In this document: piece after piece, positions 1 to 64,000 of the stretch
Layout: each line of letters opens with the position of its first letter
How positions within the stretch are numbered: the stretch's first letter is position 1
Notes under the pieces: generated by a model
The model's database searches: none
What the model was told of the DNA's origin: nothing
Seen by the model: only the letters and a program-made list of their open reading frames with translations
Assembly: GCF_020520425.1 (NCBI RefSeq)
Contig: NC_079489.1
Location: 15,648,001-15,712,000 of the forward strand
DNA: 64,000 nucleotides
Source of the DNA: Spinacia oleracea
Taxonomy: Eukaryota > Streptophyta > Magnoliopsida > Caryophyllales > Amaranthaceae
Direction of reading: 5' to 3'
Translations under genes and position numbers: made by a program

Positions 1-2746
1 AATCACGCTTCCAAGGGGGATGGGTATGGTTGGTGGACCATCATCAACAAAAAGTCCCGAAGAAAAGGGGAGCCGAACTATATTACGGCATACCCTTACC
101 TCAGTTCTGACCATAATTGGAAGACGGAGTGGTTGCTCGTTCGCGTGCCGACGGATCCGAAGCATCCCCATTTTTATCGCCCTCTAAAGTGGTTTGTGAC
201 TCCTGATCCTGATATGGGAAGCGTGGCTGCTCCGGATCGGAACCATCACCACTACGTGGATCTCCTCCAGTGGTTTTTGGCTCGGGAGGACAACTACAAA
301 CTGCCGTCTAGCTGGCTCCCGAACCTCAACTATATCTTGCGGGAGGACATTCTTGCTGTTGCCGGTCTCAGCAGGATTTTTGACAGGGGTAGGTGTCTTT
401 CGGCTGGGACCGTGTTTCAGTGAGTTTGTCCTCCTCCTTTTTGTCTCGTTTTACTGACTCATTTTTGTGTTTTGTTTCTGCAGAGTACGGCTTTAGCTGC
501 CTTGATCCTGTGATTTTGGGCATCTCTTTGGATCTGAAGACTATTCACGACTCGGCTCCTGATTACAAGTTCGGGAAAGAGAATCCTCGTAATCCTCGCT
601 TGAAGGATTACGTGTTGTCTCCTTCGGGTGTCGCTCGGATATCCGAAGTTCGAGCTGATCCGTGGGATTCTGCCTCCTCTCCCGAAGCTGTTCCAGTGAA
701 GGTCGTGCTTCCTAATTTGAGGACAACCTCAGATCCGGTGAGTGTTTCTATATCCCGAAGTTTTTTGTTTGTCTCTCTTTTTGGTTGGCCGTCGGCTAAC
801 GTCTTGGTCCTGGACCATCTTTTTAGGGTCCTGGGACTGACGCTGTGCCACGTGCCGTTCCTTCGGTTTCATCTCCGGCTCGGATAGATATCTCTTTATC
901 TAGGAACCGGGTACTTCACCCTTTTTTCTTTATTTCTTCCTTTGTCTTCTTTTAAATTTATTGACCCTTGGTCTCCCCTTTTTAGGATCAAAGAAAAAGG
1001 AAGGGTAGCACTCTTCTGAGGTCTTCCGCGCATCCGAAGAAGGCGAAGGCTTCTCAGTCCTCGGAGAAGGTATTTGCTCTGACTTGGAGTTTCTTGTAGT
1101 CCGTCTTTCCCTTTTTCTTTTTTTTTGAAGCTGATCTTTGAACGCTTGTTTTGTAGGAAACGGTTTCGGAAGATATGCCTCCTCCCAAGAATCTCCTTCA
1201 CTTCATGCCTTTGCCAGGGCAGAAGTTGAAGAGTGTGGTGGTTGCGGAGCCGCCGCCCGTGGATCAACCGTTGGCTGAGGAAGATACCATCCCCTCTCCG
1301 CTGAAGCCGTCTACTTCTTTAGGGATCGAGATCCAGGATATCACCAAGGTGATGGAGGCGATTGAAGCCGACCTTGTTCCTGGCTCGGATGCCCCTATCG
1401 TGGCCGAGCAGAAGGAGGAATCTGCTGACGTTCCTCTCGAAAGAGAGAGAAGTCCAGATAAGGAGATGGTGGACCTCACAGGCCCTAATGTTGAGGTTAA
1501 TGTTGAGGTTCCCGAGGCTGAGAAGGAAGTTCCCTCTGCTGAGGAGGAGCAGCCCGAACAGGGTCTGACGAGGAAGAGGCGCCACTCGACCTTGGGTTCT
1601 ACTTCGACCTCGGCCCTGGATAGATTGATCCATGCTGACCCTTGCTCGGATGTTCCGCTGAAACGGATTCCCGAGGAAGTAAGGGAGGCGATGGCTCGCT
1701 ATGCTAGGGCTCCGGTTTTGGGGGAGAATCCCATGGCTCATGTGGGATCTTTGGTGGGTCCCGAAGCTGCTCGGGAGAATCTTCTTCGGGCCAACCCGCA
1801 GTGGAGGGTTCCTGGAGCTGAAGAGAGGAACCCGGTTATGATGGCCCAGTACTATCTGAATGAGGTAAGTGTTGGATTTTCTCTTTTGAGTTGTGCTTTT
1901 GTTTTACGTTTTTCCTACTTTTTCTCATCTTTCCTTCGCTCCCAGGCTGTTTTCTGGTCCTCGTTCGCTTCCGAGTGTAGCTCGGTTGAGGAGAGACAAC
2001 TGAGGAGATATCAGGAGGCTTATGCTCGTGATATTCCTATTTTGGACCAGAAGGCTGGGCAGCTCTTCTCCGAGCTGGTGGAGGTCAAGCAACTATACCT
2101 TCAGTACAGTCGTGAGGCTAGAGCTTAAGCTGAGCAGATCGGGGCCGAAGTTGGGAAGCTCACCTTCCAAGTCGAAGAGGATGCTGAAAAAATAGCTTCC
2201 TTCGACAAGGAGAGGAAAGATATGGCCGCCAAGTTTGCGAGCGAACTTGATGAAAAAGACAGTCTTCTCAAGGAGATGACGTCTAAATTTGAGGCGGCCA
2301 TTAAGCAGAGCCAGGAAGCGGAGGCGAGGCTTCAGCAGTTTGTCAAGCATCGGGAGATTATTCAGAATCAAGCTGACAAGGTGCCTGTTCTCCAGCTGAA
2401 GATCCGAGAGAAGGATGCGGCCATTCGGAAGTTAGAGCAAGAACGAGTTGACCTCTACACTGCTGATCAGTGTAGAGAGCAGTATTGGAATGGCATCCTG
2501 GGTGCTCGGCGCATGTTTGCGAAGCATATGCCTCATTTCCCTTGGAATGAGAAAGTTCCTCTCTGGATGAGGGCCCAGGATCACTTGGTGGAGTGTCAGG
2601 CCGATCGGGACGAAGCTGAAGCTGAACGCCAAGCTGCTCTTGCAGAGGCTCGGGCCCAGAAGGCGACTTCCGAAGGTGACACTACTGCTGGGGGTTCTTC
2701 GAAGGATGCTCCCCTAGGGGCTGCTCCTGAGACTCCCAAGAGTTAG
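1..2746 (+). pseudogene. Antisense extra gene of the gypsy element, 5' partial, six exons, one stop
   Basis: The frame is open from base 1. I read exons 1-388, 484-737, 827-910, 986-1069, 1157-1864 and 1946-2746. All junctions are GT..AG, and the frame is continuous across all five introns, which are 76 to 95 bases long. The only lesion is an in-frame TAA at 2126-2128; the same frame continues to TAG at 2744-2746. The N-terminal part (tryptophan-rich, with a VRVP..PKHPHFYRPLKWF stretch) resembles proteins found in plant retrotransposon extra ORFs, but I cannot name a domain. The middle is acidic and rich in Glu and Pro. The last 200 residues are Ala, Glu, Lys and Gln rich and look like a long coiled coil. 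It runs opposite to gag-pol, as reported for extra ORFs of Tat elements. The start codon and promoter lie outside the window. Function is unknown. Confidence 0.75.
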
Positions 2747-2994
2747 GGATTCGGGCAGTCGTCTTCTTCAGAGTCGGTCGGTTCCAGTTGAGGACTTCCG
2801 AATGTGTGCTTGCCTTTCCCCCTTTTGCCTCGGCGCTGCGTTGTACTTGTTTCTTTTTGCTTTCTTAGTACTTCGGTAGGCCGGTATTGTCTGTTGATGG
2901 CTGCCGATTTTAACTGTTTCATTTTGTTTTCAATTTTTGAGGGTCCTCGGGTATGTACCGAGTTTTGATGTATTTGTACTTCCCCCAAATATTG

Positions 2995-3000
2995 AATAAA
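2995..3000 (+). terminator. Poly(A) signal of the antisense gene
   Basis: AATAAA lies about 250 bases after the last stop of the antisense gene, in a T-rich trailer. No other plus-strand gene nearby could use it. Confidence 0.5.
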
Positions 3001-3062
3001 AAATGAATGTTTGTTACTTGGCTGCCTCTTTTCAATTTTGTACTTCTGCAATTTTAACTCTT

Positions 3063-3390
3063 TGAATCCGTAGATTTTCGAGCTCTTCTTTCTGTAGACT
3101 TGTTAAGAACCCTTTGGTTTTGCGAGTTCTTCAAATCCGTAGATCTGTTAAGAGACTCTTTAATTTTGCGAGTTCTTCAAATCCGTAGATCTGCTAAGAG
3201 ACTCTTTAATTTTGCGAGTTCTTCAAATCCGTAGATCTGCTAAGAGACTCTTTAATTTTGCGAGTTCTTCAAATCCGTAGATCTGCTAAGAGACTCTTTA
3301 ATTTTGCGAGTTCTTCAAATCCGTAGATCTGCTAAGAGACTCCTTAATTTCCAGACTCTTCAAATCCGTCGATCTGCTCAGAGGTCTGGA
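3063..3390. repeat. 46-bp tandem repeat in the gypsy 3' spacer
   Basis: About six to seven copies of a 46-bp unit containing TTTTGCGAGTTCTTCAAATC and CGTAGATCTGCTAAGAGACT. The central copies (about 3135-3335) are nearly identical and the outer ones are diverged. The array lies between the end of pol and the antisense gene, the hypervariable 3' region where plant Ty3/gypsy elements are known to form satellite-like repeats. Confidence 0.9.
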
Positions 3391-3770
3391 TTGTTCTTCC
3401 GATCTCTTGTGGTTCGGAAACCTGGGCAAGAGATCGCTAGTCTGCCTCTTAGTTATGACTTCGGCGATCCGAGGATCTGAGCCGAAGTTTTATAACTCGA
3501 CTCGAGCGACTGTTTGTTGCGAACAAGGTTTATCTGGGTATCGCGAATCCGAGGATTCTGGACGATTCCCAGAAGTGTATGATTTGGTCATTCCTTGCAT
3601 TTTATCAAGGAATGGGCAAAGTCAACCTGCTTTTAGTCTCGGATTGATCAGATCCGAGGCTGCATGTATATATAAAGGGACAATAAATATAGAGATAGGT
3701 TTAATGAAACACATGGTGCCAACGGCTTTCCTCTTCTCATTAAACAACTTACTTGGCTTACAGACAGAGA
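3391..3770. other. Spacer between tandem repeat and integrase end
   Basis: No convincing gene. A TATATATAAAGG-like string at about 3667-3678 would suit a plus-strand promoter, but no plus-strand reading frame follows it. The 127-residue plus-strand reading frame at 3407-3790 has no recognisable features. Confidence 0.4.
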
Positions 3771-6700
3771 TCATACAAAATATTTCTTGAGAACATCGGT
3801 ATTCCAATGGTTCTTCAGGATTGTTCCATCTAACTGTTTCAGCATAAACGTGCCTGGCCTTTTTTCGGAATGGATGATGTATGGTCCTTCCCAAGTGGCT
3901 GAGAGTTTTCCATGGATCCGTCCTTTCTGAACCGAGGCGGCGTTTCTAAGCACTAGATCACCGACTTTTAGGGGTCTAGCGTTGACTCTTCGGTTGTAAT
4001 GCTTGTTGACCCTCTGCAAATAAGCTGCGTTGAGTGTCCTCGCATCGTTCCGAGCTTCGTCCAGTAGGTCGAGAGCTTCGGACAGAAGTTGGTTGTTGCT
4101 TTCTCCTTGGAGCCCATCATACCTGTTGTATGCCTGGATCCTCAAGCTTTCTGTTCCGATTTCCACAGGGATGACAGCCTCGGATCCATATACAAGGTGG
4201 AATGGTGTTTGCCCGGTAGCTTCTTTCTCAGTGGTCCGAAGGGACCATAGCGTTCCGGGTAGCTCTTCTAACCATTTGTTCTTGTCATCCTCGACTCTTT
4301 TTTTGAGTGCGTTGAGGATGAGTTTGTTAGCAGCTTCGGCTTGCCCGTTGCTTTGCGGGTGGCAAACTGCCGAGTAAGCTAGGTGTATGCCGAACTGCTT
4401 GCACCATTTTTGCAACGGGGTGTTGTCGAACTGTTTCCCGTGGTCGAAGACCATCAGTCTTGGTATGCCGAACCTTGTGATGATGTTCTGCCATATGAAC
4501 TTGCGGACCTGAGGTTCGGTGATGGAGGAGACAGCTTCAGCTTCGATCCATTTGCTAAAATAGTCGACTCCTACAATCAACCACTTCTTCTGGTTCGTAG
4601 CTGAGGGGAAGGGACCAATGATGTCTAACCCCCACTGTGCGAATGGTAAGGGATACAGTGTTGATTGTAGGGTTTGAGCTGGTTGATGGATAGCTGGTGC
4701 GAACTTTTGGCATTTCTCGCATTTCCTTGCCATCTGTTTTGCCTCGGAAACCATAGTGGGCCACCAGTATCCGGCCCGAAGGGCTTTGTGTGCCAATGTC
4801 CTGCCTCCGATGTGGTTTTCGCATATCTCGAGGTGGATTTCTCTTAGGATGTAGTCAGCGTCTGTTGGACCCACACATTTTAGCAGCGGAGCGGAGAATG
4901 ATTTCCTCATGAGTTCTCCTTCGGCGCTGATGATGAACCACTTGTTGAATCTTTTCAGTTTTCTCGCCTGCAGCTTATCTTCGGGAAGTTCTCCCCTTTC
5001 TTTGTACGCAACTACTGCGTCCATCCAGCTGGGTTCGGTACGTAAACTGCATATTGTGGTGGGTAGCAAGTCAATGCTTCTCTCTTGGTGAACTTCCACG
5101 TGGACCGACCTGTTTAGGTCGATGAGTGTTGAGCTTGCGAGTTTTGACAGTGCGTCTGCTTGCGTGTTTTGTCCTCGGGGGATGAGAATGAATTCAAAGG
5201 ATCTTAACTTTGACGTTAAGGATTTAATTTTTCCTAAGTAAGCTGTCATGCTGGGCCACTTGGCCTCATACTCCCCTCGGATCTGGTTGGCTACAAGCTG
5301 GGAATCAGTTTTGAGGCAAACATGCTCGGCCTCCAGGGATAAGCAAAGCTCTATCCCCGCGATTGCGGCCTCATATTCGGCCTCGTTGTTAGTTGCTTTG
5401 AAGCCGAACTTCAATGCATACTCTATGCTTTTCCCCGTCGGGGGGATTAGTACAACTCCTGCTCCTGAGCCGTTTATTGTGGAAGATCCGTCAGTGAAGA
5501 CCTCCCAAGTGCTTTTCGTATCATCCAGCATTTCCTGGTATGAGCACTCGGCCAAGAAGTCTGCCAACGCCTGTGCTTTGATGGCGGTCCTCGGCTGATA
5601 TTTGATGCCGAACTCTGATAGTTCGAAGGCCAGGCAGCCAATCTTCCTGACCTCTCTATTTTGTCGAGTACTTTCTCGAGCGGTTGGTCAGTTAGTACTG
5701 TGATCTGGTGGGAGTCGAAGTATGGCCTCAGTTTTCGTGCAGCTACCACTACTGCATATGCGACTTTCTCGATGAGCGGGTACCGAGTTTCGGCCCCTGT
5801 GAGTGTTCGGCTGGTGAAGTAGATTGGCTGTTGCTTCTTCTCTTCTTCCCGAAGAAGCACTGCGCTGACGGTTCCAGGGCTGACTGCGACATATAGGTAC
5901 AGGGTTTCCCCCTCCTTTGGTCTGGCCAGTGTCGGCAGTTGAGCTAGGTGGGCTCTGAGTTGCTGAAAAGCTTCTTTTTGCTCCTGTTCCCATATCAGTT
6001 CGGGATCCACCTTCCTCGGGACCCCCTTTTTCTTGACTGGTTCTGCTTCTCCCCCGGGGAGGCTCTTTGGTTTTAGTGCTTTGAAGAAGGGGGCTCCCTT
6101 GTCCGAGGCTTTTGATATGAACCTTGTTAGTGCGGCTAACCTGCCGGTTAGCCTCTGCACGTCTCTCTTGGTCCTCGGCTCAGGTAAATCCAATGCCGCT
6201 TGGACTTTGTCTGGGTTCGCATCGATTCCTCTTTCGCTCACCATGAATCCGAGGAACTTCCCTGACTTCACCCCGAAGACACATTTCTTTGGGTTCAGCT
6301 TCATGCTGTATTTCCTCAGATTTCCGAAGGTCTCTGCCAAGTCTTTGACATGGTCTTCCTCTTTGATGCTTTTTACGATGGAGTCATCCACATAGACCTC
6401 GACATTCCTCCCTTTCTGGTCGGCGAAGACGTGATCAACTAGCCTCTGCTAGGTGGCTCCGGCATTTTTCAAGCCGAAAGGCATCATTTTGTAGTTGAAC
6501 ACTCCTGCGCTTGTGATGAATGATGTCTTTGCCCTGTCGTCAGGGTGCATGAACACTTGGTGGTAGCCTGAAAAGGCATCCATGAAGCTGAGCAGTGCAT
6601 GGCCGCTGGTGGAGTCAACCAATTGATCTATCCTTGGTAGGGGATAGCAGTCTTTGGGGCAGGCTCGGTTCAGATCTGTGAAATCCACGCACATTCGCCA

Positions 6701-9523
6701 GGAGCCGTTCGCTTTCTTGACCATCACCACGTTGGCCAACCATTTTGGGTACATGCATGGCTCGATGAATCCGGCCTCCTGCAACTTTTTCACCTCTTCG
6801 GCGATGGCTTTGTTTTTCTCCGAGGAGTAATTCCTCTTCTTTTGTTTGATTGGCCGAGCTTCAGCGTTGACGTCCAGCTTGTGACAAATCAGCTTCGGAT
6901 TTATCCCTGGCATATCTGCTGCTGACCATGCAAAAATGTCTTTGTGATCCCTGAGTAGTTGGATCAAATCGATTCGGAGCCCCGAGCTTAGGCCTTTGCC
7001 TATTCGGACGCTCCTGTCTGAACCTTCTTCGAGGAAGATATCCTCCATTTCTTGATCCGGTTCAGGAGACAGGGTTTCGGGGCGGGCATCGACTTCTGCG
7101 GGAGACAAGCTGCTCATGCCTGCCTTCCTCCTTTTTGCCTCACTCTCCTCTCTTGGAGCATCTTTCTCCGCCTCCGAACCGTCTCCTAACTTGGGCTTTC
7201 GGACGGCGGTGTGGCAGGTTCTTCTCGCAACCTCTTGATCACCTCTAATTCGTTCGGCGAATCCTGCGTCCGAGACGTATATCATCAGTTGATGGTATGT
7301 GGAGGGGACTGCCTGCATCTTGTGAATCATGGTTCTTCCCATGATTACGTTGTATACGGAGTCGCAGTCCATCACCAGGAATTCGTCCCGAAGGGTTTTT
7401 GCTGCTTGGCCTTCGCCCACTGTGACTGGCAAGGTGATCTTTCCTCGAGGGATAGCTGCGGATCCGTTGAATCCGATCAGGGGGTAGCTGACTTTCGTCA
7501 GTGCTTCCTCTGACTCTTCGAGGATCAGTTGCTCGAAGCAGTTTCTGAAGATGATGTTGACGGCACTTCCTCCGTCGACCAACACTCGGTGTACGTTGTG
7601 GTTATTGAGGTCCATGGAAATGACTAGAGGATCGTCATGTTTGTACTGGACTCCGAAGCAATCATCGGCAGTGAAGGTCATGTTCGGGGGGTGTGGTTGG
7701 TTGTCTCCCACTGCGCTGAAGTTGACTCGATGGGAGAGAGCTCTTAGGTGTTTCTTGCTGGCATGGCCAGACTTCTGTCCCCCGAACACCACTAGGATGT
7801 CATTCTTCTTGTGCATTGTTGCTTCGTAGACCCTTTTCTGGGGTTGCTCGTGTTGTTTGCCACTCGCGGCCTTTTCTTTTTCTTCCCTTCGGTCTAACAA
7901 GTACTGTTTCAGGTAGCCTCGGCGAACGAGGTCCTCAATGTTGTCTTTCAGCGAGTTACATTCTTCGGTGTGGTGACCGAAGTCATCATGAAACTCGCAC
8001 CATTTGTTCTTGTTTCTCCGAGCTGGGTTGGACTTGAGCTTCCCAGGTAGTTTCCACTGTTCATCATTTCTGTTGAGGCTAAAGATTTCTTTTCGGGGCA
8101 GAGTTAGTGGAGTGTAGTTAGTGTATCTGGGTTGAAGTTCACCCCTTCTCCCGTCTTTCTTCGGGCTCATCTCTCTAACTCCTACTTTCTCCTTCCCTTT
8201 CCTTGAGCCGCCCTCGGGCTTGCTCTGGGTATTTTTTGTTTCTCTCGGATCCGACGATCCTTTCAACCTTGCAGCGGCTTTGTTGAACTCTTCGGTTCTG
8301 ATGAACGCATCAGCCATTTGGAGCACGTCGGCTATTTTGGAGGGGTTTTTCATCGAGAGCTTATCACGGAATTTCCCTTCCTGGAGCGCGTGTTTCAAGG
8401 CGAAGATGGCCACATCTGGCTGTAAGTTTGGTATGCTTGTTGATTCCTTCATGAATCTGGCCATGAACTCTCTTAGACTTTCGTCTTTCTCTTGTTGGAT
8501 TGAGGTCAGTTCTGCCGTGGTTCGCTCGGGGCGATTGTTGCTCACGAACTGTGTGCAGAATCTCTTTTTCAGCTTCTTCCAGCTTTTGATCGATCCCTTC
8601 GGCAGCGATCTAAACCATTCTCCCGCTACTCCGGTTAGCGTGGTTGGGAAATATTTACACCAACATGCTTCGGAGTAGGGACTCAAGAACATTTGCTGCT
8701 CGTAGGAGATGACATGATCCCTTGGATCCGTGATTCCGCTATACGTCAGGTGTGCTGGCAGTCTTACCTTTGGTATCTCTTCCCTGATCAGCTCGTCCGA
8801 GAAAGGGGATGACGTGGGAGTCATGATTCTTTTCTCGAGTCTAGCCCTGATGCCCTCGTTCGCCGAGGTTCTGTGATTAGAATGTTCGGGCGTATGATGG
8901 GGGCTAGGGGTTCGGTCATGCCTCCTGTCTCTTCTTCTTTCTCGGCTACTGACCTCGGGTCGTTCGCCAGATCTTCTTGATTCGCCTACCCCGAGTCTCG
9001 TATGGATCGAGGGTCTTAACCTTGAGTGGACCGAAGGCCTCAACCTGCTGAGCACCGAGCTTCGGATCCGAGTGTTACGAGTAGTCGATTCGCTTTGGAG
9101 AGCTGTTGGAGTAGGCGATGGTTTTGCGAACCAATCTGGTTGTTGTTGTGCCCTTTTTTGGGTGTCCCACGTGCTTTCCATCCATCTCGACGTCAGGTGT
9201 GTTCCTGCCAAGGGGAGGAGCTCTCGTTCGGGTCTGGACACTTCTACACTGGGCTGCTCGTTCAGCCTTCGCCTGGTCCTCCTCTCTTCTCTGCGGTCTT
9301 TTGCCAATCCTTGCTGCTTCTCATTGAAGAGGAAGTTTTGCATAATGGTCATGGCCGCAGTGAGCTCTTCCCTAGTTGGAATCGGAGGTCCTGCGTTTGT
9401 GGCGGTCGTAGCCCTACTTGGCTGTGACCTCGCCATCGATTGAGGGTGCTCCTCTTCGTCAGATTCCGAATCTGACCGCACTATCATATCGTCATCATTA
9501 TTGTTGATAATATCATTAACCAT
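3771..9523 (-). pseudogene. gag-pol polyprotein of the gypsy element, interrupted
   Basis: One 1024-codon frame (9523-6449) holds gag, protease and the start of RT. Gag has the capsid-like block near residues 255-420 and a C-x2-H-x4-H-x4-C-like knuckle (CEFHDDFGHHTEEC) near residue 510. The protease motif is LVDGGSAVNII near residue 648, with DGGS where DTG/DSG is usual. RT begins near residue 880 with CVDFTDLNRACPKDCYPLP. TAG at 6449-6451 then interrupts RT. The same frame resumes with YVDDSIVKSI and the Ty3 RNase H. A single-base shift near 5628-5633 moves into the frame ending at 3771, which carries a second RNase H (VFTDGSSTINGSGAG), the integrase HHCC zinc finger (HIGGRTLAHKALR..CEKCQKF) and the core D (WGLDIIGP), D (VFDHGKQFD) and E (NGQAEAANK). 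The catalytic set survives apart from the two breaks. No joined protein is given. Confidence 0.92.
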
Positions 9524-9579
9524 TTTGCAGAAAGAGGTGGTTAATGTCTTTCAAAGGCTTTGAAGTGTTCTTCCCCACA

Positions 9580-9589
9580 GACGGCGCCA
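9580..9589 (-). other. Primer binding site of the gypsy element
   Basis: On the minus strand TGGCGCCGTC follows the LTR end (CA at 9594-9593) after three bases. The first nine bases match the 3' end of plant tRNA-Asp as I remember it. The identity of the tRNA is from memory; the position directly after the LTR is seen. Confidence 0.6.
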
Positions 9590-9592
9590 AAT

Positions 9593-10018
9593 TGTTCCGG
9601 TGTTGTAAAGATGGAAACAATGGGCTTCGAATGAAGGCCCTTTCGTATGTGTTGAAGATCTTGCTTGCTTGAATGAGTCGAGTCCGAATTCACCTGCACA
9701 AGAGCAAAGTCACTAGCCTCGGGGGTGTTTCCGAGGAAAGCCCCTCCGATGCCTAAGTAAGAATGATGCTCGGAATCTAGAGAGAAGTTCTCTAGAAGAG
9801 TAGTCTTAAGGCGATAAATTGGACGTACCTTGAGGTGTGAGCCTTGGCGGCCTATTTATAGTGTTTGCATAATAAATGCCCATAGGTCATTTATTGCTAT
9901 TGGGCCTTGGGCCTTGATGGATGGCTGACTAGCCATTGGTAGGTTTGATGTTGTTTGTTTAGAGCCATTGGGCTTTGGACTTAGTGGCCCAATTGAGAAT
10001 CAATTGGGAGCCCAAACA
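9593..10018 (-). repeat. 5' LTR of the gypsy element (probable limits)
   Basis: On the minus strand the segment starts TGTTTGGGCTCC at 10018 and ends CACCGGAACA at 9593, immediately before the primer binding site, giving TG...CA ends and about 426 bp. It contains a TATA box. The partner LTR is outside the window, so the outer boundary and the target duplication (GCGGA predicted) cannot be verified. Confidence 0.65.
9851..9860 (-). promoter_or_regulatory. TATA box in gypsy 5' LTR
   Basis: The minus strand reads TATAAATAGG, about 260 bases before the LTR inner end, a normal distance for an LTR promoter driving gag-pol. Confidence 0.65.
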
Positions 10019-10143
10019 GCGGATATTTTGGGTAAAGAAATATGGCAAAAAATAGTGCAGATTCTAATTGGGAAGAACATTTGGTAATGCCAAAAATAGA
10101 AACGGAAAGAACATTTAGGAACAGAGAGAGTAATAAAGAATAA

Positions 10144-10410
10144 CCTCAATTTTGCGACTGAGGTTAGATGGCTATATGAGAATTGACTCGAATTTCCCAA
10201 CTTTAATATTACTAGAAACAAATAGAAAAACCTCAATTTTGCGATTGAGGTTAGATGGCTATATGAGAATCGACTTGATTGTCCCGATTTTAACATTACT
10301 AGAAACTAATAAAGAACATCCTCAATTTTGCGATTGAGGTTAGACGGCTATATGAGAATTGACTCGAATGTTCCTACTTTGACATTACCAGAAACAAAAT
10401 CAGATATTCG
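10144..10410. repeat. Three tandem copies of an 87-89 bp unit
   Basis: Units start at 10144, 10231 and 10320, each beginning CCTCAATTTTGCGA and containing TTAGATGGCTATATGAGAAT (or a close variant). Each starts with a small hairpin (CCTCAATTTTGCGATTGAGG). The array lies between the gypsy LTR and the Helitron start. Its origin is unknown. Confidence 0.9.
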
Positions 10411-10719
10411 TCAACCTGATATGAGGTTACTAGGTCATTTGAACCAACATCTACTACTTTATACTAAAACAGACACCAGGAATGACACATCACACATGAC
10501 ACTTCCTGGTGTAATTTTTTCCCGCCAGAAACCTATTTCCTAAAATATATCTACTTTTTTTCCTATCATTTTTTTTTTATAAATGGTTTATGTATAGAAA
10601 AAAAAATTGGATTACAGAATATGATAATAATAAATACCACATAATAATTTGTTCAAAATTATTTTGGAAATAATTTAATCAAATCGGTATATCAATAATG
10701 AAAAATAGCATATTAAGCA

Positions 10720-10729
10720 TATAAAATAT
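10720..10729. repeat. Left target-site duplication of the MULE
   Basis: TATAAAATAT here is repeated exactly at 28071-28080. The uninterrupted Helitron copy at 35120-35575 has this sequence once, at the corresponding place. MULEs typically make 9-bp duplications; the tenth base may be chance. Confidence 0.85.
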
Positions 10730-10745
10730 ACAAAAACTTGAATAA

Positions 10746-10756
10746 GGCGGACTGAC
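10746..10756 (+). repeat. Left subterminal inverted repeat of the MULE
   Basis: GGCGGACTGAC lies 16 bases inside the left end; the inverse copy lies 17 bases inside the right end (28043-28053). The GC-rich flank (10757-10830) contrasts with the AT-rich interior. Confidence 0.7.
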
Positions 10757-10854
10757 AGCGTCAGACGGGTGACGTGGCAGCGCGGGTCGTGACGAGGGTC
10801 AGGACGCGGGTCAAATCCGATTCGGGTCGAAAACGGTTATTTTTTCGGGTTTAG

Positions 10855-10863
10855 TATAAAAGG
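10855..10863 (+). promoter_or_regulatory. TATA box of the ULP-like gene
   Basis: TATAAAAGG lies about 110 bases inside the GC-rich left terminus of the MULE and upstream of a pyrimidine-rich leader. The position in the element's terminus fits MULE genes being driven from the ends. Confidence 0.6.
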
Positions 10864-11180
10864 TTTTCTTTCCCACGTTTTTGCCCATTTTCAAATCACT
10901 GTTCACTTTTAGAGAGAGAAACCGCCGAGTTCTTCCATTTCAGGAGAGAGAAAGCTTCTACTATTTGATCTTCTCTTCGATTTCTTCAATTTCTGTAAGT
11001 TTTTTGCATTTTCACTTGTTTTTCTTTGTTCGTGTGTAGTTCTTACTGATTTATCCTCTTTTTTTTCGTTCGATTTAGGGTTTTGAAGGTGTGATTGTGA
11101 TATTTTCCGATTTACTTCAAGTTTCGGTAAGTTCTTTCTATTTTCATCTACTTTTTGTTCAATTTTGTCATCATTTGATG

Positions 11181-11480
11181 TTCGTTTTGTTTCTTACTGT
11201 TTTTGGTTTTGATTTAGGGTTTTGTAATTGTGATTTGTGATAATTTTGGTTGTTCTTCATTTTCGACAATATTTTTGAAGTTTTGTTGTCATTTTTTCTT
11301 CTTTTTGTTCAATTTTGTTATCATTTGAAGTTCGTTTTTGTTTCTTACTGTTTTTGGTTGTGATTTAGGGTTTTGTAATTGTGATTTGTGATACTTTTGG
11401 TTGTTCTTCATTTTCGACAATATTTTTGAAGCTTCTTGTCCTTTTTCCTTCTTTTTGTTCAATTTGTTCATAATTTGAAG
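11181..11480. repeat. 150-bp tandem duplication in the ULP gene leader
   Basis: Two copies, starting at about 11181 and 11331, share TTTCTTACTGTTTTTGGTT, GATTTAGGGTTTTGTAATTG and CATTTTCGACAATATTTTTG. It lies in the non-coding leader, where GTAAGTT-like donors (about 10995, 11126) and TTTAG-type acceptors suggest 5' UTR introns. Confidence 0.85.
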
Positions 11481-12129
11481 TTTATTTTGGTGTTTTTGTT
11501 CAATTTGTTCAATTAAAAGTTCGCTGATAAATAATTAGTTTTTTAATCAATTAGTTAATTATTTTTACCAATTAGTTATTCTTTCAAAGCAATTAGTCAT
11601 ATTCTGACATTCATAAATCAAGTATTAAACAAATTAGTTAATTTATTTAATTTCAAACTTTCTTGAGCAATTAGTTCACTTTTTTGACCAATTAGTTAAT
11701 TGCATAATCCAATTAGTTAACTATTTTAACCTGTTAGTGAAACATTCAAAGCAATTAGTTACACAATGAACTTGTTTTGTTTTTATTGCTATTTATACTG
11801 CTTATGTTCATTACACATTCTTTTTATTTGCGCATTGCAATATATTGAACTACATTCATTTATAGTTTCAGTTCACATAATGAGGTCAAAAAATGCAAAC
11901 AAAGCATCTGATTATCACGATGCTGGGAAGTCGAGTCAAGATGTTGAAGGCAGTTCAAGGCCGACTGAAGATATTCCAGCTAGTCCAAAGCTGAGTGCAG
12001 ATGAGAGGAAAATTGGAAGGGGGCCAAAGAAGTCGAAAGTTAAAGTAGAATATACGGAAGATGGCGGGGAAGTTGTAGAGTTGGATAGGTATAACTCCTA
12101 TCTTTGTAACTGTTATTTATCACTGTTTA

Positions 12130-13005
12130 ATTAGTTGGATAGGTATGACTATTTAAAAATTGATTTTGCAATTATCATAACTTATTTTACATTTAGTGAA
12201 CTTTTTGCATAATTTAGTTAACTTTTGACTGCAATTAGTTAAATATTTTTCAGTAATTAGTTAACCTTTTTTAAAAAGAATCTTTCCACTAATTAGTTAA
12301 CTTTTTCCACTAATTAGTTAACCTTTTCCATTAATTAGTTAACTTTTGACTGCAATTAGTTAACTCAATAATTAGTTTACTTTTGAATGCAAATAGTTAA
12401 CTTTTTCCATTAATTAGTTAACCTATTTCATCAATTCGTTAACCTATTGCATGATTAGTGAAGTTTTTTTCAGTTAGTTAACCTATTTCATTAAATAGTT
12501 AACCTTTTTCTTCAATTAGTTAACCTATCTTTGTAACTGTTATTTATCACTGTTTAATTAGTTGGATAGGTATGACTATTTGTTATTTATTTTTAAATTA
12601 ATTACTTTTGCTTTGAAACAAATTATTTTACCTATATGAAGTAGTTATGTAATTAAAATAATTAGTTAACCTTTAAACACAATTAGTTAAATATTTTTCA
12701 GTAATTAGTTAACCTTTTTTTAAAAAGAATCTTTCCACTAATTAGTTAACTTTTTCACTAATTAGTTAACCTTTTACATTAATTAGTTAACTTTTGACTG
12801 CAATTAGTTAACTCAATAATTAGTTAACTTTTGACTGCAATTAGTTAACTTTTTCCATTAATTAGTTAACCTATTTTATCAATTAGTTAACCTATTGCAT
12901 GAATAGTGAAGTTTTTTGCAGTTAGTTAACCTATTTCATTAAATAGTTAACCTTTTTCTTCAATTAGTTAACTTCTTAAGCAATTAGTTAAATATTTTCA
13001 TTAAT
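12130..13005 (+). repeat. ATTAGTTAAC array in ULP gene intron 1
   Basis: Dense copies of AATTAGTTAACTTTTT and variants, organised as two diverged blocks about 440 bases apart (AAGAATCTTTCCACTAATTA occurs near 12278 and 12726). Copies of the exon 1 donor region (TTGGATAGGTATGACT) occur near 12134 and 12562. The array fills most of the 939-base intron. Confidence 0.92.
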
Positions 13006-13554
13006 TAAATTCTTTTGTTTTGTGTAGGGGTTACAAACTAAATTGTAGATCAGAGGCGTTGATTAATCTTCTTAATTCTATAAAGAAGAATGAAAACAAA
13101 GTGAAAGCCATTAAAGAGATAGGTTTTGGTGGTTTGTTGAGTGTTCGACTTCATGAAGTCAACACACTCCTTGTTCCATGGCTACTTCAACATTTTAATT
13201 GTGTTGGTCATATGCTCCAGTTTGGAGAAACACAAAATGTTCAGTTATATGATTATGATGTCTATGACGTCTTTGGCTTGCCATGGAACAAGGATTTTGA
13301 TGTTCAAGAGACGCCAAGAAAGAGGGTTGAAGGAGATGCCAACCATGAAATGATTCAAAGATGGAATGAGAAGTTCCACAAGAAACCAACTGTTCAGGCA
13401 CCCACCTTGACGGAGTTGGAATCTTTTTTGAAAACAGATGAATGTGGAGATGATTTTAAACGTGCCTTTGTGGTATATGTTTTAGGTAAAAATTCTAAAT
13501 TAATCATGCTCAAGTTATTTACCTTTAACAGCAAGTATATAGTTCACTATTTAC

Positions 13555-13760
13555 ATTAATTAGTTTACCTTTTTTTATTAATTATTCTTCTTTTTTCATT
13601 AATTAGTTCATTTTAATAATTAGTTTACCTTTTTTATCCATTAGTTACTGTTTTCATCAATCAGTTAACCTATTTTACATTTAGTTAACTTTCTTCATCA
13701 TTTAGTTAGCTTTTTACATTAATTAGTGAACTATTTTTATGAATTAGTTAACATATTATC
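13555..13760 (+). repeat. ATTAGTTAAC array in ULP gene intron 2, left part
   Basis: About ten degenerate copies between exon 2 and the inserted long-TIR MULE. The insertion at 13794 splits this intron, and exon 3 starts 13 bases after the insertion's right end. Confidence 0.85.
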
Positions 13761-13793
13761 TTATTGATTTCTGTAATTATCTTATTGTTTTTA

Positions 13794-15084
13794 CGGTTTT
13801 TTCATGAAATGCCCCTGAGGTTTCACGGAATGCACCAAATACACCTGCGTGTTTCAAATCACATAATATACCCCTATTTAAACTTATTTGCACCAGATGC
13901 CCCTAGACTTAACAGATGTCTAACGCCGTTAGTATTTAGTTTGAATTAGCCCTTAATTATCCTAATTAACCCTTAATTAACCTAATTAACCCTAAATTTA
14001 ACCATTTTTAATTATCTAATTACTTTTCATTAACTTTTTTTCCCCTTTTTTTTTCTTTTTTTTCTCATCTCTGACCTCTACTCTTCTTTGTTTTATCTCT
14101 CCTCTGGCCATCCACATTATTGCACTTCCCCGACCCAACCACCACCCTGACGCCGCCTCCTCTTCCTTCTTCTTCGGTCTTCTTGTTTTTGAGAAGCCAT
14201 TAATGCCCATATTTTAACAACAACCGACATCATCCCCGTTCACATCCATCCTCGAATCTCATAGAAAATGGAGTATTTAATCTTGAGTATTTCAGTAATT
14301 CAGTTGGTGAGATTCAATTGGGCACTTCCTTCCGGTGAGATTCAATTGGGAGTATTTAATCTTGAGTATTTCAATTGGTGCAATTCAATTGAGATTTACT
14401 TCCTTCTTCTTCGTTTTGCTGCAACTCCTCTAATCTCATCCATAATTCGTCCGATCTCCCATGAATTCACTCAAATATTACCAACAAAACTGACTAAATA
14501 AATCACACAATTTGATCAAAAATCAAGTATTAAAACACCACCCTTGTCAACTCCTCGCCCCCGCCGCTACTACTTCTCCGCCTCAAAATTTTTTTGTCCC
14601 CTTCATTAATACTCCGAATTGTAGAAATTGTAGAAATTGGGGTTTTAATTGGGGAGCAGTGGTGGTAATGTAATGTTGGAGGTAGGCAATCTGATCTGAT
14701 ATTGGGTTTGGAGGATGGAGTTGAAGGAAGAATGGAGAACAATGGAGTGTTGTTCTTGGTGAAGGGCACTGGAGAAGATGAATCATGAAAAGAGAAGGGA
14801 TCAAAAGATTAGAAATAATCGAAGAAAAGAGAAAGGAAAAAAGAAAAAAGAAAAAAGAAAATATTAGTTATATTTCATTGGAATTGATATAGGGTTAATT
14901 ATATGTAGTTAATAAGGTTAATTAAGGCTGATTATCGGCTAATCACTAACGGCGTTAGTCTTCCGTTAAATCCAAGGGTATTTGGTGCATTTTTTTAAAA
15001 ATAGGGGTATATTATGTAATTTGAAACACGCAGGTGTATTTGGTGCATTCCGTGAAACCTCGGGGGCATTTCATGAAAAAACCG
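13794..15084. mobile_element. Non-autonomous MULE with long terminal inverted repeats
   Basis: A perfect 9-bp duplication, TTGTTTTTA (13785-13793 and 15085-15093), flanks a 1291-bp element. Its ends, CGGTTTTTTCATGAAATGCC and the complement, belong to inverted repeats of about 150-200 bases (about 13794-13945 against 14930-15084, including CTAACGGCGTTAG near the inner edge). The interior is AT-rich with no credible gene. It is nested in intron 2 of the ULP-like gene; the right duplication supplies the T-run of the exon 3 acceptor (TTTTTATAG). Confidence 0.92.
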
Positions 15085-15774
15085 TTGTTTTTATAGGTGT
15101 ATTTTTGGCTCCTACGTCTAACCGGTTGTTAGACATCAAGGTTTTGAAGGTTGTTGAGGATGTTTCACAGATTGTGAAACAAAATTGGTGTAAATACGTG
15201 TTAAACCAGCTTGGGTTTGCTGTCGAGAGGTGGAGAGCGAGTGTCAAAAATGACAAGGTTGGTGGCTGTGTTCTATTTTTGGAGATAATTTATATCCAAA
15301 GATCGTTATTTCGGGGTGTAGTTCCCCCTAAGGAAATCCCACTTGTTTAACATTGGAATGATGAACAAGTGACTGAACGTCTGGTTTCCGAAGAGAAGAT
15401 GGGTTTTGGGGTAGCTTTGGTTGATATAACCAGCTATCCCGTGTCTAAGACTTTTGCTGATTTGTTAGGGGGTCTTAACCCTATCAAACTCGAGGTTCCT
15501 GAAGCTTCTGCTGCTCCTGAAGCTTCTTCTGCTCCTTCTGCTTCTGCTGCTCCTTCTGCTTCTGCTGCTCGTGCTGCTTCTGGTGCTCCTGCTGCTTCTG
15601 CTAAAGCTTCGGAAGGTGCACCGGGTAATTCCCAAGTTGATCGAAGCAGGATTATTGAGTTTCAAATTCCGGAAAGTGCTCAAACAGATGCTGAAATTCA
15701 AGCTACCTGCGATGATGTAAGTCATGATAATGTTCATATTTATTTTTGTTCATATTTAATGAATCTTTTTAATA

Positions 15775-16850
15775 GTTAACCTATTTTGTCAATTAGTTAA
15801 CTTTTGTTATGAATTAGTAAACCTTTTTATTCAATTAGTTAACCTGTACCATCAATTAGTTAACCTTTTTATGAATTAGTAAACCTTTTTATTCAATTAG
15901 TTAACTTGTACCATCAATTAGTTAACCTTTTTTATGAATTAGTAAACCTTTTTATTCAATTAGTTAACCTATTACAATAGTTAACCTTTTGCTTAAATTA
16001 GTTAACCTTTTACAGCAATTAGTCAACTTTTTCCATTAATTAGTTAACCAAGTGTTACTTGTTTTATGAATTAGTTAACCTATTTCAGCAATTAGTTATC
16101 TTATTTCATCAATTAGTTAACTTATTTTTTAATGAATTTTTCCAATCTTTCATCAATCCATCAATTAGTTAAGTTATTTAATCAAATAGATAACCCTTTC
16201 CTTTAATTAGTTAACGTTATACAACAATTAGTTAATGTATTTCATCAATTAGTTATCTTTTTTTTGTGTGAAGGAGTTCCTATTTTGCAATTAGTTAACC
16301 TTTTTTTATGAATTAGTAAACCTTTTTATTCAATTAGTTAACCTGTACCATCAATTAGTTAACCTTTTTATGAATTAGTAAACCTTTTTATTCAATTAGT
16401 TAACTTGTACCATCAATTAGTTAACTTGTACCATCAATTAGTTAACTTTTTTTATGAATTAGTAAACCTTTTTATTCAATTAGTTAACCTATCTCACAAT
16501 AGTTAACCTTTTGCTTAAATTAGTTAAGTTTTTACAGCAATTAGTCAACTTTTTCCATTAAGTAGTTAACCAAGTGTTACTTGTTTTATGAATTAGTTAA
16601 CATATTTCAGCAATTAGTTATCTTATTTCATCAATTAGTTAACTATTTTTCTCTATAAGTGAACTTATTTTTTAATGAATTTTTCCAATAGTTTCATCAT
16701 TCCATCAATTAGTTAAGTTATTTCATCGAATAGTTAACCTTTTCCTTTAATTAGTTAACTTTATACAGCAATTAGTTAATGTATTCCATCAAATAGTTAT
16801 CTTTTTCCATGAATTATATAATTGTTTAGATAATTCAATTAGTTAACTAT
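15775..16850 (+). repeat. ATTAGTTAAC array in ULP gene intron 3
   Basis: Two related blocks (about 15790-16260 and 16285-16885) share long runs of the same repeat variants, so the intron grew by a tandem duplication of roughly 500-600 bases. The left block ends with a copy of the true exon 4 acceptor context (GTGTGAAGGAGTT near 16266; real one at 16891). Confidence 0.92.
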
Positions 16851-17839
16851 TTAGCTGTTGTTTTCTTTTCTTAATATTTCTTTTTTTTTTGTGTGAAGGA
16901 GTTGCAATTGGCAATGAGAATATATTGTCGCGATTATGTTGTGTCCAGTTTCCATAAGGACCGTATAAATTTGTTAAAGAGTCGGCGACAAGAATTATCA
17001 GACAGTCCAGGATACAATGATCCTGTGTTTTTGGAGATAATTGACTCAATTGTTGCCTATGCTGAACACTTGAGAAACGAAAATAATGCTGTTGATGATA
17101 ATGCTCCTTCTCAAGCTGTTGATGGTGCTGCTGACAAGGGGCCAATTCAGGAGAATGTTGGTGCTGCTGACAAGGGTTCTGGTGATAATGGACCTGGTGA
17201 TAAGGGGCCAATTGAGAAAAATGTTGAAGGTTCTGGAAATGTTGCTCCCCAAGATGCTGAACCTGAACGAGAAGCTAGGAGTTTCTATAGCAGTCTTCCC
17301 ATTGGTTCTGCTACAGAAGAAGTCTTCTGCTTATCTGAGTTAATGGAGAGATTTCCGAAGACCCTCGGTCGTCTGAGGAGACTGGAAAAAGAAGTAATTG
17401 ACTTCTGTTTCTTGGATGATGAGGCACTTGATCAACGGTAAGTTAACAATTAGTTATCTTGTGAGATGAATTAGTTAACTATATATGTCATTTAGTTGAG
17501 ATTTTTACATAATTTAATATTTTCCTTATTTATTTGTTTTAATTTTTGTGTAACAGGGCTGATGTTTTTATTTTTGGGATGCTCCACAAAATAAATAGGG
17601 AGAAAATGCAATGTTTGATTCCTGAGGAATATATCTTATCCAACATTGTTGAGATTTGGTCTATTCTCTTGAACAAAAATCAGTTCATGTTGAATAAAGA
17701 ACAAAACAATTTCTATTTTGGTGTTGAGTACACGGTTAGTTTCTATTTTACGTAATTTTTTTTATTAATGTCCTTTACTTTTTTATGTTGTATCGTTTAA
17801 ATAATGAGTTACTTATCTTTTTACCACAATTATTATTTT

Positions 17840-18560
17840 TTTACATCAATTAGTTAACATTTTCCATCAAGTAGTTAACTTTTTAACTTTTTAAATCATT
17901 TAGTTAACTTGTTCTGACAATTAGTTAACCTTTTCAAACAATTAGTTAAGTTTTTCCATCAATTACCTACACTGTAAAGTAACTAGTTTTGTATTCATTT
18001 CAATTAGTTTGTGGTATTATTAGTTAATTTTTGCTATCAATTAGTTAACTTTTTCTATCAATTAGTGAACTTTTTCTATCAATTAGTGAACTTTTTCTAT
18101 CAATTAGTTAACTTTTTCTATCAATTAGTGAACTTTTTTTATCAATTAGTTTCCCATGAATTAGTTATTCTATTAAGGTACCTAGGTTTGTATTCATTTC
18201 AGGTAGTTTGTTGTACATTTAGTTAACCTTTTCTATCAATTAGTGAACTTTTTCTATCAATTAGTTAACATTTTCTATCAATTAGTGAACTTTTTTTATC
18301 AATTAGTGAACTTTTTCAATCAATTAGTTAGCCTTTTCCATGAATTAGTTATACTATTAAGGTACCTAGTTTCGTATTTACTTCAGTTAGTTTGTTGTAC
18401 AATTAGTTAACTTTTTCTATCAATTAGTTAACTTTTGCAATCAAATAGTTAACTATTTCTATCAACTAGTTAACTTTTTCCATGAATTAGTTATCTTTTT
18501 CCATCAATTAGTTACACATGAAAGTACCTAGTTTTGTATTCAGTTCAGTTAATTTGTTTA
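17840..18560 (+). repeat. ATTAGTTAAC array in ULP gene intron 5
   Basis: Includes a very regular run of TCAATTAGTTAACTTTTTCTA-type units of about 21 bases (18030-18145) and three repeats of a longer block with CTATTAAGGTACCTAG and GTATTCATTTCAG. That block recurs in inverted orientation at 20985-21150 and 23205-23625 in the other half of the element. Confidence 0.92.
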
Positions 18561-19204
18561 TACTGTTTTCTAATTAAATTTGGTTTTTTGCTTATGCCAG
18601 AGGAAGCTTGAAGGTGCTCTTAAGACGAAGTCAGCTGAATCTCTAAATCAAATTATTGATGAACTTATCAATAGTTGGAAATATTGGGTGCAAATCAATG
18701 ACCACAGATTCAATCTGAAAAATGTGGGAATGGTAAGTTGGTATTTTGGTAGTTATGCCTTTATATGTAATAGTTAATTTGTGATATTAAATAGTTAAGT
18801 TTTTATATATTTTAGTTTGATTTTTCTTACTTTTTTCCCTTGATTCATTTGCAGTTTTTCTTTCCCATTATTTACCAAGAACACCTCTCTCTGTTGATTG
18901 TCAACATAAATCAGAGAAGTCTTGTCTATGTTGACAACATAATTTGGAGTAAGAAGATTCATGATGATTATATGGCAATGGTGTCATTGCTTATTGAAGG
19001 ATTTGCACAGTTTCTGCTAGAGATTGGCCATGCGGCTGCTGCTGATTGCTTAAATTTTGAAATGTCAATTCTGGACTTTGCTGGGAGATCAGATAACCCT
19101 GATCATGTAGATTGCGGAATTTTTTTGATGACAGCAATGCAGTACTTTAATGGCAAAAATATTCCCATGGACCTTTCCTATGTAAGTCTACTTCAGTTAA
19201 GATT

Positions 19205-19920
19205 TTCAAGCAATTAGTTTATCTTTTCTAGTTTCAATAGTTTCAAATTAAGTATTTCATGAATTAGGTAACCTTTTTTCTTCAATTAGTTAACTTATTA
19301 CTTCAAATAGTTAACCTTTTTTCAGTTAGTTTACTTTTTACATTAATTAGTTCACCTTTTGCATCCATTAAGCCTTTAACAATAATTAGTTAACTTTTTC
19401 CATCTATTAGTTAACTTGTCCCATCAATTAGTTATCTTTTTCATCAATTAGTTATTGTTTTAACTTTTTAACAACTTTTTCTATCAAGTAGTTAATCAAT
19501 TTAGGTAACTTTTTACTGGAATTAGTTAACTTTTTACTACAATTAGTTAACTTTTTACAGCAATTAGTTAACTTTTTACAGCAATTAGTTAACTTTTTAC
19601 AACAATTAGTTAACTTTTTACTGCAATTAGTTAACTTTTTATAGCAATTAGTTAACTTTTAACAGCAATTAGTTAACTTTTTACTGCAATAAGTTAACTT
19701 TTTACAGCAATTAGTTAACTTTTTATAGCAATTAGTTAACTTTTTACAACAATTAGTTAACTTTTTACAACAATTAGTTAACTTTTTACTGCAATTAGTT
19801 AACTTTTTATAGCAATTAGTTAACTTTTAACAGCAATTAGTTAACTTTTAAATTTATTAGTGAACTTTTTACAGCAACTAGTTAACTTTTTTAATCTATT
19901 AATAAACCTATTTTTTGTTT
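19205..19920 (+). repeat. ATTAGTTAAC array in ULP gene intron 7, with a near-perfect 21-bp array
   Basis: From about 19505 to 19850 there are about 16-17 units of the form CAATTAGTTAACTTTTTACAG (21 bases) differing at one or two positions, the most homogeneous array in the element and so probably the youngest. The rest is degenerate. The array ends about 50 bases before the exon 8 acceptor. Confidence 0.93.
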
Positions 19921-20463
19921 CATACAATCAGTATTTAGTACACATACGGTACAAGGACAATGTTACGGGCTAAGATTTGTTTAACCTTAGTCCTTTCTGA
20001 TATGAATGAAATTCGGGCTGATGTGCTGGAGGAAATGGAATCATTCAACATGATTAAAGTTGGTATTTCCCATGCTGTTCGTGATCGCCGAAAGAAAAAG
20101 AAAGAAGAAGAAGAAAGACAGAGAAAAGAAGCAGAAGCAAAGAAGAAGCTAGAAGAAGAAGAGGCTGTAAAGTTGAAACAGCGGGCTGATTTAAAAAAGG
20201 CTGAAACTACAAGGAAAAGGTTAGAAACAATTGTAAAAAGAAAAGCAGCGGCCCAAGAGAAGCCAGAAGGAAATGACAATGCTCCTTTGAGAACATACAA
20301 GTCATCAAGGCGAATTGCCAAGAACAACGAACCAGTGGTAGCAGCTGAAGCAGTGCCAACAGTAGAAGCAGTGCCATTCTCTGATATGGATCAAAACAAA
20401 GCTACTGTTGCACCGAAACAAAATAGACCAAAAGTTGTTCATCATAAGCCACCTTCCAGTTAA

Positions 20464-22465
20464 TCAGTAAACTTATCTATCAGGTTGTTTTTAGTTGTTA
20501 TTTAGTAAACAATTTATATGTGAATATTTTTATTAACTGCTTTGTTTAGTTGATATATTTTGAGAATAGGTGCTTTAAAACAGAAATTTAATCTTTGAAT
20601 ATTTTGGGCAAGTAGCTCTTTTGGTATATATATATTTAGTAGGAGCTTATTTTGAATTATTTACTTGATATATTTCATAAGGATTAAATTCAATTAGTTA
20701 AATATCAAATTCAATTAGTTAACTAATTGATGCAAAAAGTTAACTAATTGATGGAAAAGGTTAACTTATAGATTGTAAAGGTTAACTAATTGATGCAAAA
20801 AGTTAACTACTTTTAGGTTAACAATATTAGTTAAACATAATCATCCTGCATATTGTGACATCAAGAATAATTATAGTAACTTAACTTTTGAAAATAAAAT
20901 CAATTTGTTAACTTATTAAGGGAACACGTTAACTAATTGATGGTACAAGTTAACTAATGGATGAAAAAATTTAACTAATTGTACAACAAACTAACTGAAG
21001 TGAATACAAAACTAGATACCTTAATAGAATAACTAATTCATGGAAAAGGCTAACTAATTCATAGAAAAAGTTCACTAATTGATAGAAAAAGTTAACTAAT
21101 CGTACAACAAACTAACTGAAGTGAATACAAAACTAGGTACCTTAATAGAATAACTAATTCATGGAAAAGGGTAACTAATTGATAGAAAAAGTTCATTAAT
21201 TGATAGAAAAAGTTAACTAATTGATAGCAAAAGTTAACTAATTGATAGCAAAAGTTAACTAATAATACTATAAACTAATTGAGGGAACAAGTTAACTAAT
21301 TGATGGAAAAATTTAACTAATTGATGAAAAAGTTAACTAATTGAGTGAACAAGTTAATTAATAGATGGTACAAGTTAACTTATTGATGATAAAAGTTAAC
21401 TAATTTTTAGAAAAAGGTAACTAATTGATGATAAAAGTTAACTAATTTTTACAAAAAGGTAACTATTTGAGGGAAAACGTTAACTAATTGAGGGAGCTTA
21501 TTTTGAATTATTTACTTGGTATATTTCATAAGTCAGTCAATCTAATTCAATATATTAGTTAAGCATTAAATTCAATTAGTGAAATATCAAATTCAATTAG
21601 TTAAAACTTATTAATGAAAATAGTTAACTAATTGCTGCAAAAAGTTAACTATTTGGTGGAAAAGGTTAACTAATTGATGGTAAAGGTTAACTAAAGAGTG
21701 GTAAGTTCAACTAATTGATGCAAAAAGTTAACTAATTTTAGGTTAACAATATTAGTTAAATATAGTCATCCTGCATATTGTGACCTCAACAATAATTACA
21801 GTAACTTGACTTTTGAAAATGAAATCAATTAGTTAACTAATTGAGGGAACAAGATAACTAATTGATGAAAAAAGTTAACTAATTGAGGGAACAAGTTAAA
21901 TAATTTTTATAGAAAGGTAACTAATTGATGGGAAAAGTTAACTAATTGATAGAAAAAGTTAACTAATTGCTGAAAAAAGTTAACTAATTGATGGAAAAGG
22001 TTAACTAATGCATTGTAAGGTTAACAATATTAAATAATTGAGGGAAGAAGTTAACTAATTGCTATAAAAAGTTAACTAATTGCTGTAAAAAGTTAACTAA
22101 TTGTAGTAAAAAGTTAACTAATTGCGGTAAAAAGTTACCTAAATTGATTAACTACTTGATAGAAAAAGTTGTTAAAAAGTTAAAACAATAACTAATTGAT
22201 GAAAAAGATAACTAATTGATGGGACAAGTTAACTAATAGATGGAAAAAGTTAACTAATTATTGTTAAAAGCTTAATGGATGCAAAAGGTAAACTAATTAA
22301 TTGCTGAAAAAAGTTAACTAATTGATGGAAAAAGTTAACTAATGTATTGTAAGGTTAACAATAATAAATAATTGAGGGAAGAAGTTAACTAATTGAGGGA
22401 ACAAGTTAACTAATTGCTGGTACAAGTTAACTAATTTGATAAACACTAAATTTAATCCAATGTCA
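20464..22465. repeat. Convergent intergenic region filled with inverted-orientation arrays
   Basis: Between the two stop codons, from about 20690 the repeat reads GTTAACTAATTG on the plus strand, opposite to the left half. The switch passes through the perfect palindrome CAATTAGTTAACTAATTG (20712-20729). A block of about 840-920 bases is tandemly duplicated (GAGCTTATTTTGAATTATTT near 20644 and 21485). Two copies of the transposase exon 6 acceptor context (CATCCTGCATATTGTGAC) sit at about 20843 and 21768. No gene is seen; poly(A) sites of both genes must lie here. Confidence 0.88.
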
Positions 22466-23104
22466 CTAAAAAAGTTGTTCTTTTGGTGTAAAAGTTCCAA
22501 ATTCTGTAGGTGCTGTTGACGATGTCCTTATCTCAAAGAATCTTTTTTTTCTTTTACTTCTTCCTTTTGTATTCACTAGTGGTGGATTTTCAACTATTAT
22601 TTGTGGTGCATTTGATGATGATGATGTAGACGGTGCTATGTTGATTGTGGTTTGTTGTGCTTCAGCATCGTCTTGTGCCTTTTGTGCTGCCTCCTTTTCT
22701 GTTGCTTTTTCTTTTTCTAGAACCTTATTTATGCTTTCGTTAGCATGAGCATAAGCCTCTTTAAGCACCTATTAGTTAAGATTTAAAGCAAACTAGTTAG
22801 ACTCTTGAAGTAATTAGTATTTATTGTTATGTATTAGTTAAATAATAGTTATTAAAAACCTTTTTAGCTGCATCACTCCCTTGACATTTAATAACCAAGT
22901 TGTACAAATTTCTTGCCATCTCATAACGCCATGGAGTAATTTTTCTCTTTTCTGTTCCATTATCTTCTCTATGTTCCATTCTCTTCCATACTTCACTTTT
23001 TGCAAACTTTGTCCACCTTTTTGAAATGTATTGCTCTGGAATGTTGACAATAGAATGTATATGTAGAACTCGTATTGCATGGAAACATAGCCATCCTGCA
23101 TATT

Positions 23105-23725
23105 GTGACATCCAAATATTAACTAATTGATGAAAAAAGTTAACTAATTGATAGTAAAAGTTCACTAATTGTTAGAAAAAGTTAACTAATTAATGAATAA
23201 AGTTAACTAATTGTACAACAAACTAACTGAAGTGAATACAAAACTAGGTACCTTAATAGTATAACTAATTCATGGAAAAGGCTAACTAATAGATAGAAAA
23301 AGTTCACTAATTGATAGAAAAAGTTAACTAAGTGATGAAAAAATTAATTAGTAGATGGTACAAGTAAACTAATTGATGAATAAAGTTAACTAATTGTACA
23401 ACAAACTAACTGAAGTGAATACAAAACTAGGTACGTTAATAGTATAACTAATTCATGGAAAAGGCTAACTAATTGATAGTAAAAGTTCACTAATTGTTAG
23501 TAAAAGTTAACTAATTGATGAAAAAATTAATTAATAGATGGTACAAGTAAACTAATTGATGAATAAAGTTAACTAATTGTACAACAAACTAACTGAAGTG
23601 AATACAAAACTAGGTAACTTAATAGTATAACTAATTCATGGAAAAAGCTAACTAATTGATAGAAAAAGTTCACTAATTGATAGAAAAAGTTCACTAATTG
23701 ATAGTGTATGTAAAAATGCAATTAG
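23105..23725 (-). repeat. Repeat array in transposase intron 5
   Basis: On the plus strand the units read GTTAACTAATTGATGAAAAA. Three tandem blocks of about 185 bases contain TACAACAAACTAACTGAAGT (near 23215, 23398 and 23579). The same block in reverse complement is in ULP intron 5. Confidence 0.92.
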
Positions 23726-24149
23726 TTAAGAGCATTAACTAACCTGATTCTTCGAAGTTCCTACAAGTGCATTTAATGGAATTTGTTGTTGGATCAAATG
23801 CTACATAATGGGCAGTATGTTCAGGCCAAGATTCATGTTGCACTTTGTAACCAAAGAAATTTCCATTGATGTAGTTGACATTTGAGATGCAACCCATTGC
23901 ATACTTGAATTCTTTTTCAAAATCTCTAAACAATGTAAGTGTGTAAACATTTGCCGCATGTTTTATCATTCCGACCATTGGAAAATCAGATTTAGGCAAA
24001 GCATTTCCACAATCATATTCATTTTGATCTTCTTGATATCTCCAACGATCCACTGTTGCTCCAAAAATGTGAAAGAATTCTGTTAGTGAAGTTGATTTGT
24101 TCCCTTTAAATCCAATAGCATTGTTAGTGCTCTCACTCCTGTGTAACAA

Positions 24150-24440
24150 GATTGAATTAGTTAAACATTTTATTTAATTAGTTAAGTAGGTACAGGAATT
24201 AGTTAAGCAAACAAAGGAACTAGTTAAGAAGGTGAAACATTTAGTTAAACATTTTGTTTAATTAGTTAATCTTTCTGATTAATTAGTTAAGCAGGCAAAG
24301 AAATTAGTTAAGTAGATGAAACAATTAGTTAAACACTGTGAAGTATTCAAAGCAATTAGTGAAGTATTCATAGTAATTAGTGAAGTATTCATAGCAATTA
24401 GTGAATTATTCTGAGCAATTAGTTTAGCATTAAAAAAATT
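24150..24440 (+). repeat. Repeat array in transposase intron 4 (plus orientation)
   Basis: Units read ATTAGTTAAG/AAC on the plus strand, so they are antisense to the transposase transcript, unlike most arrays in this gene. Units are diverged, with spacing of about 25-35 bases. Confidence 0.85.
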
Positions 24441-24829
24441 AGTGGACTTCTTTTATTTAAGCATTTACCTTTGTGAAGACAATATTCCAGCTGAGAAAAA
24501 ATCTTTGTTCAAAGCTGTACACCATTTTTCTTTTATTGTATAGAGATTTGTAAACCAATCATGATCTTGAAGGTTATACTTAGTAATCATGTCAAACCAA
24601 GTGGTTTCAAATTCTTCTTCATTGTAACAACGATATAAGCACTTCTTGAATGTGTCTTTGAATGTATTGTCAGCTTTTAAGTCTCCAAATCTTGACACAA
24701 CATTCTTTTGTAAGTGCCATAAGCATAATCTATGTCTTGTATTAGGAAATACCTGCAATTTTTTTGATGAATGATGTATTAGTTAAGAATTTAAACTATA
24801 TAGTTAAGTCAGAACAGAATTCTGTATTA

Positions 24830-25140
24830 GTTAGGAATCTGAAAATGATGCAAAAAGTTAACTAATTCATGCAAAAAGTTAACTAATTCATGCAAAAAGG
24901 TAACTAATATATTATTAAAACAAAAGTTAACTAGTTCATGCAAAAACTTATCTAATTCATTGCAAAAGTTAACTAATTGATTCAAAAAGTTAACTAATGT
25001 ATGTAATAGGATAACTAATTGATGGAAAAAGTAACTGATGAATGGATATCAATTTAGTTAAACTTTTCAACTCATTAGTTAAAGACCAGTAGCAAATAGT
25101 TAACAATTTTTAGCAATTAGTTAACTATAAAACCCAAATA
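24830..25140. repeat. Repeat array in transposase intron 3, mixed orientation
   Basis: GTTAACTAATTCATGCAAAA units up to about 25035, then ATTAGTTAA units in the other orientation up to exon 3. The change of orientation inside one intron suggests internal inversion or template switching. Confidence 0.85.
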
Positions 25141-25734
25141 GTTAATACACTCTTACTTGTTCAATAGCATTTGCCATTGCTTGATCTTGATCTGTAAAGA
25201 TAGTTATAGGTGCTTTGCCTCCCATAGAGTCCAGAAATGTTTCCAATAGCCACACAAAAGTGTGTGTCTTCTCATCAGCAATAAAAGCACAACCAAACAT
25301 CACATTACTCCAATGGTTGTTGACACCTACAAATGGCGCACAAACTAAATTGTATTTGTTTGTTCTGAAAGTTGTGTCAAAGACACAGACATCACCATAT
25401 ATGTCATAATCTTCTTGCATCATTCCATCCCTCCAAAACATGCTTATTACTTGGTTTGCCTCGTTCACCTTTACTCGAAAGTAAAAGTTTGGATCTTCTT
25501 CTCCTCTCTTAATTAACATGTTCACAACTGCTTGTGTATCTTTTCCTTCTAGTCTTTTCATTTTCAATCTACTTGTGAAATTCATGTGGTCAACTAATGT
25601 GTGTCCAACGACCCTTGCGTCGCCAGCTTCATTACACATATATCTATAGGAATCTGCTGGTGTTATTCCTGATAGTGTGAGTCCTTCAATTACTTTTCCC
25701 TTTTCTTCATCAATTTTTCTTTGTGATCTGGAAA

Positions 25735-26170
25735 TGATGCAAAACGTTAACTAATTGTTGTAAAAAGTTAACTAATATATACAAAAAGTTAACTAATATG
25801 TGCAAAAAGTTAACTATTTGTTGTAAAAGGTAAATAACTAATATATTATTAAAATAAAAGTTACCTAATTCATGCAAAAACGTAACTAATTGATTGAAAA
25901 AGTTAACTAATTGATGAAAAAGTTAATTTATGGTTTTAGGAAGTAAGTAATTGAGGTAAAAAGTAAACTAATTGATGCAAAACATTAACTAAATGTTTTA
26001 AAAAGTTAACTAATGCATGGAAAAGGTTAACTAATTTATGAAAAAAGTTAAGTAATTGATGGAAAAAGGTAAGTAACTGTTTTATCTAGTTTATTATTAA
26101 AACAAAATTATTTAAACGCTTAAGTAATTAATGTCACAGCCTAACTAAATATATTTAATGGTTAACTAAT
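25735..26170 (-). repeat. Repeat array in transposase intron 2
   Basis: AGTTAACTAAT units on the plus strand, spaced 20-25 bases and moderately diverged, filling the intron between the FAR1 domain exon and the catalytic exon. Confidence 0.9.
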
Positions 26171-26659
26171 TACTTGTATTTTGTTTTGTACCTTTCAAAG
26201 TTTTGCAGTGACTCTCTTGTTAAGGCATGATTGTGTTCTATAACATGATGAAAGACTATAAACTTTCCATCCTTTTGTAACTTCAATCGTATAGATGCGT
26301 TGCACCCTGTTCTAGTAAGGTTTTGCTGCCTTGCGTTCTTTGACTGCTCTTTCTGTTTGCTCTCACTTGATACAGTTGCTTCTTCTTTCTTTGTGTTCTT
26401 TGTGTTTTCCTTTCTCTTTCCTTCCTTTGAACAACAAAAGTATCTTTCCTTTATCTCTCCCGTTTTTTTTATCTCTCCTTAATGTGTTTTTTCTTATTGA
26501 AAATCCAAGAAGTATTGAATGTTTGTCATAAAGTTCATGTAGTTCATCTACAGTGCCAGTATATCCAGTCAAAGGTCCTCTAATATCATCCTCTGTTAAA
26601 TCGTTCCAAATATCTTTTGAACCTGTAAAATGAACAAAAGTAATAATTAACAAAAGAAA

Positions 26660-27235
26660 CTAATTAGTTACATAATTCAGGAAATTAGTTAACCAATTGA
26701 ACTAATTGAGAGAACAAGTTAACTAATTGATGATAAAAGTTAACTAATTAAGGGAACAACTTAACTAATTGATGGTACAAGTTAACTAATTAAGGGAACA
26801 AGTTAACTAATTGATGGTACAAGTTAACTAATTGATGATAAAAGTTAACTAATTGATGATAAAGGTTAACTAATTGATGATAAAAGTTAACTAATTGCTT
26901 CAAAAAGTTAACTATTTGGTGGAAAAGGTTAACTAGTTGCTTCAAAAAGTTAACTATTTGGTGGAAAAGGTTACCTAAATGATGGTAATGGTTAACTTAG
27001 TGAAAAATGAAATTTGAAAAGTAGCTTTAAAAAAAATTAGTTTAGTATTGGTATTAATTAGTTAAGTTCTTACAGAAATCAGTGATTTATTTAAATTAAA
27101 AGTTCCTTTATATATTATTTAGTTTATTATCCAATTAGTTAACTATTTTTACCAGTTAGTGATTCTTTCAAAGCAATTAGTTAACCAATTTGTTTAGTTT
27201 TTTACCCGCTTAGTTAATTATATTCATTAAATTAA
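26660..27235. repeat. Repeat array in transposase intron 1
   Basis: GTTAACTAATTGATGATAAA units at 26690-27000, then plus-oriented ATTAGTTAA units at 27050-27230. The outer part (TTTTTACCAGTTAGTGATTC) matches a segment near 11565 at the other end of the element in the same orientation. Confidence 0.9.
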
Positions 27236-27975
27236 TTTTAAAACCTGAAAAATAAGCTGATGTTGTTTCTCCTGTTGTTGCAGAACTTGTTTCAGATGTG
27301 TTTTCCTTTGTTCCAGAACTTGTTTCAGTAGTTACTTGCTGCAATGTTGTAAAAGCCCTTTGATTAGGGTTATCAAATTGCGCAGAAGGTTGAAATCGAG
27401 AAGGAGGATGAAGATCGCTTTGATAATGGTTATCAAAACGGGCAGGAGGTTGAAATCGAGGAGGAGGATGAAGGTCGCTTTGGTTAGGGTTATCAAATCG
27501 CGCAGGAGGTTGAAAACGAGGAGGAGGATGACGGTCGCGAGGTTGAAAAATCGGTGGTGGTAGAAATCGAGGATGTTGAAGGTGGCGAGGTTGAAAATTC
27601 GGTGGTGTTACAAATCGAGGAGAATGTTGAAGGTGGCGAGGTTGAAAACTCGGTGGTTGAAATTGTGGCGGAAACATCTGTGTTGGTTGTTGAAATTGTG
27701 GCGGAAATAATGGTGGTGGTGGTTGAAAGCCGTCGGCCATGTCTGATCTGAAAGTTGTCGGCGGTGATTGTGGCGGAAATATCGGTATTGGTGGCTGAAA
27801 TTGCTCATAGCCGCCGTCGCCCATGTCGGATCTGAAAGTTGTTGGCGGCGATTGCGGCGGAGCAAGCTGAATAATTTCGCGAAATTAGATTAGGGTTTGA
27901 GAAAGGATGTCGCTGTTGTGAAGGAGGAAGGAGGAAGGAGGAAGGAGGAAGAGAGAGAAAGAAAACGCGCTGTTT

Positions 27976-27986
27976 CGTATTTATGT
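27976..27986 (-). promoter_or_regulatory. TATA-like box of the transposase gene
   Basis: The minus strand reads ACATAAATACG about 155 bases upstream of the ATG at 27824 and about 85 bases inside the right end, mirroring the left promoter. A GA-rich leader follows. Confidence 0.45.
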
Positions 27987-28042
27987 GGCGCGTGAAGCCC
28001 ACGCGCGCGTGGGGGAGTCAGCGGACTGACAGGCGCGTGGCC

Positions 28043-28053
28043 GTCAGTCCGCC
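28043..28053 (-). repeat. Right subterminal inverted repeat of the MULE
   Basis: The minus strand reads GGCGGACTGAC, matching 10746-10756. A third similar string (GCGGACTGAC at 28021-28030, plus orientation) makes a small local inverted repeat at this end. Confidence 0.7.
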
Positions 28054-28070
28054 TGACAGAAAACGCGCTG

Positions 28071-28080
28071 TATAAAATAT
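28071..28080. repeat. Right target-site duplication of the MULE
   Basis: TATAAAATAT is identical to 10720-10729. The Helitron sequence resumes directly after it (GTAAACATAG.., then TTAGATGATTAAATAAGTAT as in the other copies). Confidence 0.85.
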
Positions 28081-28236
28081 GTAAACATAGTAGGACAAAA
28101 GTTTCATATTAGATGATTAAATAAGTATGTTCAAGATTTATGTTTAACGGGATTTTTTTTATACGGAGTAAAGGAATATGGTCAAATACGGAGTAATAAT
28201 TTTAGAATATTCGTGTGTGCCCGGGATAAAATCTAG

Positions 28237-28982
28237 TAATAAAAATAGGAATATAACGTTTTAAAGGTCAATTGTATAGAACTCGTGTAGAACTCGTGTA
28301 GAACTCATTTATAAAAATAACAAATAATATTTGAAACTTTGTCACAAAATAAAATATACGGAGTATAAAATCATTTGAGAAATACAAAAACAATTGATTA
28401 CATGAAACCTTTTATGCATTAGTAAATTACATTATGAAAATAACAATAAAATTACATAACTCTTTTTATTAAAATAATTCGTTTTTTTTAAAAAAAACAT
28501 TAAATTCAAAATGACCCATGTTTTACAAATCGCCCAAAACTTCTAATGTGTTAAGAACGACATTGTGGACGAACAATATGGATGTGAAAATTAAGTTGTT
28601 TTGTCTCGTGTAATCAAATTGGACACTCCCAATTATAATTACGGAGTACAGTCTCAATTCTGAATTAGTGTATGTCAAAAAAAAAAATCTGAATTTGGAC
28701 GAAGGAAAGATGACCTAAACATTAACATCCTACTCTACTCTTTTGGGTCATTTCTCATTCTACAAAAATTCTAACTTATTTAGAAGTTACATATCCTCTT
28801 CTTCCCAACAACCTATCATGAATCCAACTCCATGTTCGAGATCAAGTCCTCCGCAAGGGGTAAAGTTATATCGATTATTCTTGCGTGGACCTGGTCCACA
28901 ATAATATTAGTGTCGACCTAAAACCAATGATTTTTCTCTAGCACCCTTTATACACACATAAAGACCTTTATTGTTCATGTAG
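28237..28982. other. AT-rich intergenic DNA
   Basis: No gene seen. It contains ACGGAGTA fragments typical of Stowaway-end debris and a short duplicated CTCGTGTAGAA near 28280-28305. Confidence 0.5.
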
Positions 28983-29215
28983 TGTTAGGATACATTATAC
29001 GTATATTACGAAACATTGAATTGTGATATACGTAGGATTATTAGAATATCAATGCACCTAGGAGTGTGGTATATCTAGGACTCTTAGCAGCACCTGATTA
29101 GAGTAGTAATAGGAGTCCAGTACTTCTGTAAAATATATATATATGCTTGAATACGTTAATAAGAGTAAATCAAGTTTTAGAGTTAATCAAATATATTCTC
29201 TATTATTATTTGTCA
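28983..29215 (+). repeat. Copia 5' LTR
   Basis: 233 bp, TGTTAGGATACATT...TATTTGTCA. It contains TTCTGTAAAATATATATAT as a possible TATA region. Its partner is at 32916-33145. Confidence 0.96.
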
Positions 29216-29227
29216 TGGTATCAGAGC
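29216..29227 (+). other. Copia primer binding site (tRNA-iMet type)
   Basis: TGGTATCAGAGC directly after the LTR is the classic complement of the initiator methionine tRNA 3' end used by plant copia elements. Confidence 0.95.
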
Positions 29228-29278
29228 AAGGTAAGAATCGGGTTTTTTTCCGCAAAACCCAGAGAAACACAGTGAGTC

Positions 29279-32200
29279 ATGGCGAAGGATGATGATGTAT
29301 CAACGCCATCGAAAGACGAACTTGCGAAGGATTACTATCTAGGATCATCTGATGCTCCAGGAAACCTCATAACACCAATAAAACTTCGAGGAGCCAAAAA
29401 CTACGATGAATGGTCTACATCAGTTAGAAGGGCTCTAATTTCGAAGAGAAAATTTGGTTTCATTGATGGAAAAATTAAAGAACCAACAACAGACCCAGAC
29501 AAACTGGCAGATTGGATTGCTATCCATTTTATGTTGGTGTCTTGGATTAAAAACACAGTAGAAGAGTCGTTGAGATCGACCGTTGGAGATTTTGATGATG
29601 CAAGTGTCCTGTGGCTACACCTCAAGAAACGCTTCTGCGTGGTCAGTGGCACAAGGGTTTGCCAATTGAAGTCCACGTTGGGTGCGTGCAAGCAGGGAGG
29701 TAATGAGTCGATCGATGAGTATTATGGTAGGCTTTCAATGATTCTCAATGACCTGGTAAACTATGCTAGAGTACCTAAATGTGTTTGTGGGTGTTGTAAG
29801 TGCGGTATCTCCACACAAGTTGCAGAGATTAGGGAAGAAGATCACCTTCATCACTTTCTGATAGGGCTTGATAAACCGTACGAGGCCATCCGAGCACAAC
29901 TACTGGCGCAGACTCCCGTGAGTAATGCTGTTAGGCGAAATAATAATGTATGCGATATCTGCCCTCGTGCTAAGCATACTAGAAATAGTTTTCCTGTTAG
30001 TGAGAATAAAGCTAGTAGAATGTTTGAATTAATACATTTAGATTTATGGGGCCCCTACAAGACACGTTCATCTTGTGGTGCTCGATATTTTTTAACTATT
30101 GTAAACGATTTTTCTAGAGGAGTATAGATTTATTTACTTAAAAATAAACAGAGGTTGAGGACATGTTTATGAATTATGTTGCGATGACAAAACGTCAATT
30201 TAATCAAGAAATTAAGGTGATCCGGAGTGATAATGGGACTGAGTTTAATTGTCTACAAGGCTATTTTTTTAAGTCTGGAATTTGGTTTGAATCATCTTGT
30301 GTCGGGACTCCCCAACAGAAAGGTAGAGTAGAACGGAAACACCAACATCTGTTAAATGTGGCACGGGCAATACGTTTTCAAGCAAAATTACCAAAGAAAT
30401 TTTGGGGGGAATGTATTTTATCGACATGTTATTTGATCAATAGAACGCCTACTCCGTTGCTTGATAATAAATCTCCATATGAAATGTTATTTGGAAAAGT
30501 TCCGTCGTATGATTTAATTCGTGTTTTTGGGTGTCTTTGTTATGCACATAATCAACGTAGTAAAGGTGATAAATTTGATTCACGTAGTCGGAGATGTATT
30601 CTTATTGGTTACCCGTTTGGCAAAAAGGGGTGGCAATTGTTTGATTTAGAAACTCGAGAATTTTTTGTATCCCGGGATGTTAAGTTTCATGAAAATGTCT
30701 TTCCATATGATGAGACTTTGCATACTGTTGAAGCTGGAATTAGTGAGGTTGGGGAGCATATTATTTTGTATGACAGTGATGCAGATGCACCATTAGGTGA
30801 GAATTATGGGGGTGTCACTCATCTGGGGCAGCAGCCTGTCTCTAGTGATGCATTGGCTGCTTCTGGGGAAGCATCAGTGACCACATTGGGCGAGCTAAGG
30901 CAAGACGCACATGAGGCGCTGCAGCCTATGCACGAGGCGCTGTAGCCTACACACGAGGCGCTGCAGCCCACCCCCGAGGCGCTGCCCGAGGCTCTGCATC
31001 ACAGTAACAAGGCACTGCAGGCTGCGAATCAGCCAGGGCAAACAGCAGCAGAGTCTTCGACCAATGCAGCTATGCCTCATATGACAGTCAGTTCTGACAT
31101 TGCAAAACATACTCCAACAGTTGGCACAGGAAGTCAGACAGCAGGCACAAGTAATGAGGAGGAGCTAGGCCGAGGGAAGCGAGTAAAATATCCCTCTATT
31201 AAGCTACGAGACTGTAAGACACATACCATACGGAAAAATATAAGTCCATCGATAAGTTCCCTCACGACATCGTCCTCCTCAGGTACTCCTTGTCCTATAA
31301 CATACTTTGTTAATAATGAAAGATTTTCTGCAAAACATAGAAATTTTATTGCAGCTATTACAGAAGGAAAAGCTCCGAAATCTTTTAAAGAGGCAATGAA
31401 ACATGAAACATGGAGAGAGGCTATGGCTGCAGAAATAGACGCACTTGAAGGACAAGGGACGTGGATCCTAGAGAAACTACCTCCGGGAAAGAAAGCACTT
31501 GGGAGTAAGTGGGTGTATACGGAGAAAAGAGATGAGGATGGAAATTTGATCCGGAATAAAGCACGATTTGTCTGCTTAGGAAACCATCAAGTTGAAGGTA
31601 CAGATTGTAATGAAATATTTGCCCCAGTAGCTAAAATGTCAACGGTACGCATTTTTTTGGCAGTGGCGGCAGTAAAAAATTGGGACGTCTATCAAATGGA
31701 TGTTCATAACGCTTTCTTACATGGTGATTTAGAGGAGGAAATCTATATGAAAATACCACCTGGTTTTCATAAAAATAATACTGACATGGTCTGCAGGATG
31801 AAAAAATCATTGTATGGACTGAAACAGGCACCCCGGTGTTGGTTTGAAAATTTATCTACCGCTCTAAAGAAGTATGGATTTAAACAATCATATTCAGATT
31901 ATTCATTGTTCACTCTTGCGAAGGGAGAAATGCAATTAAGTGTTCTAGTGTATGTCGATGATATGATTATTGCAGGAAACAATGTATTTGCAATAAATAG
32001 TTTTAAAGCATATTTGAGTCAATGCTTTAAAATGAAGGATCTGGGTCATCTGAAATACTTTCTAGGACTAGAGGTTGCCCGTAGCAAAAGCGGTTTTTAT
32101 GTCTGTCAGAGGAAATACGCTCTGGATATTATTTCAGAAACAGGTTTATTAGGTGCAAAGCCTGCAGACTTTCCAATGGAGCAGAATCACAAATTAGCTC

Positions 32201-32909
32201 TTGCAGAAGGGAAGGAGCTTGATGATGGGGAGAAATATAGGCGTCTGATAGGGCGTCTGATTTACTTGGCAGTCACTAGACCAGATTTGGCATATTCATT
32301 TCACATTTTATCACAATTTATGCAGGCACCGAAAGAGGAACACTGGGAAGCAGCTTTAAGGGTAGTGCGATATTTGAAAAAGTGTCCGGGTCAAGGCATT
32401 CTTTTACGTTCTGACAGTGCATTACGATTAGAGGGGTGGTGTGACTCGGACAGGGCTAGTTGTCCATTGACTCGACGTTCGTTAACTGGATGGTTTGTAC
32501 TACTTGGTCTATCCCCGGTGTCCTGGAAAACTAAGAAACAACATACAGTATCGCGTTCCTCGGCAGAGGCAGAATACCGTTCGATGGCGGCATTGACTTG
32601 TGAGTTAAAAAGTGGTTAAAACAACTTCTTGGGGATCTGGGTGTTGAGCTCAAACAAGGTATGAGTGTGTTCTGTGATAGTCAGTCTGCACTTGACATTG
32701 CACAGAATTCGGTGTTTCATGAGAGGACAAAGCACATTGAAGCAGACTGTTACTTCATACGAGATGCAATTAAGGACGGTATTATTTGTCCATCGTATGT
32801 GTCAACAAAAGTGCAATTGGCAGACATTTTTACAAAAGCATTGGGAAAGGCGCAGTTTGAATTTTTTCTCGGCAAGATGGGCATCCGAAATCTACATGCT
32901 CCATCTTGA
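29279..32909 (+). pseudogene. Copia gag-integrase-RT-RNase H polyprotein, multiply broken
   Basis: Gag starts at ATG 29279 (LITPIKLRGAKNYDEWSTSV). At about 29925-29945 it jumps to an integrase zinc-finger-like remnant (VCDICPRAKHTRN), so the gag C-terminus and protease are missing. TAG at 30125-30127 and a frame change follow inside integrase (IHLDLWGPY, RSDNGTEF, QQKGRVERKH). TAG at 30943-30945 falls in a repeat-rich linker. RT then reads to 32619 with YQMDVHNAFLHGDL and YVDDMIIAG. RNase H follows (SRSSAEAEYRSM), with a frameshift near 32605-32615, then the C-terminus at 32661-32909 (KHIEADCYFIRD, VQLADIFTKAL). The breaks and deletion mean it cannot make a working polyprotein. Lineage within copia not assigned. 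Confidence 0.93.
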
Positions 32910-32915
32910 GGGGGA
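32906..32915 (+). other. Copia polypurine tract
   Basis: TTGAGGGGGA ends immediately before the 3' LTR TG, the standard position for plus-strand DNA priming. Confidence 0.85.
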
Positions 32916-33145
32916 TGTTAGGATACATTATACGCATATTACGAAACATTGAATTGTGATATACGTAGGATTATTAGAATATCAATGCACCTAGGAGTGT
33001 GGTATATCTAGGACTCTTAGCAGCACCTGATTAGAGTAGTAATAGGAGTCCAGTACTTCTGTAAAATATATATATATATATATATATGCTTGAATACGTT
33101 AATAAGAGTAAATCAAGTTTTAGAGTTAATCAAATATATTTGTCA
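32916..33145 (+). repeat. Copia 3' LTR
   Basis: 230 bp. It differs from the 5' LTR by C for T at about 32935, a longer TA run (33069-33086) and loss of about 13 bases near its end. Confidence 0.96.
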
Positions 33146-33430
33146 TGTAGTGACTATAATAAATTAAACATCAAAATTCTTAGACATAGTAATTATTTTT
33201 TCAATCATAGTAATCCTATGATTTCGAAAGCGAATTGTGAGTTAATATCACATTATTTAAGCACCAATTTGATATTTTTTTCACAATAAACCATTAACAT
33301 GCCAAAATAAATTATGCACATGTTTTTGAAATTATTTAGACATAGTCCACAATAAATTTAGTATGGACCAGATCCATTTAAGAATTTGGTGAACCTCTAT
33401 GGAGGCCAACACAAATTCTTGTTTACAAGG
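33146..33430. other. Intergenic flank of the copia insertion
   Basis: AT-rich. The sequence is continuous with that left of the copia element once the duplication TGTAG is counted once. No gene seen. Confidence 0.5.
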
Positions 33431-33715
33431 GGTGTACAATAAATATTGTACACCGAAGTAAAAGTTAATTCAAAATGCTTAAAAGTTAAGCTTATATAGG
33501 TAAAAGTTATCTATTTTTTAGTGATAATTTTTTTTATTTTAGTAAAACTTATTTCTTCAAAATCACTAATAATGTATAATATTAATCATTTAACCCTTTA
33601 AAATGTTTATCTATCAACTTTTTTTTTACTAATATAAAAGTTAATCAAAACTAGGTTAAAGTTACAAATAAATGGATAAAAGTTATCTTGGTGTATGATA
33701 AATTTATTGTACACC
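33431..33715. mobile_element. MITE with GGTGTACAATAAAT ends
   Basis: Starts GGTGTACAATAAATATTG and ends with the inverse ..TTTATTGTACACC. The inverted repeat continues with mismatches for about 40 bases. Each end is itself near-palindromic. The interior is AT-rich with AAAAGTTA motifs and no gene. The superfamily is uncertain because no clean target duplication is visible. Confidence 0.7.
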
Positions 33716-34039
33716 TTATGCGCGCAAGACCTTTTGGGAGACCAAATAGACTTCGTCCTCTATTAAACTCAGGAAATTCCTAACTTCTAAGTATATACTC
33801 TGTAGTAATATGTCCTGCTGCAGTGGTTGAGGCATGAGTGTCCAACTAGGAGTTTACAGTTTTTTTATTTATTTATTTTCTTTAAAGAGTTGTTCATTCG
33901 AAATTTCTTTTACAGAGTATGTTTTGAATTTTTTTTCCTTAATAAGTATTTGTTTTGTTAATTTTTTACTCAAATGTTATTTTCGATTTTCATTTCTAAT
34001 TCTTATAAAATGATTAATCTGCATGTTAAAAAAAATGTA

Positions 34040-34351
34040 TTTCCTCCATTCCGCAAAGGATGCATCATTTTTATTTGCACGCATGCCAACACACTTTTTT
34101 TTTTTTTTTTTTTTGACAAGAGGACTAGCAAAGCCAAAAACAACACACTTCTTTGAACATTAATATATCTAAGTGAGTATAAGTAAAAATAATAAAAAGT
34201 TGATATTTGGAATCCTTGCATTAATACGAATTTAACGAGATCTCACTTGACTATGTTTTTTCTTACACGAAAGTGAAAAAATGATTGTCAAAGTTGATTG
34301 ATGAATAATGCGCAAATGAGAAACGATGCATCTATTGTGGAACGGAAGAAG
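34040..34351. mobile_element. Stowaway-like MITE
   Basis: Flanked by TA dinucleotides (34038-34039, 34352-34353). The ends TTTCCTCCATTCCGCAAAGG and, inverted, CTTCTTCCGTTCCACAATAG share about 75 percent identity and both continue into GATGCATC. TA duplication and CTCC.CCGT-like ends mark Tc1/mariner-type MITEs. A run of about 21 T lies inside. Confidence 0.72.
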
Positions 34352-34664
34352 TATGAAACATACACTAATGAGTTTTCAAATTAATCATGGAAATAACACA
34401 GTAATCATTCCAATTACGAATTGCAACAGGGAAGAGTTTTTTTTTTTTTTTCTATTTTTTTTTTTTTTTTTTTGACAGCCACACAAATAAACTTATTATA
34501 TCAACCCTTTTCTCACCTGTGAGGCAAGATCATGAGCAGAAGAAACCATTAGTCTACTGACCTTAATACAAACTACAAAACGTAAAATAGAATTGTTATA
34601 TTTTTTTTTGAGGGGAACTATTGATATAGTATGTTAATATATATCATTGCAAGATGACAACCAA

Positions 34665-34735
34665 GCACCAGTGGTCTAGTGGTAGAATAGTACCCTGCCA
34701 CGGTACAGACCCGGGTTCGATTCCCGGCTGGTGCA
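34665..34735 (+). tRNA. tRNA-Gly (GCC)
   Basis: 71 bases. The acceptor stem GCACCAG pairs with CTGGTGC and is followed by discriminator A. The D-arm is TGGTCTAGTGGTAGAA. The anticodon loop contains GCC at 34697-34699. The T-arm is CCGGGTTCGATTCCCGG. All stems pair fully and there is no intron. CAA motifs just upstream (about 34650-34664) suit a plant pol III start. A typical intact nuclear tRNA. Confidence 0.98.
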
Positions 34736-35119
34736 AATTGAATCACGCAATGATGAGAGTTTGCGTTCACTGTGGCAGATTGGGTCCGCCACATATCATC
34801 TTCCTTCAGATGAGTAACTGTGTACGCTGAGCTTGATTAATTCTACTTTTTTTTAAAACGTTTATCTGGAAACTTTTAAGTGGAGTACGTAGTATATAAT
34901 TTTGGAAATTTGTACTTCGATAAATACGTTAGCAAATTCAGCAAATTTATGTGGAAAAGTTGTCGTACAAAAGTGGTGGACTTTAGTGCTTTTGTAAGGG
35001 AGGATCTTCCATCAAATTAATCGGATTTTGCCCCTAATATATTATAAAACTATTAATTATACGAGCTAAAATATAATGGTGTGACATAATGTTAATTGAA
35101 CGCACTTATATTAGACAAA
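34736..35119. other. Intergenic, no gene seen
   Basis: AT-rich DNA between the tRNA and a Helitron copy. A clear T-run terminator for the tRNA is not adjacent; the first T-run is TTTTTTTT near 34849. Confidence 0.4.
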
Positions 35120-35575
35120 CTAGATTATGTCCCGTGCATGCATGAATATTTTAAAATTATTGTTTGACCATATTTTTTTATAAAATATTTCTTCTCTTAA
35201 ACATAATGCATAATTAATAAATCTTGAACATATTCATATTTAATCATCTGATGTGAAACTTAACGTATTACATATTTTATATGCATAATATGCTAATTTA
35301 ATCAAAATATTGACTAAATGTATTTTCTATTATTGATATACCGATTTGACAGAAATATTTCAATATAATGTTAAGCAAGTTATTATGTGGTATTTATTAT
35401 TGTCTTATTTAGTAAGCCAATATTTTGTTTCCATACATAAATCATTTATAAAAACTGTTAAAAACTAAATAAATAAATTAGATATATTTTAGGAAATAGG
35501 CTTTTGGCGGGAAAAAATTGCACCAGGAGGTGACATGTGTCATTCCTGGTGTCTCTTTTAGTATATAGTAATAGA
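35120..35575 (-). mobile_element. Short Helitron, uninterrupted copy
   Basis: On the minus strand it starts TCTATTACTATATACT at 35575 (flanking A) and ends with a GTGCATGCAC hairpin then ..AATCTAG at 35120 (flanking T). It is 456 bp and non-coding. It contains the site (GCATATAAAATATGTAA near 35268-35284) that is split by the MULE in the copy at 10450-28236, so it serves as the empty-site reference. Confidence 0.88.
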
Positions 35576-37778
35576 TGGTCAATATTGGAGCTACAACGAC
35601 CTGCGCCATAATTATGTATTTATGTGCCCCGCCCTTGAAAGTAATTGAGTTTCTAACCTTGACTTGGTCAGATGATAGGCCTACGTACTGTGGGGTCCCA
35701 CAATTCATGCTCAGGTGTCATGATGTTGCAATTGATGATGACTTACTACCCTAAGATGAATGTATTCTTGCTCAGGCCGAATCATCAGAGGTTGCATCAT
35801 CACCGGAGTCTGCATCTTCAAAAGATGAGTTTTCTTGTTATTGCCCAGATGGAAATGGAACCATTCACTAGTATGTCATCATCAACCAATGTCATTATCG
35901 ACTCCAAAAGTTAAAGAGTATAAGTATTTTCTCTTTAACTTTAAATATTATATTACTGTATCATTGAATTGAATCAGGTCAGTTTTCATTGTTGTCAATT
36001 GAGATGCGTGTTTGGTGTGAATCTAGGAAAGGAAATGGATTGGAATTATATTTAACAAGGAGATATAGTAATGTTAAATGTTAGGACTTTTTGTTAGAAA
36101 TGATCTTTATAAGGACCTTCTATCTTCATCTCCCTTTTTATAGTTACACTATGCTTTTCGGGCTTTTTTTTACACCGTGCTTTATGTCTTGACAAAGTGT
36201 TACCCTTGGTCAACCGCACAAACTCCACCTGCAACATTTTCTCCCTATTTGTTTATTACACAAACCCTACTTGTTTCACTCTCTCCTACTTTTTTCTTAC
36301 ATGATTTTCTTCTCTCCCCTACTCTCTTAATTTCATGTATATATGTACAACAATTGTGACCAAACAAAAAAAAAGAACATAGAGAGGACTCCGGCCATAT
36401 AATGTAACCAATCTAATAAAACATCTCATGATATTTTTGTCTTATACGGAGTACATAAATAAAGACACATATTAAAAAAGAATTAAGTTTGACCTCACAT
36501 GAATAAACTTAGAAAAACGAAGAGAGTAATACTTTCTCCGTTCTTTTTTAATTGACAATTACCCTTCATTCTGGCCATGTAAAGTATGAACTTTTCCTAA
36601 ATCATGACCTCCATGTTTTTTTTCTTTCTTTTGGGTAATTTCTTTTGTTTGTTTGTTTATGTGTTCATAGATCATGGCTTCCATGTTTTAGTGCTCAATG
36701 GATTTTATAGGGCATATTAGCTTCCTTGTTCTTTTATTTATTTATTTATTAATAAAAATATATTCGAAATATATTGTTTAATTAGTTAATTTTTGTTATT
36801 AATTTTGCACGGGAGAGGTCGGCGTGCGGGGATTAAGTAGGATAATACGTACTTAAGAATGTATTAGGTCATTAGGTGTTCTAAAGACAAACTGAATAGC
36901 TTTTGTTAAAAGTGATAGTTATTGCAAAGAATTATAATGTTAGATAATGACACATAATTAATTAAAGTATTAAGTTCAGATCATTCTATCATAATTTATT
37001 CAATTATTAATTTGAGATCAAATAATATATTACTTAAAAAGTTCAAAGTTTATTCTTTCCCACTAACAAATTGTCATGTCTCCTGAATATTGTTCAACAT
37101 TGCTGAAAATTCTCAATGTTGACCAACTCAATCTTCTGGAAAATATTGTTATATTTTGATGTTTTTGAAAGCTCTTTGTTTTGGACTTTAGAGGTTAAAG
37201 TGACACATACTATACTTTGATCGTTTCTAATCTTTATATTATCAGATTATAACAAGTCAATTAATGTTTTTCGAACTCGAAATTTTGGTGTATTAATAAG
37301 CATAATGCAGCTGGTGTTCAGATCTGAGCGTCCCTTCTTTGTGGCTCCAAAAAATGAAATTATTTACCTACCACTAAAAACATCTAAAACCCACCCAAAA
37401 AAACAAAAAACCCAAAAAAAAAGTTCAAAAATTTAAGAAATTGTATTGTTGATTCTCTGTATTATTCAACACAATATCCAAGCTGATCTTCATTTTACAT
37501 TTATATTTCTTGAGAATCCGGTATGATGCAGTGATCAAACAAAACAAAATCTTGGCAGATATGTTTATTTTTGGAAAGGGAAAATCCGTAGGTCGATTGA
37601 TGGTGCAATCGAAGGGGCGTTAATGCTGCTGCTGCTGCTGCTGTTTGTTGGTGAAATTTGCTGATACAAAAAAAAAAGTCAGGTTATTTCTCTGTTGGTT
37701 TGAGTTCTGTTATTACTGGTTTTATTCAGAACAATAAACAAAAAAAAGAAGAGGAAAACAAAAAAAAATAGATTAGAA
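35576..37778. other. Intergenic region and leader upstream of the 37779 gene
   Basis: No convincing gene to about 37300. A Stowaway-like left end fragment (ACTTTCTCCGTTCTTTTTTA) lies near 36531. From about 37440 the sequence could be the 5' UTR of the next gene, with a CTG run (37624-37643) and A-rich segments. A short open stretch near 35730-35875 (Ser/Glu-rich) is too short to call. Confidence 0.4.
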
Positions 37779-39983
37779 GTGAAAACAAAAACAAAAAAAC
37801 AAAACAAAAATATTATGGTAGTTATTGAGAGAGCAGGCTCATCCTCTTCCTCAAGTACTTCTTCGAGGAAGGTGAAACAGAGTCGGAGTTCTGAAAAAGA
37901 TAATCATGAACCTCCTAAGAGGAAACTTGTTAGAAGAACGAGCTCGTCATCTTCCCCTTCTACTCCCTCTAAGAAGGAGAAACAAAATGGGAGTTGTTTA
38001 AAGGACAATCATGAAATCCTTAAAGGGAAACTTGCTCCAAGAGAAAACTCTCGTTCTTCCCCTTCTTCTCCTTCCACAAGAAGGGGAAAACAAAACACGA
38101 GTTCTCAAAAGGATAACAATAATGAGCTCCCTAAGGAGAAACTGATTCGAAAGGCTAGTTCGTTATCTTCCCTTTCCCATTCTTCAACAAAGAAGGAACA
38201 GAGGACCATGAGTATGAGTACTACTACTTCTGAGAAAAGCAAAAGGAGCAATTCTTTGATCAAGTCAAGAATCAAGGAGTTAGGTCCTATCTGTAAAAGG
38301 CGAAAGGAAATTCTGAATTCCATTAAATTGGAAGAGGATATTGATGCATATCTGGATAAACAGATCGACAACGGAGGGAAGGTCAATCCTGATGATTGTG
38401 TGTGGTTATCCTCAGGAAGCATGTCTCCTCAAGAGTTTGGTCTCTTCATGAGTGCTCTTGATCCATGTCTTGATGAATGGGTACTCTCTTTTCTTCCTAG
38501 ATCGTCAAGGACACCTGATGCTTTTGATGGTTCAAAGGCTATATGTGAGGCTAATTTATCAGGGGGATTAGAGAAGAAAGAGGTTGTGCATGAGGTGAAT
38601 GGATCATCTCATGCACGTTCTCAAAGCATCGACTCTTCTTGTTCTTCTTCACTTGCTTTGAGCACCAGCAACAACTCCTCATTCTGGAATATGGATAGAA
38701 CGGGTGTTTGGGTGTCTTTGATCAATCTGAATGAGGAAGATTCCAAGTTCATTTCAGATGTGGACTCACGAGTGGATGAGTTGGAGTCGAACTTCCCTAG
38801 TCCCAATTTTGAGATCAACTGGGATTCTTATTCTTCTGATGTTGGAGTTACAACATCTGCCAAATCTACAACACAGGAGAGTACTTCTCAGAGTGAGTGG
38901 TCTTCAGACCTCTTGTCTGATTCCATGGATTGGGAGGTTGATTCTGATGATCCTATATTTTGGCCTTTTGGGGTGGATTGTGACTGGGATAAAAAAGACT
39001 TGGATTCTTTTTCAGTTTCACCTCGCAAAGGGGTATACAATATAAGGCTCAAATCAGAAGAAGACAGCTGTGGTACTCCTGACTCTATCAGACTCCGGCT
39101 TCATGGTAGGAATGGAAAACGGATTGTTTTCATGTCAGGTTTAAGTGCATCGAAGATTATTGAATTTAAGAAGGGATGTCGAAAGAATGCTGCTGCTTCT
39201 GGTGCCACAAGGGGGAAAAGATGCTCGAAGATTGGTAAACGAGCCAGTCGTTTCAAGAGAAGGGTCCCACCAATACTTGAGAACGATATGGAAGGCATAT
39301 CACCAAAAGAAACACCAAAAGAATCCTTAAAGAAGGGTAGTAATTCTTCTGACTTTGATCTCTCAGAATGTACTGATGATTGGGGCGATGAGATGGACTC
39401 TGATGGTCCACTTTTTTGGCCAACTAATCAGAAAACTGTCGATTGGGATGTCACATGGGATTCTTTCAACATTTCACCTCGAAAAAGTACACAACTAATC
39501 ACTAATACCGGCTCACCAAAAGGCGGTTTTGCGATTTCAAGTTCTGTCAGACTGAAATTCTATCCTAAGAAGATAAAGTCTAAGGCAGTGTCCAACACAA
39601 AATCTGGTTTAGGCGCTTCAAAAAGTTTCAAATTTAAATCCATCTCCCAGAAGACGAATACTGCTACTGGGGGTAACAGTTTGATGGTTGTTGTCCCTAG
39701 GAAAAAGAGATCCATGTTTAAATCCTCAAATGTGTTACTTAAGCATGGAATTCATGGGAAAAAGAAAAGGGTTATGCCTCCAAATGTTGGTAGATCATTA
39801 GAAGAGTTCATAAGATTGGTAACTATTATCGGTATGAACAAGATGTTTCCTAGTAATGAACTAGCTTCAGAAAATCTTCCAATTGAGACCCTAGTAGGCC
39901 TTGGAGAGTTCGATGGGCACGAAGGCGTTGATATGGAGTTTGAGGACGAGGGTTTCTCACTTGAAGAATGCATGAGAGGTTGA
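37779..39983 (+). CDS. Uncharacterised 734-residue nuclear-type protein with duplicated FWP modules
   Basis: Single-exon frame of 734 codons. I do not recognise the family. Residues about 20-155 are four degenerate copies of a Ser-rich/Lys-Arg-rich module of about 35 residues. Residues about 165-235 (IKELGPICKRRKEILNSIKL.. and WLSSGSMSPQEFGLFMSALD) look like a folded region. Two related modules follow, near 375-480 and 525-640. Each has an acidic DSD.P.FWP core, then DW..D.W/LDSF..SPRK, then a basic beta-like segment (SIRLRLHG.. / SVRLKFYP..). The C-terminus is acidic. The basic tracts suggest nuclear location. ATG at 37779 is the first; ATG 37815 is an alternative that removes an A-rich start. 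Codon use is ordinary and no transposon motif is seen, so I treat it as a host gene. Confidence 0.8.
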   Translation: MKTKTKKQNKNIMVVIERAGSSSSSSTSSRKVKQSRSSEKDNHEPPKRKLVRRTSSSSSPSTPSKKEKQNGSCLKDNHEILKGKLAPRENSRSSPSSPSTRRGKQNTSSQKDNNNELPKEKLIRKASSLSSLSHSSTKKEQRTMSMSTTTSEKSKRSNSLIKSRIKELGPICKRRKEILNSIKLEEDIDAYLDKQIDNGGKVNPDDCVWLSSGSMSPQEFGLFMSALDPCLDEWVLSFLPRSSRTPDAFDGSKAICEANLSGGLEKKEVVHEVNGSSHARSQSIDSSCSSSLALSTSNNSSFWNMDRTGVWVSLINLNEEDSKFISDVDSRVDELESNFPSPNFEINWDSYSSDVGVTTSAKSTTQESTSQSEWSSDLLSDSMDWEVDSDDPIFWPFGVDCDWDKKDLDSFSVSPRKGVYNIRLKSEEDSCGTPDSIRLRLHGRNGKRIVFMSGLSASKIIEFKKGCRKNAAASGATRGKRCSKIGKRASRFKRRVPPILENDMEGISPKETPKESLKKGSNSSDFDLSECTDDWGDEMDSDGPLFWPTNQKTVDWDVTWDSFNISPRKSTQLITNTGSPKGGFAISSSVRLKFYPKKIKSKAVSNTKSGLGASKSFKFKSISQKTNTATGGNSLMVVVPRKKRSMFKSSNVLLKHGIHGKKKRVMPPNVGRSLEEFIRLVTIIGMNKMFPSNELASENLPIETLVGLGEFDGHEGVDMEFEDEGFSLEECMRG

Positions 39984-40210
39984 AGATGCCTTGTTTTCGC
40001 AAATGGAAGTGAAGCTTTGGTTAGTTCATGAAATGGCTTGGGTTCTTGCTGCCATATTTTCAATTTGTCCTTTTAATTTTGCAGTGTTGTTTGCTACGTT
40101 CAGGCCTCAGCATACATATAGTTGCGCGAGGATCAGAACAGAGAGAAAAAAAAGTGTGTTTTTTTCAGATACTGATGTACTAACTCTGATGTTTTCTTGG
40201 ACTGAGTACC

Positions 40211-40216
40211 AATAAA
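40211..40216 (+). terminator. Possible poly(A) signal of the 37779 gene
   Basis: AATAAA lies 228 bases after the stop codon, in a T-rich trailer. Confidence 0.4.
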
Positions 40217-40395
40217 ATTTGGAGAAAAAACAGAAAAAAAAAAAAGAAGAAAATGTTTGAGGAAAAGGAGCTTGGTGTTTTCAATCTCAGACCTTATCTA
40301 GTCCACCTAAACCTCCTCATTAATGTGTAAAAAAAAATCCTTCCTTCAGTAAACTTCATTCAACAAAACACATAGATCATCATTGCAAAATAAAT

Positions 40396-40473
40396 AGCCA
40401 ATGTAGGAGTTGAACCTACTTCTTTGTGTTGCTAAATGCTACACAACGCTCTGCCATGCTGAGCTAATAGGCT
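40396..40473 (-). pseudogene. tRNA-like sequence, probably a pseudogene
   Basis: Read on the minus strand it has an acceptor-like pair AGCCTAT/ATTGGCT (one mismatch), a good D-arm (GCTC..GAGC) and a perfect T-arm (GTAGG TTCAACT CCTAC). The anticodon arm is abnormal: TTGTG/CACAA closes a 13-base loop. It may be an organelle-derived or decayed tRNA. The identity cannot be assigned, although GCA lies in the loop. Confidence 0.5.
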
Positions 40474-42072
40474 AAAGATTGTCATAGTTATACAAAATTC
40501 CCTAGCTACTATTATTGCAACAAAGACAATAGCACAACAGCAAGTGAACAATTGAGGCCAATTTAGGATGTATCATAAACTTGAAGATTAGAACTTGAAA
40601 AAGGAAGCTACGAAAGATCCCACAAAACATGTTTGCTCAAGGGTAGATGACAGTTAATCAGTTATTCTTTCTTTTTTCCAACAGAATTTCATGGAAACAG
40701 TCATGATAACATGACTCCCTTTCAGACTTATAGCATATCTTACAACCCGAGAAACTGTCAAGGTATAAAGTTCAGCACCTCACACGCTCACATAACACAA
40801 TGATAAGTCTTCTTTGTTAGGGAGTGGCTAATATCTTCCTAGAAGTTTTTTGTTCTTTCACATAATTGTTCTTTTTAATCTATTGTGTTAAGAGGGAAAA
40901 CAAGCCTATGGCACCACTTCTTATCTCCTTTTGCCCTTATATACTTTTTCCATTTCGCCTCACGTACCCTCAACATTCCGAACATGGGTAAGGACCCTTT
41001 GAAAAATCATTGTGGGCCAAAATCATTAAAAATTTATTCAAATAGGCAAGTCATACACTTGGACACGTAACTATATCCAACACGAGTACCCAATTCAGAC
41101 TACCATCTCCCCCTAGATCATTACACACTCACAAGTCATAAACTGAAGCAAATATAGGCACTCCATCCTTAAGCAAAATGGTGTACCATACTACCATTCA
41201 GTCTCTCTTAGCTAACTAGCACAACTACTCTTATTCACTCAAACCCGAAACGGAACATGGATGCAGATCAAGATCCACATTTTAGGGTTCCACTAAATCA
41301 ATAGTTAAACCAGCAACATTAATCAATGACCAGAATTCATAGCATGCTAGAACATGGTTACTGCTCTGTTTGGATACCCCATAAGTACAAATTATAGAAA
41401 AATTGAAACATTAAGCAATTTTTCAAACAACAGAAATGCACAATTCAAGTCTGGATTCTCTACAGTCCTCCACATATAATCATACATTGGCAAACAAAAA
41501 TCACCAAATAAAAATCCGACAATAAATCAATCATAATCCAAAATAAGAAACAAAATTCACAAAAATTAAGATAGATTTTGAGTATTAAATTGTCAAACAA
41601 GTTTGATTTCGAGTATTAGATTGTTCAACAAAAAATTTCAGGAAGATAATTCACAAAATTGGTACAATTTATTGTCGGTGTATAATCATAAACCCTAGCA
41701 CAAATTGCGAAGGATAACATCATCATGAAAGTACCTTGATTGTAGACAATTCGTTCTTCAATTGGTGAAGATTAGGCGAAATTGCGTAGGTCACGCCTTG
41801 TTCTTCAACTTTTATGAAGAGCGTCAATTTACTTTTCTCAAGGTAATATTCCAAAAATTCAATTAAAGGTGACCGCGGTAATATTAAAGGTGGAGGACTG
41901 AAATACGGCTAACGGTTATAGACACGTTCACTTTTGATCTTATTTACAAATTTTAATTTGACTAACATTAAAATTAGAGACATTAATGTCCAAATATTTA
42001 CATTGTCAAAGCTTGAAAAAGTAAATTATCCCCTTTATTTCAAAACGGTGGGAGTATGTGTTTATAAACACA
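40474..42072. other. Intergenic, no protein gene seen
   Basis: No long open frame on either strand. On the minus strand 41850-41700 looks like a short leader with a GT donor (CAATCAAGGTACTTTCATG near 41750-41732), which could be the start of a non-coding transcript. This is weak. Confidence 0.35.
41640..41716. repeat. Segment duplicated near 43412-43490
   Basis: Both places carry AAAATTGGTA.AATT, then TGTATAATCA, ATCATAAACCCTA and GC(G/A)AA(G/C)GATAACAT in the same order, with small indels. A diverged direct duplication of about 80 bases, 1.8 kb apart, with Helitron and MITE insertions between. Confidence 0.6.
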
Positions 42073-42109
42073 CTAGGTTGGTCCCTTGCAACACACGAAT
42101 ATTAATAAA
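42073..42109 (-). mobile_element. 3'-terminal fragment of another Helitron
   Basis: On the minus strand it ends GGGACCAACCTAG followed by T, resembling a Helitron 3' terminus. It abuts the 3' end of the next Helitron, suggesting one inserted beside or into the other. Confidence 0.45.
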
Positions 42110-42848
42110 CTATATAAGGTCTCGTGCATGCACGGATATTCGAAAATTATTATTTGACCATCTTTTTTATAAAATATTAATTCATTCCTTATAACTAATG
42201 CGAAATTAATAAATCTTGAACGTACCCATTTAACCATCTAATATATTTTATATGTTTAATATGATCATTTGACCAAAATATTCGATACGCTTAACATGTT
42301 AATTTGACCGGCCAAAATGTTGATTAAATATATTTCTATTATTGATGTTCCCTTCGTTCTTGTTTATTAGTCTCTTATGGAATATTGAACAATCCACCAA
42401 AAGGACATCTTGCATGTGAATCTCCAAAGAATCTCGTCCATGTGGATAGGAGGGAGAAAAAAAAAATAAGAAAATAGGGGTAGGTGGAGTGTTTAATGTT
42501 GTTAAATTAGAAAATAAAGGGACTATTTGCATATTAATTTGCGACGAAAAGGTAATTACACTTGTAATATAAGGATAAAAGGGGATAATGAAAAAATATC
42601 TCAATACGAAAAGGGGACTAATAAACAAGAAAGGAGAGAGTATGAATATTTGACTAAAATATTACAAAATCGTCTAATACTGATATATTATAATCTTATA
42701 ATCTTTTCCCATACATAAACAATGTACGAGTATACAAAATGAGAGGATCAAGAATTAAGTGTACTTTTGGGAAAGGGGGTTTTAGCACAAAATTTTGTGT
42801 GATATTTGTCATTCTTGGTGTCTGTTTTACTATAATACAATAGATAGA
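42110..42848 (-). mobile_element. Short Helitron carrying a Stowaway insertion
   Basis: The 5' end (minus strand) is TCTATCTATTG at 42848 with flanking A. The 3' end at 42110 aligns with the family but reads CTATATAG rather than CTAG. The subterminal GTGCATGCAC hairpin and the 5' CACCAAGAATGACA block are present. Removing the 295-bp insert leaves about 445 bp, the size of the other copies. Confidence 0.75.
42347..42642. mobile_element. Stowaway-like MITE inside the Helitron
   Basis: Inverted ends CCTTCGTTCTTGTTTATTAG and GGACTAATAAACAAGAAAGG, then GAGAG and TA at 42641-42642. The uninterrupted Helitron has TTGATATACC at the insertion point, in line with TA-target insertion. Confidence 0.72.
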
Positions 42849-43863
42849 TGATAGATATTCATCCTCAATAATTTGTTTATTTTTTCGTTCTATAGTAATT
42901 TATAAAAAAGAATTTTTTTCATTATGTAAAATAAATTCAGATTTGTCAATTGTTAATAAGAAAATAATAGGAAATTACCATTCATTCAAATTATAAAATG
43001 ATTAGTACGAAATATTATTTAGAAGTCTAAGCTAGATTTTGACAAAAATATTTAAGATGGAAAAAAGAAGAAAAAGCTTATCAGGGCCCGTTACTTGTTG
43101 TTGTTAGAATTATATTTGTAACCGTACTCGATGTTCAAATTTTCGTATCAAGTATCAGCATCTGATCTGGTACCCATATTTGTTTGGATACCCTATTCTA
43201 TAAACTGGATATATGATCGAGTTTCTACGTTTCAGATAATTTTGTTGAACCCGCTTTTTAACATGCACTTGTTGAAATGCATAAAAAGTAATAAAACAAA
43301 TATAGAATCTCTCAAAATTTTCACTACTTACAGAAAATTCTCAAAATTTACAGTTGCGCCATGTGATTTTCACTACTTACACATTACAGTATTTGACTTA
43401 TAATTTTCCCAAAAATTGGTATAATTCAATATATGGCCGGTACATGTATAATCAATTAATCATAAACCCTAACACCTAAAATTGCAAACGATAACATTAA
43501 AAGACAAAGATTGTATGAGTACAATTGTGATCCCCTAATTTTGTCTTGTGTCGGAACTGGGATTAATATAATACGGGTAAAATGCATGAACTAGTATGAA
43601 AATAGTACGTAAAAATTTATGCACTACTAAAGTCCAACCTGTGCGGCTAGCTCTTGGTGAGTGAATCACAAAGATGATGAAATAGTAAAGATTCGTTAAA
43701 TTTTCTTACGTAAAAATCACAAAATATGATCAAATATGACATGTTGGTAGTGTGAACATCGTAAAGTCGATTTAAATGGTGCAATATTTAAAAAACGGCT
43801 GAATTATATAATAATACACAAATAAGTCTTATTACGAGCTACTAAAAGTTCGGGTGTTGAGGA

Positions 43864-44115
43864 CTTTAGGGATGGCAATCCCTAACCCGACCTGATAACC
43901 CGACTCGAACCCGACCTGAAGTTACTGAGAGAAACCCGAACCTAACCTGAACCGAACCCGAATGACCTGAAATCGACCCGATGACCCATTTGTCATATTT
44001 TGTAGTAATATTAAGTTTTACAACGTTTCTGGTATTTTTTTTTACACAACCCGAAATAGACCCGAAATCAAACCCAAACCCGAACCTGACCCATTGACCC
44101 GAATTGCCACCCCGA
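43864..44115. mobile_element. hAT-like MITE
   Basis: Ends contain GGGATGGCAAT (left) and, inverted, GGGGTGGCAATTCGGG (right). It is flanked by GTTGAGGA (43856-43863) and GTTGAGGT (44116-44123), an 8-base duplication with one mismatch. The interior is rich in CCCGAACC-type runs, giving spurious reading frames. Confidence 0.65.
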
Positions 44116-45500
44116 GTTGAGGTTACGGAATACTCGGCAAAACGTGCCAGTATGAAAATACAATAGTAGTAAAGATAATTGCATTTGCATGCACCTAAAA
44201 AGTCCAAAGTGGGCAGCTCTTGGTGAGTGGTAATGACAAAGTGACAGACTCATCCACCCAACAACCTACCGCAGTCCGCAGCTCCTGTTCCTGGTTTCAC
44301 TCTCAATTCATGCAGATACTACCATTCTTTAAACAACTAACTACTCCGTATTGTACTATGCTATACTATTAGTCCCACTAACCATATAATATACTCACGT
44401 CAATAATAATAATAATAATAGTAAAAGGTTGGATTCAATGAATAAAATACCAAGTACTCCGTAATATATGTCAGTATATTGAATGAATATGATAATATAT
44501 GTATCTAACCAATTGTTAATCTCCATCTATGTAACACGTACACAATCATTACTACTACTCGATTATTTTGTAGACCTTTCTTCCCCATTTAAGTCTTAAT
44601 TGTCGGACGGGACTCATCAATACCCTCTTTTTTTTTTCTTTTTTTTTTACCTAATTATTTGGCTTCGGGTGATGTCTCGAGTCATTACTTGGATAATTGT
44701 AACTATCTATTCTGCACAAATAACCAATATGTTTTTGTTAAAATAATTTTTCTTTATTTTATTGCTATTTACTATTATTCGTTTGCAAAAGATAACATGT
44801 AACATGATATAGCCGAGTGGATAAGTCATTAATTTCTCTTTCACAACAGATTTTAAATCAACATGAGGTTTTGGGATTGAATCTATTGAAGGAAAAGAGC
44901 GTCACATGACATGACATCCTTTTTTAGAAACTTCTTTTAATATATTAGTATAGATAGTATATTTCAAATTTCAAAGAACTATGTTAAGAGAGTACAAAAA
45001 AGCAAGGGCATTTTAGTTATTTTAGTATAGATACATGTATCATTTGACAATTTGAGACAAATTTAACAAAATTCACATGATTATGTTTTTCGTTAAGTGT
45101 AACTTAGCGAATATAGCTAAAGTAAAATATGACAAAGTCAAATCGTTACCCGCATGGTGTATATATAGAGGTCGGAAATGTATTACAACGGGATACTTCC
45201 TCATATTGATCTTTCTGTTTTGACTTTACACATTTTTTACTGTCAATATCTTTAATTTCGTACTCGTTATAAAATTTGATATTTTACATCATTTGTTGGG
45301 AAGAATCAAATAAAAATCAGTATAACTATCTTTTTTTGTAATATTACAAAAAGTTGTAAGATTTAAAATATGAAGAAAACATAAACAAAATAAAAAATTG
45401 AAAAAAAAGAAAGGAGTACTCCGTAATTAATTCGGATGGAGGGGACATTAACACCTAGACCGTACTGATGAATATAATTAAGCGCACGTCCAGGCTTGAT
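44116..45500. other. Intergenic, AT-rich
   Basis: No gene seen. AAT microsatellite at about 44401-44420; ACTCCGTA debris at 44340, 44457 and 45418. The METTL18 promoter should lie near its right end. Confidence 0.45.
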
Positions 45501-45836
45501 ATAATCAGCAAAATAAAAGGGTGAATTACGGGGGTGTTGCCAAACTATCTAGGAAGTAGGAACTCTGAATCGAAGCTTCTCTCTGTCTTTCTCTCTTCCC
45601 TCTCTCTTGCTCCACTCTGTAAGCTTACCTTCTACCTTTGCCTTTATTTATTTTCTTCTCCAACCTTTTTGACTTTTCATTTATTTCCCTTTTTTCTTCG
45701 CCCCCTTTTTTTCTGGTCACAGACCCGATCTCATTTCCATGTAACTTACCCCCACCTCACATTTCAGTTTTAAGCACAGATTTTTCAGATTTCAAGACTC
45801 ATTTCCTGTTCTTCTTTGTCAAAATTTAGCTAATTG

Positions 45837-46407
45837 GTGAGTTCCCAACTTATGATTTTACATTTCTGCTTCAATTTTGCTTGTTTTTTCTGTGTAATTT
45901 CTCATGGGTATGCTTTGAAACTGTGATTGGTAAAGTGGGGTTTGTGGTTAGTGGTTAGTGGTTGGGTAGTTGTTATTTTTGCACAATTATTGTTTATTTG
46001 TATCGAATTATATTGGGTTTTTTCTTAATTGTTGTATGATTTATTGAATTTGGTTTATCATGATCACAACAAAATGGGGAAATATTAGATTTGATGAAGA
46101 TTTCAATTAGTATTGATTTCTCAATTTGTGATTGTTCATGTCCAGTTGCACTTTTGTTTTGCTTCATTTGCAGAATTGATTAGTTGTAGTTTCCAATTTG
46201 TGTTTTGTGGGAGATATATTTATTAGAGACATGCTGAATTTCAAGTCATAGTAGTATGTTTTAACGGTCCAAATAGTCTCACTTGATATTTGAGTATTGG
46301 AATTAGAGTTATCATTGTACTTGTGATTAGGGTATATGTTGTTATTTATACAATCAAGGATATAATTCATATAAAAATGTAGGGTTGACTGTTTCTGCTG
46401 TTTACAG
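45837..46407 (+). other. Probable 5' UTR intron of the METTL18-like gene
   Basis: Donor GTGAGTT at 45837 and acceptor TTTACAG ending at 46407, followed 30 bases later by the start codon. The upstream segment (45540-45836) is CT-rich, as in plant leaders. Confidence 0.6.
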
Positions 46408-46437
46408 AATTTGTCAAGAGTTTAGGGATCAATCATC

Positions 46438-49400
46438 ATGCGTGCCCCGTCGTTGTTGGCACAGTGTTTACCAGGATTGTCGCCCCATGACCGGGGAAGT
46501 CCCAGCATCTCTGCTGTTTCAGATAGAGATACAAATTTTACGCCGCCTGCTGTTGAAATTCTACCCTCAAAAGTAAGTATTATGTTAAAAAAACTCGGTG
46601 TAAGCCACTTAGTATTTTGTGTTGCTTGCTTTAATTGATCATAGAAGTGTTGATGGTTATTTGAATGCATCTCTTTTGAAAGGGTTTGAGCATTATCATG
46701 ACTCACTGGTTATCTTCTATCATCAGGTGGTACAAACGTCCAAGTGTGAAGGAGAAAATGCTGATGGGCAAAGACTCCTTCCATTCAAGGTTTTTTTTGG
46801 GGACACTTGTTTTCAATGTTTATCTTCTGTTAAAATTACATTTTTGGTTTCCTTACAAAAACATAGCTTTATAGTTAACTATATTGGTTATAGTAGTACA
46901 TTTATCCCATAGCATCACCTTACCATAAAATTAACCCGATGCCTCAAGTGAGGTTTCCAGTTTGTGGAGTTGAGGAGTGCTGAGTTCCTGCAGACTTATC
47001 ACAGGGAGGTGTTTTTTGTTGAACCTTGATTGAAAATCCCTTTGACTGACTATCTACTTAATTAGTAAGAAGAAGGACTGCTTAGGAAAACATAAGATTG
47101 ACAATTTAAATTTGTTGAGAAGGAAAAAATGTATTGGTTAATATTCATCGTTGCGACAAAATTTTGATCTAGTAACATGTACTGCCCACTTTATAGAAGA
47201 GAATCTGTGGTTGCTTTTGAGGGTTGAAACATCAGGTTCATTGGAATGGCTTGCTTATAAGGAAAAAAGGCTAGCGAAAAACTATATAAATGAAGGAAAT
47301 TTGGCTGGGTGATCTAAGTAGCAAACAGTATATATGATTGTATTATCATTGAAGAGTATACTAGTGGTTAATTAGCATAATAAAGCTGAGGAGGCATTGA
47401 CCAATGATGGGGGATTTAATGGAAGGAGGGACAACTTTGTCGCAAGATAAGTTAAGGTTATTTGGAGTATATATGTGCTGCTTAGGCCCTATAGAATCCA
47501 TGAATCAACTAGTGGATCAGACATCAAACATACAGGAGGAATTTTGCAGTGCAGTGTTTGATAAACGTTGAAAATTTGTAAGGCAAATATCAATATCATC
47601 TAGTATCCACATAGTTGGGTGATCTACCCTGGTTGATGAGTTTGGAGGAGGTCTAGTTTAGAGAATCTGAGAATATTGATCTTGCCCAACAACTTAATTC
47701 CGGATTTACGTCGAGGTGTTTGGTGGGGGTTGGCAATGCAATTTGAAGAACAAATCCCAACTTTATTCCCCAGTCATTGTAAATTTGCAAAACTGGTTTA
47801 TGGATGAAAATACATACTAACATATAAATCACTGTATGCACCCAGCTGGCCAGCACCATTGCCTCTTCTGATTAATGACATTCAACTAACCAGATTTAAA
47901 TGAGGGTTCTGTATTACTATCCTCTCCAGCTCTGCCCTTGCTCGTGATTTATGTCTAAGTTAAATAAGAAATACACATACGAAGTATTTGATACAACCAA
48001 ACTTCTCTATTTCAACCATTTAGTCTTATTTCTTTTATGCCGTTTGAAGTCAGCTAAATATTTCAAATAAGACTAGTTCACAACAATATGCCTTCAGTCA
48101 TTCACTGCCACGATTCTCATATGTCTATTCTCAGATAAATACAGTTTTTTCCATTTACTATACCTATTTTTCTAACACTCTAAACGCCCTCATGCAAATT
48201 ACCACTTCTCCCTATCCATACTGCATAATCTGTGTCTATCTTGGCCGGGCTTATTTTCAAGTTGAGGCTTTGAAAAACTGATGGCAAAGATGCTTTGAAG
48301 GGAGTTTTAGGTTATAACGCTCCAGTATGTCCATCTTTGTTATAATGCTTCAGTGTGTCTCCTACGTAGTACGTCTTAACCCTTGTATCCCAGATCAATG
48401 GAACTGATGAGTTGTTATTGTATCGCAGGGAAAGATTAATGTTGCAGATATAGTTGGTTTCAGTGGGCTTGAAACGATATGTTCAAAAATGGATGGTAAG
48501 TGAATTGATGTTTGTCACAAATTTCTAATGCAATCTGAACTCTGAATTCGTGCTTCTTTTTTTAATTTCAATATTATTTGATATATCCTGTGCAAGGGTC
48601 AAGTTTATGAACAGATTGTAATAAATATGTTTTTTTCTTTTGTGCAGCATCACTCAAACCCTGGGATAGTTCTATTGATCTTGTAAACGTCCTAAAACAT
48701 GAGATCCGTGATGGACAATTAAGCTTCAGGGGAAAAAGGGTACTTGAGGTATGAAAATTATGGGCAGAGATGTTTGCTTGAACTTTTATTACTAGTAGTA
48801 GTGTTATTTTCTTCATCTGAGGGTCTGGGAAAAATAATAATTCAGAAGTAAAATTCTCCGAAAAAAGTTTTGAGTCCCTTACTGAGAGCAGTATAGAAAG
48901 ACTAGCAGTACTTGTTATTGTTTTGCTCTTTACTTGTTTTGCACAATTAATTTTGATTTCAAAATTTGATCAATGTTTTATTTTTCTTGTGACAGCTTTC
49001 TTGCAGTTATGGGCTTCCTGGTATTTTTGCATGCTTGAAGGTACGTATATATGCGTTCTATGTGATTTTTTGCTTGCTTGAAAGCAATCAAGTCATTGAG
49101 AAACAAGGTTAAAGATAATGGTTATTCTATTGAATTTTTATTCCATGAATATGATCAGAATTTGAGAACAGAAAGATTGAGATGTGGATCTGCATTTGCT
49201 AAATTTAATTCATGGACAAAAAGGATTTGATAGTTCTTATACCTCATCAATTGTCTTGTCACAAATTGCAGGGTGCCTCGACTGTGCATTTTCAAGACAT
49301 AAATGCAGAAACTATTAGATGTGCTACCATTCCCAATGTTCTGGCTAATCTGGAGCATGCTCGAGACAGGCAAAGCCGCCAACCCGAGGGCCCTGTGACT

Positions 49401-50030
49401 CCATCTAGGCAACTTCTAGCTCCCTCTGTGCATTTTTATGCCGGGGATTGGGAAGAGCTACCCACTGTCTTATCAGTTGTGAGAAATGATGCTTGTGAAG
49501 CTACACCTGGGATGAGTTTGTGTTTTTCAGAGGATGATTTAAATGATGGATGTAGTAGCCAAGATGGCAGCATAACTGGGCAAGAGTCCTCGACAAAACC
49601 GAGACGTTCTCGGAAACTTTCTGGAAGCCGAGCTTGGGAAAGGGCTAGTGAGACAGATCACGGGGAAGGTGGTTACGATGTTGTTTTAATGACTGAAATT
49701 CCTTTCTCAGCGACCTCTATGAAGAAACTCTATGCACTGATTAAGAAGGTTTGTCCCGTTCATTCACAATCGATGTTTCTTATTAGTTTTCTGTTACAGT
49801 TTCCAACTTTCTCTTGTGTTTATGCTGTTTACTGAAATGATTTTACTGTTTTGGTTTACCAGTGCCTTAGGCCTCCCTATGGAGTACTATATTTAGCAAC
49901 AAAGAGGAATTACGTTGGCTTCAACAGTGGAGCTCGGCATTTGAGAAATATAGTGGATGAAAACATTTTTGGAGTTCATTTAGTCAAAGAAATGGCTGAT
50001 AGAGAGATTTGGAAGTTTTTCCACAAATGA
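46438..50030 (+). CDS. METTL18: Histidine protein methyltransferase 1 homolog (METTL18/HPM1-like)
   Basis: Seven coding exons: 46438-46572, 46727-46789, 48429-48495, 48648-48748, 48996-49040, 49272-49748 and 49863-50030. They total 1056 bases and encode 351 residues, all GT..AG and in frame. The fold is a class I SAM-dependent methyltransferase. The SAM-binding glycine loop is VLELSCSYGLPGIFACLK, followed by the acidic strand-2 residue in VHFQDINAETIRCATIPNV. The YDVVLMTEIPFS segment is the motif IV region. Before the domain comes LKPWDSSIDLVNVL, conserved in this family. The relatives Hpm1 (yeast) and METTL18 (human) methylate a histidine of ribosomal protein uL3; the same role is inferred here. 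The 21-residue exon 2 is less certain, but its splice sites and phase fit. Intron 2 is the longest, 1.6 kb. The gene ends convergently with APH1. Confidence 0.93.
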
Positions 50031-50369
50031 ATTTCAACATGAATGACAGAGATTTGAGTTACAAATTTTTTGCCTTTCCTTTTAGGGTGTTTGTATCTGT
50101 ATAATATGTACTCTAAATATCGTTCCTTTATTATTTTTGCTTAGCGATAAAGAAATATGAATTACAAGGTTAGCTGAGCTGATTTTACCTGTAATATACC
50201 CTCCATTTAGATACCAATATCAGAGTTTCAGATGTAAATAGATTTTGGCTGTGCAAAGAAAGGTCTAGCAGTTTTCCACATTCTCCATATCTGATGTACT
50301 GTACTATATTTCATTGGCTTTTACGCTTTGCTCGTCTGTTCTGTGCATACAGCAATAAAACATCTATAA

Positions 50370-50869
50370 TCTATTCCTATATACTAAAAGAGACACCAGG
50401 AATGACACGTGTCAATTCCTGGTGTAAAATTTTCCCACCAAAAACCATTTCCTAAAAAAAAAAAAAAACTACTTTATTCTTTTTTATTTTCTTTCCTTTT
50501 TCTTTATAAATGTTTATATATGGAAAAAATTATAAGATTATGTAATATGACATTATTAGACAATTTTGGTAATATTTTAGTCAAATCTTCATATCAATAG
50601 CAGAAAATATTTTTACTCAATATTTTGGTCAAATTAGCATATTAACCATATCAAATATTTTGGTCAAATCATCATATTAAACATTTAAAATATATGCTTC
50701 GTATAATACTTAGTAGGACGGGCAATGTATATTATAAGATAAAATGATAAAATGAGTAGTTTCGAGATTTATTAATTACGCAATAGATGTAAGGGGTAAA
50801 TATTTCATATAAAAAAGATGATTAAATAATAATTTTCAAATATCCCTGCATGCACGGGATTTAATCTAG
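50370..50869 (+). mobile_element. Short Helitron between METTL18 and APH1
   Basis: Starts TCTATTCCTATATACT after A and ends CCCTGCATGCACGGG hairpin..TTTAATCTAG before T; 500 bp. Near the 5' end is a large inverted repeat (ACACCAGGAATGACAC.. / ..TTCCTGGTGT). Non-coding. Confidence 0.88.
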
Positions 50870-50956
50870 TTTAGTTCTATATGGGTTTGTAGGACTACCA
50901 AATGTTATACATCCGAATTGAGATTTACTGAATGCCTAGTTACCAGTTGAGGCCAG

Positions 50957-51308
50957 TAAAGATGGATGTGGGATGGGCTGGCCCGGCCCCACCTAGCACG
51001 AAAAAAGTCTGGCCCTGCACGAGCAAGAAAAAAGCACGGCACGAGCACGAAGTCGTGGGCCGTGGGCCATGCTTGGGTCACATTTTTTAAAAAAAGCATG
51101 ACAAAGCACGCTAATTTTAGTAAAACTAGGCTTGACACGACGGCCAGGCCCAACACGACAACCCATGGACCTGGGCCTTGTTTCAAACTTTTCGGTCCGA
51201 CACGGCCCAGCCCAGCTTCATACAGAGTGGGTTGGTGTGGACTCAGGCCGTTTAGGGCCACAACCCGTGGGCTCGGCCAAAGCCTGACCCAACCCACGGC
51301 CATCTTTA
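50957..51308. mobile_element. hAT-like MITE, GC-rich
   Basis: Inverted ends TAAAGATGGATGTGGGATGG and TAAAGATGGCCGTGGGTTGG (as read inward from the right). Flanks GTTGAGGCC and GTTGAAGGCC resemble an imperfect target duplication. It is rich in GGCCC and CACGA motifs. The overlapping reading frames on both strands are shadows of this composition. Confidence 0.65.
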
Positions 51309-51756
51309 GTTGAAGGCCTTGAGGTAACTAAATTAGTCCTCCGCAAGAAATTGCATACGAGAACCAAAAAATAGGAGCATGTTAAAAGATTTGGAGTTTA
51401 CAACAACATTTACATGGTATTATTAGTAAGAAACATATGTTACCAAATTAGTCGTCTAATTGTGAAATTTACATGTTGACTGTAATTGTTAAAAGTATAC
51501 ATCCTGAGGTAAATTACTATTATAAACTGCACCCATTTAGCAGCCTTCTACCTGAACCTTAAAACATCTGACCGTTTAACCCGCCAACAACTGGAGATCG
51601 AGTTGCTCAATAGAGGAACAATGTATAAAGATACAGATTCGCTAATTCATTGGAAGAAGATTCTGTAGTGGGACTCGAAGAGTATGGTTTAATTAAGGAG
51701 CATTGTGGGACTGGCAAAGTAATACCAGATGAATTTGCACGAAAGACAACGTACAG

Positions 51757-54700
51757 CTACTGCAAAGTAATCCCTCTACGCTGTTCATCAACCATTCTTC
51801 GCCACGCCATCTTCCCACAATGAATCAGTGTCAATGCAGCCATAAAATATAGCAAGGGAATGGAAATCATGCACCCTCCAGGAGCAAAATTAATGAGCGT
51901 CTGCAAAAAAAAAACAGCAAGTTTTTTGTTCATGTCAACAGATAATTTGCAATGAAACACAATAAACTGAAACACGATAAAATCTAATTTTGAGGAAGAC
52001 ATTAATCACAGATTCACAGCACTCAATAGAAAGTTGCACCTATATGTGTCTATGGTTATTACTTCAAAGATCAAATGGTGCCTCCACCTGAGTCTGAGAT
52101 ACAATCAAATGTACTTGGAATTTTCTTCATCAAGCACCCCCCCCCCCCCCCCCCCCCACACCAAAAAAAGTCAACAGTCTAAACCTTCAGTCAAATTGAA
52201 AGAAGTATAGACATCTCAGCGAGTCAAAGGCGCTTTGATAAATACTTCGTATATATATTAAAAACTAATTTTATTTGAATTTTGACATGAATTTTCTTAA
52301 GTATCCTAGAGAGTGGATTTCTCTGAGATATATCCATCATTCCTACCTCATAATGAAGGTAATATACTCCCCTCCTTTTACCTTCTCTCTAATCTCCGTC
52401 AACTCTACTCGTTCTGATTAGATGAACCCATGACCAAACGTTTTGGATCCCATAACAAGTAATCTCCTCAACAACTAGCATAGCATAGAGCTTACAATGA
52501 ACAGTCATAATGGAGATCTCAAAATTCAAAAACAGAAAAATGATCATATTTTGCTGATTGGCATAATAACGTAGATGTCATGCAGAAAAATGCACACTTT
52601 ATTCGTCATATCTCTATAAATAAAAGTGTATGCTGAAAGTTTAGAAGAGGGATGCATGTATACCAGCATTCCGGCAATCAGATGAACTACGGGAACAAAA
52701 TACTGATCAACTCTCTTCGATTCAGCATATCCATTGAAGGCAATGACCATTGAGAAGGTATGAATTGTAACAAATGCTAGAGCAATAATTGCTGCCATGT
52801 ACAAAGCAAAAAGTTTCACCTTTAGAAAAATATCAGGAATTGTATATATCAACCAAAGCAATAACCTGCCAACCACACACATGGGTGTTTCAGATGATAG
52901 CCAAAGTAAATAAACAAATGTGAAGTTAACACCTCATAGCTAGTTAGCTACTTATCCCTATTCCAACAGTACAGACACACAAATAAACACCCTTACTTGA
53001 ATGAAATAAGGAGTTGCAGGGTGAGATATATTGATGTTTGACTGAATAGAAAGGTATTTTTCCAAGTCAAAAAGTATCAGTCATAAAAGAATATTAGAAG
53101 TACTTGAAATATGATTTCAGGGAAAAACGATCATGATTTTCATCCAAAATTTTCTTTAGATGCATTACAGACAAAAGTAGTATTTCCGAGCTTGAATTTC
53201 CTAATAGCAAAGTATTCAAAGTTTTACACTGCCCTACCACCATCAAGCAAAGTAAAATTAAACTAAAAAAATACAAGTACGAGTAGATTTTTTTATTGAA
53301 TCTGTGAGTTTAACCTTCGAACCTGAAAATGTTGGATAAATTTTTCTTTTTTCTGTTTTCTTTAGGCAGGGGGGAAAGCTGCAGGCATTTTCTAATTTCT
53401 AAATATTGAGAGAACCACTGTCTTATAGGTCATCCACAGGAAAGTCCGACCCCCCAGGTGATTTCCAGTTTCCAAAACCACCAAAAAGAGATAATTAGAG
53501 AGCCTTCAGCAGGTTCCACGCATAAGTAGGTGTATCTACAAACTGAAAGGAAATCTATTAAGTTCCGACTCACCAGAAATAAGAAAGAAAGGCATCCACG
53601 TGCATCTATCAGCATAATAAGTTGCTGGTCCAAATGAAGGTGTCAAGAGGCTAAGGCAGAAAAAAACAGCATGAGCCACACCATGACCTAAGCCACCAGC
53701 TGCTTGCAATTGATTTGAGAAAAAACAGATGAACCGGATTAGAGAGGATAGTCTGTTCAACAACAAAAAAAAAGGACGACTGCATCATATTTATATATAA
53801 AAAGGAACCATTGCCAGGAGGGAAAGGAATAATTGACGTCTATACATAGAAACAGCAAGATGTATCTCCATAATGCACTTATTTTAGCATCTCAAGGAAC
53901 AAAAGCCAGAAACCACCAATGGCACAAAATAAAATCAATCAAAACATTTATCTGGCTACCAGAGAATAAGTTTTTCCACCATCAGTTGTCGACAATTAGC
54001 ATAATTTAGCAGGATTATAGAATGCACTTAAGTCTCCACGAGTCCACAGAGAAGATACGAACCGAGATCATCAGAAATAGACTGGCTTCTTCTCCAAAAC
54101 TCAGCAGGTGAAATATCTAGGTTCTATTGTTCAACATCCCCAAGACAGTCTCCTCAATTCTGACAGCCATAAGTCAGATTCCCTTCACAGAACCAGTGAT
54201 TCCTAAGGCAAGGTCTGCAACAGTTAAAGTTCAAGAACACAACAAATTCCCCCTCTCCTCTCACAGGTAGATAGGTAGACCTGTCAAACAGGTCGGCCGG
54301 GTCGGTTTGTAAAAAATTATTTTCGAGTTCTGGTTAATTCGGATCGATCACTTTCAGGTTCGGGTTTAGAGATTTTAAAACACGTATTACATTTTCATTA
54401 ATTTAGGTAATAAATATACAAAATACGGGCACAAATTAACAAATTTTCCTACACAAGTTTATATTTAGTCAAATTCAACCATTAAATGGCGTATAATTCA
54501 AATTAAAATCATATTACACCCAACAATAGTAACATCAGCGTGTTTATTATGCTTAAAATTCCTCATAATCTCATTTATTACTATAAATACAATGATTTTC
54601 AATCGGTTGGGTCAAAAACGGTTTTGGTCGGATTTTGACCCATTACTTTTCGGGCTGCTCGAGTTCGGATAAAATGGGTTACGGGTCACAAATTCTTGTT

Positions 54701-57700
54701 CAAGACCCAAAATTTTTGGGTCGTGTTCGGGTCGGTTTTCGGATAGGGTCGCATTTTGACGGCCTATAGATAGGTACACAGTTCTAGAGAATAACAGAAA
54801 GAGGGAAGAGGAGTCTCAAGACTTTCAACTAATAACGTGAACTCTGAGGTCAAAAACAAGGAAAAACCAGCTGCAAAAGGACCACGTACAACACGGAGAC
54901 CGACAACATACAAGAAATCATAAGAGAATAAAATCCATACAACATTTTTGTGAGATCAAAGCCCAAAGTTCATATTGGATTATCATAGAAATGCATTGAT
55001 GGGTATTTATCCATATAACAAAAATTTCCTGCTTACCTAGAGCAATTTGCATCTTATCTGTCAGAAACAAGCGAGGTTTCGAAAGCCTATCAGCAAATGC
55101 ATCCAACATGTCCTCCAACCTCCTGTGCAAGGTTACAGGGAAGAAGATGAGTGATAATATGTAAGAATTTTCAAGACAACAATAAGTATCAGGTATAACT
55201 TTACCTTAAATATATTTCACAAAGGTGTTTACGGAAACAAAATCAAAGTACATCACACAGTAAGAGTCAGTAACCCAAAACTGTTTGGACTAAAAGCTTA
55301 TTTGCAATCCTATGCCACAGCCTTCACATGTGATTATACTATTTTTAAGTAGCGGAAAGCATTCAAAAACACTAGTTTCATGCCAAAATGATTTGGTTCA
55401 TCCCATGATATCCAATTATCATTATAACAACGAAATCGGTATAGCGCTCTCGGGTCCATCAAACTCCCCACTGTCGATTACTCTCATCAGATCTTCCCCC
55501 ACCAACCAAAAAAAGGGAAGGCTCAAATATTTGATGATAGTCTTTAGATTCTTTACAGTTTACACACTAAACTCTGTTAGAGGTAAAATAAGAGTAATTG
55601 CAAAGACATACTTGGTGCATAGGAGGCACCCTTGGAACGTAACTTTTACTCTTGTTGACATCTATATAACATGTTATGGAATATCAGCACAAAGCAAAGC
55701 TGCAATTAAATAAAGAAAAAAAGTTCCTAATCTTAGCTACTTTGATCGAGGTTGACATAGCTTGCCCATATGGTAAATTGGTAATGACGTCGATATTGTA
55801 TTATCTTAGAAATATTAAAATCCCCCCCCCCCCCCCCTCATCCTTGGAGAGGGAGAGAGAGACCGACTTAAGTCTCGAAAGATAATAGTTACTTATTATA
55901 GGGGAGAAATAGTGGACAGCGACACAGCGTGAATAAACATTCTCTTTGAAATTCACACAAATCATATACATTGCAGGAAGAAAGAAAATGACCAATGATT
56001 ATTACTTCTGCCAGCAACAAAATCATCATAAGACAGACAAATCCCTGCATCAAAACTAGCAGCTACCCCTTGTAGGGCGTCAAACACACTGCAACCAATG
56101 TATAAAAAGGCTCAAGGCGCACCAAGGCGATTTAGAGTTCCCAGCGCCTTAGGCGCGCCTCATTGAAGTGAGGCGCCCTAATAAAAAGTAAAAAAAAATG
56201 GTGTTTTCCTCAGGAGGTGCGCCTTAGGTGCGCCTCATCAAAATCGCCTCGCCCAGACAATAAAAGGCGATGGCTCCAAACGCCTTGCGCCTTAGAGCCT
56301 AGGCGCGCCTTTTTCGCGCCTTTTTATACACTAACTGCAACCAGGAAACTCTCATTCCAATTTACAGCATACTTTCATCTAATTCTGTACAACTAGTGTG
56401 TCATTGGACTACACATTCACAGTAAGGCTTGTGCTAAGGTATAGAAATTGCTGAGTTCCGACCAAACTGCAAAACATATTTATGACTTACTCCAAAGGCA
56501 ACTAATGCACTACCATTATTGCCGAATATATCCTTCTGTCACCTCATAACGCAAAACATTTACTCAAGTACAATTATGTCCTTCAATTCTTTTATGTGGA
56601 TTTCTCATTTCTTCTGTTACGTACTTTTCTTATAGAAAAATATTGTGATTGATGAAGAATTGGAAGATGGGCCAAAAGTTTCAGAGCTATCAAAGGATTA
56701 CAGAAACTATGTTGTATAGGTGCTCACCCTTGCAAAAGAGATAAATAACTCAACAAATTTAGAAACAGTGATGATAGTCATGATACCTAAGAATGTACAA
56801 GTGACATGGGCAGAGTAAGTGCATAATAATAAAAATGAAAAACAAATTAAAAAAACAAAGTAGCCATTAGCAGGGAAATTTAAAACTAGAGGCAACTTAG
56901 TTACATACAGGTAAGCTTTCCACAGAAGAATCCGAAGCCCTTCCTGAAAGCAAACAGATGTAAAGACAAGAATTCCGTACGGCCACCATGATGTAGACTT
57001 GAAAGGAAGGAAACCCCTCCAAAGCCCTGAAAGTATAATCAAACTCACCAGCCATAGTAGTGTACTGCAATTCAAATAAACGACAAGTGAGACAAAAACT
57101 GATGCCACTGAGGGCATCTTCACTTCCCTATCAGATTCAGAACCCAAATACTACTACGACGCAGCTACTTACAAGAACTCAAAAAATAACCTAACAACCT
57201 TCTAGTCTGGACAATGGAGATTGTAATACTGCAAGACAAGGACTAAAAAGCGAATTCAGACCCTAAGGGTAAATATGAAAGGTTCTTTCATACAGCTCAC
57301 CATCATGGCATCTCCTAGAGTCAATCTCTACCACGTACAATTATGACAAAATCAAACTGATCAGGTAATAAGATTGGCCTCTACCTTGAATCATTTGCAT
57401 AGGGTCAGAGCATCAAAATTCCCATCTAACTCCTTAAAAGCTTAGAGTAACTTCAGTTTTCAAGAAAGAGAACAGAGTATCCCCAGATTTAAAAATAAAC
57501 CAACGCCTGTAGCTTGGCTATGGCTGTTGTAAAATGGAAATGATCAGTCCTCGTCCAAGTTACTTCAGAGAAACTCTTTAGCAAAGTGCTTCTTGAAAGA
57601 AACTCTCACTATGCTACATCATAGAGCAAGATCTAGATAACGCATGTCCAGAACTAAAGCTAATGTCTCAAAGTTGCATCAAATGGGTCTACCTACATTA

Positions 57701-60508
57701 TGTCAAGCATTAGTTAAAATCCTAAGTGTTCAATCCACCAACTTTTAGACTACTTCTATAAAGCAATTCCCATTTTCCAGTTGCAGTACAAAGTTGCTAA
57801 GCAATAGTCAGAAATCCTGACTATAAGGACTTCAGTTTTTCCATGATAAAATACAAGGATTAGAAGAAGAAAAAAACTACTTTTTTGGGTCAGTTCGCAG
57901 ATATGGAAAGATTCAGTTAGTTTGGATAGTTCTCTGCAGCTTTCAAAATGAAGTTGAAATTGCTAATAATTGTGTACAGCGAGAAAACGTCTCAAGATCA
58001 AGTCAAGTGGACAAAGAATCACAGATGACTTTTTAAAGAAAGGAAATGATTACGATGGTATAATGCAAATGTGTCGCTAAATGTTTTCTATTATTAAGTA
58101 ATAAGTCAGTTGATTGCCTAAGGGTCTTTAATGCAAAAACCTATTTACAATTGTAGGGTTAAGGCCAAAAGAACATCTTCGCTGCACAGGTAATGATGCA
58201 ATGTATCTGACCCTCCCCCACATATTCCACCATAGAAACCTCTTTATAAACATTGAACAGATGACATGATAAGCAATAAGGTGGCTATACAATACCTCTG
58301 GAATGGTATTGGAGTAACATTGGAGTAATGGCATTAAGCAATAAGAACGGAAAGTCCATGTGTATCTTCACTCTTCAGTATACTAAGAAGTGAATCTAAG
58401 GCGGCTATTCACATCAAAGGTTACTCAGAAGTGGATCTAAGTTGGTTATTCAATACCTCAGATAATGCCTTAGGCAGGCTACACAAAATTTCTCAGTCAG
58501 CAAATTTCTTTCACATAAGTTTGAGTTCCTGTTATCCTTATCCCCCGAAAAAGATGCTCCAAAGACTGAATGCTTCTGTTCCAACTATCAAATTTTATCA
58601 CTTAGCTAAAGATATTATGCCCAAAGGAAATGAAGAGCTCAATGACTTAATCCTTTATTCAGGTCATAAACAAACCATAATTCTCAGGCAGCCGGATATC
58701 TCTCAGTTGTACCAAGACAAAACCTCTAGGGATCGTGAATTGGTATTAAATCTTTATAATGGAGAAAAATTCAACCAGTGAAGCAAACTATCTTTACAGA
58801 ACACCACATTAGAAGAAAAAAACCCATCTTTTAACACAAGTTGGATAAATGTGCTCTCATCCCTTACATCTTACTCCTTCCATTTTTCCTTTCCTGTAGT
58901 CCCAAAATACTCTTCATGCTTTTTTTTTGGGTCGTGTCAAAAACAACACCATCAAGATGGGTTCAACTCTTCTCTCTCCACCGTAACACTTCCTATATTT
59001 TCTCTCTCACTATCGACATCCAATTATTTTATTCTACTTTATTGCTAGTCTTAATATCCGAGCCAAACCCGCTTTTAAAAAAATAAGCGACAGAAGAAGT
59101 AAAATAATTGAAAGCTGCAAAAATATTTTGTTTTAATTTTTTAAACATGAGGTCAATTGGGCAAAACAAAGTATCCAAATCATATGGTCCACACTTCCAG
59201 TACAAAATACCTTAAGGATATTCATTAGTAGATTTCTTTTTTGTTTTTCTTTCGAGGAAATGCAGAAAGAATAGTTAGATATATTGTTTTTTAGATGCCC
59301 TGACATCCACAAAAAAATTGCTTTCCTAAAGAAGTATGGAGTAGTGGATCATGATTGAATTACCTAGCATACCCCAACATATTTGAGTGAGTAGGAAGAA
59401 AATCAATATAGCAACTGGTAGTAAGACAGAAGTTTGGTGAAATCGTTTTAATTGAAATTTATGTTGAACAGGACAATGTGACTTAATGTGCAGGGAAACT
59501 AAGGACTATTTCAAGACCATGCTCAATGTCTGTTTAATCAAGTTCAATGAACAATTACAACAGATTAGGATTGTTCGTAATATCCTAGCTCTAGCCAACA
59601 AATAGTAGATGATAAGTTTGAAGAATTAGAAATACGAAACAGGACATGGAAAATAAGAAAGCCCTTAACATAACAACGAAAAAGACAGTAGCCAAACAAA
59701 TTATACATCCTCCGTCATGTGTACATAAGAAATAGCTAAGGCTATAACTTATAAGATCCGTTCTAGAACAAACAAAATCCTCTCTAGCCATTTAATCCGG
59801 TAAAAAAAACCTCACAGCAAGCAGTCAAGAATCGAGCATAAGTTTCATCGTACTCGCATCTCGTTCTTACACTCTTACTGTCTCAAAGTCATTGCATTTC
59901 ATCCCAAAAGGATATTTCAGGTAGTTTGCCAGATTGAGCTTTTTTATTTCGTTTTTTTTGAATTTATACTAATTGAGATCACTTCTCCCTGTATAGACTA
60001 TCGACTTCATAGACATGGAAAAATAGCACATAAACCCTAAGGCCTACCGAAATGGGGTAAAATACTAACCACCACAACCCAGTACAAAGAAGAACTTCAC
60101 CCAAACAAATCACAACCCTTCTGGATGAAAAATGCAACAATGCAACAGAAAACTAAGGAACCACAACAACCAAGAAGACAGAATAGTCTCTTCTATTGGA
60201 AAACCCTCTATATAACACATACAATTGACATTACAATCAATAATAACAAAATTAGGGGTAATTAAGAATCTGAAAAATACCCAATAAAATTGACAACTAC
60301 CAAATTCATTTTCTGGATTCAATTTCGTATAATATGAGCTCAAATGCAGTGTAAAAGAAAAGTGCCCAAAAGTACCAAAAATGGTGAAAATTTACCTGGA
60401 GAGAACAGTGAGGATCAAGAAGGGTTTTTTGGCGATGACAGAGATGAAGAGTGATAATGAAGGGCCTAATGCTATTAATGCGTACCCAATGCCTGCTGCT
60501 ACCGTCAT
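51757..60508 (-). CDS. APH1: Gamma-secretase subunit APH1-like
   Basis: Six exons on the minus strand: 60508-60396, 57064-56909, 55122-55037, 53699-53574, 52791-52664 and 51900-51757. They total 753 bases, 250 residues; all are GT..AG with matching phases. The protein is a seven-membrane-span hydrophobic subunit. Landmarks: [18 protein letters not shown] at the N-terminus, [20 protein letters not shown]121-x3-G125 in [10 protein letters not shown] (compare the GxxxG helix motif of animal APH-1), and histidines at 171 (TIHTFS) and 197 (VVHLIAG), the positions of two conserved, functionally important histidines in human APH-1A as I recall. APH1 scaffolds the gamma-secretase complex (presenilin, nicastrin, PEN-2) in endomembranes. 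Introns of 0.8 to 3.3 kb hold several MITEs. The first ATG after the pyrimidine-rich leader is used. Confidence 0.96.
52137..52157. repeat. Poly(C) tract in APH1 intron
   Basis: About 21 consecutive C on the plus strand (G on the transcript), in APH1 intron 5. A similar 16-C run is at 55822-55837 in intron 2. The exact length may be uncertain because homopolymers are error-prone. Confidence 0.9.
54276..54766. mobile_element. hAT-like MITE in APH1 intron 3
   Basis: A perfect 8-bp duplication TAGATAGG (54268-54275 and 54767-54774) flanks a 491-bp element with ends TAGACCTGTCAAA and, inverted, TAGGCCGTCAAAAT. 8-bp duplications are typical of hAT. It contains GGTCGG/CGGGTTCGG repeats near both ends and an AT-rich middle. 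Confidence 0.82.
56098..56333. mobile_element. Small MITE with TGTATAAAAAGG ends in APH1 intron 2
   Basis: Ends TGTATAAAAAGGC and, inverted, GTGTATAAAAAGGCGCG. It is flanked by ACTGCAACCA (56088-56097 and 56334-56343), a 10-base duplication (9 would suggest a MULE-type element). The interior is dense in GGCGC/GCGCC, forming a potential long hairpin. The 'TATAAAAAGG' ends also resemble TATA boxes. Confidence 0.75.
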
Positions 60509-60750
60509 CTCCTTCTTTCTCTTTCTTACTTTCTCTCTCTATCCCCCCAGATGAAGAAGGTGATGCTTTGGGGAGAATGTACAGTCAACAAAAAATAGTT
60601 GGTTTAATTGACTTCTCCAACTCTCCAATTCTTAACTCCATGTCTTTGGCTAATTGGCTTCAATCCCGCTTGCATGGACTCGGTACACGCTATAATTAGA
60701 GTGGATCAGGGTGTTTTTGTAAATTAATGTAAATTGGGTAGTCGATATCT

Positions 60751-61010
60751 TATATTATAGAAACTATAGGTTATGTAAAGTAATTATATTTTCAGAATAG
60801 TAACTATGAAAAAATAATAATAATAATAATAATAATATAGTCATTTCGATAATAATTATTATTTTATCCAAAGAGTAACTATATCTATAGAAAAGTAATT
60901 TTAACCGTAACACAATTATTATAAAAATAAGAATAATTATATAAAAGAGTATATTATAGAAACTATATGTTCTGTAAAGTAACTGTATCTTCAGAATAGT
61001 AACTATGAAA

Positions 61011-61056
<46 letters not shown>

Positions 61057-61106
61057 GTCATTTTGGTAAGAATAATTATTCTAACCAAAGAGTAACTATA
61101 TCTATT
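60751..61106. repeat. 200-bp tandem duplication with AAT microsatellites
   Basis: Two copies (from about 60751 and 60951) share ATATTATAGAAACTATA, TTCAGAATAGTAACTATG, an AAT run (about 60810-60838 and 61012-61056) and AAAGAGTAACTATATCTAT. It lies just beyond the end of the mariner transposase remnant and may have replaced that element's left end. Confidence 0.85.
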
Positions 61107-61140
61107 TCTCTTTGCTTCATTGATTTGCTTTCCATTCATC

Positions 61141-62720
61141 CTACAGTTGTATGCATTCATTGACTGCCCACCTTGGTGCCTTAACTTGCTCTGGCAGATT
61201 GCCTTCATTCCCAACATATTATAGTGGCATCCACACATTAGACAATGTCTTTGGATGCAGTTCATTAAAAGCATCAGTAACTGCTCCACTTAAGTCTTCC
61301 ACTGTTTTGGGCATTTTCTTGTGCATTAGTGATCGTTTGACCTGAAAAACTCCAAGTCCAAGATGTTGTAATCTGGACTATTTGTTGGTTGTTGAGTCAA
61401 TACAAAAGTAAACCCATCTTGTTGGTATTGTTGTTCCCATTCAAAATTATATTGCAATATGTGTGCCCTTACATTGTCTTGAATTATGTAGATCACATTT
61501 TCCCCTTCATGAGGTGGGCACTTGCCTTTGATTTTTGAGATTAACTTGTTGATTAGCATGGCCCTTGTTGCTATTTGATTGGCTAACTTCACTGGTTTAG
61601 TCTCAATTGTCCTTTTCACTCTGTTTTTTGATGTTCTCTTTGTTGGTAATGCATCTGTGAATGGAAAAATATACCTTGTTTGCCATCAAATTCACACTGC
61701 ACATCTTCATCCCACCTTGGCCTTGCTACTGCTGCCATGAACATGAACTTTGGTATTTTAGTTCTTGACTTTGCACTTCTGTGTGGAAAAGGGTTCATTG
61801 TTTGCAAGATAAAACCTTTGATTTTTCTGTGTTAGATAGAACCATTTCTCATCAAATGTGAATGAAGTCATACATGTTGTAATATGTTGATCATGTGGTA
61901 TAGATTAATCCATTTTCATTCTAAGTACTGACCTCATCCTTGTCATCTTGCACTCTTTTGAAATGCCTGGATGCAAGGGATTTGAGTATGTGTGGTTTAA
62001 TAATCTTTCTCTTCGTTAATCTCCATATTGTTGTTAATCCCAGATTGGGAATCTTTGCAAGATCTCTAATGCATGTTATGTCCCCCATGCCTATTGATTG
62101 AATAGATTCATTTGTGACTTGAATTCTTTCCTGCCACAATTGTGATATTTGCTTTCCAAAACATAAGACTGCATTGCTTGCTTTTGTCTCTTTGCTCTGT
62201 TCCATAAATTACCTATGATTTTTCTAGTGTATCCAAAATGTTTCACTGCAACATTAACAGTGCCATAAGTCAGAGTTTCTGACCCTAGAATCTTTCTGTT
62301 TAGCAGGAACAACAAAATTTCTAGCCTCAATTGATTGTTTATCCTTGGAGTCTTTGGCTTATGATGATCTGGTGCTTGAGTTGTTGTTTGATGATGTTGA
62401 GATGATGCTGACTCTTCTGGTGGTAGCATGTTCAAATCAAAAACATATGGTACTACTTGAAGGTTGGATATACCTGCTATTTTATTCTGCTGTTGTCCCA
62501 CTCCACCTTCATCTGGTACTTGTTGTGCCTCTTCATTAAGGTCAGGTATTGGATGAAATTGCTCAAAATCCTCATAATCATGAGCATCTTGTACCTCTTT
62601 AGCATCTGGTACCACATCAGCAGCAACTTCATCATCCTCCGAATCAGAATCTGAGTTCATGCCATCTCCTTCATGATCAGAAAATCTGAGGAAATCATCC
62701 TCCTCTTGATCTGAAGCCAT
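61141..62720 (-). pseudogene. Plant mariner-like (DD39D) transposase, decayed
   Basis: Starts at ATG 62720. Residues 1-90 are acidic with IPDLNEEAQ and FDLNMLPPEE. A helix-turn-helix N-terminal domain follows (INNQLRLEILLFLLNR.., TVNVAVKHFGYTRKIIGNLW). Frameshifts near 62130, 61800 and 61340 and a stop near 61215 break the rest. The catalytic residues remain visible: D in FTFDEKWFYLTQ (about 61852), D in YIIQDNVRAH (61476-61478), and D in NSPDYNILDLEFF exactly 39 residues later, the plant DD39D signature. It would have cut and pasted a mariner element, and such enzymes also mobilise Stowaway MITEs. Confidence 0.9.
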
Positions 62721-63287
62721 TTATGTCTCTATTTTAAATTTTTGCTTAGTGAATTGAGGCATAATTTTTGTTGTTTTGTCTGTTAAATTAGAACGGAATT
62801 TTTTTGAATTTAGGTGGGAAGTTTTTGTGTGGGAAATTTGTTGGAAAGTGACCCTATTTATAAAGGGTCTCTACTTTTTGTTTTGGTGAAATTTTGGAGG
62901 GAATTAAATTGTGTGGAAAAGTTTCTGTTTTGGGAAACTTTTGGAGGGAAAATATATGGAAAGTTTCTGTTTTGTGAATGAACCAACGCTTGAATCCGTG
63001 TGAAAGGGAACAATCAATGTTGATTGGTCCATTTCAATAAATGAGGATCCCCACCTCATTGTACTTGTCCCCGTGTGTATTCGATTTTTGCTGATTTTGG
63101 AATACTTTAATAAAATATCTCTCATTTCCCTCATTTCTTACTTTATTCTATAAATATACAATCTCTTACACCCAATCATTATTCTAACACCCAATCATTA
63201 CTCTTATCCCCATACAAACCAAGATTCCAGTTTTCTTAATTCCCCCTACATTCTTTAGGGGAACAACATAAAGGAATGGAGGGGGTA
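61141..63287 (-). mobile_element. Mariner-like element, right end visible, left end lost
   Basis: At the right, the minus strand reads TA then CCCCCTCCATTCCTTTATGT (63285 downward), a typical mariner/Stowaway terminal repeat next to a TA target. The matching inverted end is not found near 60700-61140, where AAT repeats occur instead. The leader between 62720 and 63285 is non-coding. Confidence 0.65.
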
Positions 63288-63472
63288 GAATCTAACACAC
63301 TAAAATTTACCCCCATAATGATTTATGGGATTTGAGGCAAGCCCTAAATGTTTTTGTCATTTGTCATTTTATTCGGTTATTAAGGAGAATGAACATATTA
63401 CCAGTTGTACTTCTACGGAAAATTTGTTATTTTTTTTATTCTTTTTTCACAACAAAACAAAACAGTCGTAAG
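63288..63472. other. Short intergenic flank
   Basis: No gene seen. It ends in GTAAG directly before the LTR terminus, which would be the target duplication of that insertion. Confidence 0.4.
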
Positions 63473-64000
63473 TGTAACACCCCGACAATTCTCTCTTTTC
63501 TAAAATAACCTTTTAATATAAAACGTAGAGAATTATCAAGGCATTATCGCCCGTGTGAAAACGTAACGGCTTATTCAGAATTTTGCAGCCGAAAACATAA
63601 AACTAACTTTAGGTTTATAAATAATCGATTACAGGTTTAATCCCAAAAACCAACCAACGAAAATAAGGGAATATAAATAGTACGACAAGTTTAATGTCCA
63701 AATTAACAAACCAAGTTACTTAGCAAAACAAAATAAATACAAGCTCTCTAATCCCGATCTCAATGATGCGTCATCCTCAAACCTGTACATGAACAATGCT
63801 TATTGATCCTTAGAGACTGCTCACCAAAATGGGTCATCACAGGATCAATAAGGCATAGCCATGATCAACACACACAAACAAAGCACGTAATCAGCAAAGC
63901 TGAGTACTACATACTAAAACAATGACAATCCTAACATGATTCTATTAAACGAACAATCCTAACATGATGCTAATGAAACATAAGTAAGGGCAGACAAAGC
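63473..64000 (-). repeat. Terminus of an LTR running off the window
   Basis: TGTAACACCCCGAC on the plus strand (CGGGGTGTTACA on the minus strand) is a frequent terminus of plant Ty3/gypsy LTRs. Features such as a GTGAGCAGTC..-like stretch read on the minus strand suit an LTR whose 3' end is at 63473. No primer site lies left of it, so it would be a 3' or solo LTR. No protein-coding frame is visible. The superfamily is inferred from end sequence only. Confidence 0.45.

What the first reader, a model, noticed from the sequence alone, without database searches (positions are those of the whole stretch)
11500..27235. One short repeat (ATTAGTTAAC) has colonised the introns and the intergenic gap of a single transposon
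Seen: arrays of AATTAGTTAACTTTTT-type units of 20-25 bp in ULP introns 1, 2, 3, 5 and 7, in transposase introns 1-5, and in the 2-kb gap. No such array occurs elsewhere in the window. Exons are spared. This is neither a satellite nor an ordinary microsatellite: it is an element-wide, intron-restricted repeat. I know of no described system of this kind.
Basis: seen in the sequence. Interest (0 to 1): 0.85.

Follow-up and report, generated by a model that had tools for sequence, protein, structure and literature searches.

The report
Transposon-wide arrays of a helix-phased motif
A plant jumping gene carries over a hundred copies of a short DNA word in its non-coding parts, laid out like the docking sites that other transposons use to escape silencing by the host; here it occurs in a different transposon lineage, and a distant relative carries a different word.

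Summary
ATTAGTTAAC occurs 133 times in the window against 0.33 expected, all inside one Mutator-like element (10730-28070, 10-bp target duplication). Sites lie in introns, the intergenic gap and the 5' leader, mostly 21 bp apart (two helix turns); exons and two later insertions are spared. The genome (894 Mb, very likely spinach) holds about 30 close copies; 30 of 30 fetched carry the arrays. Eight fetched relatives (59-85% identity in ULP exon 2) keep the core AATTAGTTAA and the 21-bp step, with other spacers in the more distant six. One fetched distant relative (30%) has arrays of another word, TAGTTAC, at 20-bp steps.

The claim that no such system is described is wrong. Arabidopsis VANDAL elements carry family-specific motif arrays in the same places, bound by the VANC proteins they encode, which remove DNA methylation from the element (PMC5735166). 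The ULP protein here resembles VANC (Ulp1 domain; only sub-threshold DUF1985 and plant-mobile-domain matches), but the transposase is FAR1-type. Best reading: a VANC-like anti-silencing platform in another MULE lineage. Binding and demethylation are inferred, not shown. Among close copies the motif is no more conserved than its surroundings, which counts against strong current selection.

The parts
10730..28070 (.). whole Mutator-like element (17,341 bp including a nested insertion)
   Evidence: colinear, 97-98% identical blocks with second copy C1:7510549-7531015; both stop at the same element base
10720..10729 (.). 10-bp target site duplication TATAAAATAT, left
   Evidence: second copy has its own 10-bp duplication GTTTACGTTT
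28071..28080 (.). target site duplication, right
10730..10900 (+). left terminus and presumed ULP promoter region; the extreme ends do not match each other, but GGCGGACTGAC occurs near both
11500..11879 (+). ULP 5' leader with sparse motif sites
   Evidence: 6 sites up to 1 mismatch in 10850-11879, all in 11500-11999
11880..12088 (+). ULP exon 1
   Evidence: hand-made spliced model, GT-AG introns
12089..13027 (+). ULP intron 1, motif array
   Evidence: 29 sites up to 1 mismatch
13028..13485 (+). ULP exon 2 (DUF1985/PMD-like region, first part)
   Evidence: third codon positions vary most in 30 copies
13486..15096 (+). ULP intron 2, short motif array plus nested insertion
   Evidence: 6 sites
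13795..15083 (.). nested insertion with 9-bp duplication TTGTTTTTA, absent from the second copy, no motif sites
15097..15716 (+). ULP exon 3 (second part of DUF1985/PMD-like region); one in-frame stop in this copy
15717..16898 (+). ULP intron 3, motif array
   Evidence: 46 sites
16899..17437 (+). ULP exon 4
17438..17556 (+). ULP intron 4, 2 sites
17557..17734 (+). ULP exon 5
17735..18600 (+). ULP intron 5, motif array
   Evidence: 23 sites
18601..18732 (+). ULP exon 6
18733..18854 (+). ULP intron 6, no sites
18855..19181 (+). ULP exon 7, Ulp1 protease core (Peptidase_C48)
   Evidence: PF02902 E=4.4e-07 for the open frame, 1.3e-07 for the spliced protein
19182..19938 (+). ULP intron 7, very regular 21-bp array
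   Evidence: 26 sites; TRF 18.7 copies at 89%
19939..20463 (+). ULP exon 8
20464..22465 (.). gap between the two convergent genes, motif array mostly on the - strand
   Evidence: 9 + and 52 - sites
22466..22768 (-). transposase exon 7
22769..22859 (-). transposase intron 6, 3 sites
22860..23095 (-). transposase exon 6, end of SWIM region
   Evidence: PF04434 E=9.2e-05 in the spliced protein
23096..23743 (-). transposase intron 5, motif array with 183-bp higher-order repeat
   Evidence: 19 sites; TRF
23744..24138 (-). transposase exon 5
24139..24468 (-). transposase intron 4, motif array in reverse orientation
   Evidence: 7 + sites, 0 -
24469..24752 (-). transposase exon 4
24753..25156 (-). 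transposase intron 3, motif array
   Evidence: 11 sites
25157..25727 (-). transposase exon 3, MULE domain
   Evidence: PF10551 E=5.1e-20
25728..26191 (-). transposase intron 2, motif array
   Evidence: 11 sites
26192..26622 (-). transposase exon 2, FAR1 DNA-binding domain; frame broken in this copy
   Evidence: PF03101 E=1.4e-13
26623..27244 (-). transposase intron 1, motif array
   Evidence: 19 sites
27245..27824 (-). transposase exon 1, repetitive proline-rich
27988..28039 (.). cluster of four CACGCGC words at the transposase end (recalled FHY3/FAR1 binding site); four at the same end of copy 2

Best explanation
The arrays are a binding platform for a DNA-binding protein that the element itself encodes, most likely the product of the ULP gene (DUF1985/plant-mobile-domain-like region plus Ulp1 protease domain). 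The protein reads AATTAGTTAA(C) sites set two helix turns (21 bp) apart, so that many molecules line up on one face of the DNA. By loading on the non-coding parts it keeps or makes the element free of silencing marks, as VANC does for Arabidopsis VANDAL elements. Exons are spared because they must code; arrays grow and shrink by whole 21-bp units and so stay in phase. Relatives diverge by changing word, step and spacer, which would make each family's system act on itself only. Shown: anatomy, motif, phase, whole-unit turnover, presence in the fetched family copies, a second word in one distant relative, gene content. Inferred: that the ULP product binds, and that binding removes methylation.
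For: 133 exact sites versus 0.33 expected; 1 site in 5,788 exon bp versus 202 in 8,155 intron bp. 163 of 237 neighbour spacings are exactly 21 bp. In 117 middle units chosen only by their neighbours, all eleven positions of A-ATTAGTTAAC agree at 84-99%, while 8 of the 10 other positions are below 84%. 6 of 9 indels of 5 bp or more between two copies are exactly 21 bp; 11 of 25 deletions against the consensus in 20 intron-1 copies are 21 bp. 30 of 30 fetched close copies have the arrays. In 2 of 2 fetched relatives at 82-85% and 6 of 6 at 59-73% the core AATTAGTTAA and 21-bp partners persist; in the six the spacer and often the tenth base differ. L052 (ULP exon 2 at 30%, transposase exon 3 at 57%) has TAGTTAC 88 times in 7,247 bp and 0 times in 2,753 bp mapped as coding, most often at 20- or 40-bp steps, and no AATTAGTTAA. 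ULP gene: Peptidase_C48; sub-threshold PMD (2.7e-4) and DUF1985 (0.014) in its exon 2-3 piece, DUF1985 0.0013 in the L051 relative. Third-position excess in exon 2 of 30 copies (0.033 versus 0.010 and 0.011) points to selection on the protein. Published precedent for this array layout: PMC5735166 Results.
Against: No binding, methylation or expression data. Among 20 class A intron-1 copies the motif columns are as variable as the rest (0.0115 versus 0.0120; 429 of 939 shifted masks as low), so no current selection on the motif is seen; between two whole copies the difference is only 34 of 3,854 versus 70 of 5,375 (Fisher p 0.07). DUF1985 and PMD scores are below Pfam cut-offs; the L046 piece matches PMD only, and the scan of the whole spliced ULP protein lists PMD (0.0021) but no DUF1985 at E up to 10. 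The ULP gene is broken in both whole copies read. One distant lineage (L051+L053, ULP 33%) shows no such arrays in 11.9 kb, so arrays are not universal in ULP-bearing MULEs. In L052 the core is not clearly sharper than the spacer (26 units). The structure model was unusable (pLDDT 37.6).
Confidence: 0.62

Rival explanations
1. The arrays are binding sites for the element's own FAR1-domain transposase, serving transposition or autoregulation rather than anti-silencing.
For: A DNA-binding domain is present (PF03101). The CACGCGC words named below lie at one end only, so they do not explain how the other end would be bound.
Against: FAR1/FHY3 proteins bind CACGCGC (recalled), and four such words cluster at the transposase end, 27988-28039, four also at that end of copy 2, with one elsewhere in the window; the motif arrays are internal, with no site in the first 770 or last 570 bp of the element at up to 1 mismatch (500-bp bins). 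Since the ULP and transposase genes travel together, family comparison alone cannot decide which protein reads the motif.
Confidence: 0.13
2. Selfish or neutral minisatellite expansion: slippage and unequal exchange in AT-rich non-coding DNA, homogenised between introns, with no function; exons are spared simply because expansions there would break the element.
For: Whole-unit 21-bp indels; higher-order units in the gap and introns; motif not less variable than the rest among recent copies.
Against: Core and 21-bp phase are kept in families whose ULP exon 2 is only 59-73% identical while spacers differ; the same short word occurs in 12 of 13 introns, the leader and the gap; two later insertions have not been invaded; one distant relative has equally widespread arrays of another word.
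Confidence: 0.17
3. An RNA-level role: the repeats act in splicing of the element's introns (branch-point-like or enhancer words).
For: Most sites lie in introns and mostly in the sense orientation of the gene.
Against: 61 sites lie in the gap between the genes; transposase intron 4 is reversed (7 to 0); in 5 of 6 class C loci an array after exon 2 runs in the opposite direction. Use in either orientation fits double-stranded DNA binding.
Confidence: 0.05

Closest known systems
VANC target arrays of Arabidopsis VANDAL21 and VANDAL6 (Hosaka 2017, PMC5735166; abstract and Results section read)
   Same: Short motif (YAGTATTAY; AGTTGTCC/AGTTGTAC) at high density, arrayed in the same orientation, in introns, intergenic and terminal non-coding parts; family-specific; tandem repeats that gain and lose units; an element-encoded protein with DUF1985.
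   Different: Here the transposase has a FAR1 domain; two convergent genes and no vanB seen; word ATTAGTTAAC; mostly 21-bp phase; arrays in 12 of 13 introns; function untested.
Ulp1-carrying VANDALs / Kaonashi (KIU) MULEs (review PMC13317346, passages read; the 2022 EMBO J paper is not held and was not read)
   Same: Ulp1 domain in an element protein of a non-TIR MULE; reported motif-specific hypomethylation of related elements.
   Different: Those are VANDAL-type; here the transposase is FAR1-type.
Jittery-group MULEs (group 36 in PMC6446971, passages read)
   Same: Plant MULE with N-terminal FAR1 and, often, a SWIM domain.
   Different: The table passage read lists one ORF and no VANC-like gene for that plant group; this element has a convergent DUF1985/PMD-like-Ulp1 gene and arrays.
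ULP1-bearing MULEs of grapevine (PMC2528002, section 8 and passages read) and of melon and rice (seen only as a citation)
   Same: MULE with an ULP1-like region, in some families opposite to the transposase.
   Different: No intron motif arrays are mentioned in the parts read.

Membership tests
VANDAL transposons | VANDAL-clade (MURA-like) transposase | tested here: not met
   Transposase carries a FAR1 domain (PF03101 E=1.4e-13), listed for the plant Jittery group and not in the VANDAL row of the table passage in PMC6446971; judged by domains only, no tree was built.
VANDAL transposons | three genes vanA, vanB, vanC | tested here: inconclusive
   Only transposase and ULP genes recognised between the ends; a small or unusual gene could be missed.
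VANDAL transposons | no or short degenerate terminal inverted repeats, about 9-bp duplication | tested here: met
   Extreme ends do not match; duplication is 10 bp in 2 of 2 copies; no long inverted repeat by seed search or local alignment.
VANC-type anti-silencing system | family-specific short motif in dense tandem arrays in non-coding parts, exons spared | tested here: met
VANC-type anti-silencing system | related families have different target motifs | tested here: met
   Class C loci change spacer and often the tenth base; L052, one element read, has TAGTTAC arrays. That these are targets is inferred.
VANC-type anti-silencing system | arrays gain and lose whole units between copies | tested here: met
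   6 of 9 indels of 5 bp or more are 21 bp; intron 1 ranges 601-1277 bp in 28 copies
VANC-type anti-silencing system | element encodes a DUF1985 (with or without Ulp1) protein | tested here: inconclusive
   Peptidase_C48 met; DUF1985 E=0.014 (window piece) and 0.0013 (L051), both below cut-off, absent for the L046 piece and for the whole ULP protein.
VANC-type anti-silencing system | protein binds the motif and removes DNA methylation from the element | not testable with these tools
   needs ChIP-seq or EMSA and bisulfite sequencing

The most novel reading that the evidence does not exclude
Sequence-specific anti-silencing is not a VANDAL peculiarity: a second, FAR1/Jittery-type MULE lineage carries the same kind of module (DUF1985/PMD-like-Ulp1 protein plus helix-phased target arrays), and one genome holds at least two mutually exclusive versions of it (ATTAGTTAAC at 21 bp; TAGTTAC at 20 bp), each confined to its own element family.
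Probability: 0.5. Interest if true: 0.8.

Novelty: new variant of a known kind. Interest (0 to 1): 0.6.

Why it matters
If true, targeted escape from DNA methylation by transposons arose or spread beyond VANDAL elements, and related families with different words and steps in one genome give a natural series for asking how a protein and its DNA word change together. Each pair would be a candidate sequence-specific tool for removing methylation in plants. The 21-bp versus 20-bp step makes the role of helix phase directly testable.

Tried and rejected
Satellite or microsatellite: rejected, the arrays follow the non-coding parts of one element family, so far as read. Splicing role: disfavoured by the gap arrays and flipped arrays. 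Spread of the repeat into any inserted DNA: rejected, 0 sites in the nested insertion and 0 in the 4,290 bp tested of a 4.3-kb insertion in copy 2. Terminal inverted repeats: none found by seed search or local alignment. Structure of the DUF1985/PMD-like region: model unusable, so no fold search was made. A weak repeated TAGTGAC word in L051+L053 was looked at and is not an array. Selection on the motif among close copies: not seen. Searches with the element's left end, meant to find copies without genes, did not complete (first asked, last); the right end was not asked for. A second L052-like element and the 3' half of a class C element could not be fetched.
Full report
Observation. ATTAGTTAAC occurs 133 times in the window, against a mean of 0.33 in shuffles. 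I built gene models by hand, without RNA data: an 8-exon ULP gene on the + strand and a 7-exon transposase gene on the - strand, converging; all 13 introns are GT-AG. Sites with up to one mismatch: 202 in 8,155 bp of introns, 61 in 2,002 bp of gap, 6 in 1,030 bp of leader, 1 in 5,788 bp of exons, 2 in the other 46,749 bp. Sites run mostly + through the ULP gene and mostly - through the gap and transposase gene, with transposase intron 4 reversed. 163 of 237 close neighbours are exactly 21 bp apart.

The element. A second copy at C1:7510549-7531015 matches in three blocks at 97-98% identity and ends at the same bases, each copy with its own 10-bp target duplication. The window copy holds a nested insertion that copy 2 lacks; copy 2 has a 4.3-kb insertion that the window copy lacks. 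Neither shows a motif site, so inserted DNA was not colonised. In the window copy the ULP frame has one stop and transposase exon 2 a frame break; in copy 2 the joined transposase exons read open and the ULP gene is broken differently. Transposase domains: FAR1, MULE, SWIM. ULP domains: Peptidase_C48, and sub-threshold plant mobile domain and DUF1985 matches in its exon 2-3 piece. DUF1985 is one of two VANC domains named in PMC5735166.

How the arrays behave. Middle units picked only because both neighbours carry the motif (117 units) show A-ATTAGTTAAC as the conserved part (84-99% per position); 8 of the 10 remaining positions are lower, one at 44%. Two copies differ by nine indels of 5 bp or more in the aligned blocks, six of them exactly 21 bp and all six in non-coding DNA. 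In 20 intron-1 copies of similar length (of 28 with both flanking exons) 11 of 25 deletions against the consensus are 21 bp. Against function: in the same 20 copies motif columns vary as much as the others.

The genome. G000 has 894,210,420 bases in 242 contigs; the spinach Monoe-Viroflay assembly is given as about 894.3 Mb in 307 contigs before scaffolding (PMC8668906, passage), so spinach is very likely, though not proved here. ATTAGTTAACTT occurs 2,910 times against 495 for the reversed word. The first 100 places listed run to 61.8 Mb of C1: 80 fall in copy 2, 20 are single sites (the same 80 counted in the fetched DNA). The window copy holds 83. About 30 such copies would account for the excess; that is an estimate, since only two copies were read whole.

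Relatives. The ULP exon-2 search scored 150 of 626 candidates. I sorted hits by identity. Class A (91% or more, 32 hits): 30 of 30 fetched (L012-L041, 3.4 kb each, including the window and copy 2) have 11 or more exact sites. Class B (81-87%, 5 hits): 2 of 2 fetched have the same word. Class C (59-78%, 17 hits typed): 6 of 6 fetched (59-73%) have AATTAGTTAA-type arrays with partners at 21 bp, other spacers, and often another tenth base; in 5 of 6 an array after exon 2 runs in reverse. Class D (about 27-35%): L052 has arrays of TAGTTAC, most often at 20 or 40 bp, in its non-coding parts, none in DNA mapped as coding, and no AATTAGTTAA; in its 26 middle units core and spacer are about equally conserved. 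L050 (4 kb) has no ATTAGTTAAC-type array, and L051+L053 (11.9 kb) has no array of either word. The FAR1-type transposase exon pairs convergently with the ULP exon: 28 of 32 class A, 1 of 5 B, 10 of 17 C, and 22 of 22 in a chosen subset of D (coordinates typed in part, pairing limited to typed hits within 45 kb, so misses are not proof of absence).

What is known. PMC5735166 (Results read) shows that VANC21 binds YAGTATTAY arrays in non-coding parts of VANDAL21, that VANC6 acts on elements with AGTTGTCC/AGTTGTAC, that motifs are dense and in one orientation, and that arrays evolve as tandem repeats. PMC10398659 (abstract, introduction and passages read) adds that these arrays contract and expand and that RNA-directed DNA methylation targets the non-coding regions. 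Review PMC13317346 (passages) reports Ulp1-bearing VANCs. I recall, from an abstract not seen here, that the 2022 EMBO J paper found motif sequence, density and helical periodicity to matter; it is not held. PMC6446971 (passages) puts FAR1-bearing Jittery MULEs and VANDALs in separate groups. My paper searches, judged from listed titles and starts of abstracts, showed no paper on such arrays in a FAR1-type MULE; most subscription papers are not in the library.

Judgement. The array anatomy matches a VANC-type system in each array feature tested here; the protein match is only partial (Ulp1 yes, DUF1985 sub-threshold), and the carrier is not a VANDAL by its transposase domains. I therefore file it as a new variant of a known kind, with the anti-silencing function probable but untested. 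The transposase as reader of the arrays is less likely because CACGCGC words, the FAR1-type site as I recall it, cluster at the transposase end instead, though only at that end.

Noticed in passing
window 13795-15083: Nested insertion with similar inverted ends (CGGTTTTTTCATGAAATGCCCC...) and a 9-bp duplication TTGTTTTTA; present in the window copy, absent in copy 2.
   Followed up: partly
window 11072-11489: About 150-bp tandem repeat in the ULP leader, of a different kind from the 21-bp arrays.
   Followed up: no
window 20909-21343, 23122-23702 and ULP intron 5: Higher-order units of 121-183 bp; by eye, blocks like GTACCTAGTTTTGTATTCACTTCAGTTAGTTTGTTGTACAATTAGTTAAC recur in introns of both genes and in the gap, suggesting exchange between distant parts of the element.
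   Followed up: no
window 27988-28039: Four CACGCGC words, the binding site recalled for FHY3/FAR1, at the transposase end; four also at that end of copy 2; none at the left end.
   Followed up: partly
window 10131-10395: Three 87-bp tandem units outside the element's left end.
   Followed up: no
window 6449-9550 and 29276-30127: Long frames that read, by eye, like retrotransposon gag/reverse transcriptase (- strand) and a copia-like polyprotein (+ strand).
   Followed up: no
L052: A compact relative in which a long open frame runs on into a 20-bp array.
   Followed up: partly
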